Assembly (NCBI RefSeq): GCF_019649055.1
Contig: NW_026570257.1
Location: 62,001 to 126,000 of the forward strand
DNA length: 64,000 bases
Direction of reading: 5' to 3'
Origin: Paramacrobiotus metropolitanus
Taxonomy: Eukaryota > Tardigrada > Eutardigrada > Parachela > Macrobiotidae
Positions 1 through 64,000 of the stretch are shown in pieces. A program made the position numbers and the translations under genes. Each line of letters opens with the position of its first letter. The first letter of the stretch is position 1. The notes under the pieces are model-generated. The model was not told the DNA's origin. It did no database searches and was given only the letters and a program-made list of their open reading frames with translations.

Positions 1-4
1 GCGG

Positions 5-685
5 ATGGGCGCAGTCCTCGAAGACACGCCAAGAACCGAGGAGTCGATGAATATCGATAACGACAGCAGAGCCATCACCGACTATATGGCCAAACTCCAG
101 TCATACCTGACTACAGGAATGCCGGCAAACATACAGCAACTGGACGCGATCCGAACAAGGATGCGGAATGCCCAAAACCGAATGAATCGGTACCCCCAGC
201 TTCTTCAGAATTTGGAAGCAGCCGAACGCCGGTCATCAGCCGTACCGATGCCCACATTGGCAGATGTACGGTCCGCCATCCAGACAGGAGACCGAATCCT
301 CGACGGATTAAGGATGACACAAGGCGGGGATATAGTGGCTATTACAAACAGAGCTCGGATGGTGAACGACCTGCATCGGAGCCTAAGAGTCGCCCGCCAA
401 CTGGCAGAACAACACGGCGGCATAACCACAGACGATCAGGCCATCCGACTAGATATGCATTACCGAAGGATTCAACAGATAATCCAGAGCTACACAGGTG
501 GAGCCGAACAACAGGTCCCCCAGCTCAGGTACCATGCTATGGCACTGCAGATAGGACAGGATGACCAGACGACAGAAGTCTGGAGAACTATCCTCGATGG
601 CAAACAAGCCCTCCAAGGAATCTACGGACGCATAGCTGACGGAATCCGAGACCCCCCCCGACTTAGATCCAGTTCGGAAAATTAA
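5..685 (+). CDS. Unidentified helical-repeat ORF, segment 1 (5' end outside window)
   Basis: Open from the window edge, 226 codons, so the true start is probably upstream. I do not recognise the protein. It is highly charged and predicted mostly helical. Two stretches, about residues 88-160 and 190 to the end, follow a loose pattern of I/L-x2-G-x2-L-L-x2-I, then an Arg/Leu-rich helix, then a third helix. The same pattern recurs many times in the ORFs downstream. The frame ends just after a run of eight C at about 652-659, and the next frame continues without a stop from that point. The repeat unit interrupted here is completed in the following ORF, so the two are probably one protein. Composition is T-poor, unlike the AT-rich DNA beyond 14 kb. 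Hairpin 249-262 lies within it. Confidence 0.6.
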   Translation: MGAVLEDTPRTEESMNIDNDSRAITDYMAKLQSYLTTGMPANIQQLDAIRTRMRNAQNRMNRYPQLLQNLEAAERRSSAVPMPTLADVRSAIQTGDRILDGLRMTQGGDIVAITNRARMVNDLHRSLRVARQLAEQHGGITTDDQAIRLDMHYRRIQQIIQSYTGGAEQQVPQLRYHAMALQIGQDDQTTEVWRTILDGKQALQGIYGRIADGIRDPPRLRSSSEN

Positions 686-2744
686 CGATCTCATAGCCCA
701 CATAGGGCTAACTGAAGATCTTACTCGGTACGGTTTACCCACCACAGAGGTGGACAAACACCGACTCCGAACAGCCATGGATCAGGTGAAGACGGCCATT
801 GTGGCGGAGAAACTTCCGATCCAACAGACGGATAACGCCCAACCGTCGACGTTACCACTTGGAGCCGTCGTGACCTCACCGATATCGTCACCTCCGCCAC
901 CGACCACACGGGTCGACAACGGAGCACAACCGTCGAATTCCCAAGTATTCGACCCGGCACGACTCCGGACGCTCGAAAGCTTGAAACGGAGGCGGGATGA
1001 CGCAATCAATCAGTCCAATGCCATGAAGGAACGGATGCAGAACCTCCCAACAAGCGGAGCCGACCATCCCCAGCAGTTCCAAGTCTTGCTGGACCAGTAT
1101 AAAGAGGCGTCTAATCGCCATATGGAACTCGACAAACTGATTCAAGTCGAGCAACAGATGATTCAGTTAACGGCGACACCACGGTCGCCGAGGACCACAC
1201 AGGCCCTAGCGACACCAGCCGTGGACGGGGAGAAAACATTCGCCGACGCGAAAGCCGCCCTACAAGAGGCGAAGAAAATTTTAGAGAAGATACGCGAACG
1301 GTCGCGACAAGGCCTTGAACGGTTAGCCCTCCAGAAGATAAACGATTTCACAACTCACATAGAGTTAGTAGAAACCTTAGTCCAATCGGGACTGCCACAG
1401 ACGGAGGCACACCAACGGCTAGTACAGCCAGGAGTTGAGTTACTGACGAGGCTCAACGAAGAGCATCGTGAGATCTTAACTTTACCGCCGACGACGACCA
1501 CACAGGCCGCAACGTCGAAACCCCCATCACCCGACAGGACAATTCTTTACGCCGAAAGCGCTATAAAAGAGGCAGAGAGCACCCTAAGGAGGATTCAACA
1601 ACGCGCCGAGAAAGGGCTCGAGTCGAACGTCCAGGGGATCGTCTCTGAGTTCAACACTCACATACAACTTGTGAGGAACCTGATACAATCAGGCAAAGTC
1701 GAGGCGGGAATACAGTTTCGACTCGTAATGAACAGTATAAGCCAGCTGCAGGAATATGAACGAAACCAACGCCGGCCAGCGTCACGGAGTCAACAACGAC
1801 CAGAGGATTCTGATGCGGAAGCTTTGGATGCACTACCGTCGACCTCATCGGCGGCGGAGATGCACTCGGCGATGCGGAAAAGCCGCAGAGAAAAGATGTC
1901 CTCCATAATCAGTGATGGATGGGACCTACTGGAAGACCTCCAGCGAACCTTCGTGCAGAACACACCAACTGATGCGGAAACTTTAAGAGTGGCACGGCAG
2001 AAGATGAGCGATCTTACGGCTTACCTGAAGAAGGCGGACGACCTCATCCACAGGGAGGAACCGACCGATGTCGACGAACGACAACTCAGGTCGGTAGTTG
2101 AACGAATCACAGAGATTCTCAACGCAGAACCCGAGTACATTCGGATTGCCACACCGTCGCCACCTCGCCGAGCAGCACCGACTACGACAGCGGTGATGAC
2201 TCTAGTCGGCACGACGCCTATGGATAACCTACCGGCCAACTTGGACATAATTACCCAAGCCGGACAGGACTTAGCCGACATTTATTTCCACCGACTTAGT
2301 GGAACTCTAACGGAACAAGAAGAAACTGACCTTACCCGAGTTGATCGAGCCTTACGACTCGAACTTGACTGGGCCGATACTCTAGGCTCATGGGGAACCC
2401 CTCCACCAGGTCCCAACCGAGATCGACTCGTCGAAGCGCTTCAGTCGGTAATCGACCATGTCAAGCAGTACTTGGCAAACCCGAACAAAGCGGGAGCGCC
2501 AGTACCAGCTCGTGAGAAAACACCTTCTCCAGTCCCATCACCCGGACTTGACGTTGAACTCCCATACGCCGACAATGCGGTCGACCAGAAGGAAGTCGAT
2601 ATCGAGGAAGTCGAAAACCAATACCGAGAAGCGGTCGACGTTATGGAGAAGCTCGGAAAACAACTCCGGGAGCTCGACCCTAACAACGCCATGGAAAAAC
2701 AAACATCTGCTCCAAGCGGGTCTAGGATTTGTGGAAAATCTTAG
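660..2744 (+). CDS. Unidentified helical-repeat ORF, segment 2
   Basis: Frame open from about 660 to the TAG at 2742-2744; the first in-frame ATG is at 777. No family recognised. Two clear internal repeats of about 75 residues are encoded at about 1240-1480 and 1550-1770: both start with an acidic/Ala helix, share F-x-T-H-I-x-L-V-x-x-L-(I/V)-Q-S-G, and end in a third helix. Looser copies follow at about 1900-2130 and 2240-2490. Pro/Thr/Ser-rich linkers separate them. No catalytic motif or membrane segment is visible. Hairpins at 694, 739, 901, 1192, 1352, 1489 and 2104 lie inside the coding sequence. The downstream ORF takes over in the -1 frame within 2726-2744. Confidence 0.65.
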   Translation, partial: DLDPVRKINDLIAHIGLTEDLTRYGLPTTEVDKHRLRTAMDQVKTAIVAEKLPIQQTDNAQPSTLPLGAVVTSPISSPPPPTTRVDNGAQPSNSQVFDPARLRTLESLKRRRDDAINQSNAMKERMQNLPTSGADHPQQFQVLLDQYKEASNRHMELDKLIQVEQQMIQLTATPRSPRTTQALATPAVDGEKTFADAKAALQEAKKILEKIRERSRQGLERLALQKINDFTTHIELVETLVQSGLPQTEAHQRLVQPGVELLTRLNEEHREILTLPPTTTTQAATSKPPSPDRTILYAESAIKEAESTLRRIQQRAEKGLESNVQGIVSEFNTHIQLVRNLIQSGKVEAGIQFRLVMNSISQLQEYERNQRRPASRSQQRPEDSDAEALDALPSTSSAAEMHSAMRKSRREKMSSIISDGWDLLEDLQRTFVQNTPTDAETLRVARQKMSDLTAYLKKADDLIHREEPTDVDERQLRSVVERITEILNAEPEYIRIATPSPPRRAAPTTTAVMTLVGTTPMDNLPANLDIITQAGQDLADIYFHRLSGTLTEQEETDLTRVDRALRLELDWADTLGSWGTPPPGPNRDRLVEALQSVIDHVKQYLANPNKAGAPVPAREKTPSPVPSPGLDVELPYADNAVDQKEVDIEEVENQYREAVDVMEKLGKQLRELDPNNAMEKQTSAPSGSRICGKS

Positions 2745-5275
2745 AGGCTAGCCCACAAAGGGCTCAGCCGACGATTACTCAGCCGATCCCTCCGCAACAA
2801 CCACCAGAGCCCACATTGGCACAACAGCGCGAAGCCCTTAACGAGAAGTTGGCTCGCACGCGGAGGATTGCGGATAGCCTGCAACGCCAAGTCGACTGTA
2901 TGGACGGAACAGATCCGACCATCCGTAACATTCGGACGGCAATCGAAGATCAGATCCGAGTCTCTCAAATGCACATCCAAGACGTGCAGGTCGATCTTGA
3001 AATCTTACGGCGGAAGGAACTCGAGGAATACCGGAAAGCGGAACAACACGCACCCAGTACGCAACAGCCGACCACTCCGAGTCAGCCGACTTCGACAACA
3101 GCTCGGATTCAACTTCAGCCGACCTCAACAGTAGGACCGGCCCAACCGAAACCGATGGAAGTGGCCGACCGACCCATGTCTCCGGCCACGGAGGCTCGGA
3201 TCATGGAAGCCGTACCGGACACGGACGAACTGCCGAGTACGGTCGCGCCACACATAGTCAAACTATTGGCTAGAGTAGCGGAACTCATCACAGAGATGAG
3301 GGCCCGCAGAAATTTCTGCGAAGAAAATAGCCAAGAAGCGAACGACCTGGACCGAGACATCTTGGCGTGGGGAAACAATGCCCGGTTTATGCGACGACTC
3401 TGTCATCCGGACGCCCCACAAACGACTAGGACTCGGCAACATTTAATACAAACCACTTCATGGTTGGAAACAAGGGTGAACGAATATGAGGAAGAGAAGG
3501 AACGGAACAAGGAGCAGGAATCGACTAGCCTGGCAACGAGCGCCATGGCCGAAGGTCGGCCGTCTTGGATCACAAAGATCCAGTCGGCTCGGAAACCAAA
3601 TTTCGATTCTGTCCGACTTCCACCTCCAGCCCCACCAGCCAAACCCGACCTTGAATGGGTAAAAGCAGTTAACACACAGTTACTGCGAGCGGACGCCGTC
3701 ATCATTGAACTTCGAAAGATGATGGACGAAACAGACCAACGGAGTCCGCAATATTGCCAAATCGACATCAATCTCGGACACTTGGAAAACAACACCAAGG
3801 AGGCCCGATTTATCCTACGACCAACAACAGTGTGGTCGGCAAAGAATCAGGAGCGGCTGCAAACCTTGACGGCCATAATTCAATCCTTCTTAGACGATTT
3901 CTGCAAGCGGAAGGAAGCAGAAGAGCAACGTAAGCTGAAGAGGCCGCCCTCTGCTAAGAAGCCTAAGGTACAATCTGTCAAACCAACGCAGAAAGTCTCA
4001 CCGGTCAGTCACCAAGACGACCCGATGGGCGATGTACCAGTACCAGGGCTTGAAGGAGAAGACGAACCCATGGATACGTCGGAGGAAGTCGGAACGACGG
4101 AAGTTAACCGACCTCGAACTGAACCTAAGCCCCTCGAACGACCTACTACTTTGCCTGGGCTCTCACAAAGAGAACCTCAGAGCGAACGAATCGAGGAGCA
4201 CGGACCACGCAGGCGCCTCTTCCCGACCAAGTCGCCATCACCGGTCAGAACCAAGGAACGACTCTTGGAAATCCTAAAGGCGACTCCTCCCAACCTACCA
4301 CCGGCTGAAGAGAAGCCGAGTCCGACACGGAAAGTAATGGGAGCAAAAGCCCTGTTCACTCCGGCCGTACATAAGAAGTTAGTCGGTCAAGCCAAAACAC
4401 TAGACCTCCAACGGATACTTTACGAAGCACAACTTCAAGGAGGTATCCGAGACCGGACAATGACTGAAGAGCAACAGACTCAAATGGCCCAGAAGATCCA
4501 CGCTACGATCCAGGATAGAGACAAAGTCCTGAGACGGTTGGTGACTCTAAGATGCGGAAAGCAGGAGTTACGACAACTCCCGCTGGATTCGAACATGATC
4601 CAGACGATTCAACGGCTCCGCAATCCTAGCATTAACCCAGGTGCCTATACGCTGGAAATCCAACCTCGGCCCGGAGAGGAGGTTACCGAGAAGATTCCGA
4701 TAACAATGTCGGATAGTAGCGAGGATGAGGAGAATGCGGACAACATTGACTCCGACGACTCCACTCACCAAAAGGCCGCGGCACTACCAAAGGGAGCAAC
4801 GCCGAAACGAGGCAGATCGCCGGTAAAACAAATTACACCGACCCGATCAGCATCCCAGCCGACCAAGCTGCCAAGTCAACCGACGATTGAGAAACCACTC
4901 AGGTTCTCACCTCGGAATACTCCGACGAAACCGAAGAAAAACGAGGAAGTAATGGACACAACATCCCCCTCGGAAGCGCGAGTCGGAATTACGGTCGAAA
5001 CGTTACCACAAAGGGACGAACCGACCTCCATTCACTCCGGTCCACGTCTAACAATAGATGAGTCTCGAACGAACGAGTCGGTAAACGAGTCGGTCAACAT
5101 ACCGACTAAACGGAGTGCGGTCAAGGAAAAACCACCTCAGGACTCGTCGCGGGAATTCCACGACGACCCGGCCTTACTACATGTAAAGGACCTGACGAGG
5201 TCGGAACAGGATGCCTGCATCGACATGGTCGGCGCGACCACGACCGACTTACCGAGAAGATGGCCGACGTTATGA
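2726..5275 (+). CDS. Unidentified helical-repeat, Pro/Ser-rich ORF, segment 3
   Basis: Open from just after an in-frame TAG at 2723 to the TGA at 5273-5275. There is no ATG near its beginning (the first in frame is about 55 codons in), so it is more likely entered by a frame change from segment 2 than by its own initiation. The N-terminal third is coiled-coil-like. Two more helical repeats lie at about 3250-3480 and 3650-3910. The rest is disordered and charged, rich in SPSP/PTKP-type linkers, with an acidic stretch around 4710-4760. No known domain is recognised. Hairpins at 2746, 3284, 3566, 3665, 4161 and perhaps 5001 lie within it. Confidence 0.6.
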   Translation, partial: DLWKILEASPQRAQPTITQPIPPQQPPEPTLAQQREALNEKLARTRRIADSLQRQVDCMDGTDPTIRNIRTAIEDQIRVSQMHIQDVQVDLEILRRKELEEYRKAEQHAPSTQQPTTPSQPTSTTARIQLQPTSTVGPAQPKPMEVADRPMSPATEARIMEAVPDTDELPSTVAPHIVKLLARVAELITEMRARRNFCEENSQEANDLDRDILAWGNNARFMRRLCHPDAPQTTRTRQHLIQTTSWLETRVNEYEEEKERNKEQESTSLATSAMAEGRPSWITKIQSARKPNFDSVRLPPPAPPAKPDLEWVKAVNTQLLRADAVIIELRKMMDETDQRSPQYCQIDINLGHLENNTKEARFILRPTTVWSAKNQERLQTLTAIIQSFLDDFCKRKEAEEQRKLKRPPSAKKPKVQSVKPTQKVSPVSHQDDPMGDVPVPGLEGEDEPMDTSEEVGTTEVNRPRTEPKPLERPTTLPGLSQREPQSERIEEHGPRRRLFPTKSPSPVRTKERLLEILKATPPNLPPAEEKPSPTRKVMGAKALFTPAVHKKLVGQAKTLDLQRILYEAQLQGGIRDRTMTEEQQTQMAQKIHATIQDRDKVLRRLVTLRCGKQELRQLPLDSNMIQTIQRLRNPSINPGAYTLEIQPRPGEEVTEKIPITMSDSSEDEENADNIDSDDSTHQKAAALPKGATPKRGRSPVKQITPTRSASQPTKLPSQPTIEKPLRFSPRNTPTKPKKNEEVMDTTSPSEARVGITVETLPQRDEPTSIHSGPRLTIDESRTNESVNESVNIPTKRSAVKEKPPQDSSREFHDDPALLHVKDLTRSEQDACIDMVGATTTDLPRRWPTL
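2746..2769 (+). other. Hairpin just downstream of a reading-frame change
   Basis: Nine base pairs in two blocks (2746-2749 with 2766-2769, and 2750-2754 with 2760-2764), loop ACAAA, one unpaired C at 2765. It starts seven bases after the AAA codon at 2736-2738, where slipping back one base would move a ribosome from segment 2 into segment 3. Slippery run, short spacer and stem is the layout of -1 programmed frameshifting, but the run is not a canonical heptamer. Confidence 0.5.
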
Positions 5276-7014
5276 AACGCATGGGAGAACATTACCGGGT
5301 GGAAAAGAGCCGACCTAAAGCACTACAAGTGGCTACGCCGACTCAACATAAAGCTACCGCCCCGGAACCCAAGTCGACCAAGAAGACGGCACAACAACCC
5401 GTCAAGATGAAAGTTCCCCCTCCGACTAGGCAACCTTCCGTCCAGATCGATGAAGATCTCGACGCGAGAGTCATCAACTCGGCTAACTCCGCGAAATCCC
5501 ATAAGGATAAACGGAAGGCCAAGAAAGAAGCAGCGAAACAGTCTGTCAAGCCGCAACCGACGGAAACTCAGAAGAAACCCATAAAGTCGGAAGCCAAGGA
5601 ACCGGCCAAACCGAAGTCGGATTCTACGGTGAAGACGCCGAAGCCTAACCCGGCTAAACGGCATAAGTCATCCGACGATTTGGACACCTCGGACGCCGGC
5701 CCACAAAGGACCGAGCGGAAGGAGAACGCTCAACAACCGCACGATAAGGAGGCGGTGGAGCGTAAATTTAAGGAAGTCATGGAACGAACCGGCACAAAGC
5801 CGGCTAAGACTTCAGGAGGTCGGCTACGGAACCCACCAAAACCGCCGACTCCGAGTGAACAAACTCAGCCCTCCACATCTAAGCAACAGTCTGATGTGGA
5901 ATCCGATCATATCTCGGACATCGAGGAAAAGGACTCAATCTCCGACCATGGAGAAGGAGACCCATATGAAGGATTTAAGGGCGACCTGAAAGAAATGTTT
6001 GACCACGGAGCGGACACTGACGAATCACAGTGGCCAGCCCCAGACGACGTACGTGAGCGTCTTCCGGACGAACAACCGGACGACCCGGTCGAGACATTAA
6101 TCCGCACCGTCCGAGTACACGTGGAAGTCGTACGGAGCATCGAAAACGCCAGGAAAAACGGCGCGGACATTTATCAGTCCTTGGTCCGAGACTTGTCCAA
6201 CAACATCCAAGTCGGAGGCGAAACCGGAAAATGGTTAACGCATCAACTCATGATGCAGATCGTCGTCTGGACTCTGGATTTCGGATTAGCAGTCGCCGTT
6301 CACCGACAATGGGGACGGATGGCCGAACTGCTCCCACCAGACCTCATTAAAGCACTCCGAAGTGCAGCCGCAAGAAACGCGGACGATACACCGACTAGAA
6401 TTGCGCGGTGCATCGGATACATTCGGAACCCTCGCGGATCGACATTGGTCCAAATTGCCCGTGTATATAACGTGATGTACATGGACAAAAAGGGCAACAT
6501 CGACGATATCATCAGCCATATAGAGGGTCGAATCGAAGAACTGGTCGCCGCACATGAAGAACTGGTGGCCGCCGCAAGAACTGGTCATACTCTTCAGACG
6601 ACTAATGCGGAACGCGACGTACCGGTAAGGTACACCGTGCCTAACTTCATACCGGAACAACATCGGCGTGAATTCAACCTCCGGATGTCGTATGTCAACA
6701 CTGACAAGCCCCCGGCTGGCACGGAACCTACCGAGGAATACAGTGATTCCAACGAACAACCGTCGGAGGACGCAGCCGCTTTGCTTCATATAGCTCGTAC
6801 GGCTGGACAGTCATCACAGAGACGAGTCCAAGTCCTACCACGACCTCGAGCGCCACATGAACCGACAACATATGTCGGCACGGCATCAGCTCCAGCGGGA
6901 CGAGCAAGCACGGCCAAACCAACTCGGAGTGCGAAAGGACGGTTCATTCCGAAGGATGTACAACCACTTCACCGTCCTCGCCAATGGAAATTTCGCCGGA
7001 ACCGGAAGACTTGA
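5260..7014 (+). CDS. Unidentified Lys-rich ORF with helical C-terminal domain, segment 4
   Basis: ATG at 5260; the preceding ORF's stop overlaps another in-frame ATG (ATGA at 5272-5275). The frame is already open upstream to about 5110, so either reinitiation or a frame change could feed it. Residues 1-230 are disordered and Lys/Pro/Ser-rich, typical of a basic nucleic-acid-binding or scaffolding tail. Residues about 270-460 form a compact helical domain with conserved-looking Trp residues and a short Gly/Lys loop, followed by a disordered tail. No catalytic motif and no family assignment. Hairpins at 5697, 5789 and 6862 lie inside. The next frame (-1) overlaps the last 31 bases. Confidence 0.55.
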   Translation: MADVMKRMGEHYRVEKSRPKALQVATPTQHKATAPEPKSTKKTAQQPVKMKVPPPTRQPSVQIDEDLDARVINSANSAKSHKDKRKAKKEAAKQSVKPQPTETQKKPIKSEAKEPAKPKSDSTVKTPKPNPAKRHKSSDDLDTSDAGPQRTERKENAQQPHDKEAVERKFKEVMERTGTKPAKTSGGRLRNPPKPPTPSEQTQPSTSKQQSDVESDHISDIEEKDSISDHGEGDPYEGFKGDLKEMFDHGADTDESQWPAPDDVRERLPDEQPDDPVETLIRTVRVHVEVVRSIENARKNGADIYQSLVRDLSNNIQVGGETGKWLTHQLMMQIVVWTLDFGLAVAVHRQWGRMAELLPPDLIKALRSAAARNADDTPTRIARCIGYIRNPRGSTLVQIARVYNVMYMDKKGNIDDIISHIEGRIEELVAAHEELVAAARTGHTLQTTNAERDVPVRYTVPNFIPEQHRREFNLRMSYVNTDKPPAGTEPTEEYSDSNEQPSEDAAALLHIARTAGQSSQRRVQVLPRPRAPHEPTTYVGTASAPAGRASTAKPTRSAKGRFIPKDVQPLHRPRQWKFRRNRKT

Positions 7015-8213
7015 CCCAACAGAAGGGAAAGTCAAAGTCGACCAAGACGAAGTCGACCAAGCCGGTTAAGAAGAAAGAACCGAAGTCATCCGAGCTGATC
7101 TCGTCGTCGGAAGAGGAAACCGACGACGATGATGACGACGACGAAGATTTCCAAACACCTGGGAACGGGTCACCAAAGGATGACGACGATGACGACGATG
7201 AGAACGGTAAACCCCCACCACCGTCGAACTCGGCACCTCAACAGCAGGGCGAACCGGAGATACCGGACAAACAACTCGAAGAAAAGGACAGCGGCGACAA
7301 AGCCGATGACTCCAAGAGTAACGAGGACAACGGTGGGGTATACATCCCTCGTAAGTATGGCCAACGGATATCACTGACGCCCGACTCCGAAAACCAGCCA
7401 CTCCGCTTCGACTTCCATGAAGATATGATAAAAGTCTTGCCGGACGATATTCCCCCACTGGCCAACGTAAGGCTTAAGTATACGGGCATCAAATCAGCTT
7501 CAAAACCGAAGCCAAGCGTCTCGGAATATGACGCGGGATGGATGTATACGTTTGCTGCGCTAAAAGCCCTTGCGACAAAGAGACCGAAGTTCGCCACGCC
7601 GAAGATCGCCTTTAAACTCCTCCAACATTGGAAGGTAGACGAAAAGGGCGACTGGCGACAATTGAGTCAGAACAACGTACGTCATTACTGTGACCTGGGA
7701 TACCACGCAGGGAAGATAATACGTACATACACCAGCGGAAAGCGGATGTATTACGAGTTTCCCCCGGCTCAGAGAGATCCGGCCCCTTCGACATACGAAG
7801 GATGGATACATGCCATCGAAGCGTGCATGGGAATGTCTTGGCATCCGGAAGGATTAACCCGTGGAGAAATCCTCCACCAACTTACAGCACGGTTCGAGTT
7901 TGAATGGAAAACGGCGGAACCGCAACTAGTCGACCCCAAGTACAAGGCTAAACCAGACCCGACCGCCGGACGGAAGAAATACTCCCTGGAAGACGACTTG
8001 GAGTTCGTCTTGGAAAAAGGGCTCGCCCAACAACGGTTTGCCACAAATACCGATAAAATTCAGGGTGGTCAACGGTTCATTGCCTTAAACCCATCAACTC
8101 ACCGTTATGGACACTTACCGAAAGAACGATCGACCTCGGCACAATCAACCGAGCTGGCTGACTCGCACCAAGCAAGTCGGCCAGAGTCGACAGAAGCACC
8201 CACCCGGGAATGA
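6984..8213 (+). CDS. Unidentified acidic ORF with possible winged-helix units, segment 5
   Basis: ATG at 6984, stop TGA at 8211-8213, 409 codons. Residues about 1-110 are low-complexity: Lys/Ser/Thr first, then Asp/Glu tracts. Residues about 150-270 and 270-390 look globular. Each has helix-helix-strand character ending in an aromatic 'Y-x-F/F-I-A-L'-like hairpin, which could be two winged-helix-type domains; that is inference from pattern only. No catalytic residues are recognised. The stop lies one base before a good splice donor (GAG|GTAACG, GT at 8215), so the 3' end may be mis-framed. Confidence 0.55.
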   Translation: MEISPEPEDLTQQKGKSKSTKTKSTKPVKKKEPKSSELISSSEEETDDDDDDDEDFQTPGNGSPKDDDDDDDENGKPPPPSNSAPQQQGEPEIPDKQLEEKDSGDKADDSKSNEDNGGVYIPRKYGQRISLTPDSENQPLRFDFHEDMIKVLPDDIPPLANVRLKYTGIKSASKPKPSVSEYDAGWMYTFAALKALATKRPKFATPKIAFKLLQHWKVDEKGDWRQLSQNNVRHYCDLGYHAGKIIRTYTSGKRMYYEFPPAQRDPAPSTYEGWIHAIEACMGMSWHPEGLTRGEILHQLTARFEFEWKTAEPQLVDPKYKAKPDPTAGRKKYSLEDDLEFVLEKGLAQQRFATNTDKIQGGQRFIALNPSTHRYGHLPKERSTSAQSTELADSHQASRPESTEAPTRE

Positions 8214-8214
8214 G

Positions 8215-8430
8215 GTAACGCAGAATGCGTTGGAAGAGCGGCATAACCGACCTTCTTCCATTGACGACCACACAGGCGTCATCGACCAACAGAAGCCGAC
8301 CTACCTCATAGACGACCACAAAGGCGTCTTGGACCAGCTCGGGAACCGACCTGGCCCGACCGTAGTAACTATAGGGTGTAAACTTATAGGACGCAACCGA
8401 GAAACGGTTTGCTTACTTTTGTTTTGACAG
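8215..8430 (+). other. Candidate intron or inter-ORF spacer carrying three loop-family hairpins
   Basis: Begins GTAACG and ends with a pyrimidine-rich stretch and TTTTGACAG, so it has both ends of a GT-AG intron. Its length is 216 bases, a multiple of three. It contains hairpins 8263-8280 and 8310-8329, both built GACG-A-CC-loop-GG-CGTC with loops ACACA and ACAAA, and hairpin 8393-8412 with loop AGAAA. If the region is a genomic RNA or a retrotranscribed copy there would be no intron, so the splicing reading is tentative. Confidence 0.35.
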
Positions 8431-9393
8431 AATCGACCGGAAGCTTATACGGTGGACTGCCAACAGTGCACGGATAACGCGACGCGAGACAACAACAGAT
8501 TGCCCTGCGCACTATGCATCGTATCTTTTACGAACGAACGAGTCACCGGCACCGGAGCGCAACACCGAGCTCAGGCGGCGGCACTTTACCTAAATGTTGT
8601 CGCTGGTAACCTGAGTGCATACCGGTATCTGGCCGGCAGAGAATACCTAATTAACCAATTGGAGTCACACGAACAGGATAACTTGGCCACAATCCAGCGG
8701 CAACGAACCCGCGATCCTGCATGGCAAGAAACTCGACCACCAGTCTTAACAAATAGACTGTTCGAGTATCGTCAGATGCTGGACCTGCAGCGTCAACTGG
8801 ACGACCAGAAGAAAATCAAGGAGGTTGATAGACAGATCGCCACAATGCGAGTCCATCCACCACCGACCGATTATGAACCGGAAATAAAGATTCGGGTACA
8901 GACACCCACACAGGGTCTCCCAACAGCCGGAGAGTTGATCCCCACAATACGCGATGTCTTCGTCGGAGATCCAAACAGACCGATGACAGGCGCATCTATA
9001 ACAATGATGATGAATATGCCGGACGGAACTCAACAGCCAGTTACTTTTACACCGGCAACTCAGGAACAGTTGATGGCAGTCCCACACAGGGCAACGCCAG
9101 TAGTCACACAGGCTCGTCCAACTGTTTCTCAGCATATTCCTCAATCTGGAACTCATGGAAATCGCAATCAACCGGCAGCTCAACAACAGCAGCGCCGGCC
9201 GAGTAAGAACCTCGCGGGACATGACCTTCGACATAGGATCGGTCCGGTCGATCTTCGAGACAGAATCGAAGAGCAACGAGACAGAATCGAAGAGCATTCG
9301 ACAAACCGGAAAAGAGCCAACCAGAGCTCCACCAGGAAAACGGACTGGATCTGGAGAAACGGGAATCGGACTTACGGTCGACTTAACAAATAA
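8431..9393 (+). CDS. Unidentified ORF with N-terminal CxxC pairs, segment 6
   Basis: Open from the codon after the stop/acceptor at 8428-8430 to 9393. There is no ATG near its 5' end, which fits an internal exon better than an independent gene. The first 40 residues contain two CxxC pairs about 13 residues apart, which could bind one zinc ion. A coiled-coil-like, Gln/Arg-rich stretch and a Pro/Thr-rich linker follow. No known family recognised. The final third, from about 9200, looks like the wrong frame, and the overlapping segment 7 reads better there. Hairpins 8741-8760 and 8901-8919 fall within it. Confidence 0.45.
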   Translation, partial: NRPEAYTVDCQQCTDNATRDNNRLPCALCIVSFTNERVTGTGAQHRAQAAALYLNVVAGNLSAYRYLAGREYLINQLESHEQDNLATIQRQRTRDPAWQETRPPVLTNRLFEYRQMLDLQRQLDDQKKIKEVDRQIATMRVHPPPTDYEPEIKIRVQTPTQGLPTAGELIPTIRDVFVGDPNRPMTGASITMMMNMPDGTQQPVTFTPATQEQLMAVPHRATPVVTQARPTVSQHIPQSGTHGNRNQPAAQQQQRRPSKNLAGHDLRHRIGPVDLRDRIEEQRDRIEEHSTNRKRANQSSTRKTDWIWRNGNRTYGRLNK

Positions 9394-10717
9394 GTCGAAA
9401 CGCAATTTTGTCCCTCCCGAACCGCAACCGGAAGCTCAACAAGTGGAACCGGCGGCTGAAGTCCAAGCTGAACCAGCAGCTCAACAAGAGCAAATGGACG
9501 TCGACGTAGCCGACCAGATGGCACAATTGCCACAAGTGGAAGCGCCGATCCGAGAAGACCCTCGCTACGATCGAGCTCGACAACAGGGAATCGAGGTCGT
9601 CATGCTGCACCCCACTGAACGGACGAACCACATTATGAATGTTATGAATTACGAGGAACGGAATCGACCACAGATTTGGCGGATGGTAGAAAACCTTCGT
9701 CAATTCCTCGTCCGATCTGGATATCAGACGCTGTTCGAGCAGCATCAGTGGCGATCCGACTTCAACATGAACGCGCACACAGCGCCGAATGTTGAACACC
9801 CATACACCAGATCGAACGCGTTACCATCGATGACCGACCCGGTCCTGCTGAATGTACCACTTTACAGTCCGGACGGAACGCGTGCGAGCCAACTAGGAGC
9901 TCGGGAATACTCCCATGACGAGTTGGAGAGCATTGCCCAGTTCGTCATAACGGACGCCCATCCAGCCTTCGTAATCACCGCAGCTCGGGCAGCACTGGAC
10001 TTAACCCAGCATCTCCCGGGAGGGGAGATCGATATGGCCCAGGATGGAGTCGCGGCATTCCTGCGATTCATTTTCGCAGCACGGCTTAGCAATTATTTCT
10101 GCAATTACACCTTGTACGGACTGTACCAAAACGAAATGATACCAGCGGCCTTGGAAACCATCGTAGCCCAACTTGACACGCCAATGAGAAGTGTTATCCT
10201 CGCCGTCTGGATGCGCGACTTGCTGTACACCCACGAACGGTATGCGACAAAGTATGCCTTTCGTGAGGATCACGTAGATCCCAGCGACGACGCAACTCGA
10301 TTCATCAGCTGGTACCGCGAGAAGAAGACTTTGCCTAGCGGATTTAACTCGTCGCCTTACGAACCTTGGATGTCGGACGACATAGCACCCGGCGCACGAC
10401 CATACGCGCTGAGGCTCCGTAAACAAGCGGCCAGGGAATCGAGGAAGGGCAGAGCGGATCGCTCCGGTCAAGAAACGGACGAGACCGACGAGACGTCTCA
10501 ACGAGTGGCCGGCAACTTACAGACCAAGGATCAAACATCCGGCCACATGACCGACCTCGCCCGGACGACGAAGAGGATGAAGATTACTTCGGCGGCGACA
10601 AACCCGTCGAAGTCCCACTCAGCTAAGATCGAGTTCCCACATTGGAACTCGATCCCCCACTTGGAACAACTAAGGGGACTCAACGCCGAGAAACGGCACG
10701 GTCGAGAATCGACCTGA
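9155..10717 (+). CDS. Unidentified ORF with large helical domain (capsid-like size), segment 7
   Basis: ATG at 9155, TGA at 10715-10717, 520 codons. Residues 1-130 are disordered, with an exact repeat of 19 bases at DNA level (around 9255-9295) and a Pro/Gln/Ala/Glu-rich stretch. Residues about 130-420 form one globular, mainly helical domain with many Trp, Tyr and His residues, of a size seen in Gag or nucleocapsid proteins. I see no zinc knuckle and cannot claim homology. The tail is basic and ends inside the AGAAA hairpin array. Hairpins 9773-9785 and 10627-10654 (11-bp perfect stem) lie in the coding sequence. This is the last ORF of the unit. Confidence 0.6.
   Translation: MEIAINRQLNNSSAGRVRTSRDMTFDIGSVRSIFETESKSNETESKSIRQTGKEPTRAPPGKRTGSGETGIGLTVDLTNKSKRNFVPPEPQPEAQQVEPAAEVQAEPAAQQEQMDVDVADQMAQLPQVEAPIREDPRYDRARQQGIEVVMLHPTERTNHIMNVMNYEERNRPQIWRMVENLRQFLVRSGYQTLFEQHQWRSDFNMNAHTAPNVEHPYTRSNALPSMTDPVLLNVPLYSPDGTRASQLGAREYSHDELESIAQFVITDAHPAFVITAARAALDLTQHLPGGEIDMAQDGVAAFLRFIFAARLSNYFCNYTLYGLYQNEMIPAALETIVAQLDTPMRSVILAVWMRDLLYTHERYATKYAFREDHVDPSDDATRFISWYREKKTLPSGFNSSPYEPWMSDDIAPGARPYALRLRKQAARESRKGRADRSGQETDETDETSQRVAGNLQTKDQTSGHMTDLARTTKRMKITSAATNPSKSHSAKIEFPHWNSIPHLEQLRGLNAEKRHGREST
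10627..10654 (+). other. Longest perfect hairpin of the CACATT-loop group
   Basis: Stem 10627-10637 pairs without mismatch with 10644-10654 (11 bp); the loop 10638-10643 is CACATT. It lies in the last codons of segment 7, about 30 bases before the AGAAA array. Confidence 0.8.
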
Positions 10718-10761
10718 CTGAGAAACAGTCTAGCTGAGAAACAGCACCGTTGAGAAACGAC
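10685..10761 (+). repeat. Tandem array of five hairpins with loop AGAAA/AGAAT
   Basis: Five consecutive hairpins, each with a stem of four or five bp: GCCG/CGGC (10685-10697), GGTCG/CGACC (10700-10714), GACTG/CAGTC (10716-10730), GCTG/CAGC (10733-10745) and GTTG/CGAC (10749-10761, one G-T pair). Loops are AGAAA except the second (AGAAT). The stems change in a compensated way while the loop is kept. The array spans the end of the last ORF, with the stop at 10715, and its 3' flank. A related single hairpin with loop AGAAA is at 8393-8412. I know of no RNA family with this layout. Confidence 0.8.
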
Positions 10762-13430
10762 TTTGGAAGGGACACTTTTCTTTCGTTTTTTCACAGGAAC
10801 CGATTAAACATGTATGCCGCGGATGTCGACAACGACTTTGCCAGAGAGCTGACTACACAAGTTAGCCGGATTCTTCGGTTTGACCCGGACACGGGTGGTT
10901 AGACCTGACAAGCCGGCTTTTTCCACCGTTCCGGTACGTCTTCCGAGGAATCCCCTGGAATGAACTGAGCAAACCGACCTCAGTTCCCCAGCATGGCATG
11001 AACAGATCGTGAACCACGTCTGCTAACATAGCAGATCGCAACCACGTTCTCCGACCATCGGAGCCAACAGAAGCCTCAATCCGCGCTACATGGAACGAAG
11101 ATACTCCGGCCAACCGACGGGCATGAACCGAGAGGATTACGCTAACATGGCGCTGAATACGTCGCTGCGTGTTCACCGCCATGTTTGCCGAGCACCCGTG
11201 GCCAACTACGGAACCGGGTAGCCGAGCAGCCTTCACCAGTGTAAACAGCGGACATCCTCGGCCGAGTCGCCAACAGTGCAGGAAAACTCGGATCTGACTA
11301 TATGTACTCGAGCCGACCACAAAGGTCGACTTTGTACTTTGCCCATAACTTGAAGACATTACGGACATAGCAGCAGGCTGACCACACAGGTCGGTTGCGC
11401 AAGCCGACCACACAGGTCGGCTTTGGAAATCGAAACGGCCAAAACAGTAGCCGACCAAGAAGAATGGACGGAAGCTGGCAGTAGTCACGTGGTAACTTCA
11501 CCGGATTCTCCGTTTGAACCCAGATCTACAGGAACTCAACTAGGAACCTGTACCCGGAGTCCAACCGCAGTCTCCCCCGGACGATATCGGGTAAACCAGC
11601 CGATTCACCGGTGACCACGACTACGCGCGTCTCGAACGTGCAGCCATTCCCTGAAGAGGAACAGCGACGGTGATTTGGCCGCCACTCCAATGACTCCGCC
11701 GCGACCTGCTTCCCCATGTCTTCTATGGAACATCCTAGGCAGACCGGATTAGAATACCCGACCTGCACCCCTTCAACAAACTCCGCTGGCGACGACCGCC
11801 TGCCCGCAACAGTAACGGTCAGTCGGCCTTCGTCAGCGGCAAGAAAAAATCTCCCCGTGGACGTGAGGTGTCTACCCCCAACAGAACGGCTAGGCGTCTC
11901 AGGTTCGCGGCAAAAAGATGATGGAAGAATCGGATCTGACGACCTCAGGGACTTGCATGTGCATGAAGCTTGAAACCAAAGAGCTCGACTCGGCAACCAG
12001 GGCCACAAAGACCCTTAACGTTGTAAGCGAGCACACTTGCATGACGGAGTCACTCGGCCAACAGATGCCAGAAGAAATTGTGACCGCGCGGGACTCGGCC
12101 GCCCGGAGGCATGACCAGCTAACAGTAGCTCGGATCCGACCCAGAGTTCTTGTCAGGAATCACAGAAGGAACGGAGTTGTGCTGCCGAACATCCTTCTGC
12201 CAGTCAAACACTGACCGAAGGATGTCCGAACAACGGAGACCCGGTCAACTGTAGCCGGACGCACAGAACTCCTAGGAGTAGGTCGACTTGATGAACGCCG
12301 ACTAGCCCCACATTGGGCGTGACGGTACAAGTCTTCCCAACCGACCTCAAATCGAAGATCGGAAGTGACCCAACGGAGGTCGGCAGCACACGGTAACAAG
12401 TCGGAAGGGAGCGATCAGAAGAAGTCGGAAATCGACTTCCCGGCGGAACAATTCAGCTTTTTGACGGGTGAACACAAAGTTCATCTGACCTCGGGGAAGT
12501 CGGACATAACCGACCTTAGATGAAGTAATAACCGACCTCGAACGGAGGTCGGTAGTGGCCGAACAGAAGTCGGAAGGATGCGACAACAAGTCGGCAAAGG
12601 TATTTGGAAGTCGAGAACCGACCTTCTAACGGAAGAACCCACCTTTCGGACGGATGAACACACAGTTCATCCGACCTTCCGAAGCCGACCATAACCGACT
12701 ACAAGTCGGAAGTTGGAAACTCGGCCAACATGACGGGAAAGACTGATAGCTATCCGCGATGGACGAATTCGACTTAAAGGAACTTGTTTAGCCCTACATG
12801 GGCATGTTATTGCAGGTTCACCCTAGTCGACCACCGGCGGATAGGCTGACCGACCTTGACTACAGGTCGGATGGGATAGCCGACCTCGAATAGAAGTCGA
12901 CTTGACACTCCCATCGAAGGAACTCTATTTCCCACGGACCTCGAGCCAGTTCGACTCGGATAACTTCAAACCAGGCTCGTGGTAGCAGATTGAACGGTTG
13001 TAACCGACCACTTTTCGAACGGAACCGCTGTACATGACGACCACACAGGCCGCATGACTTACATACAGCTTTTTCCGACCTGAACTTTAGGAATTCGGAA
13101 CATAGCCGAATTTCCCCAGCCGCCGGTCGACTTACCGGTAGGCCGACCTTGGTCAAAACCGACCCTGGTTCTATTCCCCATTCAGAGAGGATGCCTCGGC
13201 ATTTGCAATTGCAACAGTGCCTCTCTATCCCTGACGGACGGATACGAGTCGGAAGTAAGTGTTTAACCGTGCTTATCCGACTTCGGTGAATGTAACCGGT
13301 TACGACGGGTAACTCGGGAACCGATGCCCCGGACCCAGCCCTACCGGATGAGAAGTTGACAGGAGACCCCGTGGAGACTCAACTGCCCCGTGGACGTCAT
13401 CCTAGTCGGAATAGGACCCCCGGACAGATT
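10762..13430 (+). ncRNA. Structured, ORF-poor 3' region of the T-poor unit
   Basis: No convincing ORF in 2.7 kb, although composition is the same as in the ORF region. It is full of complementary CCGAC/GTCGG words. Besides the ACANA hairpins (11311, 11375, 11401, 11999, 12305, 12466, 12651, 12791, 13033) there are others: a 9-bp stem with loop GAACG at about 12533-12555, a 7-bp stem at about 12851-12872, and a 10-bp stem pairing 13248-13253 and 13256-13259 with 13272-13281. At 13184-13227 a 7-bp outer stem encloses two smaller palindromes. An acceptor-like TTTTTTCACAG precedes about 10797. It looks like the long structured 3' non-coding part of one transcript. Confidence 0.5.
11311..11423 (+). 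repeat. Cluster of three ACANA hairpins
   Basis: Three family members within 113 bases: 11311-11331 (loop ACAAA, one mismatch), 11375-11397 (loop ACACA, with G-T pairs) and 11401-11423 (loop ACACA, nine perfect pairs 11401-11409/11415-11423). All contain CCGACC...GGTCG-type stems, so these three may be recent duplicates of each other, unlike most of the family. Confidence 0.75.
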
Positions 13431-14340
13431 TTTACATTTTTTTTTAGCATTTTTCCTAACAAACGGAATTGTATTTTTCTAGTTCGATCTCTTTAACAGA
13501 TCTGTTTTGTAACCCCTTTTGCTCACTGGAATTGTGATTAAACTTTATTTCATACTTTCTTTCGCGCTGCATAAGCTTTCATTACATTTTTCTTTCACAT
13601 TGTTCTCCGCTGCCAACAGAAGCAAGAAGCCGACCAACAGAAGCATCACCGGTCCAACGAAACGCCTGAGCGGCTTCCGGATTTCTCGGCCGTGAGTGGT
13701 TTCCACTCATGGGTCTGGAAGTGAAGAAGGGACGGTCAACCAGACACCGGACTCCCATGTTAGAGGACGCGTACCAGCGACCCCACATTGGGTCCGACTG
13801 GAGAGTTGTGTACTGTGCGGTACAGTCGGAGCATCCTTCGCAGGAGCTCGGATTCCCGCCCAGAGGCATGTCAGAGGCCGACTGCGCCTGGTGCGTACTG
13901 CCACACTGGACGTACTTGCACTCATGCTTGCCGTTATCGCTTCTCTGCTGTACGTACGTGCTGCACTGCACTCACATCCGCTGAAGCGGATATACGCAGC
14001 GCACACTGAGCATACTTGCTCTCTCGTTCCTCTCTCGCAGTATGACTCAGCGTTCATACGCTCGCGTTGGATTGAGTCCAGTCTGCGCATCATCACACAG
14101 CTGATGGCTCACAGCGTGCTTGCCGCCAGTTGCTTCTTTCACGCGATCAGACGCTCAAGAACCCCTTGGCAATCACTTGCCATTAGCCATCAGTGCTTTG
14201 TTCTTGCTTTCCTGCTATCACGCAGTACTTGTTCCCCCTTTATTTGTACAATAAAGATCACTCGTTATCTCCTCGTGCTTGTCTGGTACAAAACAATAGC
14301 TACGTACGGATATAGGCCTCTGTTTAAAGTAGTAAGTAGT
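13431..14340 (+). other. Probable 3' end of the T-poor unit, LTR- or terminator-like
   Basis: Composition switches to T-rich at about 13431, then back to mixed GC at 13600-13860, where the last hairpin (13779-13794, loop CACATT) lies. An AATAAA is at about 14250, followed by a GT-rich stretch, as in R-U5 of an LTR or a normal poly(A) site. An LTR beginning TGTT near 13600 and ending near 14290 is possible. The partner copy would be outside the window, so this cannot be tested here. The ORFs in this stretch look like chance readings. Confidence 0.35.
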
Positions 14341-15641
14341 AACTGATTTGCAGCGGGAACATCGTATTAGCATGGAAATATTCATTTCTATGTACTGTAT
14401 GTCTTTCCATTTTCTCGTTCTATGAAAAAGCTGCTAAGATTATCCCATGTTTTTCCATATTGATGGACTACCGATGCACCGACAGCGTATGTGATTGTTT
14501 GGTATATTATATTTTAAAACTTTATTATCCCCTTGTGGCATATTTGTCGGCATTAAGCGGTTGCTGATACGGTGCGAAATGCGAACACAGTCAGAGCAAT
14601 CTAAGTTGTGGCTGAACGTTACGCTTACCATTAGCCATAGCAACAACCTACGCACCAATTCCGGCCGGCCCTTTTATAAAGGGACTTCTTATCGCCTTCT
14701 TAAGTGCATCTTATTTCGTATCAGATGCTCACTAAAACATCCGTTCACCGTGCACGCGATTTTTGGATCCTGGGATCCAGTATGGTGCGAAAACAGCTGA
14801 CTCTCTGGGCGGCTGTTGAGGTTTCTAATGTGCCGGCTTGGCCGAAAGTGCACAGAACAGCTGAGAATCTTACTTTACGGTACAGATTGTGCACTTTCGA
14901 CACTCTCCGCCTGTTCCCGTTTTCTTTTAAACGATGCGTTAACGTTATACATAGTAGCACCAGCAAAAACTCGAAAGGAGAATAGTCAAATAGTAGCAAA
15001 TACCGTGTAGGACGAGTCGGGTGATAAATTTTAAAACTAAATAACATGAAACTACTGAGAAAAAGAGTTACAGTACTATTTGTGAGTTACAACGCACGAG
15101 AAGGAAGTTGCACGCGGTACAATTTCGACGCCGGATAAACAGGTAAGTACTGTACGGAGTGCACAAATTTCACCAGTTTAATAACTACGACTATAATAAT
15201 TTAATAACGACTAGGCAAATAAGTAAAATTTTCACACCTTTCATACACTGAAGATTGAGGCAGGCTAAATGTTGGTGGATGGCGGTGCGGTAACATAGGA
15301 AGTTTGTAACGGCAAGTTGGCATCTGGCAATCGGCGGCATTCCGGCATTCACATCTAATAAACCATCTTGTCGTACTTGGCAGCAAGACCTTCGGATTTG
15401 GTACTTCGTTTTTGCCGGCAGGGAAAGCTAAACGATGAAAGTTTACTCAGAAAATTTCGGCACATGACGCTCGATCAAATCGTCTATGGCTTTCAAGTGA
15501 TTTTACGCCGTGCGATCGTTAACAGCGCTGGAGAAAAGGTGTTGGCTGTGCGATTTTAGAAAGAACTTCAAAAGCACTGAAAGTAATGACAGATTTTTAC
15601 AATCCCTATTTTATTTTACAAAAGAAGTGGTTTTCTGATAG
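14341..15641. other. Intergenic DNA, nothing assignable
   Basis: AT-rich sequence with stops in all frames; ORFs under 105 codons show no recognisable domain or codon bias. No RNA gene recognised. Confidence 0.5.
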
Positions 15642-15947
15642 CTATAACGCCCTAGGGCAGGTACCTGAAGAGGGAACGTAGGCGATCCAGTGGGCGTCTT
15701 GGTGATCTTCCGGCCACGAGTAGCACTCGATAAGATTTTTAGCGCCAATAGTTAATCTCCTTATGGTATCTGTCGTATCCACAAAAGTTTCTTCTTGCCC
15801 GTTTTTGAGGATACACCACCGCGAAATTTCCAGGAACAAAAGCGTTATCCTGTTATCTTGCACCTGTACGAAGAATCGCTCCGCTCCCCGAATCACGCGT
15901 GACACACAATATCCGGCTCCGAGGAGGACCAAGCTCATAAACCTCAT
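15642..15947 (-). CDS. Candidate small secreted protein, 101 residues
   Basis: Minus-strand ORF with ATG at 15947 and an early stop at 15642. The first 16 or so residues (Met-Arg-Phe then a Leu/Val/Gly-rich core) look like a short signal peptide. The remainder has balanced composition with four Cys (positions about 14, 45, 75 and 97), Trp residues and no low complexity, which is less random than other short ORFs around. I do not recognise a family. It could be a terminal exon of a larger gene. The upstream minus-strand DNA (15948-16100) shows no obvious promoter. Confidence 0.35.
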   Translation of the reverse strand: MRFMSLVLLGAGYCVSRVIRGAERFFVQVQDNRITLLFLEISRWCILKNGQEETFVDTTDTIRRLTIGAKNLIECYSWPEDHQDAHWIAYVPSSGTCPRAL

Positions 15948-17154
15948 TATCTCATACTGTTCAATTTTTTATTCTTCTATTCGTAGAGGTTGATTTTTTC
16001 TCAATTTTTATGTACTTGTCGCAATAACAAACAGCATCGTTTGCCAAAGCGCGCTGTTTAAGAAGTGCCAGGATAAACACGTGTGTCTATGAGCTTACGA
16101 TGACTACTATCGCTGATTATTAATGAAAAGTTAGTTCGTTAGTTAGGTGACGGCATGACAATTGTCATAACAATGATTGAAGTCATTGAACTAACTCATA
16201 TTAATGCCGTGTGGGTTGCATTGTTCATTTATCAACCGCAGTTGTTGGTTGGACCATCCAAGCTTGGCTGTTACGTCAACAGATTACGGAACTGGTGTTT
16301 AGTTTAACACTTTAACCCGTAGCAGCTAATACATTAGACCGACTCAACCACAATCCTCCTCATATGCGCAGTTCCCTTTATGGCGCACTGCGAAATTCCT
16401 GTATTTAGTTACGTGCGAATCAACGTCTATGGCGGCTGAATAACCAATAGCGGTACCATAGCCGCTACCCGTACCAGTTTTATTGCGACAACCAGCAGCA
16501 GCGCAACTAAGATCACCAGTAGTGCTGCCGCTACTACCACGGGTCCACGAGAACCATTATCCGTATTAAACTAGGTTTTTTTCAGAATATTATAATTACC
16601 GTATGTAGTGTGTATTGGAAGTAAACGTGCATGCAAGTGCAGCGATGTATATTCTCTAGAATGTTATATTTCTCAAGCGATCTAACCGGGAGACACATTA
16701 GTCGTCGTAAATTTAGGGAAGTCTAACGTTTTTGCATAAAAAACTTAGTTTTACCGCTTCTGGCATCTGCCACCTTTTATCGCTTGCCAGAACGCGTAGT
16801 GGCAATTGCCACTGCCGGTGGCAGTTGCCAGTGGCAGGTGCCATTGCCACCTTTTATCCCCTGCCCTAGAAGCTAACATTGTCGTTGTAATGGCTTCCAT
16901 TGTTACGTAGTTGTTAGCTCTTGTTGCCCTGATGGCTGATCGTGCATGTATTATGTACATAACGGAACCTTTTCGGTTTGGTGGATCTACGTTATGTGTC
17001 CTTATGAAAAACTGTTAACTGCGTACCTTGCCAATTTATTCTCAGTTGTGCCAAGTTTGTTTGCTAGTTTTGGCCTGAGCCACTAAAAACTGTGACCCCT
17101 GTTGTTGCTACAACGAGAAATTTTTCGCAGTTATCGTGCTCGCGGCCATTTGCA
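15948..17154. other. Intergenic, with a TGCCAC/GTGGCA palindrome cluster
   Basis: No gene seen. At about 16755-16860 the words TGCCAC and GTGGCA alternate several times, giving nested inverted repeats, and two copies of CCACCTTTTATC lie near its ends. A GACAATTGTC palindrome lies near 16157. These look like remnants of short inverted-repeat elements. Confidence 0.4.
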
Positions 17155-17565
17155 ATGAACACACAAATGTATCCATTCCGAAGACCGAAAAGCGGGCCTT
17201 GGGAGTTTAACAACGGTACTACTGTAATCGTTAAACGCGACAACGGCAAACGGTGGTTGGGATGCATTCAGGATATTGATGGAGACGAAATGTTGATTGA
17301 TTTCGATTCCACCATCGCACCGGCTGGCTGGATCCATTCACGTCACATTTGGGGCTTTTGCGGTTTCGGGGATTACCAGGAGGAGTATGCAGCGGATAAG
17401 GTAATTAAAGAAAAAGGCAGTATTGCCGTCCAAGTGGCGCTACGCAGGGAAGTGAACGTATCGAAAAACAATATGGTACCCGAAAAAAGCAGGAAAGTGG
17501 GAAACCAATTAAAAACCTTCGCTTGCTGCAAAAAATTATTTGCAAAAAAATATTTGTCATTTTAA
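17155..17565 (+). CDS. Small protein with Tudor/Agenet-like beta domain
   Basis: ATG at 17155 (a second in-frame ATG four codons later), stop TAA at 17563. About 136 residues. Residues about 18-70 have a beta-barrel-like pattern: V-x-V-x-R-D-N-G, then RWLG, then D-I-D-G-D, then a Phe/Asp strand and a final W-I-H-S-R. This suggests a small ligand-binding barrel such as Tudor or Agenet. From memory, similar short proteins are numerous in tardigrades; I cannot verify this. The C-terminal third is basic with two Cys and no clear fold. A pyrimidine tract and CAG at about 17130 could be an acceptor, so upstream exons are possible. No neighbouring gene lies within 1 kb. Confidence 0.55.
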   Translation: MNTQMYPFRRPKSGPWEFNNGTTVIVKRDNGKRWLGCIQDIDGDEMLIDFDSTIAPAGWIHSRHIWGFCGFGDYQEEYAADKVIKEKGSIAVQVALRREVNVSKNNMVPEKSRKVGNQLKTFACCKKLFAKKYLSF

Positions 17566-18270
17566 TTGCGAAAAGTGGAGAACATTTTGTCATCAGGATA
17601 AAAACAAAGATACAACAACTCAGAATATACCATTAGTGGTGTATTACTTTATGAACGGGAGGCGGTACGTATTTCCTTGAAACAAAAACTAGCATGGTCT
17701 ATATAATAATTATTATAATAACTGGTTGCTACGCTCAAAAGATACTCATCTGTGCAACAACGTTTTTTACAGAGTGACCTTGCCTACGACATTCGGATTA
17801 TATTGTAATTTAGTCGTACAGAGCACAGTACATTGCATGCGCCGCATGGGCAGGAATTCTGGTTATGCCGCACGGGAATGCGCGACCGTTTAGCCTTAGA
17901 TTGTATGTCTCTTCGTTGGGCAGCACCACATTCTACGCACGGGCCGGCGAGGTTTTTGCGATGTATTCCTGGAAGCAGTACAGTATGTTCAACTACTAAC
18001 TTGGTGGTAAGTTAACTGTAATGCTACATTTCCAAAGGAAGTGCTGTATGGGATCAGACAGTCACTGGAACTGGAATGGAGGCGCGTGCAATGGAAGTGC
18101 GGTTAGAGAAGCCGATGGTTATACTTTGGGCATGGGCTGGCGGAAAATTTGGCTGTTGTTCTGCGGTTTTGAACCTGTGGGAATAGCAGGTACTGTGTAA
18201 TGAGCTGCTTCGGGCGCTGACGTAGCATCGGACGTCCCAAGTACTATTCAGTTTTGCCGGCGTTGGCTTA
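17566..18270. other. Intergenic DNA
   Basis: Short ORFs only, no domain recognised, no RNA gene seen. Confidence 0.5.
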
Positions 18271-18714
18271 AGGTGTCCACATGCATTGAATGAATGCACG
18301 TTTTTTCATTCAAATTTATCATTCAGCAGCAACTATGTGTAGAAATTATCCTGCATTGAATGAATTCAAAGTATGTAGGAAACGAAAATCTGGATGACGA
18401 TCACGTGAATTCATCCAAAAAATCAGTGAATGAAGAGGGAGGGGAAATCCTTTCTTTTCATTCATGAATGAAACTTTCTGGCCACTCACTATCGCTGCCT
18501 ACCGCTACCGTGGGCGGGTGGATTGCCGATACACCGGGCGGGTGCCGTGCCAGTTGTTTCGTGGCATGAAGTATATGTAGTCGACTATCGCCATTCAAAA
18601 CCGCAAAACGAAACATTCATCGGCACGTTTCACTTCAGTTTTAAATCATAACATTTTGCTCTACTTCATGTGATTTGCTTCAAACGTGCATTACGCCATT
18701 GCATGTGGACACCT
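18271..18714. mobile_element. MITE with 15-bp terminal inverted repeats and TTA target duplication
   Basis: The left end AGGTGTCCACATGCA (18271-18285) is the inverse complement of 18700-18714. Both ends are flanked by TTA (18268-18270 and 18715-18717), a three-base duplication typical of PIF/Harbinger-type elements. The 444-bp interior has no transposase but several internal CATTCA/TGAATG inverted repeats (18284-18480). It is non-autonomous. Superfamily assignment rests on target-site length only. Confidence 0.7.
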
Positions 18715-18717
18715 TTA

Positions 18718-20574
18718 GGCATCGCCCTACTCAAGAGGCTTTCTTGCATACTTCCAGCAACAGTATGGATTAAGATATCCCTTGACTTTGAGGAGACCCC
18801 TTGAGTACGGCGACGGCCGAAGAATCAGTATTGTTTCACAGCCCACGCTCATGCGAGCATTGTGGAAGCTGGCTCCGGTAGTAGCGTGACAATGCCATCC
18901 GCCTACCGGCGGTCTAGTTGATGAAAACAGTGAACTGCTGACGGAAGCGAATTGTTAACACGGCAGTGTTTTTATACTGTGAGAAATAAAACCCACAGTA
19001 CAGTCCCTTCTCACGTTAATTGGGACAAATTCTTCATTTGATTATAACTACTGAGCGAAGCTCACTTTGTACATATTGAGAAATAAATTCCAAACCCAAG
19101 TTAAACGGGTATCTAAATTTTTTTTTAGGTGCGACCCACTTGGTAAATGACTAAATGTAAATGACCTTTATATTAACATGGCCGGTTATCAGTTGTTGTC
19201 GTCCTTGTGCGCTATGTTTTGTGCTTCTAATCATTTCAATAACAATTTTGGATAATTGACACCGCAGAATGCAAACGTTTTATCGAAAATATAGGGGCTG
19301 TGGGTTTGCTAGCGGTTGGGTCAGATATGCAAGCTCTTGAGAACATTTGGAATTTAAGCATTTTTAAGGCTGTCAAATTACACACATTCTTGAAGGCGGA
19401 AAATTAAAATATTGAGTTCTTTGAAATTCTAGCTGAAATGTGAGGCAACTCATGCTAAGGTTAAGTCCGTCCGACGCTTTTCAGTACTGTATTTAACCGT
19501 GCCGTATATTGGAATAAAATTACGTACGTACAGTATTTTAGTAACTCGATAATAAATTAACTGTGTAAAATTGGGAATATCTTAATGATGTAAGCGTAGT
19601 CACAAAAGCAGTGGTTTCATACTTTCATTTGAATTTACGGGTATTGCAGATACGAACACTCTAATGATAATTATGTCTATATTTTGGTTTTCTATAGTTT
19701 CTGTATGTGCTTCTATAAAAAGGTCACGGCACATGTGGCACCATTTAATACCTGCAATATATCCAAAAATCTTACATAGTGTTATATGTTGTCAATAAAG
19801 TGTTCTGTACAAAGGACATTCCTCTTTTTAGATCTGCTGAGTTGAACACTTTCAGCCATGGTTTTATCCAATTTTGTTGCGAACGTCTTTCATTAAAGAA
19901 GCGAAGGACAAATAATTTATGTCTAATTACAATCGGAGTGAAACGTAATCCCGAAAAAATCACTGAGGATTTTTCACACTTTGTCACGACACTTCTGTGG
20001 ACAAATCTTATTATTTAGATCTGACGCTTTGCATGCTCAGGTTAGGAGTTTTTTCCTCTTTTAGAACAAATTTTAGAAAATTCACTGATCTTTACTGCTT
20101 TAATTTCTAAATTCTTTATTGCTTTCTTAAATTCTTTATTTCTTAAATTCTTTATTGCTTTGAAATTCTTTACTGCTTTCTCAAGAAATTAAGGACGGTG
20201 CGAGACCGGGATGCACAAAACTGATCAAAATCCAGACGGTAGAAAAAAATGAACATTTCAAGGAAACAATTTGCTGTTTCCGGCGTAATTGAAAGTTGAG
20301 TAGTATCTTAAACGTGCATAAACGACAGGCCATATTGATCTAAAATACCTTGAATTCATAGGCACGAGAAGGCTGAAACGAAAGGAACTTGACGTCCGGA
20401 GAGCATTTGTTTAGTTATTTCGCTGGATAGTTTACATAAGGAGTTTCCAAATGATGATAAAATTTTTTGTTATAGTATTCGTGATTATAGGATTTTGAGT
20501 TACAATTAACGACGTTAATCGATGTTAATGTTAGCTGGAGGATGTGTGCTCCCGCTTTTCCTCTTTTCACCATG
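18718..20574. other. Intergenic DNA with a short tandem repeat
   Basis: No gene recognised. At about 20095-20185 the unit AAATTCTTTATTGCTTTCTT is repeated imperfectly about four times. Confidence 0.5.
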
Positions 20575-20972
20575 TGTAGCCAGTTACCTGTGCTGGTGGC
20601 GCTGCGTGTTGCTCTGACCGCGTAGAACAAAGCGGCCACCGGCACTCACGCGCCTGCTGCTTGCGCTCGGTACTTTTTCTGTGCCCGCGTTGGGTTCTGC
20701 GTTTCGGGCCGATGTTCTTACATTTCTTGTTCGTGTGCGCGCGAGTAATTTGTTCTTTACCACCCACCACACTCTGCGGTTTCTTCTGTTGTTATTTCGC
20801 GTTGTTCAATAAAGGGGCCTTCGGTTGCGCAGGGCACTGGTCACTCTCTTCCGCCAACCACCGATCGGCCGGCTTCTCGCTGACCCACGGTCACCGCCAC
20901 AGCCGATCACGAGAGTACCAGTCGCCCAGCTGCCGGGGTTCCAGAGCCCACAGTGGACACCGGAAGCGGTAA
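20575..20972 (+). mobile_element. GC-rich island, possible solo LTR
   Basis: About 400 bases with far higher GC than the flanks, containing an AATAAA at about 20810 followed by a G/T-rich stretch. The edges read TGTGTAGCC...GGTAACA, compatible with TG...CA termini. I could not find a convincing target duplication. The ORFs crossing it (both strands) look random. A CpG-rich promoter is the alternative. Confidence 0.25.
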
Positions 20973-23900
20973 CATTTGTATGATTTGGTTGTTTTATTGT
21001 CATAATTATGAATGCATTATTCGCAATAATAAATTGTACCACGCCGTTTTGTTTGCCACACTTTTTTGGGGAAATTTCTCGAATTTGCTTATGATCTGAG
21101 CTTTGTTCTTTGCTGTACCTAAACGCCGCGATTCATTTCCGAACAGCTACATGCAGTATACGTACATGTACCTACGTATCGGAAAATAATTAGATTTACC
21201 GTTTGCCTATTATAATAAGCAAACACAGAGTACATATACGAGGGTACCTAATCAAGTAATGTCGTTCGCATATAAGTTATGAAATAAAAAATATGAAATC
21301 ATTTTTAAAAAATAGGGCATTCATAACTGTATCAGTAGGCTGATGGCCGAGTCAATGCCCCCTCTCGGTGGCAGTCAGCATGAGTCAGAGCAACCCTAAC
21401 TCACATAAAATTTAATTACCAATTAAAAACTGGCGCACATTATCGTAGCATGGGTTTTGCACTATTTTACATAAAAAATTCCTATAGAAGTGGGACCCAA
21501 CCCATTGACTTTTTGACGCGCCGCTTGTGTTTATGGATGAGGGTCGTTCTTTATAAACTCGTAAGCAAAGTGCTTCTCGTCTCCGTTCTGAAAATTTGAC
21601 GTGGGACAACAGGAGGTGGTCGGAACAGTCTACTTTTGGAGGAGCCAAAACTTGAGCGCCATTGTAAAGCGTCTGGTTAAAAGCCATCCCCGATTAAATT
21701 TATTAGGTAGACAGCTGATCAAGCACAGATTATTGAGGCAACTCCGAAATCCTTTCTACTCATCTACCTGATTTTCCGCAGTGTGGCGTACCTTCGGGTA
21801 CCTGTTTTGCTGACTTATGGTGGTACGCTTTCTTCAGTTTAACTCCTCAAAGAATAGCCAAGTTACTATAAAATAGCCATCGGTATAACATCTACAACCA
21901 CGAAAGATTCTGGTTTTCATACCGCGATGCATAATGGAAGCTGCAGAAGAGGACAAGGTTCTGATACTGCTGTGCAAAGCCTTGAATCAGGGAACACTCC
22001 ATAGAACGTTTTTTGCTTCTTTACAGCGTAATAACGATTTTGTAACAAAATATTTTTTATGCCGTGAAACTATTATAATCTATGTATAATAATCTGCAAA
22101 TATTTTGGAAACTTTCTTTGAGAAAATTCAAAAAAAAGGGGACGGAAGGCGATTTACCGGTGCAATTTGGCATAACGACGGACCAAGACCGTTGCTTCTA
22201 AATACTAAAAAATTTATGCTGATAAGCCCGATGTATAGATACTTCCGTAAATAAAATTAATAATTACCTTAGACTTGCGCAGTTTAAAAAAATTTCCAGA
22301 TCTAAACGATTTTCTGCAAGGTAATTAATTAACGAACGAAAGACTAACTCGAAGAAAATTTTGATGATGCCATCACTTAATAATTTTGTAACTTTTTTGC
22401 ATCAACATTTCCAATCGGGACATAGATGCAATTTATGTGTAGAGAGTGTATGAACAGTTTTTTGAAAATGTTGGATTAATTGTATGAATCTAGGAATAAA
22501 TAAAAAATATACGACATGACTTGATTAAGCACCCTCGTATATTACTAAAATTAGTACAAATTCCTAACGATCGAAACGATTTGAAATAATATGCATGCAG
22601 TGAATGCGCGCAAATACCAGTACGTATGTACTCGTATGATAATAAAATAATTATTACTTATTCGCTTCTAGAGTTATAATAAGTGCAGTACATACTGTGC
22701 TTAAATGCGTATTGTACCTACGCAGTACGCACTATGGACTGCGATCCAACGTGCGTACTAAACGCAGTGCGTTTTTTCGCGACCTTTGATAGCTTATTAA
22801 GGGATTTGGCCCGGTACATAGCGCAAATTCGTGTACACCGACGGAAACTTTCGCTGTCGCGCACTCCCAAACACTTTTTTTGCATTGCTTTATGGTAGTT
22901 TGTAGCCAAAGATTTGTATACAATTATACATAGGCGTGAAATCCGTTTGTGCGCGCAACATCAGTTCGGGAGTTATGGCTGTTAGAATATTCAAAAGTTT
23001 AAATGCATTCAGGTGTACCAAAGTCTCATTATGGACGATCCTATCAAATTTTGCACATAAATGCGCATTACCATGAAGATTGTTTTGGTACGGATCCAAA
23101 TTTCATGATTTTTTCAGATTTTAAAATGAATTTCAAAATTTTAAAATTCATTTTAAAATTCGAAAAAATCGTAGAAGTCTGGATCCATTACAATCTTTAA
23201 CTTCATGTATGAAACCATGAAAGAATCGGTCCATAATAACACACCTACATAATCCCACGAAATATTCTAACAACTCCACGAACCTGCACTTCACACTATC
23301 ATCCTGTGGATCTTTGAGATTACTCATAACAAATTTGTACCGCCATACGTAATACTAGCATGTGTATTGGTATTATATGCTATACATTAGTTGCATAGCC
23401 TAGCTACTGTATATTTCTAAAATGTAGTAATAATTATATACTATACATCAGTTGCTAAGCTAGCTACATGTAACTATATTCTCAAAATTTAATAATGACT
23501 GTTAAAAAACTACAGTTTTTTGTTAATTTTTTTCGCAAACCCGTTCTGCTTACAAATGCCTCTTTATCGGCAGAAAAACGGACAACTGCAAACAGAGCAT
23601 CATAAAAATGGGCGGATGGTTGCTCGGCTCAGCACTCCCTGTACTTGCTGCCGTCAGCCGGCTGGAGGTTTACGTTGTGGCTAATCATGATGCTTATGCG
23701 CCTGATTTAACCGTATGTTTTGCCGCAACGCCACCGTGGCATGGTGCTTATGTACCGCGCTTGATTTAACCGTATGTACGTACCCCCGCAGAAGTTGCAT
23801 TTACTAGTATTGCCCTTACACTACGTACTATTTTATAAAAATTATTCTTATTGTTAGCGTTGCAGCGTTAAATTATTCCTGTCAGGCTGTCAGCATTACA

Positions 23901-24137
23901 GCGTTTCCTTATCAACAAGTTTTCCATTTAACAGTTCTTCTGAATTAATTATCGGGAATTTCTAAGCTAATCGCCCATTAAAAAAGCAAAAAAAATTACG
24001 TACTACGTAAGGGTTTTTTAAAGTACGTACTACGCAGGGGTTTTCTTTCAGGCACATCCCGTCCTTTTATTGTGGGAGCTAATTGATTTGATGATATTTT
24101 TCATCGGGATATTTGGGTGCCCGCTTATGAAGGAATT
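20973..24137. other. Intergenic DNA
   Basis: Three kilobases of AT-rich sequence with stops in every frame and short direct repeats (for example two near-copies of a 25-base stretch around 23395-23470, and two of a TTTAACCGTATGT stretch near 23706 and 23766). No gene or RNA recognised. Confidence 0.5.
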
Positions 24138-25585
24138 ATGAATAAATCCATGGTAGTGGGTTTCACGTTGTTTTTCCTGGTTTCTAGCAGCATTCTGCAA
24201 TTTTCTGACGCATGTGCAGCCAACTCTGCGAGCAGACTTACCAGAACGGAAGCAGCAATAAACAGCGTGAAGTCCGACCTGAGGGCCGTGATCGAAGAAT
24301 GCTGGAACTATACCGGTAGGCCAATTTATCCGAAAGATTTTGCTAGTATTACCAGCTAGAAAGTGTATAATTTTAATTTTACATAGAATTTGCGAACATC
24401 GCAGTACGACATTGACAAGTAATTTAGCACAAGGTCAATTTCATGCGGTTACCACGATGGCCGCACTAATAAAATTTAATTGCGGATTTGCGGTGTAAAA
24501 CATACTCTTATTCGAAGAAAAATTCTCGTTGCGAAAAACTAAGAACGGAGATTGAGAAGAATATTTTTTTGCCAAAAGAATATGATTGTTTTTTCCACGT
24601 AATGTAGACACCTAATTGCATTTTGCTTTATTGCTTATTAATGATTTTTATTATTTAGCAAACTTGATTATATTGATTTTATTTTGTTTATTTATTTCTT
24701 TAATTATTTATTATTATTGTTTATTTTGGTTATGTATTTCTAGCATTAAAATATGTATGTATTGCAATTTATGTTATGACTCTTATGGCTGCAGCTTGGC
24801 GCCTGATTGTGAATGCGGTACTGATGCATGCTTCAGCGAAGAAAAATCCAGTTAGGCTGCCGGAGCTCTCTCGGCCCCTTCCCGACCCTAAAGTTCATGT
24901 GCGACGGCCTAGCCTGGACGAGTCGATCAGTCTGGCTTGTGCGGCCCGCATGACGCAGCCAAATAATGTCGTGTGGAAACACAACGGTCACCTGTTAACC
25001 GCCCAACAAACCGGAGGTGACCTTCAGTACAGCCGCACCGGCGGCAACACCCTTATCCTGCACAATGTCACCTATGCGGCGTGGGGCAAATTCGAATGCC
25101 TGCAACGCTGTCAGTCAGACGGGATGGAATCGTGGTGCCCGATGGGAGAACACTGGGTGTTTCCAAAGCCAACAACCAGATACCACGAGGTGTTCGCGCA
25201 GCGCATGCCGCGTATCATTGTGCCGCGGTACATGCCATTTTCGGTAACTTGCCAGCTGGATTTCCCTTGTGGTCCTGATCCGCTGCAGCACTTTATCTGG
25301 CGCTATGACGGCGTTTTTTTGGCCTGGCCAGCCGGTCACTACCTGCAGCAGACGTCCTGCATCGACACTCACCGGCATACGCTGATGATCCACACTAACA
25401 CCTCCGAAATAACCGGGACTGACGGCCGCCCGCACTGCGCCTCGACGCTGACGCTGCACGTGCCCTGGCCAGAGCACACCGGCAGCCAGTTGGAATGCTG
25501 GGCGCGCTCCGACACTACCCAGCAATTGTGGTATGTCCACCCCACTTCCGTCCAGTTCAACGGAAGCCTCCCATTTCCCGGATAA
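24138..25585 (+). CDS. Secreted immunoglobulin-domain protein, two exons
   Basis: Exon 1 is 24138-24315: ATG, then a strong signal peptide (27 residues ending Asp-Ala-Cys-Ala), then a helical stretch. The donor is ACCG|GTAGG. Exon 2 ends at the TAA at 25583. Its acceptor is one of three phase-compatible AGs (exon starting 24795, 24837 or 24852). Exon 2 encodes at least one Ig-like domain: Cys at 'L-A-C-A', Trp at 'V-V-W-K-H', and a tail strand with N-V-T-Y and F-E-C. A second Cys-rich, Trp-rich segment could be another diverged Ig domain. There is no transmembrane helix or GPI signal, so it is probably secreted. Specific partner unknown. GC of exon 2 is well above the flanks. Confidence 0.7.
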
Positions 25586-26496
25586 CCGCTGGCAGCACTA
25601 GTAAATTATCCTAACATTTTTTTGACTTCAAAATAATTCAATGGTGAAATTAGGAATTAGTCCTGTTCTTGTTTTTGCAAACAATTCCTATAAGTGGATA
25701 TGGTTTTTAATTGGTAACTGTCGATTGCGTAGATATCTATGTAACAACCTGTATAACAACGACTGTTACTGGCTTCCCATTGTACAATACGATTACAGAT
25801 GAAGTATCGCTAATTACTTACTACTTACTAACACTACCACGCTACTTTTGTCTGCTGAAATCTAAATTACTGTACATACAAGCTCATTGTGTCGCTGTGT
25901 TACTCATACATTATGCAATAATTGTATGCCTGTACACAATTATCCAATACACACTGTACATAATACGCAAGGCAAGTTGATTTCCTACGACATTTCCCTG
26001 ACTCCTTATTTTTTTTACTGTCCATTTGCCTCACCGATGCTTTAAGCAAACTCTTCATTCACTGGATTATCTTAAAATCTAGCTCTTGTTACGAATTAGA
26101 ATTGCTTTAAAACGTTCCTGCTGATAAAAAACATATCTAAATGTTGACAGTTTATGCCTGGATGGACTGATTTCCTGGACACTATGCTGGTTCCGCAGTC
26201 TGTTTTACTTAGCATGCGATTATGTGTTTGTTTCCGAGTATGAAACGTAAACCAGAAATGGCGACCATCTGACAGCACTTGCGGCCATCTTATACTTCAT
26301 AGTCCTTTTAATAATGGCAGCGACTATGGCATGTATTGTGGGTATCAGTATAAAATACAGTAGAGCAGGACCAGTACAGATAACCAGTCTCCATTTTCTT
26401 GCGGATCATTGCAACTTGCCAAAGGAAGTACTATTCGGCATTAAATTCTATTTTATTCGGCCACCTTTCTTTACCTAACCTTACATCTGCGGCACG
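25586..26496. other. Intergenic DNA
   Basis: AT-rich, no gene recognised; contains the presumed 3' region of the Ig gene and the upstream region of the next gene. Confidence 0.5.
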
Positions 26497-27514
26497 ATGA
26501 AAACGTTGCAATTGTTTGCTATTGTTCTGGTGGTTTTTGCCCCTAATTGCGGCACCAGCGAGGATGTAATCTGGCAAGATGTCGGAGTTTACGGCCCCAA
26601 AACCAATTCTACGGAGAATAAGGTCATGAACGAAATCCTAGAGCTCCAGGACAAGATTAGCAGCCTGGAGATGACGGTCAAACAAGAGAGTGAATCGATC
26701 CTGTATAAAGGTGCAATAGCCCTTTCGTTTACTGTCATTGGGTCTACCATTGCGACTGGAAAACTTTCGTTCAAATTGGGAAAATACGTTGGGGAAAGAG
26801 CGGATTCCAAGGGATTCTGTAAAACATGCAAAAAGAAGCGAAGTAAGTGGAACTATTTTAAGTACGATAAAATGCAATGGGCGATATTATTCTTATATGT
26901 TTATACTTTTATAGTCTTTTATTTTTATATCCTGATATATTGATATTCTTGTGTGATTGCTTATGTTTCCTTATATTTCCTTTATTTTCCTTATTCTTCC
27001 TCATGTTTCCTTATATTTTTCTCATGTTTCTCCTGTTTCTTCAATGTTTTTCCTATGCTTTTTCATGTTTTCTAGTGTTCTTTATGTTTTCTTATGTTTT
27101 TTCAGTTTTTCGTATTCTTGTGTCCTAGTATTCTAGTTTTTGGATGCTTATATTCTTGTAGTTTGGCAATCTTCTAGTCTTGTTTTCTTATTCAGGCGCC
27201 GACATTCGTCACCGACACTGGAGGCTGTACGGATCGATTATAATTTAACAAAGTAAGTGCACTAGCAGTTTGATTACAGTATTATGTTTTGCATGCATTA
27301 CAAAATTAATTATGTTTTGGACTTCCAGCCGCCGGCTTTCGTTGCCAGAGACTGACGGAATCAACATCGACCGTAATCCAGAAATCGAGTAAGCAAAACT
27401 GTTAGAAATATGGCAGTGTAATGCATGCATTTCAAATTGTTGAATTTCAGCCGGCAACGATGTTCCCCTACACTGGCCCCTATCCAATTTGGGGTGGAGC
27501 GCAATCCGGGATGA
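26497..27514 (+). CDS. Small membrane protein with three homologous mini-exons
   Basis: Exon 1 is 26497-26842: ATG, a signal peptide of about 20 residues, a short coiled coil (about residues 45-65), a hydrophobic segment of about 20 residues rich in Ala/Ser/Thr/Ile (about 70-92), and a basic CxxC-KKK end at donor GAA|GTAAGTG. Three small exons follow with consensus junctions: 27196-27252, 27329-27388 and 27451-27514 (stop 27512). Read in one mutually compatible phase they encode three related units of about 19 residues, starting with an R-R/R-Q pair and sharing an S-P-T-L / D-x-N-P-style core. Exon 1 ends in phase 1, while exon 2 needs phase 2, so an extra small exon or another donor is missing. 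Family unknown. Confidence 0.5.
26945..27135. repeat. T-rich low-complexity tract in the intron
   Basis: Degenerate repeats of CTTATGTTTCC-like units over about 190 bases, inside the first intron of the small membrane protein gene. Confidence 0.6.
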
Positions 27515-30500
27515 CGAAATTAGGGGGATCCAAACGCAATCATTCGCTGTAATGTTCGCTTAACTTTGCGTGGTTCGGTGTGGTTGTTGTATGACGCTGC
27601 TTCAGTGCGATCAGTGCGATACAACAAGCCAGCTAATCGAATTCTTTCTTAAACACAAACAACACTTCATCAAACTGCTTTCTAATTTTTATCGTTTGTT
27701 AAACTATATTTAATGAAGAAAAATAAGCGCAAAAACAAAGAGTATTTATTTCAAATAATATTAATAATTATAAGAACTGAAAAAACCTGCAATTTTCCAT
27801 ACTCGCACTTGCGGCACAGTGATTAAGGATGTGCCCTCTTCCACCTTGCTTATGGGTCGAACAGCCGTGGCTGCTTGTATCGAATGAACAAGGCAGCAAA
27901 GTGAGTAGATACTCTAAAATCAGAATTAGAAGCCCTCTCACCACCCTCCAAAATTAACGCTCCCTGCGGTTTTGAACGCCCCCTCCCGTAGATCGCGAAA
28001 TAATAGACGCTCCCCAGAAATTAGCGCCCGTGACTCTTATTAATAAATACGGCGCATCCGCTTTATTAGTCTGTTGTGCTCTTTGTGCGTGCACGCCGTG
28101 GAATCTTATACAGTGGGTACATCCTACTATATTTGGTGACTTCCACCCATGCACATTCGCTAAATCTTCAGTTTTGACAGAGGTTTTAGTAGTTTATAAT
28201 TATTTATGATCTGTCTTGTTATTGCTGAATGCCATGAGCGCGATATTCACTTGAAATGTTGACCGCCCCCTTCCTCCCTCACAATAAACGCCCCTCTCAG
28301 AGCTGTCGAAACAATGAAAGCCTAGGGCGTTAAATTCGGAATTTACGTATTCCGAATTTTATAAACATTAAAGCGAATAGTAGTCCATTACAGCGAATGA
28401 TAGTCCAGTGACATGCTGTACATACAACTTGAGCTGCATCGCTAACAAGCCGTCACTGTGAAGCCACCGATGGACCGCCGCATTAAGCGTAATCGGACTA
28501 CAATAATCATAATAATAATAATAATAATTATTATTACTGGCATTACTCTGTTTCAGTAATAGTGTTACTGTATACTAATGCGTGCATGCATCTATTAGTT
28601 TCGCCATGCATGAATTGGCAGACACAAGAGTGGATAATTACTAGTACTTTTACGTAATTTGATCATCCATTTTTTCACACGCTAACTGGAGGGCGTTTAT
28701 GAGTCGGCATTTGGTGTGGTGTGATTCGTGTCTCGGGTTTTTCAATGCAAAGTCTATCCATTTCTTGATAATTATTGGCTTGTTCATTATTGGCATAATA
28801 GCAAACTGATTTTTTCAGTCAGCTGCTGGTCAGTTGGTCACAACAAAGCTGCAACGACCGCAAACGATTACCATGTATCTGTACAGTCTAGCTAATCGTA
28901 AGATTAGCGACGACTGTCTCTATACGAGTAAAATGTCATCAGCTACGGACGCGGTTTCGACTGCAAAATCGTAACCGTTAAGGATTCTCAAAATTTACCT
29001 ATACTTCACGATAAATCATCAGCAATTATGGTTTTCCAAAGGAAACAAATACAAACTACAGATAACCAGAATTCTAGAAGTACTGAATTTGTGCCATCAG
29101 ATTAAACAGCACCTCAATGCGTTTTCTGTACGGTAATAACTTTCTCCTCGTGAATATAGAATACATCCTAGTAGATTAATGATTTAGGCATTTCGGTGGT
29201 ATGCCGGCGCTCTAAATATGCAGTATCTAGATCTCTTTAGATATACAGATGCACTACTTGCGTTTCGACAGCGACCGTGCTTGTATAGTGTGGCCCAAAT
29301 ATCAGAGAAATACAGGTTAACTGAGAAAATTGCTCATTATCATCGATAGGTTTGCAATATGCATGCACTCTGGGACTCAAGATAATGTTAACGCATACCC
29401 ACCCGAATGCGTGGCGCTGTCGCTGTGATTATTATCAGTTTTTTAAGTCCACTGTATATGTTAATTGTTGTGCCAAAGCATTCCCATAAAAGAGCATCAC
29501 AAATAAAAGATTCCATCCAGTTTATGCATACAGTACTGATTGCGCAACATCGACGCGATAGCTGAAATATTGATTTCTCGACAACAGAGCAATGCCTTCG
29601 CCCCGGCCCACTGTAAAATTATGTAACATAAATGCCGAAACCAGCAAATAATTATCGACACTGTGCTGTGTGATGTTAGGTATTGTACGTAACAACGGTA
29701 CTGTAAATAGGATTTTTCGATGAGTGCGTATTATAGTCATTTTGCGGTATAATTTTGTGTTAGATGTGGCTCGCACTGGTGCTTCAGTACTTGTGCAGTT
29801 GCTGCTGTCGGTTACGGTTGCAGCAATGCACGTGAATTTAATTGCACCTATACGTTTGCATACGTACATTATTGCAGTAATTAGTTACTGTAATAGGTAA
29901 CTGTAACTGTGATTAGTTAAACTGCCACAGCCAAATAACACAGCCGTCCGGCTCCGCATAATGTGTGCCATTGCATGCTCGATCTGATGAGCGCCGCCAA
30001 TCTTAATGAAAACAAACCAAATACCCCGGATCGATTTTGCAACAACGGTTTGTGCACATATGGACAAACTGTGCGCTGGGCTGAACGGCTTATAAGGTTT
30101 AAGCTTGAACGCTTGGAGGAAGCTGTGCTCTCAGCCTGCTCTGCCGCCAGTGGCCAGCTGTCCGACGCTGCGCACTGGTGGTACATAAAATATGTTCACA
30201 AACTGATGATACCCGATTGAGAAAGTAATGGGAACACGCGCTGTGGCAACTGTACTATGTACAAGTCGGTCCGGATGATGAGCTCGCAAAGATATCGCTC
30301 ATGCAAATTGAGTGCGCTGTTGGCGCTTGAGACGATGGCCACTACACTGCAATATTCACATGACGAAATTGACACCTACAGTATACAAAATGGTTTTTGA
30401 TTTTTATAATTATATATTTGCTTAATGCCTCCAAGATTTATTTTTACATTATATTTGACAGTCAATAACCATGCCAAATGCACACCAGTGCGATCGTCTT

Positions 30501-32141
30501 CCATCTCCTTTTTTGCACAAAATCAACCTGCGGTCTCGCATCCATAGGCACAGACACAGTTAGCGTCAATAAAATCGCAAATTTCGATGTTTTCTCAGCT
30601 TAATGTATCGCTTTTACAGTTAATCACGGTGTTACATGTTTTCTTGATGTTTGAACTGTCTATAGATCCTGATAAGGAGTGATTCCTTGTATCTGTAGAC
30701 ATTAAGCAATTAAAACCTAAAACCTAAACCTAACCTAATAATTTTTTTAGTTTCTATCACCAGCTCTTGCGGCAAAACTATCCAATGACTTCGCCGACTT
30801 TGCGCGAGAATTGCTATTTTAATGTGATCTGTAACTTGTACTAGCACCTTGCTTCAGTGAATTTATTTCTAATCATGATACTATTTTATGTCATGATTAG
30901 AAATAATTCGAAATCAAACCTAAAATAGTATCATGTGTACAGTAACATTCATAACAAACGCAACGTAAGTAAGATAACATACATACATAACAAGCGTAAC
31001 ACAAGTAACATGACAATCATAACAAGCATAACATAAGTAACATAACATACATAAAACCTTTTTGCACGAACGGCTCGTCATAGTAATCACCGTAACTACA
31101 GTGGAACCTCCTACTTTGAACACCCCCGAACGCTGAACACCTCTGTACCTGAATGAGATCAATCGTGTGTTGTGTAGTAAATCTGCGTTAGTATGATGGT
31201 ACTACGTATATTATAGCTTGATGTGCTATGTGACTAATGATGTACGAGTGTTGTATGAGTACGGTAAAGTGTGTGAATGTAATCTTAAATAAAAAAACAT
31301 ATCCCATTTCATTTAGTCTTACTTAAACACTCATTGCTTTGTTCGCCTATAAAATGGCAGTCTGGTACTGTTTGATACGGGATTTTTTTGGAACTACTTC
31401 TACGAACAATCGACCGAACGTACCACATCAAACCCCCTGCCGAACTCTGCTTTTGATCCAACTCGTATTACTGTAGTCCATTACTGTCTCGATCATTGTG
31501 CTCCACTGGCTACTGGGCCCCGTATAAGCACTCCAGTACGGAGCGCTTTTTTTTTCAAGTCTACGTTGTAGAGACTTGGTGTACAAGTAGTATGTATATT
31601 GTAGGTAATAACAATGGAATTAGTTGAATGTGTGCACTGTACCCATTTGTGTTCATAAGTCATAACGTAATCATGTGAAAAATGGAGCAAAAAAGCCAAT
31701 TTTTCACGTTATTAGACTGGACGCAGTGCGCAGCCGAGCGTTACGCACTGCTTGTACACATACTTTATGCACAAACGGCTATTACAAAATTGGGACACTT
31801 TCATGCTCCACAAGATTGCCGGCCTGCTCGTTGAGCATAACGGCTCATAGGTAATAGTATTATTGGGCTGTGGTATTGCCGTAGCCCCCAAATAGCTAAA
31901 GTTAAATTACTCGTATTACAGTACGTACTCTAGGCGGACACGCCTTAATTTGTCTGTGCATGACCGACGTACAGATTAGCGCGTGATCGACAACAACAAC
32001 AACAATTTTATTCCCCAGATTTTTTCTGGCAGGAACGAGGTGCGCAATGGGTTGAAGTGGCAGGAAGTTAATAAAGTTTATGCTCAGTATTCATCGTAAA
32101 ATAACACAAATGATTTAGTTTCTGAATAATTTCGCGCAAAA
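27515..32141. other. Long intergenic stretch
   Basis: No gene recognised in 4.6 kb. Notable sequences: C-rich stretches with repeated 'AACGCCCC' words at about 27955-28030 and 28260-28330; an 11-bp palindromic hairpin at about 28334-28362; a 13-bp stem at about 30866-30904 whose arm is echoed at 30921-30935; and short ACATAACATAC repeats at 30960-31050. These look like remains of short inverted-repeat elements. Confidence 0.5.
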
Positions 32142-32440
32142 ATGCGGCATTTTTACATCGAAGGCAATATTGCTTCCGGGAAAACAACCCTCTAAATTTG
32201 TTATTAAAACTGCGAGAGCGGGTCGTTTTCGAGCCCGTAGAACAGTAGCAAAATGCGCACCACACCCATGCGGAACTGATTTCCAGCGTTTTGCGCTGCA
32301 GTCCTTGATCGCGAGAGAGAATGCGTACAATATTATTTCCAACAATGAAGGAATGCAACACAAGAGGATTTTCCTAGAGCGATCCCCATACAGCTCCGCT
32401 GCAGTAATGGCTATTAGCGGAGGTTTCGTTACACAGTGAT
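32142..32440 (+). pseudogene. Deoxynucleoside kinase pseudogene
   Basis: Pieces of a deoxynucleoside kinase lie in order but in three different frames. At 32142-32192 an N-terminal strand leads into a P-loop (G-N-I-A-S-G-K-T), ended by TAA at 32193. At about 32206-32245 the 'V-F-E-P-V-E-Q' segment is followed by TAG (32246), where the family has Trp. At about 32275-32437 come a D-F-Q-x-F helix and the 'E-R-S-P-Y-S' motif at 32377-32394, which in active enzymes carries the nucleoside-contacting Glu and Arg. A stop and at least two frame changes rule out a working enzyme. The region between is shorter than in the family. There are no introns, so a processed copy or a decayed single-exon gene are both possible. 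Confidence 0.7.
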
Positions 32441-33159
32441 ACAAAAGGAAAAAAACCAGAAAAGCGTTGAACGACGAGAAAATCTAAGAGAATTTCTGCC
32501 GCCTGCCACTACCGATTTTGACAAGATATTTCGACCGCCCAGTGATGCAGGTGAGGTACTGTACCCGGCTCTTAAGAGCGCTTTCTACTGTCTTGCGAGC
32601 AAAGCCAGATTGCACGTGCTCCGCATTAGCAGAACAAGGAAGTGCGCAGTCGCGACAACGGACGGATGCCTACTTCGGAATTTCGCAAGCCGAATTGCTT
32701 AGCACAAAAAGTGTGATTTTTTACAATTTTCCTACATACACTTTTCCACCTTGAAGAGACAATCACTGTATCTATCCAGTAGGGAGCAGGACCTAGCTGA
32801 GTACAGATCGGAGACTAAGCAGTTCGGGCGAGTTCCATTCAACAATACTCCCGCTACTCGGCTCTATCAAGCAACGCGACTGCCGACTCAGAACTCAGAA
32901 GATCGTAAGGATCACACCAGTTCGATGCCTAACAAACGTTCCCTCCTTTAGTTTCAGTTTACCGATTGTTGCGTGTCAGTTTGGAGGGAGACGACGAATC
33001 AGTGGGAAAGCCACAACATGGCGTACACGTATGGGTATGCGCGATCCAGCTTTACGCTTGTATTATTGTATTTAATGTTGCCAAATTCTCGCTCTTGTAA
33101 CAATTTTGATCCAATCTGCAAAACGGAAATTTCTGTGAGCGAGTGTTGGCGGATCCCAG
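32441..33159. other. Intergenic or 5' part of the Spartan gene
   Basis: No assignable exon. The first coding exon and start codon of Spartan should lie here but I could not place them. A stretch at 32800-32850 resembles part of 5S rRNA only superficially. Confidence 0.4.
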
Positions 33160-34531
33160 AGTAACAATGATCTGTATTTATTCGTGCTTAGAGATCTGCC
33201 AGCTTACGACGAAACTGCTGCCAGTCCGCTAGTCTCCGTCTTCGACTTTGTAAGTTTACTTTGTTCAAAATTTCTTCGTTATTGACCACTTCTTTCATCT
33301 TTATTCCAGGGTAGTCAATGCTTTTTAGAATGGACTTTAGCTTCCTGTTGTTCTTTTGCAGGACACAGATCAGGATACGTTACCAAGCCAAGAGAATGAA
33401 AGATGGAAATCAGGACTGCCCGAAGTATTGTTTTTACATGTGGAACCATGTCCGTCGACCGTCGAGAATCTTGGAGCTGCTGAGCGACCTGCTGTTGCTG
33501 ATTATAGTTCGCGATTGTCGCCAGTGGATCCGGTGTGGGAGATTCTTGACCCAACTCCAGACATACGAGACTTGTTCCGGCAGTTTGATCGGGACTACTT
33601 TGGGAATACTCTCGGAAATGTGAGAGTGAAGTGGTCTAATCGTTTGATGGCGTAAGTTCTAGCCTCGGTCTACTTAGCAGCGTTCTAAGCAGCCATTAAT
33701 TATCCAATGTCAATCTGCTGCATCATTTAATATTTATCATTAAAATCGACAACTGTTTTTTTGGTTTTTTTCAGCCATTAATTATCCAGGAATAGTCAAT
33801 CTGCTGCATCATTTAATATTTATCATTAAAATCGACAACTGTTTTTTTGGTTCGAATTCGTTTAACGTTTCCCCACATTAGCACCGCGTAGTGCTTCTAA
33901 ATTTGAGTTTTTGCAGAGCAGCCGGCGTTTGCTACCCTCGCCGACGTCGGGCAGGACATTACTCCATTGCGCTTAGTTACCCATTGCTAAAGTTCCGTCC
34001 GCGAAAAGACCTTGTTGAGACGTTGCTGCACGAGATGATCCATGCTTTTCACTTCGTGACTGATTACCAAGATCCTGAGGAGGACGATCATGGAGTGGAT
34101 TTTTGCGAGCACCTACTTCGCATCAATAAGCAGATAGGTGCAAACATGGGAGTCTACCATTCTTACCTCGAAGAAGTGGAATATTATCTTCAGCACATAT
34201 GGCGCTGTAATGGCCTTTGCCGTCACACGGAACCACATTTCGGATATGTCCGGAGCGCCCGTAATCTTCCTCAAGTTCTCTCGACGACTGGTGGGCCGAT
34301 CACGCTGCGCAATGTGATGGGGTGTTTATCAAAATTATGGAACCTGAAGGATTCTCCAGCAGTAAACGAAGCGACTTGGATTATAAGGAGATCATCAAGT
34401 TTGGTGAACCACGTGGAGTACAGGGACCTCCGCACTATACAGTTTCGGTATCGAAACTGTCTGGAACCCCCATACCTCCAGGAGCATATTATGCTTTTTT
34501 TGTCGTCATCATTTGCAGATTCACCATATGA
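33160..34531 (+). CDS. SPRTN: Spartan/SPRTN DNA-protein crosslink metalloprotease
   Basis: SPRTN cleaves proteins crosslinked to DNA during replication, in the nucleus. Exons: 33160-33249 (5' boundary uncertain), 33362-33651, and 33917 onward, all with consistent phases. Visible features are the 'D-P-T-P-D' N-terminal motif, the SprT helix with zinc protease signature H-E-M-I-H in exon 3, a third His in the D-D-H-G-x-x-F stretch, and the zinc-ribbon start W-R-C-N-G-x-C. The frame breaks once near 34266-34280. The continuation in the -1 frame carries the expected W-W-x-D-H, Cys and I-K-I-x-E-P-E residues. A coding-looking stretch in yet another frame runs 34528-34680, so the tail may be further disrupted. 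No PIP box or UBZ finger is seen. The lesion may be an assembly indel or real decay. Confidence 0.85.
33690..33852 (+). repeat. Tandem duplication of about 80 bp inside a Spartan intron
   Basis: 33690-33768 is repeated almost exactly at 33772-33852 (a few bases differ after the shared start CAGCCATTAATTATCC). The T-run and CAG at the junction (33767-33774) look like an acceptor, but the functional acceptor is at 33915-33916. Confidence 0.85.
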
Positions 34532-35531
34532 AGCCCACTATGAAGTTTCGGTGCCCCCATCGGCACCTGCATAACCGGAAGGATGTGGATTTTCAGAAGT
34601 TCGACCATTTTGATACATACTGCTGTATTGCCGAAAATGCTGTGAAAGCTCCGTTGCGACCCCGTGTACCAAGTCCTTAACGTAACTTGCGTTTTCGTTC
34701 TCGAGCTGAGTGGAAGGAATGCATGCGCTGTGTGCTGCGTCAACTGTTCGACACTTTTGTTTTATCAAGGTTCTTGGAATCCGAGTGATTAGAACGGAAT
34801 CTTAAAAAAATTTTTCCCTTGCGTCAATCAAAATTTACTAGTGCCCTTTCGCCAAAATTTGGATGACTCGACCTGGTTGCGGGATAATTTCCACTACTTT
34901 TTTTGTGAATTTTGTGTAATTGTTGTGATTTCGTTTGTCTGGTTGCAAAGACAACTGGTAGTACGGGTGAAATTTCGCATTGTGGGTGGTTGCAGTTGAG
35001 GCTTCGGTAAAAAAGTACGGATGACCATGGTTTGGTTCGCTGTTTACCATACAACATGGACAACAATAACGATCTGGAAACTACATATGCTGTTTTTCGC
35101 TTATAACGATACAGTTAGTTCAAAGAACTACTGTATATATAAATATAATCCATATCAAATGGTGCAAAAGCAAGGCGAGCAGCCAAGCAAAATGAACATA
35201 AAGGTCACCAAAAATTTGCACAACATGCAGATGCAATGCAACACGCCTTGTGTGACTGTGTCCCAAAATGAAAAATCTACTGCAACATACGAGTCATTTG
35301 AGAGTGAATTCTTCGCGCGGAGACTGTAGTCGTAAGCACTTGCAAGCAATCGAACGCATGGTCAAGCAAAAACATCTGTAATCTGACTAATCTCAGGCTT
35401 AACAATCAAGGACTTTGCGCTTTCTATATGTGTCACCGTATCACGCATATGATTTTCACGTTTCGAATCGTTACTGTATCTCATTTTCCTGTAATTTCTT
35501 TTCTCACCCCCTCAGAAAATACTGAGTTCTG
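34532..35531. other. Intergenic between Spartan and the GPCR
   Basis: Contains the possible disrupted Spartan tail (to 34680). Otherwise no gene is recognised. Confidence 0.5.
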
Positions 35532-37238
35532 TTACACAGATGAAGAGGCAGTTGGTGGTAACATTTCCCCGGAAAGCGTTGCTGACGACGAGTTGGAATT
35601 TGGCATTTTCATTAACCACAGCTTCCGCCCTGCAGGAGCGTATCGATTCCACCACGTTATCAGCGGTTGTATAAACAAACTGAAAAACTCTTGGCGAAAC
35701 TGCTGATCCATGTTCATGTAGACGAAAAAGGTGAAAACGTAATCGGTGTACATGACCATCCAGACTAACGGCAGCGCCACCGCCCACGACGAATTATCGG
35801 TATCACTGGCCGTGTGGCGGGTTAAATTCATGCACATGAAAATAACAATGGGAAACCGGGAGACAACGAATGATGCAGCACTGTCTAATAAGATCCAGTT
35901 GCTGGCGCAGATTTTTCCAGATTGACATTTTCTTGGGGCGGTGTTCTTATTCTGCACGGAACTTTTTGTAATGCGTTGCTGGGCACGCATGTCGCGGATC
36001 ATGGACTGCCGGTAATGCATAAGAAAAAGGATGACGCCGATGGTTGGAATCAGAATCAGAAAGAATGTTAGCAAAGCCAAGACAATCTAAAATTTAAATA
36101 ATAATTTTTAGCACGTAGGCATTCATTTCTTTCTCAACTTCTACCATGTACTGGTAAAAGACACTGTTTTTGTTTTTACGTGGCTACTGTATATACGTCA
36201 TTATTTGTAATGGATAGAATGCACACTTACTTCGGCCACATACTCCACTCGTTCCCAACGGAGAATCCATTCGGGAAACGTGTCCGCATAGTTAACGAAC
36301 CATGGTTCCACGAAGCAGAACAGGCTAGTTAATGCAGAGAAGATAAACAAGATGACAATAATACGTCGCGCCGTTGAGGCACGCTGGAGAAGTCCAAACC
36401 GGAACGAATCAATTAGAAGGAAGAGCCTTTCAAAAGTAAACGCCACCAACATCCTGCAAAAAGTTCAGTATTAATGGCTGGTGGTCGTTGTTGCGTTTCT
36501 TTGCAAAATGTAACCACTTAGCGAATACCGTGTCTGTGCAGACATGACGGAAGCCGGCGATCGTATGTTTTTATCGTGATCTTGTACTTTAAGTTCTTAT
36601 ATGCTTAAGTTCTTAGAACTTTATAAGAACGATCTACGGAAAGCGCAATTTCGACTTTTTTTATCTTGATAACACCAGCACGCATGACCTTTCATACTTA
36701 GTTGCAGCGCATGCTGACGGCGATGTAAGTCACTATATTGCGTACCAGTCGGCCAGACGCATAAACGTGAACTGAATTCCTTGCATCAGGGAACAGAAAA
36801 TGTCGATAGCAGTATGCCGACCGGTTCCGGAAGTTCTACCCACATCTGATAAAAATCCATAATAAATAATGTAGTTACCAAGCAGCTTATCGGGGAACCC
36901 AGACCATCTGCAAAACCAAAATTAATAAAATATCTATTCTCAGCAATCACCTAATCACATGAGATGCAGTTATTGTTCACCCTTTCATAGTGCCAGAAAT
37001 TATATGCGAAGTAAATTTGAATTTACATAGCGATCAGATCGGATACGGAAGTGGCTAGCATGTAACAGCGCATGGACGTCTGCCGTTTGTAGCGTGTGCG
37101 AGTCAAAATTGTCAGATTCAGTGCGTTTCCCACGCTGCAGAATCCCATTAAGCAAAAGTAAAATATGTGATAAGCCGAATTAGTCTGTGCAATCTGTCCC
37201 TCGTTGTATACATGCGAATCGTTCTTCCCGATTTCCAT
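35532..37238 (-). CDS. Rhodopsin-type G-protein-coupled receptor, four exons
   Basis: Seven-helix plasma membrane receptor. Exons (minus strand): 37238-37027, 36907-36746, 36453-36231 and 36087-35532, all with GT-AG junctions and matching phases. Exon 1 carries an N-glycosylatable N-terminus and TM1 (G-N-x-L-N), then the start of TM2 with S-x-x-D-L. Exon 2 covers the first extracellular loop to early TM3. Exon 3 has F-E-R at the DRY position and TM4. Exon 4 has TM5-TM7 and a Ser-rich tail. This resembles FMRFamide/neuropeptide-type family A receptors of invertebrates, but ligand assignment would be a guess. The DRY motif is replaced by F-E-R, which is seen in many invertebrate peptide receptors. 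Introns are short (119-292 bases). Confidence 0.8.
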
Positions 37239-38740
37239 GTTTTATGTCACTTTTAGTAACTTTCAGGCAGTAAACGATAAATCATAAATGGTTTGTCAAG
37301 TGCCACTAACAAAGCACTAAAAAATGTATGGGCAATTTTTGGATAACAGAATCAAACGCCGGTAGACAGTTTATGACAAGAAGCTGTCATACTCTTACAA
37401 AGTATGTTGTACGTGAGTGCGGCGTGTCTAAAATCACGGAATTTTATTATACTCGTACACAGAATGGCTAAAATTTTATATTTCGAAAAACAACCGTTTT
37501 TTCAGCTTATTGGCGCGTTATGCGTAATATACGGGGGCCTTCCTACTGTCGCAGGTTGTTAGATCTTTGTCTTGGTTTATCAAATAACTCGTATTATTGC
37601 AGTTTTATCATGCGTGAATTAGTGGACGTGAATGACAGCTAGCGCTTCTGATACATATTATAGTGATGATTGGTACTAACAGCAACGATACCTGTTGTTA
37701 TTGTTTAGCCCAAGAATAGCAGATGAGAGTTACAAGCGCCATACTGTCTGATATTCAATCGTCGTTTTCAGCCAAGGAGATTTATTTACACAGCAGCAGA
37801 CGGTGTTTGCCGCAAGCTCGGCAGTCGGCATTGCGTATGACAATCAAACCGTGTCATCAACACCTGATAAAAACGCTGATCTGCCCAGATTGACGCACTG
37901 ACAAGTGACAGCTGTCCATTTCCGGAACGAAAGACTTCTTCCTTGCGGTAGAGTGAATGTACTAAACAAATGTCATCCCGGCTTTGCAGCGGAATATTCT
38001 TTTCTTGAATTGTCTGTACACTTGCTGGTACGCACGATTCAGCGCGAAAATACACTGAAACTGAAATAATAACACTGAAACTACTGAAATACACTGAATT
38101 ACACTGAAACTGAAACACATAATTACACTGAAATTTGCTACATAAAGGCCTGGCAATCAGGTACTGTACCCGTTCAATCATTTGCCCTTCCATCTGGTCG
38201 ATACCCTAAACTATCACAAAAACCTTCCAGTGGCAGAAAATAATTAAAGGTCCTTAACTAGTGCACTGACAAAACTAACTTGCCATTTTGAGATTAGATC
38301 TGAGATACTTAAATCAGAATTTTCTTATTTGATTGATTATACTTAGTACATACCAGGCACGAGTGCGTAATTTCGGATTCAGAAAGCAAGTGCTTGGTAA
38401 GTAACTGCCTTTAAGTTAAACTTAAAATGGGTCTGTATTCGGCAATCGCTGTACTGACATAACCATAAAAACGTTCAGTAAAATAAAAACGAAACGGACT
38501 GCAGCAGATAGAGGGTCCCTATTGACCTTTCGGGCCAATACGAGTTTTCGCCAATGCGCTTCTTTAGTTACTACTCGGATTGTAGTTTCCTTACGCGCGG
38601 AAATGGGGGCACGTATGTCCCTGGTACAATTTTCATATACTAAATTATCTAAATTAGGTTGCAGTTCTTTTTTATATGTGCGTATTGCTTTTTAGGAAAT
38701 GGCTAGAGGCACCCCTTTAGGCCTTTCACGTACGCCCGTT
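37239..38740. other. Intergenic, upstream of the GPCR
   Basis: No gene recognised. At 38050-38135 the words ACACTGAAACTGAAA and ACACTGAA repeat imperfectly. Confidence 0.5.
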
Positions 38741-39128
38741 GTCTATAAGCACCCCCTTTCGCACCCACTTAGATTATACAGATAGCCACCGCTTTTCGAA
38801 TAAATATTCCCTGTACCCTGTCGCGTGCGAAAGTCATAGGAGCCCCCTTATAGAACCCCCAAGTCCGTTGTTATGTTTAAAGGTCGAATTACGAGTATTT
38901 AGACCTTAGAGAATTTTCAGAAAGTCAGTTAAGTTTCCGGTTGTGTAGCGATAGTTGCCCGGCTTAAATCAATGCGAGCCTATGGTTGCGCTTGACAGCG
39001 CGAAATTGTGGAAGGGAACATGCCGGAAAACGCAGTATTCCCCAAAGCTCCCAAAGGGTGCACAAGAGGGTGCCTATAGTAAACAATAAATGCTTACAGT
39101 AGAGGGGATGAAAGGGGTGCTTATAGAC
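38741..39128. mobile_element. Putative MITE with about 19-bp terminal inverted repeats
   Basis: GTCTATAAGCACCCC at 38741 is the inverse complement of the stretch ending at 39128, with one extra C in the left copy. Further GCACCCCTTT / AAAGGGTGC words lie subterminally. The interior of 388 bp has no ORF. A target duplication is not clear. Confidence 0.5.
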
Positions 39129-39857
39129 CCGCCCTTCTTTTTAAGATACGCAGCAGCAGATATTTAAGCAGCAGTACGTATGTAGCAGATAATAACCATT
39201 CGCCAAAGTATATCAATCATGGAAGAAAGACTTATCAGAACGCATAAATAATACGCTCATTAGAGCGCGTAAAATAATCATAATCATTTAAATACTGCAG
39301 CCGGTATCTGCCGATAATCGGAATGCGATAAACACGTGTTTCCGGTAAACTGGATGCATGAATATCAAGCACGTACCAATACACATCTGCTACATTGACG
39401 TGATAATTTACCTTAGGTACCGAGCTCGTACAGTAAATGCCCGAAACGTAGTGGTCATGACACTATATATACCTCTGGTGATTCATCCGAATTAATCTGC
39501 AAAATGTGAACACGTGTACGTAGGAATCTCTCCCAAGAATATCCGGCTGTAATGGCATACGTTAACCTGCCGACTAACCGGCTGCAAACTCGGACATGAA
39601 GATAAGAGAAAACTGCGATAGAAGTTACAGTACGGTTATATAACTTCTGATGGCGCTAACGACATTACAGAAGAGCCGCAGACGATTAAATTTTCCAGGT
39701 TGCGATAACACTATTTAACAACTTTATCGTTGCAGAAGGCAGTACGGAGCGTTTGATCTTTGTAATAATATGGCGACAGCGCAAACCACATTTTACCGAT
39801 CTGCGTATTTACATACACAACCATGGATAATACATGAATTCATGTCTTGATTCAGCC
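39129..39857. other. Intergenic, or intron of the GT92 gene
   Basis: No exon placed. The start codon and any N-terminal membrane anchor of the following enzyme would be expected here or further upstream. Confidence 0.4.
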
Positions 39858-40994
39858 GAAATACTTCCTCACCGCGTGCGCCATGATTAAGGACGAAATG
39901 AACGTCATCCTGGAATGGATCGAGTTCCACCGTATCCAGGGCGTGGAGCACTTTGTCTTCTTCGACGACGCCAGCACCGACGATATCCATCTGCTTCCCC
40001 GTTTGTACGAATCCCTGGGTTATCCCGATCTCGTGGAGATCATCCCGCAGAACTTTAGGAAGCGGAATAAACAGAACGATCATTCGTACCGGGACCACGA
40101 TCAAGGACAGATGCAGGCGTTGAACCACTGCAACTCACGCTTGACCGGTGTCACGGAGTGGTTGCTCGTCACGGACGTCGATGAATTCACGTTCTCCAGC
40201 AAGTACCACACCATTGCGGATTTTATCCGCAACACCACTACCAATGACACGAGACACATCAGCGCCAAAGTCATTCGGTTCGGATCGAACGGTGTCCAGC
40301 ACGAAAACCTTGTACGCTTATCGCTGGATCCGTACACAGACCAAATAACGGTAACCAATGTGTTGCGTAATGGTGATGCGCTACTGACATCTCGGAATCG
40401 TCGACGGGGTCCGTTTCCCGGTCTGGATGCCGATTATCAGAAGCGCTACAACCAGACATGCGCACCGACCAAAAAACCTGATGACTGTCAGCACGCCATT
40501 GGGAAATCCATCTGGCGCCCCACCAGTGCGGGTTGGCCGGGGTGCACTGGTGCGAGAAGATCCCGGATGGAGTGCGGATGAATCCCACGCTGGAGGAGTT
40601 GCGGATTAATCACTACGCGTTCCGCTCGAAGGAGCACGTGGAGAATCTCCCCAAGAACCAGATGGGCAGCATCAAAGGTGGGGTGTTTAATACCTTTGAT
40701 AAAGTGTGGTTCTCCAGTATGGATGATAGTTCCACGGATCCGTATCGATCCGAATTGCTGGCAAGGCTGGAGGCTTTTCCTAGCATTACGATGTTGTATA
40801 AGAAAATCAGAATCGTCAATGCGGAATGGAAGTCTTTGAATCAGTCGTCACGACGAAAGGGTATTGGCAAAGACGGCGGTCGCTTGATAGTTGTTGATTA
40901 TGTTTCCCAAAATTCTTATCGTTTAGTACTTTATAGCATCGGCTTTGTACTGGTTGTGCTACTTGCATCTGGAAGGTTAAAATTTGTCAGATAA
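39858..40994 (+). CDS. GT92 (DUF23) family glycosyltransferase, 5' end missing
   Basis: GT92 enzymes transfer galactose or related sugars to glycans in the Golgi. The exon begins after TTGATTCAG at 39857. Seen in order: Y-F-L-T-A-C-A-M-I-K-D-E, then E-W-I-E-F-H, then the F-F-D-D-A-S strand, then V-T-D-V-D-E-F (the DxD-type metal site), then 'H-W-C' and 'R-I-N-H-Y' near the C-terminal half. The frame breaks once near 40525-40535 (a -1 change), and both sides fit the family. The C-terminus ends in a hydrophobic helix of about 20 residues followed by a basic tail, which is unusual for a family normally anchored at the N-terminus. Similar to the break in Spartan, this may be an assembly indel. 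Confidence 0.8.
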
Positions 40995-41575
40995 AACGGG
41001 GATAAAAATCGAGAGAAAAAATGCGAAACTTGCTGAATTTTACCAATCAAACTTATTTTACCATCTTTCCGCGAAATGGTTTAAATTTTCTGATCCAAAG
41101 GAGATCCAAATAAAATGCAACACAAATTATACATGAAAACGTACACGCGGAGTGACCAAAATATTAGGAAGACATTGATATAGTACATCTCTACGACATT
41201 GTTAAAACGAAGTGGCTATTTTGCCGCAGTGTTTGCGGTAAAATAGCCTTTAACTATTTTGCCGCACTGGGAAAAAATGCGGCAAAATAGCCTTAGCCTT
41301 GTTAAAATAAAGTAATAATTATTATTTCAGGCATGGCGGTTTGCGGATGAACTGAATGTATGCGTATTATCCCGTGAACTGTTGTCAGAGAGAGGAAGTT
41401 GGGAGGCTGTCCCATCGCGACCACGCGATTAACTCCTCCCACAGCCATGTACAGCACAGCCATGTACAGTATGTACATAGTGCAAGCGTTTCTTGTGGGT
41501 CATGTGCAGTACGCATTATGAATCCACATACTAGCAATACATACATGATGATTGTGCGATGAAGTTGTGGAATAG
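40995..41575. other. Intergenic with a double hairpin
   Basis: At 41214-41292 two copies of a hairpin with arms like CTATTTTGCCGCA / TGCGGCAAAATAG follow each other. Nothing else is recognised before the LTR. Confidence 0.6.
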
Positions 41576-42034
41576 TAACGCGCTATGCGTAGTTTGCTCG
41601 TATTACGTACGTGGTATGACGTACGTGTTGTCTGTTCCGTTACGTACGACGTGCTGTTCTTATCTAACGCATTTGGATCGCTAATTGCATCCACGATTCT
41701 GGTTTAACTAATCAGTCTGAAGTTTCTAACTTCAACTAAATCTGTGAGCTTGTTTCTAGCTGAAAGGTCGTGTGACTCTAGGTTAGAAGGAAGTTCATAT
41801 CTCGTTCTGTTCTGTTCTGTTTGTTCGTTCGTTCAGTTTGGTGATTAAACATTTGGGAAGTTCCTGAGTGTTTGGGTTTCGGTAACTTTCGTTAGGCACA
41901 GCAATCCGCTCGTACCTAGCGGAAGTAGGCAGTGGTACCACTTACGGAGTCCAGAGCATATTCCCACTCTACCGATTGAGTAGGTTTGGTCATCTAGTGC
42001 GGTTGTCGCGGTGCGACTTCCGCATAGCATGTCA
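41576..42034 (+). repeat. 5' LTR
   Basis: 459 bp, starts TAACGCGC, ends ATGTCA directly before the primer site. Matches 46325-46783 with about eight substitutions and no indels. Confidence 0.9.
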
Positions 42035-42052
42035 TGGCGCCCAACGGATTTT
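42035..42052 (+). promoter_or_regulatory. Primer binding site, tRNA-Lys type
   Basis: TGGCGCCCAACG directly abuts the 5' LTR and matches the usual complement of the 3' end of a lysine tRNA. Confidence 0.8.
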
Positions 42053-42119
42053 AACAACCCCTGGGAATCTGGATCGTCTGGTAAGTGGTATTGGTTTTTG
42101 GCGTTTTGTGTGGTTGTGT

Positions 42120-42260
42120 TGGTTGACCACGTGGATTCTCAGAGAATCCCGTGAGGCAAGGTTCCTAAGTGAGAACCAGGTGCTTGCCCGCAGTGTGTAC
42201 CGCAGTGACCTTAGAGGGTTGCGCGAGGCACGGTTCCTAAGTGCGAGCCAGGTGCTGGAC
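42120..42260 (+). repeat. Imperfect tandem duplication in the leader
   Basis: Two copies of about 70 bases, each with GAGGCA(A/C)GGTTCCTAAGTG and CCAGGTGCT, lie between the primer site and the first ORF. Confidence 0.7.
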
Positions 42261-42408
42261 GGGAGTCCGTATACTGTACTCGTACTGGTAATTGGTACGG
42301 TGTGTACTGAGAAGTGGTGGCGTAAGCCCTGTTATTCGTGTAGCAGACTTACATCCGGGTTCGGTGACCTGGATTATTTGTCTGTTGTTTTGTCAAGCAG
42401 GTGCAATG

Positions 42409-43725
42409 GATGGTACAGTGACTGAACCATCAGCATTAACCGCCGGACATGAGGATGGTGTGGAAGAGCCATCAACGGGAAAAAGTAAACCGTCCCGTCG
42501 AAAAGGGATGATAAATGTTGATGAGTTTGAAGCCATGTTAAAGAAGGCGGATTATTTATCCCCGCCTACAGTGCAGTGGTTTCTTCCCGAAGACGAAAAA
42601 GTTGGTGATTTTTGCAAAAAGTGGGAAATTGTTCTCCCACGTACTGGAGGATTAAGTCAAGAATGGGTAGAATATGACCTTAATGGTGGTAAGAAACCTG
42701 GAGGTTATGATCAGTGGATTCAGGCAGGAAGGAAGATTCCCGCCCGTAGAACGATCCATCTGACCCTGCATGATTACGATCAGCAGTATGGCACTGAACT
42801 GCATGAAAAATGGATGCAGTATCTTGCCAACAAAAAGCCTGATCAGTCTGCAGCAGGTAGCAGCAAAGTTCATCCAGGGTCGGATATGCAGCAAAGCGGC
42901 AGTCTGCAAGCTGTACTCAGTGAGGGCAATGCACTGTCCGCCAGTGACTCGAGTGGTACTGCGAAGGATACCGCGGTAACTCAACACTTGGACTTGACAG
43001 AAATGAATAAGGTTTTGGAGCAAATTAATAATGTTACAGATTATTCAGCTGTTGTTACTCGTGATGATGATGTTAGTGATATGGAACTGGCTGCTGTAGA
43101 GAACCAGCGTATTGAAGACGCTGATGTTCACTACAGTCAGAAAGTTGGGAAAGAAAGCGATGAGTCATCAACCGCTGCCGTGGTTGAACAGTTACGTAAA
43201 GAGCTGGACGCGGAAAAGTTGCGATATCATGCGCTGGTTTTGCAGCATGATGGTTTAGTGGATAAGCATAATGATCTAGTTGATAAATACGACGGTTTGG
43301 TTGATCGTCGTAATGAGTTGGCTGACCAGGTGAAGTTGCTTGGCATAATGCGTGCTCGAGACGCAAAGCTAATGCAGGACGCGTTCGAGCACGTAAACAA
43401 AGAAAGTGAAAAGTTACAACTGGAAAGACAAAAGTTTCAGTTAGAGAAGGAGCAGGCGCAAAAAAGTTTTCAACAAGGCACAGCTGCCTTGAATAAAAAG
43501 TATGCGAGTTTTTTGGCTGAGCAAACAGCATTTAATGTTGCTGTTGATAAGTGGAAAGTTGATCGGATTGATAGACGCCATTCAGTAAAAGATGACGATA
43601 TCTTTGTTCCGCATGTTGAAGTTGATCGGCGCAGCGCAGTAGCACAGGATATGGCTGAACCTGTACGAAAGCTGTATGTTCATAACAGTTTTATAGCTGT
43701 TCCAGAAGCTGAGATGATTTCTTAG
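42409..43725 (+). CDS. Retrotransposon ORF upstream of gag, coiled coil
   Basis: ATG at 42409, TAG at 43723-43725, 439 codons. The N-terminal part (about residues 20-140) looks globular with several Trp. The middle is Ser-rich and acidic. Residues about 260-400 form a long coiled coil with a run of heptad-like 'D-K-H/Y-D-G-L-V-D' repeats. No Gag, protease or polymerase motif is recognised. Most Ty3/gypsy elements have no ORF in this position. Its stop is two bases from the gag ATG (TAG-CG-ATG), which suggests termination-reinitiation. It could be a separate structural protein that helps packaging, but this is inference. Confidence 0.6.
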   Translation, partial: DGTVTEPSALTAGHEDGVEEPSTGKSKPSRRKGMINVDEFEAMLKKADYLSPPTVQWFLPEDEKVGDFCKKWEIVLPRTGGLSQEWVEYDLNGGKKPGGYDQWIQAGRKIPARRTIHLTLHDYDQQYGTELHEKWMQYLANKKPDQSAAGSSKVHPGSDMQQSGSLQAVLSEGNALSASDSSGTAKDTAVTQHLDLTEMNKVLEQINNVTDYSAVVTRDDDVSDMELAAVENQRIEDADVHYSQKVGKESDESSTAAVVEQLRKELDAEKLRYHALVLQHDGLVDKHNDLVDKYDGLVDRRNELADQVKLLGIMRARDAKLMQDAFEHVNKESEKLQLERQKFQLEKEQAQKSFQQGTAALNKKYASFLAEQTAFNVAVDKWKVDRIDRRHSVKDDDIFVPHVEVDRRSAVAQDMAEPVRKLYVHNSFIAVPEAEMIS

Positions 43726-43727
43726 CG

Positions 43728-45056
43728 ATGGCTCACAAGAAGCTTGAAGATTTTCTGGAAATGCGTGAGCGTGCTCACAATATGCAGGAATGTTTGGGTG
43801 AGTCGCGTAGTCCCTCACCAACGATTTCAGAAGTTAGCACAATTGCTTTGGCCAAGATGGAAGCTAAGGTTGCTGAACTTGATCGTCGTTTAAAGGAACA
43901 GGAAGCCAAGGGCGGTAGTACTGTTTCCGCACCATTTGATATGGATAAGTTTACTGATGCAATGAAAGGCGCATTCAGGACTGATACGATGTATCCTGAG
44001 AAATTTGACGGGAAGACAGATACGAATAAGGTTGAGCAGTTTATCCAGAGTGTGGATAACTGTAAAAACCACAACAGTTGGTCGGACAGTGACGTCATCA
44101 GTAAGTGCTTGTCGCGCTGCCTTACTGGTACGGCGCTTACCTGGTACTTGGATAAGTACGATTCTAATAAGAAACTGAAGTGGTCTGAATGGAAGAAGAT
44201 GATCCGAGAACATTTCTCAGATGAGAAGGATTTGATGGCCGTTCGTGATAAAATTGCTGATCGTCATTTTAGTAATGACTATACACCGAACTCGTATGTT
44301 GATTGGTTCACTACGTCGTTCAAGAAGTTAGATTTGAACGAATGTGAACGTGTGTATTATCTGAAGCAGGGATTGAAGAAGAACCGTTTCTTTTGGTTCA
44401 AGTATATAGAAGAGAAAAGAGTTGCTGATGTTGAAGAATTTTTGTCAGAATTGAAGCTGCAGTATAAACTGCGTAATAGTAACCCTATTTCTGGTTACTC
44501 TGATTCGAAACAGTTCGTTGGCAGGAAGCCAAGTGAGACAGATAGCAGTGCAGTTAAGGCTGCTAGTAATGAGGCGAAGAAGTCCGAAGGAAGTGCAGTT
44601 GATAATGGTAAGCAGGTGACCATTAATTACGCGAAGTGGTATTTCCCAGACGGACAACCGATTTGTTTTAAATGCCATGGTGCGCATGTGGGAAAGAAAT
44701 GCACCAGTACGGAACCTCGTAAGCCCGTGACAGCTGAACCACCGGATCAGGTGACTAAAGCTTACATGATGAAGAAGTCGATGGGAAAGCATCCCGAAAG
44801 TAATAGTTTGGGATTGTTTTTAATGCGCAAACCGGAAGTAAATTCTTTTACTGTGCAGTTTAATCGTGCACAAGAGTTTACTGCACGGAAGGAAACTTGC
44901 AGTGGGGGCGATGCCGCTCATGTTCAGTTCTGCTCGGTACGCCGTCCGACAGGGCACTCGCTTTGCAGTGGGGGCTCAAGCTCGTGTGGGTTGGCGGCGG
45001 AAGCAAAGTGGCAGTGCTTATGTAAAGCGTTTGAAGTTTCTGATCGAGAATCCTGA
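43728..45056 (+). CDS. gag: Gag protein of the LTR retrotransposon
   Basis: ATG at 43728. After a coiled-coil N-terminus comes a retrotransposon Gag domain (about residues 85-260) with the usual F-x-G...W-x-x-x-I/L...A-x-x-W pattern and a D-x-F-x-x-x-F-x-x-L-L-like core. At about residue 312 there is a zinc-knuckle-like C-F-K-C-x3-H-x4-C, one residue shorter between the second Cys and His than the standard CCHC. The last 60 or so codons, after the first GCAGTGGGGG copy at 44899, look out of place and overlap the integrase remnant in another frame. The true C-terminus was probably lost in the internal deletion. It forms virus-like particles in the cytoplasm. Confidence 0.8.
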   Translation: MAHKKLEDFLEMRERAHNMQECLGESRSPSPTISEVSTIALAKMEAKVAELDRRLKEQEAKGGSTVSAPFDMDKFTDAMKGAFRTDTMYPEKFDGKTDTNKVEQFIQSVDNCKNHNSWSDSDVISKCLSRCLTGTALTWYLDKYDSNKKLKWSEWKKMIREHFSDEKDLMAVRDKIADRHFSNDYTPNSYVDWFTTSFKKLDLNECERVYYLKQGLKKNRFFWFKYIEEKRVADVEEFLSELKLQYKLRNSNPISGYSDSKQFVGRKPSETDSSAVKAASNEAKKSEGSAVDNGKQVTINYAKWYFPDGQPICFKCHGAHVGKKCTSTEPRKPVTAEPPDQVTKAYMMKKSMGKHPESNSLGLFLMRKPEVNSFTVQFNRAQEFTARKETCSGGDAAHVQFCSVRRPTGHSLCSGGSSSCGLAAEAKWQCLCKAFEVSDRES

Positions 45057-45342
45057 GGCAGAGATGAGTCGGGATGAAAGAGAGATCGTGAAAGGATTTC
45101 ATGTTTATCATGGAATTGTGTACCGTAGCAAGGGCGGTAGGTACGGTAGACACCGAGTAGTCGTACCGGAAGCTAGCCGTCAGGACTTGTTACGAAACTG
45201 CCATGAAAGTTTTCATGCTGGTAATTTGCATGTTTACTGGTCAGTCCGTAAGTATGTTTTACGGAGTTATTACTGGCCTGGGATGAATGCTGAATTATGG
45301 AGGATGGAAACGGAATGCGAGCATTGTGTTGCTTATGACTGA
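44975..45342 (+). pseudogene. Integrase N-terminal zinc-domain remnant
   Basis: Frame open to 45342. It contains the R-Y-G-x-x-R-V-V-V-P lead-in and the H-x-S-x-H-A-G ... Y-Y-W-P-G-M ... C-E-x-C pattern of the integrase HHCC domain, then stops. No D-D-E core follows. It follows a GCAGTGGGGG word at 44965 and is the only surviving pol piece, so everything between gag and integrase was deleted. Confidence 0.8.
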
Positions 45343-46048
45343 AGTTCTGACTGCTACGTTGTGAGTCCTCTGTTTTATTGCCAGTGGTGTACTGACAGTG
45401 TAACTTGCTTCTACTCATAACCGCAGGATTTATCAGCAAAAAGGGGATGCTGATTGTTGAAATATCAGGAAGTTACAAAAACTGGTTGTGTGGGAAACAT
45501 AAGTACTCATTAATCGAGTACTGTGTTATGTGCCGTAGCCGCCGGTGTGGTAGTTACGTGTTCGAAACGCTGTGCTGCGGTGCAGTGTTTGATTTCTGTA
45601 AAAATGATTTTAAAGTCATTTTGATTCTGCAGTTGGAGCAGTAATTACGATTACCGTTTGATTTTGATAACTGGATGTTTATAATCCAGTTGAGATTTGA
45701 ATCCATCATCCGGGAATTCTTGGATGATACTGATTATGTTTTGTTTAATTTTTATGAAGAACCATGCAATCGTATCGGTTCTTGTGATCTGGTTGTGATT
45801 GACCGTGTTTGATCGTTTGACTGCAAGTGCAAACTTGCAGTGGGGGTAATTGCAGTTATTAGTGGAAATGTGGAAATTATGTATCCACTTTTTGGTGCAC
45901 TGAAGATGCTGATGGATAAACGGTATCCATCCGTTCTGATCTGTGTTTTTTGATTTGCTGCGGCCAGTGTTATCAGAATGGTTGACATTTCTGGTGTGCT
46001 TGGCCTGTTCGATTCTGGATCCTCGAGCTCTTCGGAGGGAGAGGATAG
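45343..46048. other. Non-coding 3' part of the retrotransposon
   Basis: No coherent ORF; probably decayed pol 3' sequence. It carries another GCAGTGGGGG copy at 45837-45846. Confidence 0.6.
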
Positions 46049-46291
46049 ATGAAAACCTCACCTGGATACGAAACGTTTGGATGGATGGACGATGAAACTG
46101 GACGCGCGTGGTGGAACGAGGAACTTTGGAGGACTTGGACGGAATACCAACTTCATCAACTTGGACCTCCACTGGAACCCCCGTCACACCCCGGAGTCCA
46201 CGCGCGAATGATGAAACGGATCCCCCAGGATTACGGTACTTTCCTGGATTTCGAGTTTTCTTTGATTTTGTTGTTTGTTTGTTTGCTTTGA
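46049..46291 (+). pseudogene. Short ORF before the 3' LTR, probable pol tail
   Basis: ATG at 46049, 80 codons, Trp- and Pro-rich, ending in a hydrophobic stretch. Position suggests the C-terminal end of the lost polyprotein or a small accessory product. No domain recognised. Confidence 0.35.
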
Positions 46292-46314
46292 TTAACGCGG
46301 ACGTTAATTCTGTA

Positions 46315-46324
46315 GCAGTGGGGG
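46315..46324 (+). promoter_or_regulatory. Polypurine tract
   Basis: GCAGTGGGGG abuts the 3' LTR at 46325. The same ten bases recur at 44899, 44965 and 45837 inside the element. Confidence 0.75.
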
Positions 46325-46783
46325 TAACGCGCTATGCGTAGTTTGCTCGTATTAAGTACGTGGTATGACGTACGTGTTGTCTGTTCCGTTACGTACGACG
46401 TGCTGTTCTTATCTAACGCATTTGGATCGCTAATTGCATCCACGATTCTGGTTTAACTAATCAGTCTGAAGTTTCTAACTTCAACTAAATCTGTGAGCTT
46501 GTTTCTAGCTGAAAGGTCGTGTGACTCTAGGTTAGAAGGAAGTTCATATCTCGTTCTGTTCTGTTCTGTTTGCTTGTTCGTTCGGTTTGGTGATTAAACA
46601 TTTGGGAAGTTCCTGAGTGTTTCGGTTTCGGTAACTTTCGTTAGGCACAGCAATCCGCTCGTACCTAGCGGAAGTAGGCAATAGTACCACTTACGGAGTC
46701 CAGAGCATATTCCCACTCTACCGATTGCGTAGGTTTGGTCATCTAGTGCGGTTGTCGCGGTGCGACTTCCGCATAGCATGTCA
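46325..46783 (+). repeat. 3' LTR
   Basis: 459 bp, colinear with 41576-42034. Followed by ATAG, the probable target duplication. Confidence 0.9.
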
Positions 46784-47056
46784 ATAGATTGGGTACGTCA
46801 CCCGCCAGCCACGGGATAACTTCTTTTGGAATAACCAGCTTTTCCAGCATTGCATGTGCACTCGAGTTGTTGCATGTTAACCGTATTACAAGACCGCTAT
46901 GATAGTCGATCTCCTTGTGCCGCTCTAGCCTGTACAGAAGCAGTAAAGGTCACTATCCTCCGCATCCCTAAGCTACCTGATTAAGCCACGTAACAATCGC
47001 TAGGGCTGATGCTCTGAGCACGGTCATTCCTATCTTACTGCATTTCCTATGTTATA
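46784..47056. other. Intergenic DNA
   Basis: Nothing assignable between the LTR and the next inverted-repeat element. Confidence 0.5.
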
Positions 47057-48011
47057 CCGGGTGGCCGAACAAAATGGACCTCTCCGTGTTCGCTTTGCCT
47101 CTCGCAAACTATTTGCCGTACAATAAACTGTTTAGACTCGTTATGAGCTACTAAAAGCAACAAAACGTTTTTCAAAAAAATTGAAAGTTCCTCGCTGGCA
47201 ATAGCGCCATTTGAAAACGCGTAGAAATTTTTCTTGTTCCAGCTCGCAAAGTGAAAAATTTCGTGCTACTCTTTTTTCGTGAGTGATATTTTAAGTTTTT
47301 AAATTGTTTTATTTAGAGACGGACATCCTCTTTCAATAGGCAAAACATTGTTGGCATGGTGCATGCGCTGGATGAACCGTGCACTAAATGAACTAAATGA
47401 ACCGTTTTGACTTTTCGAAAAAATCGCAGATTTATTACCCTGGTTTTTTAGGTATTTTAGTTACAATTTTTTTGCTCGTGACAGGGTGCACTGAAAAACG
47501 CCGGTTTACTGGCAACTGTAGGTGAATGATTGCCCTTTGAAACAGCGGTTTGAACCCGGACTGTTTTCGAAGCGATGGTTTGAAAATTGTTTACAAAGGA
47601 CCTGCTACCCGGTTTCATGAGGATCAAATGTGGGGCGTGTCACATCGTTCGCTCCCTGGCCAGACAGGGTCACTAGAATGGCGTTATTTTGTACAACGAA
47701 AAAACCAAAAACCGGATCCTCTTTCCGGAACAGTAACGTGATTATCAGTAATGCACTTAGTTGAATATCTACAATTTTAATTTAAAAATTGGCAATTTTG
47801 AATTTCTGTTTCCAGGACAGCATTTAAGTCTACCCATTTTAGAAAAATAATTCAGAAAAAAAACCAGATATGTTTACAAAAATGGTTTGACATAACTTTT
47901 ACGTGCTATCGGCATTGCTCTTTTGAATGAAACTGACATCATCTCAATCAAGCACTGTGCAGACCCAGCGCACCGCAGTAAAACAGAGGGCCATTTTGTT
48001 CAGCCACCCGG
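47057..48011. mobile_element. TA-flanked inverted-repeat element (Tc1/mariner-like, non-autonomous)
   Basis: Ends are 26-bp inverted repeats starting CCGGGTGGCCGAACAAAATGG (left) and matching the right end with two mismatches. TA flanks both sides (47055-47056 and 48012-48013). The 955-bp interior has only short ORFs (for example 47550-47741) with no D-D-E motif, so it cannot move by itself. Superfamily inferred from the TA target and inverted repeats. Confidence 0.7.
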
Positions 48012-48013
48012 TA

Positions 48014-49020
48014 TGTACACCCCGTTCACGCCAAGTTGGCGGTGTGTCATTTTAATTTTCTCCCCAATCGTGCAGCGTATGTTTTGCCAATCTTTTTAAA
48101 GTTTACAGTGTAGTTTTCTTTTGCGCATTTATTGAGCAAAAACGTAATGGATTTGCGATTGCGGTCTCGCGATGAACAGCTTCCGAAGCGGAAGCACCGA
48201 TGGACCAAGTCACTGAAGTGCAAAAAACAATTTAATTCAGCCAGAAATGCAGAAACGGCTTTGGGCGCTTTGAATTGAGGTCAGTTTGAGGACCCAAAGA
48301 GAGTGCTTTATGAACAGAAACTGAAAGGCAACGGCTAGACCAAACCTGCAAACCGCCGAGGAGAGCAAAATCGTTTTTTAGCAAAAACAAAGCGCTCGTT
48401 GAAAAAAGGTATGGTGTTGATGTTGAGTACCACCATCGAGTAGTGAAGTTGCTTGCGGATTGCGGTCTTATTTGACTTTTTGGTCATTTCTAGTATCCTG
48501 GGCGCTAGTATTGCATTACGTACTCATTTTACGATGGCTACGTTTGCCCGGTTCTTTCTCTAGATACATACATACCTAGGTGTCCTGGTAGTGCGCTCGT
48601 GCAGTGCGGTGCTAGAAATGTGCTTAAAAAATCCATGTACACACGTTGTAGTACATCGTACTAGTATAATACAGTATTTAATTCGCGTGAAAGCTAAATT
48701 TTAGTATTTATAATAGATAGTTCCAATATAATAATTACAAGAAACAGCCTCGGCTTCGCCTCCGCGTTTCTTGTGGTCCACGGACCAGGGCCACTTTATT
48801 CAATTTTGAATGAATATTTATTGGTATACATCTACATTTCGTCGAAAAATGATCGATAGGTACATCACAATAGGGCAAAAGCTCGGATTTTATATAAGAA
48901 TAACTTCATGATTCTCTCCAGGTCGGAAGCATTCCCTTTGGCTGTACAGAAAATTTTTGTTATATCCTCTACCCGAAAAGAAACCCGAAATCTCACTGTC
49001 TATAAGGTACTAAATCTGAA
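48014..49020. other. Intergenic, possible decayed coding remnant
   Basis: From the ATG at 48148 about 43 codons are rich in Lys/Arg and then a stop occurs; following text keeps codon-like character for about 100 bases in broken frames. It may be a transposase or duplicated-gene remnant. Nothing certain. Confidence 0.3.
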
Positions 49021-50185
49021 ATAGTGCAAGTGCACTGGACACTATCACTACTCTAGTTCGGTAACTCGGTCACTTCGCAGTTACAGTTCCGGTAGCTCGG
49101 TCATTTGTTGACCTAACGGGCTCTGTGAACTGGACTCTAGTGATAGCTCGGTCACCTTCTCACCTAACGGGTTCTGTGCACTGGGTAGTACCTATCGGGA
49201 TAGTTGACCTAACGGGTTTTGGGAACTGGACAGTAGTCTCAGCTCGGTCACCCGCTCACCTAACGGGCTCTGTGAACTGGACGGTAGTGTCAGCTCGGTC
49301 ATTCGTTCAGTTGACAGATTCTGTGCTCTGGGCAGTACCGGTAGCTTCAGAAGCAGCTTCTGCTTTGCCTCTGCTTTTCTTTTGGTCCACTGCCAGTCTA
49401 TTTCAATAATTTCCATAGGTTTATTTTTAAAATCTTATTTCGCCAAACAGCAGGAAAACGCAAATTAGGTATTAAATTCGGTTTATCGTTTTTGAGTCTG
49501 GAAGACATTCATTCTGGTTTTTAGATCTACGAATAATTTATTTTGAATCCGCGAAACGAACTTACCCCTGTCTTCCACGCACTAATCTACAAACTCCCAG
49601 AACATTTGCACTGGACATAGTTCAGTCACTCACTGACAATTCGGTTACTCCCTAACCTAGCGGGCTCTGGTAACCGGACATCCGTTGACGTGGTAGTTCG
49701 GTCGCTCGTTCACCAAAGGGTCTTGTTAACCGTGGTTCGGTCTTGTTAACCGTGTTAACCGGGTCTTGTTAACCGCCCTTTGCACCGGACAGTAGTGGTA
49801 GCTCGTTCACTCGTTCCGTAATGGGCTTTGTGCACTGGACGGTAGTGACAGCTCGTTTACTCGTTCCCTAACGGGCTTGCACACTGGATAGTAGTGACCG
49901 CTCGGTCACCCGTTCACCTAACGAGCTCTGTGCCCTGGACAGTAGTGACAGCTCAGTTAATCGCTCGCTTCACGAGTTCTTTGCACGGGACAGTAGTGAC
50001 CGCTCGGTCACCCGCACACCTACCGAACTATAGTGGTCACTTACTGGCTTAGCGGGCTATGTCAACTAGACTATAGTGGTATTGCGGTCACTCGCTGAAC
50101 TAACAGGTGTGTCACCGTGTGTGCACCGAACAGTGGCGGTAGTTCGATCACTGATTGAACAGATAGTCATGGTCGTGACTAGTGA
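49021..50185. repeat. Degenerate minisatellite, unit about 60 bp
   Basis: Repeats of a unit built from GGACAGTAGTGACAGCTCGGTCAC, then TCGTTCACCTAACGGGCTCTGTGCACT, with many variants. Dense at 49021-49345 and 49610-50185, with about 250 bases of unrelated AT-rich sequence between. At least 15 recognisable units. The ORFs running through (for example 49125-49409) are only the repeat read in frame. Confidence 0.8.
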
Positions 50186-51002
50186 TAGTGTAGCGATAGC
50201 TGCTCGGCCGGCACTCGTGCAGAAATTGTCCTTGATGACAACGTTACATACAGATACGTAGTTGTTATTGCCGTAATAATGGTCTGGTAATTAAATTCAT
50301 TGGATACATAATTTAATCAGTAGAGCAGACTTTCATTTTTTATCTACATTTTAGTTGGTTTACGTGGCAACATTGCCTGGTTAAAAAGACCACGATGATA
50401 ATTATTATTATATAATAATTTAGTTGCATATGGTGAAGGTAGTCAAAACTCTTCCGCTTTGGCGTTCGAAGCGGGAGAGGTTTAAAAAGAAACGAATACT
50501 ATCTGGCCGGGTTTTCGACTACGGGCTTTCAGAATATAATACTGGTTTGGGTCAGTCTTTTCTGGTTTACCGGCTCTGGTGTATCCCATTCGTGGCAATA
50601 TAGATCTGAATCTTGATAATTGTAGGGTGTGTATAAGTATGCATTATGCTGTTTCGAAAGCGAGTGCAGCATAAGATAAATACACCGAATAATACTTTCA
50701 TACCATGTACTTTCTCAATTTTCAAGATCTAGCTGTTTTGTTTATTAATTTGCAACAGGAAGGTATTTCAAGTTTCAGGCGATCGAATTAGCAGGAAAAA
50801 CAGATGCGTTTCACACTGTCTTAGTACTTACATCGAAGAGTAGTACAGTAATCAGTCACACTGCTGTGCCAGGTACGCAGGTAATCTATAATTCTATACT
50901 ATGGTTTATGAAACAATACACGCCCTGTGGACGTTGGCTGCCGTAGACTGGTTGTAATGCAAAGTCATTCTGAGGCGTTAACGTCGTCAACTGCAGTTCG
51001 GT
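50186..51002. other. Intergenic DNA
   Basis: No gene recognised. 50880-50928 is a direct repeat of 51853-51900 on the other side of the NYN gene's last exon. Confidence 0.5.
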
Positions 51003-52400
51003 CTACCGTGGGAACAAACTATCGAAATGTCCTGATTCGTCTAATTCTTCGTTGTTTCCATCGCTTCGCTGAGTACGGTTAACAGAATTTCGCTGTCGCG
51101 TGCTCGAGTCGGCGAACGGGTCCAGGTCATGAACTCCCTCCCTGGCAAAGACCGCCACATCGTTTACCGGGAAATCACTGTCCGTTCCTTGTCCAGCCCG
51201 AATGACCTCTTCATACAGGTAGATATTTAATCTTCTGCCTCGTCCTCCGTTTTCGCGTCGCACATTGCGACAGAATCCCGTAATCTGCTGCAGCTGCTGC
51301 CGAGCACGGCGAACGATGACGATAAGGTCAAACGCGGCGTTGAAGGAGCTGACCCTGTCAATGAGCCCTCTGTCGCCAGTGCTTAAATACACTGTGATCT
51401 TCTCGCCTTTTCGCATCGAGTTCATGAGCGCTTGAACCAGCCGAACAATTTCATCATCACACACATCTCTTGCGCTGGACGGCGGGAGGTCAATAAGCTG
51501 TACCTGTAAAAAAAAGGTTTGTTTTTCTTTTACAGTACTGTGTCCTAACCCTGAACTTGAAGGAAATTTGTACAGTGCAGCCACATGCACTTGTACGACC
51601 GCATTCACCATTCACATACACGGCTTGCAGCTAGTGCATGTTAGAACGTGAATCGGCTGAACGTTTATCCGGCTATACGGCACCGCGCCGCTCATAGCGT
51701 ACAAATTTCCTTCAAGTGCAGGGTTAGTGTACAGTACGCATTCTTTACAATATCCTTTGGTGTTTTTTGCGTTATAAAACGCAAAATATATATATATTGT
51801 TCTAACTGTATATATACAGTTAGTTTTCCGTGGCGAAATGTCGCGGTGCCCACAGGTAATCTATAATTCTATACTACGGTTTATGAAACAATACACGTGT
51901 CCTAACTGTATATATAGTATACAGTTATAACAATATGAAGCAAAATGCAGGTGTTCAAGTAAAGACGGTGCGTGTGAGGCTCCGGCGTGCTATGCATGCG
52001 GCGCATAAGCCGTTTTCTAAGCAAAGATCGAAAAGCCAGTTTTTCCTGTGGCCTTAATTTGCCATTAAAATTCTGGTTGAATGGCTTATTAGTCTTAGTA
52101 TCGAATGGAAGAATACTAGTATTTAAACTGCATACTGACCCCATTAGCAACAAGCTGATCTTTGCAGAACTGTGGTGTTGTTTCTCGTAAACCATTTGCC
52201 ATACGAGCCACAATAACAAACGTCTTGATGACATTGTCGGTCTGGAGATTTTCATCCTGAAAGTGGTTGGTGTGCGTCAGTTTCTGCAGGCCACGTACCG
52301 CATCACGGGCGTCTGCCACCGCGCTGGCCTTGCGGATGGGGATGTTCTCGATGTCCCAAAAGATTCCCGCATACGCGGTTCCCGGCATTTGTGCTGACAT
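51003..52400 (-). CDS. NYN-domain (PIN-like RNase fold) protein, two exons
   Basis: NYN domains are PIN-like folds, often endoribonucleases, as in MARF1. Exon 1 is 52400-52140: ATG, then F-W-D-I-E-N-I-P, the first strand with the catalytic-type Asp, at about residues 14-21. The donor is GGG|GTCAG. Exon 2 is 51502-51003: V-Q-L-I-D-L-P-P-S-S-A-R-D-V-x-D-D with further acidic residues, then Y-L-S-T-G-D, the C-terminal catalytic-type Asp strand. The acidic set needed for metal binding is therefore present. The C-terminus is acidic and disordered with no LOTUS or RRM domain, so it is much shorter than MARF1 (about 253 residues). The intron is 637 bases and contains an inverted repeat. Confidence 0.7.
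51538..51735. repeat. Inverted repeat in the NYN intron
   Basis: About 29 bases at 51543-51576 (CTAACCCTGAACTTGAAGG...) are the inverse complement of 51698-51728 with one or two differences. Nearby 51800-51826 is another palindrome (CTAACTGTATATATACAGTTAG-like). Probably remains of a foldback element. Confidence 0.7.
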
Positions 52401-53413
52401 CCTTCTGGTTTGGGAGTCGATGTCCTCTGCGCTGTTACTAGTAGCCGGCAGATGCTCAAATTCCGGTATCGGAATACGGTGTCGTTGTGTGGGTAATATT
52501 ACAGTACATCGTCGCTAACAGGTGGTGGATGGCCTGGCTCGACGTCCATATTGCCATCGATGTCCTTAGCTCCGTGGTTCTATGATGGCTCTGCGCTAAC
52601 TTAAGAGCTGCCGGCGCCATGTTGACCTTTCAGTAATTTGGTAGTGGTCACTAAAGACTGCTTAGAAACTATATAGCTGCCGGTTAACCTTGAGAGCGAA
52701 TACTGCATTGGCACACAAATTGTCTTGCACCTTACGTTTGCTTGAATATGCGCATTTTTCTTTTCCTTGTATCGATTGGTATGTCCTCTATTTACTTTAC
52801 GAGATAATTATATATGTGAAACGTTTTGAATGAAAATTAAGGTAAGCACATATTAGTTCCAAAATATGAGATAATTAATTTTATTTTACTAAGTACAGCA
52901 TGTAATTTAGTAAGTATTGTAGAAGACTTAGTGAAGAATTAGAATTGGTGAAGAATTTTGTGAAGAATTAGTTAAGAATTAGTGAAGAATTTTGTTGACA
53001 GAGTACAGTGACGTACAGGTGCGTCCATAATTATTATACTTAATATTAATTTGCTGTTGTACATTAAACACTGTCACGTACGTCGAAGCATTGTAGTACG
53101 TGACTATATCATTACGCAATTTAGCAAGCAGTATTGTTGTCAAAGGAACAGTTTCTCCCAGGAAACTGGAAGAACAGCATAGGAATTTCCCCACTTTTCT
53201 ACATCAGTACACGACTTAATACTTAACTGCTTCTGTATCGGATAGAAAAAATTCAGTAATAATAAATTTATCTTTTTATCCCAACCATGATGTATTACTT
53301 ACCCTAATTCCCCCATGACGAATGTCGGCCCCTGTACTGTTTTGCCGACATCCGTCAGCCGCCCGTGTTATCTCCTAAGTTGACATATTTCTGATTATTC
53401 CACGGTTTAAAAA
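52401..53413. other. Region between the divergent NYN and UBE2R genes
   Basis: A 1-kb shared upstream region of two divergent genes. It holds a tandem repeat of GTGAAGAATTAG/TTTT units at 52923-52994. No gene recognised. Confidence 0.5.
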
Positions 53414-55896
53414 ATGGCCGCCACTTCCCGCAGTAAATCCCGCCCACCGCGCCAGCACGCCGCCAACAACCCGGCCATCCGTATGTTGATGCAGGAATTT
53501 CAGCAGCTGCAAAAGGAGCCCAACGAGGGCTTCCAGGTGAAATTGTTGAAAGAAGACAATCTGTTCGAATGGGATGTAGCTATTTTTGGACCCCCGGAAA
53601 CCGTGTACGCAGGAGGCTATTTCCGGGCGGTGATTAAATTCCCTCCGGAATATCCCTTCTCACCGCCCTCCGTGCGATTCGTTAATAAAATCTGGCAGTA
53701 AGTTTGTGGAAATTTCATTTTTTCTGCAAGAATCAATCATTTTCAGAGCAGTTTTTGCCGTATTTATAATTACTTCAGTTCCCTTTTCCGTCAAAAATCT
53801 GAATAATTTTCCAAAAGCAACCGAAGACTATGAAAACAAATCAAAACATATATTCAGTAAAATTTTAATACAGAATATGCAATTCTACATGCAATAATAC
53901 AAATTAATAAATACGATCCAAAATATTTCCAGAATGTGCAAATGCTCTTAAATTTACATACGCAACCTTAGTTGAAAAGATTTATTACATTATTATTTTC
54001 GAAATGCTTTATACTTTAATGACCTTTTGGCTTGTGGCAAAATTAAAAAAACATTATGAAAAATTTCAAACAAAATTAATTACGCGCTGACTGTTTGCTG
54101 CGGGGCGAGCGAAGCATCACATTAAAATTTGTTTTCAAAGTCATAATTTTTGTGGCATCAGTAATAAATCGGCATTAACATGGAACATGGTGGTTTCTTT
54201 GGATTACTGGTTGCAGTCCGAATGTGTACGACAACGGCACCGTGTGCATCAGCATCCTGCATCCGGCCACCAACGACACCCGCTCCGGTGAACTGCCCTG
54301 TGAACGGTGGAATCCCACACAGAACGCCCATTCCGTCATCATGAGCATCATCTCCCTTCTCAACGAGCCCAACACCAACAGCCCCGCCAACGTCGACGCC
54401 TCGGTCATGTATCGGTAAATATATCTGTAAATGATCAGCTAATCAGCAGTACATACTTCATTACAGATAAATAATTTCTAACGATAAGTTGTATCGGTGT
54501 TCACCATTCGCCAATTCGGTATACATAACGAAATAAATTCTAATAATTAATTTTAGCAGCAATTTTAGCTGGGTGATTTTGCAGATACCCTGGTCTTTCA
54601 CTCGGATTAAGAAATTTTTTCAAGTCTGTACTGCACTTCTTGTAATCGCTTTTTTCGCAGCACTTGCACGCTTGGCAAAATACGTAAATACTATACGTTG
54701 TGCAACAGCCATAGAAAACAGTCCAAGGCAACACTGATGTTAAGTACACTAATAATGGTTCAAGAACGTACCGTATAATAACTTATTTATAATACTGATA
54801 AATATTGTAGTACAATGGCACGTATTACAGATCGGGCAAACTATTCATGCATATAAAAATTTCTGAAAAATTTATCTAAACACTACTTTTTAAAACTATG
54901 ACACATTCTTATTTTTTTGTAATGCTTTTTTATTTTTTATTGTAAAGCACTTTCTTTTGTTTTCTTTCATTTATTTAGCCTCTTAATATGATTTAATACG
55001 TTCAAGTGAACCAACTGGTATACGCGACCTTAATTACCGCGTCATAAGTATGTGCGTTTCAGCTTTATCAGCATTCTTAATTATCATTAACCTAAAACTT
55101 CATTAATTTTTTTGCTAATAATAGTCTGTGGAAGTATATGGCTATGGTAAAAAATCTAAAAATATAAGCAGTGAGCTCTACTGAGTTTGGGGAAAAAAGA
55201 AGTGATTCGAAGACCAAAGTATTCACAAACGAGTACGATGATATACGACTATACAGATACGAGATACAAGTATGGCTGCTTAGCGTTTTTCGGCTAATTC
55301 CAGCCCGGGAGAGTCAGCAGCCCATACACTACACATCTCTCGGGCTAAAGTGTGATCTAACGCTTTTATATTGTTACATCATTGCTGTCCTGCGCTTGAT
55401 TGTTTCCTTAGGAGAAGAAACGCTGGAATATTCTTTAGTATATGAATAACACGAAGAACATGTTTTTGGATATTAATTATAACAATCTTATATAAACTTT
55501 ATTTTCTTACTATATAATACTTTGTAGCACATACACTTTGTATTTCAGTTGCAGAATAAGTACTTTATCATCTTGCGTATAGGTATGTGTGTGTAGTGTG
55601 TTCAGTGTTTGTGTGATAGGCGCTGGCGGGAGCAAGGCGACAAAGAGTACGAGCGCATCGTCCGCGAGCAGGTGGAAGCGTCCAAAGCCGAGGCGGATAA
55701 AGACGGCGTCCGTGTACCCACCACCGTGCACGAGTACTGTGTCAAACAGCCCGCCGCCGCCCCACCCGGTGGCGTTCCCTCGGGATCATCCAAACGCGGG
55801 GACTTCCACTTTCCCTCCAGTGACCTCACCGAGGACATGGAGTACGAGGAGAACGAGGATGTGACCATGCACGACGCCACACGCAATCACAACTAA
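53414..55896 (+). CDS. UBE2R: Cdc34/UBE2R-type ubiquitin-conjugating enzyme, three exons
   Basis: E2 enzyme that builds Lys48-linked ubiquitin chains with SCF ligases. Exons: 53414-53697, 54217-54414 and 55620-55896, all joining in phase 2. Kozak-like AAAAAATGG at the start. Exon 1 has the UBC core with F-P-P-E-Y-P-F-S-P-P. Exon 2 has H-P-N-V-Y-x-N-G-x-V-C, whose Cys is the catalytic residue, and then the acidic insertion (P-A-T-N-D-T-R-S-G-E-L) typical of Cdc34/UBE2R/UBE2G. Exon 3 has the R-x-W-R helix, D-G-V-x-V-P-T-T and E-Y-C, then an acidic tail as in Cdc34. About 252 residues, a normal length. It converges on the Wnt gene with 78 bases between the two stop codons. Confidence 0.92.
53698..55619. 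other. UBE2R introns
   Basis: Intron 1 (519 bases) and intron 2 (1205 bases) are AT-rich. Intron 2 holds the antisense ORF at 54540-54749 and an inverted repeat AGCCCGGGAGAG/CTCTCGGGCT around 55303-55349. Confidence 0.7.
54540..54749 (-). CDS. Doubtful antisense Cys-rich small ORF
   Basis: ATG at 54749, 69 codons, hydrophobic start with seven Cys in the first 40 residues, then Lys/Pro-rich. It resembles a small secreted Cys-rich peptide but lies antisense within a UBE2R intron and has no supporting feature. Could be chance. Confidence 0.2.
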   Translation of the reverse strand: MYLTSVLPWTVFYGCCTTYSIYVFCQACKCCEKSDYKKCSTDLKKFLNPSERPGYLQNHPAKIAAKINY

Positions 55897-55974
55897 TTTT
55901 ATTCGAATTTTGTCCGACACTTTTAAATTGTATAACAATATATAAAGGTCATGTCTGAGAAAAGCATCAAGTTA

Positions 55975-58900
55975 TTAGCTGTGATGTGTAGTATTCTGAA
56001 CAGAGAGAAATGTAGTGTTGGAATGATGATGTCGGAAGCGGCGTTTGGCCTGCGAGCGTTCCCGTTCGTGGTTTTGTCCGTAGATGAGCGGTTTGCGCAC
56101 CACACTGTCCGGTTTGCAGATGTACTCTTCCACGGTCGTCTCGCACTGGCTGCATTTCACTTCGCAGCACCTAGAAAAATTAGCGAAAATGCCGGCTGAA
56201 AAGTTTTGCGATAAAATGAATGTGTGCGGAAAAAGTTGCTTTCCGGCTAATTAAAAAAAATCAAATGTAAGAGAATGAAAATAAATTTACCTAAGCTGAA
56301 AAAATTTTTAAAGAAAAAACGGCATTTTACATCACTGATCACACGTAATAGAATGCATACATATTGATTATTTCAAATTTATTTACTGATTGTTAATAAT
56401 AATATTGTTATTATTTCTTGTTTAATATTTAAAACTACTCGTAATTTTTATTCACATGAATTATCTCAGATGAAGCAGTAAATAATGTTTTCGTTCCTGA
56501 TTTCCGTCATTGTCCAGAATGTTGACTTTTTGAGTACTCCAGATTTCATTAATAGGAAATATTGTTGTTATAATTAACAAGGATTCTCACCACTGAAATT
56601 TGCACTGGCATTTCTTGATGTGCGTTATCGTCCGCCGGTCGTACCCGCGTCCACAGCACATAATCTCGCAGCTGTCCGGCGCGGTACTGTTTAAGCTACA
56701 CACCCGCCCACCAGTGCCAACGGAGCCTGCATTCGACGAACGACAAACAAAGTTATAATCAATATCCCATGAAAGAATATTAAGTTCTACCAGATCGCCC
56801 ATAAAATAAAAGTTCACCAGGGTTTTACCTTGCCAGTGGTTGGTGGAACAATAATCCGGGGATTTTTCATAAAAAACCAAGTCGGTCTTCTTCAGCGGAC
56901 GATCCAAGGGGTTGGAGTAAATGGTCTTCCAGTTCTCTTCGGTATCATTTAAAGTTACCTAAAATTTAACAAATATCTCAATCGATTTTCACGCGTAATT
57001 GGTAAACCGGTAAAAATCAATTACGTAATAGTTATGTAACAAAAAAAAACGACTGTAGTAGGCAATTTGACTTTAACATAGGCTTATAACGCGTGTGTTA
57101 AGAACATTTGGATTAGCCACCATACTACACTAATGCGACAAACATGAATTAACGGCGCACAGCAAATTGTTTAACACCACTATACATGCACAGGTTTAAA
57201 TTGAAGCAGTTTATCTAGGAAATTACGTGCTCTTCCACATGCAGAAGAGGCATATACTAATACGACAAAAAATTAAAAAAACGACAGAAACTTTCTATTT
57301 GTAAATGGCTAATAATGGCTTCACAGAAAATTAAAAATGCTAAAAACTTACAAACTGCCTGATAAGCACATATTAGCACAAAAATTATTACATATTTCTA
57401 TTAACAGAATGTATTTATTTCATTATTACGATTACCGTTAGCACGAAATAATGGCAAATGAGCGTAAAAGCAAAAAAAAATTAGCAAACATATCTATGTT
57501 GTATATATTGAACAAAAAAAAATTTCACATAAAGTGATATAACTGTGTCGAACATGCGCGCAGTATATGCAAAGAAATTACCCGCCCACCAGTGCCAACG
57601 TAAGAACGTAAGAACGTCTGCAAATTCTAGCATTTGTGTTCTTATACGAATTACTTTGCTATTATTATTAATTAAAATAGGTAAATTATAATCACGCCTT
57701 TGCATCTGTGGGTATTTTCAAATCTTAAATACTATTAGGAAGTTATTGATATTTTTATTTGTAAATGGCTAATAACTGAGCAGACCTTTCTTGCATGGTC
57801 GTACTTCCGGCGGAGAATCTGCCCGACTTGTCCAAATCCGGGAATAGCTCGCCAGCACGTCTTCACCGTGCAGGATCCACTGACACCGTGACATTTACAT
57901 TCCTTAATTAAATTCCCCTGGACCGCCTGTATACACACAGTACACAACATCAGCCACACGCATTCGGCTACATCAGGGCCTCTTTGTCTGGCCCGCTTTC
58001 TGAAGAGACAGGGGATTAGGTCACCTTGCGTCCGGCGCGGTTATTGTGCAGATTGATCAAAGCCGGTGCGCGGTCGTCTTTGACGGCGGCGTTGCCGGCA
58101 CCGCGCTCCCCGGCATCGACGAATTTGCGCGCCATCCGCACGGCGTAGCGGATCATGTGCGCTTCACAGCCGGTCCACTGGAAATCCCGGTCCACGGCGT
58201 CCCGCGCCCGCAGGCGGTTGTCGGCTTCGCAGGAGCAGCTGCCCAGTTCGCCGGAGGCGCAGGCCCGCCCGATGGCGAAGACCACGCCGGCCGAGGTGAT
58301 CGCCTGCACGAAGGCGCCTTCGCGCGTGCCCACTAAAACCGTACATTTATTAATAACTACCTAGCACAAAAAAACGGCAAAGATGCGCAGAAAAGATCCG
58401 AAGAACAAATTGGCAGACATATTTGCACATTGAATAAGAATAACAAGTAACATATAACATCACATTCAATTATGTTGAATATATATGTATATATCTATAT
58501 TATGCGCAGGAATATTTTGTATGCAAGAGCGACTGCGAATATCTAACGCTGAAAAGGCGAACGAGTGCTAAAACAAAAATCAGCGTATTCTTTACTTGCA
58601 AAGTATTAATTTCAATACATTATTATATCAAATGTAACCGACTTTGGATTTGCCTTGTTTTTCCGCTGAAATTTAATTGTGCCGTTGTACTACAACATTC
58701 ATCTAAATTACTCATAATTTTTTACGATGACAGTAAGGCGTTACAATACATACTGTAAGTAATTAACAATAAGTGTACTATTACTCCGCTCTATTAATAA
58801 AAAGCTAATTTTATAATCTTATATGCATACTGCATTATACTTAAGACAGCCGTTATTTCAATAAAAAAAATAATAAATTATTTTACAAACTTTACAATTT

Positions 58901-60697
58901 CATATGGACATAAAAGCTGTAATGGCCATAAAAATGTCATCAGTTTATGTTTAGTTTATGTTATGTTGTTCAGTTTATGGTTAATATATTAATTACCCAG
59001 ATGAATCATAATGATAATGACATTCCTCGTTAAGAAAACTTCCCCGTCTGTCTCGTAGCTGTTACTCATACACCGACGTAACGCTGCAGTGGGTCATAGT
59101 TCATATTCTACTACACACACCGATGATTAGGCCACTTCGTTAAAACGGCAGCTAATTACAATGATCATAAATTACTCCATAACATGCCATATACACTGCA
59201 TAAGCAGTCAGGTATCCATGCGACTGTCAAGTACGTGTTACTTCATTGACATCCCCGCTGGACAATGGCCAGTGTTGATGGATGACGAAGTAGATTACCG
59301 TCAAAACATCGTAAATTCTTTTATGCGACCACTCTGGCACACAGCCGATATCAGGGATAATCGGACAAAAATGCTGCATTAGCTATCTGTACACTGGTGC
59401 GTTCAGGGATTTACAGTAATTTGTCGTTATCGAATAGCGAATCTGGGCGATAAGACAGATTTATTTCAATTAGTGTTGACCAAACTGCTTAATTGCTTAA
59501 CTTGAAAATAAACATCAATCCAACCATTTTGTGAGCGGATAATTGTAGCAATGAAATACGGTAAAATCACAGCGTAGATAACAAATTAAGAATTAAAACT
59601 ATCACCCAAATAATTTTAATAACAGAAACGTGCAATATAAAAAAGTGAACATTACTAAAAATTACTACTTATATATATATACTTGTAATAGTGTCGCAAA
59701 ATTTGCTACCTTATGAACGGTGTCTTAATCAAAGGAACTTTGGTGTTCGTCCAATAAAGCCACTGTGCTACGAAACCATCCAAACATTTCTAATAGAAAA
59801 AATGTTTTGGCTGACCATAGATTCAAAGTAAACTGAAAACTTTGTTACAGAAGTAAGCGGAGATTTAGGGATATTACACAGAACTGCAATGATTTATTGG
59901 TAGATTCAGAGATGAAAAGTAAGGGTAGACTGGATTAGATAAGATTTATTGGTAGATTCAGAGATGAAAAATTCATAAGATTCCGTACAGCGATTATCGA
60001 AGATAAATGACAAATCATCGTAAGTCAGAGGAGACTGACCTTTCAAAGTCAGTTTGTCCAAAGTGCCGGTCGGCTGGTGTTTGCCGGCTTGATTATCAAT
60101 GTGGATGGTGCTGCAGTTCCAGCGTTGGGATTTGAACTGATTCTGGCACTCATCCAGACCCGCCCGAACACCCTCGCCGATGGACCACATGATTTCCGGT
60201 TGCTGGGCGCACAGATGTAGCTGGCTGGCTAACAGGCCGGGAATGTGTTCGCAGGCTAATAAACGGTGGGCGGTTGTGGATAATCCAGCCACCGGCAAAT
60301 GTGATAAAAACCTGCAATTTTCCCGTCTTGTATTCAAAGAAGAGACACACTTTTTTTTTGCAAAATTATTGCTGGTAAATTTGTAAGTTAGTAAAGTTAT
60401 TTTGCGTAGCGATCGTAACATTAAACTATATGTATTGTTCAAATTACGCCAGTACTTTTTTTTAACCTTTAGGACAATAAAATACGTCAAACTGCAGAGA
60501 AATTTGGTATGAAGTCCAGCTTGGTGTAACCATAAATAATAATATACAAATCAAGAATTTAATGCTTTAAAAAATTATCCGGGTACTTTATACGTGGTAA
60601 AATTTCTAATTACAGTGTCCTACCAGAACGAATCAGCAAACTCCAAAATATAACACAAGATAAAAACAAAACCAGTTTGAGTTCTGTAAAAATCCAT
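55975..60697 (-). CDS. Wnt ligand, seven exons, complete
   Basis: Secreted lipid-modified Wnt signalling ligand. Exons (minus): 60697-60624 (ATG and signal peptide), 60311-60040, 58332-58025, 57926-57786, 56958-56829, 56726-56591 and 56170-55975. All junctions are GT-AG with matching phases, giving 418 residues. Landmarks: I-P-G-L and R-W-N-C-S in exon 2; G-T-R-E-x-A-F and N-L-H-N-N-x-A-G-R-K in exon 3; [10 protein letters not shown] in exon 4, whose first Ser (about residue 234) is the palmitoleoylation site; C-C-G-R-G-Y and the Cys-rich end in exons 6-7. The C-terminus extends about 40 basic, His/Arg-rich residues past the usual final Cys. Subfamily unclear: parts recall Wnt4, Wnt5 and Wnt7. 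Exon 3 is very GC-rich against AT-rich introns. Confidence 0.92.
58333..60039. other. Largest Wnt intron
   Basis: 1707 bases, AT-rich. A plus-strand ORF at 59161-59382 has no recognisable domain. Two copies of a TTTATTGGTAGATTCAGAGATG stretch lie at 59891-59912 and 59945-59966. Confidence 0.7.
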
Positions 60698-61885
60698 TTG
60701 AAAAAAATTGATTAATAATAAAGGATCTGGTGCCGAATAGTGACCGGTCAGGAGTACGTGGTCAAGTTATAAAATTATTGTAGGCAGCAATCAAGGTCAA
60801 GCTCAGGCTATCCAAACAGTTAATACAACTCTGCCTGGATGGCAAAAATTATTATAATCCATGAACAAACATATCGCAGAAACACGCGACGAAATGCAGA
60901 AGCCAACTGCGCAGCGGAAACAGAGTCAGGACGTCCGTCGTGATGCGAATGAGCAATCACAAACGATATGCACAAACACATACTGCGCTAATTGAATTAC
61001 GAACTGGTTGGTCACAAATGACCACCTGTTGGGACGTTCATTCCACGGTAATCAAACTGACCATGGGAACAACCAATGGAATTCTCGATTGATCGGATAT
61101 GTCAGTAAAGACCTGTTTAAACACGCTGTTAAGCTAGCCCGCCTCCTAATTGACCATTGGCCGACGTCACTGGCGGCAGTTGCAATAGTTATATCTTTCC
61201 ATTGATTTGATGGAAATCGCCAATCAGAGTGGTGAACATGCGGCACCATTCGAAACGCTTTCCCTTTTTCGATAAATATAAGCTCTAAAAGACTGACCGT
61301 CGGTGTTTCTCTGATTCATCTGAAAATATTATGCAGTAACCATATTATTTTTACTTTTAAAATATTGTTTGAGGTTTGTGCTGATTTTTGAACTGCAAGT
61401 CATTGCGCAAATCGCAGCGGCCTTGGCGGTTGGCATTACTACACAGTACAGTGCACAGCCGGAAACATCGACAGCCACTTCCACTTCCAAATTGGTGGAA
61501 TTAGTGGAACTGCTGGAAATCCAAGCCTTTTTAACATCTGTGCATTTGTTGTCGTTTCGAAGTCAAAAAGAGCCCCAGAATTTAAGTACTTACTGAAACA
61601 GAAGCTCCAGGTTTTGGACAAAAAGAATTACGTTCTATGCACTTTTTTGCTCCGAATACTTTATCTGAAAATTGCTTATCTGATGATGCTCACGGCCGAA
61701 GAAGTGAAGTTTTGATTGCGGGAAGCGATAACCGATTTATCGCGATGTGATCATCGCTTACCGCGTGCGCATGTACGTCGATTTTAGGGTATTTGAAGTT
61801 TGAACGCATCGCCGTGGATTTCGTGCTATTCTCCTCTCTGTATTGATTCCGCACATCCGACATTTTTCCGCAGGATTTCTGCTGT
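60698..61885. other. Region between Wnt and AMDHD1-like genes (divergent)
   Basis: Shared upstream region of two divergent genes. A plus-strand ORF at 61369-61596 (hydrophobic start, Ser/Thr- and Leu-rich) has no ATG near its beginning and no known domain. A TATA-like GATAAATATAAGC lies at about 61270. Confidence 0.4.
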
Positions 61886-62064
61886 ATGATGGAGGCTCCT
61901 CACGGGAAGATGAAGCTGTGGATCCGTTCAGCCTGCCAGGTGGTGCAGATCTGCACCAACGGCGAGAGGTTTCTCAAAGGCACCCACATGCAACAAGTGG
62001 CGGTGCTGCAGCAGCGTCAGCTGGCCGATGGCACCACGGACGGCGTTGGCGTTACGGTATCCAG
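61886..62064 (+). CDS. AMDHD1: First coding exon of an imidazolonepropionase (AMDHD1-like)
   Basis: ATG at 61886 (two in-frame Met in a row and another eight codons on), donor CCAG|GTAAAA after phase 2. The 59 residues contain Q-V-V-Q-I-C-T-N-G-E-R-F-L-K-G and a V-A-V-L-Q segment, which match the N-terminal strand region of animal imidazolonepropionase, the third enzyme of histidine breakdown (cytosolic). The catalytic amidohydrolase barrel is encoded by later exons that I cannot find before the window end, so the intron exceeds 1.9 kb. Other amidohydrolases share the fold, but this N-terminal motif is fairly specific. Confidence 0.65.
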
Positions 62065-64000
62065 GTAAAACTCTCCAGCAAAATGCCGACTAAAAATAGA
62101 AAATAATAAAAGCAGAGTGAGTTATTAGGAGGCAGAGGCCATTATTTCTGCGAGATGTGTTTGGTCTGTATTGGTTGAATCTTCTACTGTAAATAAAAAA
62201 ATGTAATTGTCGTTTATGAGCTACGCGTTGGTGTATCAGCAGTTAAGCGTATTTTCTACGAGTATGAGTTTGCGGTTTCTCAATTTGTAGCTAAGCGGAT
62301 TCGAGCAGGCGAGCTGCAGCCAGTGCACTACGATATCTTCTCAAGATGCGAAGTGTTACGCATATATATGTTTCGTAGTGTGCATATATTTGTACATTTA
62401 CGTATTTAGTATTATCTATCGAATAATTTAATAAATCTAAATAAATTAACTGGAATAATTTTAATAACAGTTTTAATGACCATGACAGTTAATTTTTAAG
62501 ACATTTTATTTAATGACAAATTAATAATGGCAACGCATGCATTTTTAATGGCAGTTTTATAATCAATATCGAATAATTTGTTAAGGTTATAATGTTATAA
62601 TATGATTTCCGGAAACTTATGTAAAAATTCCATGCCGTCTTGTTTTAGTTTATTAAATACCCTGATTACGTGAGCGAGTTATTTGTATATCCGTTGTTTT
62701 TATATTTGTTATATTTGTCAGCTGTTTGCCAGTAATACAATAAAAAATCACTCGGAAAAAATTAAATTCAAATAACGTTTCGCGATCTTCAGACCAGAAC
62801 AGTTTGCCGTAAATGGGGTTGCTCAGCAGAGGTGGTAAAGTGCAGACCGATGTCCGAACTTGGCAACTGAAGGGCCAAGCTGGTCAGTCTACCGCTTGTG
62901 CAACCGTCCGCGACCAGACCCCCAAAAGCGAAGCCGCGGCCCAAACAATTAAGAGAGACGAACAAGAACGAAATGCAATAGCGGGATTAGAGGAGAACAT
63001 CACACGAATGAACAGTACATATATAATATATAGAATGAACAGTACGTATATACTTTGGCAAAGAACTTGAACAATTTGCAGAAAATGAACGGACAGAGAA
63101 GCCTAGTGGTTTCTAAACGGTTTTGGAGAAATCGCATAGAGAAAGTATCTTGAATAGAACTGATATGGAGAGGCACGTCGTAGGCATTGGATGGCTGTCC
63201 GGTGGTGTCGGTGCATGGTGTGGAAGTTAAAAATAGTTCGGTGGTGGGAAAAGGCAGCGGAGGTATATCGGTATACTTCATTACGTAACTGTAACAAAAG
63301 TTCTGAACATGGGACAGAAAATTGAGAAAAAGAAAACCCATTGTGAATTATGGATTATATTGTGGCTTTATCAGTATAGCGAATTGCGTATACACGTGCG
63401 AAGTTCATATTATTAGATGTTCATGTTCTTTATTGTTAATAAACATATAGTTCTAATCGACAAATCCAAAGTTCTCAACACCTACCCTACGATAAATGTA
63501 GAGTAGAGATAGTGAGATTACAAGTATGAATGAAAGAAAAGAAAATGGTTAAAGAATAAGTAATGCATGGAAAAACATTTTTATAGATTACTGTGAGTAA
63601 CTTGACTTACTTGAGGATATTATACAAGAAATGATAGTATTGCAAATCAGGTATGATGCAAGTTTGAAGTACATGGACAACATTAATTCAGAAGTATAAA
63701 CTATAAAATATTAAAATTATCTCTTTACGTGTATAATTAGCTTGCCATATGAACCTAATTTCGTCAAAATGGACAAAACCGTTCATAAACAATAAATTAA
63801 TAGTGCCATGAAAAGAAGTAAGAAGGGTTTAGTAAATGCACCGAAGAGCAGAAATAAATTTAGTGCATACAGTATAGTACAGACAATATAGTACATACAA
63901 TTTTGTTTTATTTTTTAGTAAAAAATAACTGTACTGTTGTGCTATAGTACTGTTGCATACTGTTGTACTTTTGCAGAGTACGTATTATAAATTCGATAAA
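62065..64000. other. Presumed first intron or intergenic sequence
   Basis: AT-rich, no further amidohydrolase exon recognised. Only short ORFs such as 62813-63070, with no domain. A duplicated AATGAACAGTAC(A/G)TATATA stretch lies at about 63007-63055. Confidence 0.5.

Follow-up and report, generated by a model that had tools for sequence, protein, structure and literature searches.

A giant Ty3/Gypsy-type LTR retrotransposon of 30,448 bases in the genome of the tardigrade Paramacrobiotus metropolitanus, the right half of which occupies positions 1-14290 of the 64,000-nucleotide stretch analyzed here (hereafter the window), was found to carry 117 small plus-strand hairpins that share ACA in the loop on differing stems, at a density of 4-12 per 1.8 kb along the whole element (Table 1). 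These hairpins exceeded the numbers in dinucleotide- and synonymous-codon-shuffled controls, were retained in other copies of the element, and were kept up in number in its relatives. The explanation that we tentatively prefer, with confidence just short of even, is that they provide many-site protein binding of the genomic RNA for packaging, the reader most likely being Gag.

As for the carrier itself, the BLAST matches of 10 close copies terminate at window 14285-14291, and its LTRs are direct repeats of 440 and 422 bp bounded by TG..CA. AAAC after the 3' LTR matches AAAC before the 5' LTR, a possible 4-bp target duplication that is uncertain because AAAC is itself repeated in the left flank, and a putative primer site (TGG...) immediately follows the 5' LTR. 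Pfam domains were arranged in the Ty3/Gypsy order PF13975, PF00078, PF17917/PF17919, PF17921 and PF00665 (protease, RT, RNase H and integrase). The ORF upstream of pol gave no Pfam gag match, and is taken for Gag from its place and from a CCHC motif (zinc knuckle) read from its translation. A is in excess on the plus strand, with an AT skew of about 0.26-0.39 over positions 1-10000, and the ORFs beyond pol total about 13 kb. Searches of these orphan ORFs with Pfam and PHROGs yielded nothing above a Pfam cut-off, the weak sub-cut-off matches being those of ORF 750-2744 to the viral RNA-silencing suppressor domain PF11757 (E 1.1e-4) and of ORF 5-685 to HTH_23 (E 6.7e-4).

Within positions 1-14000, 21 plus-strand hairpins with the loop ACANA and at least 4 perfect pairs were counted against a mean of 0.45 (maximum 3) in 100 dinucleotide shuffles, and the numbers with at least 5 and at least 6 pairs were 15 and 8 against 0.09 and 0.02, respectively; hairpins with the loop CACATT numbered 4 against 0.00. 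The first-pass annotation, which had reported at least 18 such hairpins where fewer than one would arise by chance, all facing the same way, was thus borne out, and the four that it quoted as examples (those starting at 3284, 3566, 6862 and 12651) were located where it had placed them. In the entire window, the ACANA hairpins numbered 23 on the plus strand, 21 of them within 694-12673, and the 3 found on the minus strand all lay outside 1-14290; the minus strand had no CACATT hairpin. The closing pair, described as nearly always C-G, was C-G in 17 of the 21. Some of the original wording required adjustment: the stems do differ, but not wholly, with CGACC/GGTCG recurring; and the series fills the proposed range of 249-13794 but continues leftward beyond the window for about 16 kb, where 17 more ACANA/CACATT hairpins were found. 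No Rfam family matched the window at the gathering threshold, and palindromic mobile inserts were ruled out, as the stems differ between hairpins.

Table 1. Features of the element and its hairpins (5' arm, loop in brackets, 3' arm); positions refer to the window unless a contig is named.
Feature	Position	Strand	Remarks
Retrotransposon, left half	contig C37 45843-62000		before window start
Retrotransposon, right half	1..14290	+	LTR pair, plus-strand A excess, pol domains leftward, BLAST ends of copies
3' LTR, TG...CA	13869..14290	+	94.8% identity to L010 3843-4282 (440 columns)
ORF, 409 aa	6984..8213	+	no Pfam match; at least 105 genome matches; C-terminal half conserved
TAGCCC[ACATA]GGGCTA	694..710	+	
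CCACC[ACAGA]GGTGG	739..753	+	perfect in 8/15 aligned rows, window included
AACTC[ACATA]GAGTT	1352..1366	+	
GAATC[ACAGA]GATTC	2104..2118	+	GGATC/GATCC in several copies (compensated)
AGCCC[ACAAA]GGGCT	2750..2764	+	
CGGA[ACAGA]TCCG	2905..2917	+	
CTCATC[ACAGA]GATGAG	3284..3300	+	identical hairpin letters in relative L033
TGGATC[ACAAA]GATCCA	3566..3582	+	
TAAC[ACACA]GTTA	3670..3682	+	
TCTC[ACAAA]GAGA	4161..4173	+	
CCGGC[ACAAA]GCCGG	5789..5803	+	
CCGACA[ACATA]TGTCGG	6862..6878	+	
CCTTCG[ACATA]CGAAGG	7785..7801	+	CCTTCA/TGAAGG in the 10 close copies (closing pair compensated)
ACCC[ACACA]GGGT	8904..8916	+	perfect in 13/15 aligned rows
TCGACTTA[ACAAA]TAAGTCGA	9378..9398	+	in 11/15 aligned rows
GCGC[ACACA]GCGC	9773..9785	+	
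CGACC[ACAAA]GGTCG	11314..11328	+	
GACC[ACACA]GGTC	11380..11392	+	
AAGCCGACC[ACACA]GGTCGGCTT	11401..11423	+	
TGAAC[ACAAA]GTTCA	12469..12483	+	
CGGATGAAC[ACACA]GTTCATCCG	12651..12673	+	folding z -5.3
TGCC[CACATT]GGCA	249..262	+	
GATCGAGTTCC[CACATT]GGAACTCGATC	10627..10654	+	folding z -4.3
GCCC[CACATT]GGGC	12305..12318	+	
GACCC[CACATT]GGGTC	13779..13794	+	in 10/11 aligned rows
33 other ACA-loop hairpins	468..14106	+	at least 5 pairs, loop 3-10 nt; neither ACANA nor CACATT
CCAGAC[GACAGAA]GTCTGG	565-583	+	ACA-loop hairpin
AGTCGGT[CAACAT]ACCGACT	5088-5107	+	ACA-loop hairpin
TCTTCGA[GACAGAA]TCGAAGA	9252-9272	+	ACA-loop hairpin
TCTGCTA[ACA]TAGCAGA	11019-11035	+	ACA-loop hairpin

The two loops originally proposed, ACANA and CACATT, were both in excess, but they belong to a wider class, defined here by a stem of at least 5 pairs and a loop of 3-10 nt that contains ACA, of which ACANA is the commonest form; CACATT is equally readable as an ACATT loop whose 5' arm has an extra C. 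This class numbered 50 hairpins on the plus strand and 2 on the minus strand of 1-14290 against 8.5 expected (40 shuffles), the 50 comprising 15 ACANA, 2 CACATT and 33 others (a single hairpin being counted twice among these 33, in two registers). As had been claimed, the hairpins run through ORFs and non-coding parts alike, those of the whole element being distributed 35/22/33 over the three frames with 27 outside ORFs, and synonymous shuffles of 1-10717 gave 9.9 (100 shuffles, maximum 19) against 37 observed. Because of this excess, and because the hairpins occur in all frames and also outside ORFs, they are not a by-product of coding. ACA ranked first for predicted loops, among triplets with at least 40 occurrences, in all five plus-strand pieces (W, L009, L032, L034 and L035) and was not first in the tested host stretch, and among perfect stems it was first of the 64 triplets (183 against 41, registers counted apart). 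No excess of ACA hairpins was detected in flanking host DNA (6 plus, 11 minus) or in one other Ty3-like gag region of the window (2 plus, 6 minus). C[ACANA]G predominates: among 26 ACANN pentaloops, the final base was A in 24 and the closing pair C-G in 21, and the fourth base was free (A10 C8 T4 G4). GAA loops constituted a second enriched class (52 against 13.7), CAA and AAC loops were also enriched in the element, and hairpins without ACA were likewise in excess (214 against 142.5). METTL16-type sites, which are UACAGAGAA in hairpins, were ruled out, with T before ACA in 11/119 and G after it in 23/119.

In six close copies (11-15% diverged), 21-27 of 36 ACA hairpins were kept, compared with 6-10 under a neutral simulation. 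Since this simulation lacks indels and uses a single rate for all sites, hairpins of other kinds in the same piece make the fairer control, and against them retention was significantly higher in L018 (14.9% diverged; 27/36 against 19/68, p 8e-6; simulation 6.8) and in L032 (16/36 against 12/68, p 0.005; simulation 1.5) but not in L012 (26/36 against 41/68, p 0.28). Four relatives (27-39% diverged) each carried 25-45 ACA hairpins, mostly at different places; for example, L033 had 44-45, of which 9-10 were common to the window copy. In agreement with the earlier claim of a conserved loop, ACANA loops were identical in 122/134 aligned cases against 433/911 for control loops. As retention in the close copies beats the simulation and the number is upheld in the relatives, the ACA hairpins are maintained by selection.

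The evidence from the stems was less uniform. In ACANA stems, the 3' base was changed in 50% of cells with a changed 5' base and in 3.7% of the others, compared with 21% and 9.4% in control stems, and the 35 other ACA-loop stems (14% against 6.0%) did not rise above controls. By cell counts, 38/44 changes were paired, a figure inflated by shared descent, for which reason distinct double-change states are preferred: these were 7 paired and 3 unpaired in ACANA stems, a proportion whose difference from the controls (24 paired, 18 unpaired) is unclear, and 5 paired and 6 unpaired in the other ACA stems. Upon the addition of far relatives, paired double changes amounted to 9/16 in ACANA stems against 41/81 in controls (p 0.79), and two hairpins tested singly were no better than shuffles. 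Compensation, which the first-pass annotation had expected of functional stems, was therefore weak when counted as distinct events, and the non-ANA loop forms showed none.

Under the preferred explanation, the transcript of the element would carry about 117 small hairpins whose stems need only pair, the information residing in the loop, for which C[ACANA]G would be the best form. A protein reading the ACA loop would gain avidity from the many sites on each molecule, by which the 30-kb genomic RNA could be distinguished from host RNA and folded into the particle, and the most likely reader would be the element's own putative Gag with its CCHC zinc knuckle. In retroviruses and Ty3, a Gag with a CCHC knuckle must likewise select its own genomic RNA, and the known packaging signals consist of a small number of hairpins close to the 5' end, unlike the 117 spread over the whole length here. 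The analogy with RNA-virus packaging signals drawn at the outset proved apt, although the carrier is an LTR retrotransposon. In satellite tobacco necrosis virus (STNV), the coat-protein aptamer B3 is described as a stem-loop with the tetraloop ACAA that is indifferent to stem sequence, and about 30 AXXA signals are placed in 4-, 5- and 6-base loops on free stems (PMC3593212, as excerpted). The likeness thus lies in many short genome-wide hairpins with free stems and ACA in the loop. Two traits expected of signals of the STNV/MS2 type were found here, namely shared-loop, free-stem hairpins in numbers beyond chance and their upkeep by selection in relatives (the contrast with other hairpins being significant in L018 and L032, not in L012). 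However, STNV is a plant satellite RNA virus of 1,239 nt with a beta-barrel coat protein, and the present case is a 30-kb animal LTR retrotransposon with a putative Gag and a C-G-closed ACANA loop; moreover, an in vivo study of STNV weighs, in its excerpted text, against a packaging role for AxxA motifs (PMC6475782).

Which strand folds bears directly on this explanation. G.U pairs (8) were not better tolerated than A.C mismatches (33), the excess over shuffles was alike for both (43/8.0 and 96/16.3), and this counts against an RNA fold because a plus-strand RNA helix should favor G.U. The hairpins might instead function while the element is being reverse-transcribed, in its single-stranded minus-strand cDNA (where the loop reads TNTGT), for example through compaction, nucleocapsid binding or multiple plus-strand starts. 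Plus-strand A.C corresponds to minus-strand G.T, which was at least as common as G.U in L032 and L033 too (37 against 7); TGT came first in the predicted loops of the folded minus strand, at a lower rate (0.246 vs 0.343); and a 30-kb cDNA would be long for a single plus-strand start. In L034 and L035, however, G.U was not rarer than A.C (13 against 12), about 2 A.C per G.U would be expected from the A-richness of the plus strand alone (G.U 8/41 against one third, p 0.07), and the rank of TGT is expected either way, since Watson-Crick pairing holds on either strand. The counts of G.U and A.C thus do not separate plus-strand RNA from minus-strand cDNA, and overall we consider action in the cDNA improbable. 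Still less credible, indeed barely so, is the proposal that no site is read and that a mutational bias toward A in loops, together with coding conservation, leaves ACA in chance hairpins. The A-rich plus strand, the enriched GAA, CAA and AAC loops and the excess of hairpins lacking ACA are in line with it, but shuffles that keep the composition gave about 4-9 fold fewer hairpins, a loop bias cannot create stems, and in L018 and L032 a larger share of the ACA hairpins persists than of the others in the same piece, so that this proposal is largely refuted by the shuffles and the retention comparison.

The reader might also be a protein other than Gag. An accessory protein from an orphan ORF beyond pol, binding the hairpins for nuclear export of the unspliced 30-kb RNA or in a nuclear RNP, seems unlikely to us. 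Such a role has a precedent in Cer1, an LTR element that needs its own protein CERV to export its genomic RNA, although the abstract names no RNA target for CERV (PMC10309623). The element has coding space for it in the ORFs beyond pol, and the 409-aa protein, with 58-95% identity to its counterparts in 7 other copies, is a candidate partner of the hairpins solely as it is element-encoded and conserved. Against this stand the orphan ORFs themselves, which remain below every Pfam cut-off apart from the weak matches given above, and the poor fold prediction for the 409-aa protein (pLDDT 37.7), which was discarded; a PDB profile search with this protein gave a best E of 0.43, which is not meaningful. 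A host RRM protein of the RBMY/RBMX/Tra2 or SR kind, exploited by the element for export, stability or avoidance of splicing, is in our view quite unlikely. RBMY does recognize C(A/U)CAA within a stem-loop, and hence reads a CA-rich hairpin loop (PMC7404189, as excerpted), and the enrichment of GAA loops also agrees with such a reader. Nevertheless, the best loop here is ACANA with a free fourth base rather than the CA/UCAA of these splicing factors, the excess is confined to the element when compared with flanking host DNA and the other Ty3-like gag region, and the excerpted text makes no link to retroelements.

In size class, Ty3/Gypsy pol and large extra ORFs, the element resembles the Burro elements of planarians, giant Gypsy-like elements of over 30 kb, but differs in its LTRs of 422-440 bp and in orphan ORFs without known domains, and a hairpin series goes unmentioned in the excerpted text on Burro (PMC6431247). 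As judged by titles and abstract openings, literature searches brought up no described case of dispersed loop hairpins in LTR elements and, among tardigrade papers, a study of repeat curation (PMC11071193) included, none on this element. It is possible, on a balance leaning somewhat against it, that more than 100 interchangeable ACA-loop hairpins on free stems are gained and lost while their density is held high, with one protein gripping the 30-kb RNA (or cDNA) over its full length. If true, this would be, to our knowledge, the first many-site hairpin code in an LTR retrotransposon, and one whose loop forms change from lineage to lineage. For RNA virus assembly, opinion is divided over whether a genome is packaged through one signal or through many that are weak and dispersed, and the copies and relatives of this element add a sequence record in which selection retains dispersed hairpins, here in a reverse-transcribing element of an extreme length at which gripping the RNA is hardest and with an ACA loop that offers a ready binding assay.

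The hairpin series lies in a Ty3/Gypsy-type LTR retrotransposon of 30,448 bases, in a genome of 169.8 Mb, with 16 kb of the element to the left of the window. The three database proteins nearest to its Pol are annotated for Paramacrobiotus metropolitanus. Its two LTRs are 94.8% identical over 440 columns; they measure only about 430 bp despite the 30-kb length. An upstream ORF, taken as the putative gag on the basis of a CCHC motif (C-x2-C-x4-H-x4-C) in its translation, gave no gag match in a Pfam search, and is followed by Pfam domains of protease, RT, RNase H, and integrase. The roughly 13 kb downstream of the pol genes hold about eight ORFs, none of which gave a Pfam match above the cut-off; one of them spans the left edge of the window. 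The 409-aa ORF has at least 105 protein-level matches in the genome when fragments are counted, and is conserved at 58–95% identity in seven other copies. In other copies the open frames around it extend to as much as 3302 aa, so decay probably accounts at least in part for the string of shorter ORFs in the window copy. Public records list a partial homologue of the 409-aa ORF (P0008) as 'cell surface glycoprotein 1-like'; this entry is probably a retrotransposon ORF labelled as a host gene. The giant Ty3/Gypsy LTR element Burro is of the same size class (PMC6431247).

Coordinates of the element and of features in the window
Feature	Position	Remark
Whole element	contig C37 (NW_026570257.1) 45843–76290 (window −16157 to 14290)	
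5' LTR	L010 (left-half piece) 3843–4282	element left end
Part of element in window	1–14290	
3' LTR	13869–14290	element right end
Plus-strand A excess over T	1–12000	strong; AT skew 0.19–0.39, none in flank
ORF	750–2744	residues 267–309: weak match to PF11757 (viral RNA-silencing suppressor), E 1.1e-4, below cut-off; may be chance
409-aa ORF	6984–8213	
Recurrent stem CGACC/GGTCG	11314–11423	also in copies
Two ORFs	42292–45056	second matches Ty3_capsid PF19259 right at the cut-off; G in strong excess over C

The first-pass annotation had reported about 30 plus-strand hairpins with ACANA or CACATT loops on differing stems. In window 1–14000, 21 ACANA hairpins with at least four perfect pairs were found on the plus strand as against a shuffle mean of 0.45 (maximum 3, 100 shuffles), and none on the minus strand, which bore out both the excess and the strand bias. 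The corresponding values were 15 vs 0.09 for at least five pairs, 8 vs 0.02 for at least six, and 4 vs 0.00 for CACATT hairpins; the remaining window held 2 ACANA hairpins on the plus and 3 on the minus strand. The loop described in the first-pass annotation was real but too narrowly drawn: when hairpins were listed without a preset loop, ACA emerged in every element piece at several loop lengths. The wider class was in marked excess on the plus strand of the element and its relatives, with no excess in the host stretch 14300–28300 (6 plus, 11 minus, 7.6 expected plus) or in the other Ty3-like region at 42000–46000 (2, 6, and 1.8, respectively). With double registers removed, the element carries 117 ACA-hairpins, distributed over the three frames as 35, 22, and 33 with 27 outside ORFs; between −16200 and 12600, each 1.8-kb stretch contains 4–12 of them. 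Rfam gave no family match anywhere in the window.

ACA-hairpins (at least 5 pairs, loop of 3–10 bases with ACA; expected values from 40 shuffles per piece) and retention of the 36 in the 10-kb piece (neutral simulation: window piece mutated to the same divergence, 40 runs each, no indels, single rate for all sites)
Piece	Plus	Minus	Expected plus	Kept of 36	Neutral simulation
Window part	50	2	8.5		
L009 (left half)	38	4	6.4		
L010 part (left half)	31	1	3.5		
L012 (close copy)				26	9.8
L018 (close copy)				27	6.8
L024 (close copy)				26	6.1
L026 (close copy)				26	5.8
L016 (close copy)				21	5.6
L028 (close copy)				22	6.2
L032 (relative)	41	0	7.3	16	1.5
L033 (relative)	45	1	6.8	9	0.9
L034 (relative)	29	1	6.5	7	0.7
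L035 (relative)	25	1	6.3		

The ACA lies toward the 5' side of the loop, with 0+2 flanking bases in 26 cases, 1+3 in 15, 1+2 in 12, and 2+3 in 10, about 0.4–0.6 being expected per placement class; most of the ten cases with 2+0 flanks are ACACA loops scored by their second ACA. The leading class is ACANA in 24 of 26 and closed by C-G in 21 of 26, and a second class, A[ACAN]T, is closed by A-T (6/6 here, 8/9 in L032 and L033), while the leading class of L034 and L035 has a 7-base loop, mostly C-ACANA-A. In predicted minimum-energy folds, ACA was the triplet that most often lay in hairpin loops in the window part, L009, L032, L034, and L035, whereas in the host stretch it was not. When six hairpins were folded together with about 20 surrounding bases, z values were −2.8 to −5.3 in five cases and −1.8 in one. 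GAA-loop hairpins without ACA, a weaker class beside the ACA-hairpins, numbered 52 on the plus strand (13.7 shuffled) and 6 on the minus strand across window 1–14290, L009, and L010; a protein may read them, either the one that reads the ACA loops or a different one.

Ten close copies, sampled from about 45 covering nearly all of the 409-aa ORF, and four more distant ones were compared. In each 10-kb piece of a close copy, the plus strand had 13–18 hairpins with ACANA or CACATT loops and the minus strand none; the ten right-hand pieces had 5–9 and none, except for one with a single minus-strand hairpin; the four relatives had 7, 6, 3, and 1, all plus. The wider class remained high throughout, and in six close copies and three relatives its retention far exceeded the neutral simulation. 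Non-ACA hairpins of the same piece were kept in 41, 19, 12, 11, and 9 of 68 cases in L012, L018, L032, L033, and L034; the contrast with ACA-hairpins was strong in L018 (p 8e-6) and L032 (p 0.005) and not significant in L012 (p 0.28). Over 15 copies there were 161 distinct ACA-hairpin places, 82 in a single copy only, some of the latter owing to poor alignment (L020, L030, and distant rows); places turn over while density holds. Near 11.4 kb, three hairpins with the recurrent stem stand in a row in several copies and two in the window copy, which suggests that some spread by local duplication. The hairpins, their plus-strand bias, excess, and upkeep are shown by these data.

One rival explanation is a mutational artefact; against it stand the retention values and synonymous-codon shuffling of seven ORFs in 1–10717, which left 9.9 hairpins (sd 2.9, maximum 19, 100 shuffles) vs 37 observed, all shuffles retaining the A-rich composition. 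Stem covariation gave a divided answer. Double-changed ACANA cells were mostly paired (38 of 44), but distinct states were weak, with 7 paired, 3 unpaired, and 31 single-sided for ACANA stems, 5, 6, and 75 for the other ACA stems, and 24, 18, and 255 for control stems; in the other ACA stems co-change did not exceed that of the controls. Two loci tested singly showed compensation no better than shuffles, one of them having UA, CG, and UG at one pair. Since G.U was not preferred over A.C, the sequence is silent on RNA as the folded molecule. Another rival has the hairpins form in minus-strand cDNA; in predicted folds of the minus strand of the window part, TGT was the top loop triplet, at a lower rate than ACA on the plus strand.

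As to the reader, the first-pass annotation had suggested a loop-binding protein. For satellite tobacco necrosis virus, PMC3593212 describes AXXA signals and an aptamer with loop ACAA whose stem sequence is irrelevant, and by analogy the element's hairpins might work alike; the in vivo role of the AXXA signals is disputed (PMC6475782). The loops could instead be bound by an element-encoded export protein, comparable to CERV of Cer1 as outlined in PMC10309623, or be read by a host RRM protein. Folded strand, reader, and purpose being matters that we infer, we tentatively favor, as plausible yet short of probable, a model in which a protein, Gag being the likeliest, recognizes many sites along the genomic RNA and, gripping it at these hairpins, would package and compact it.
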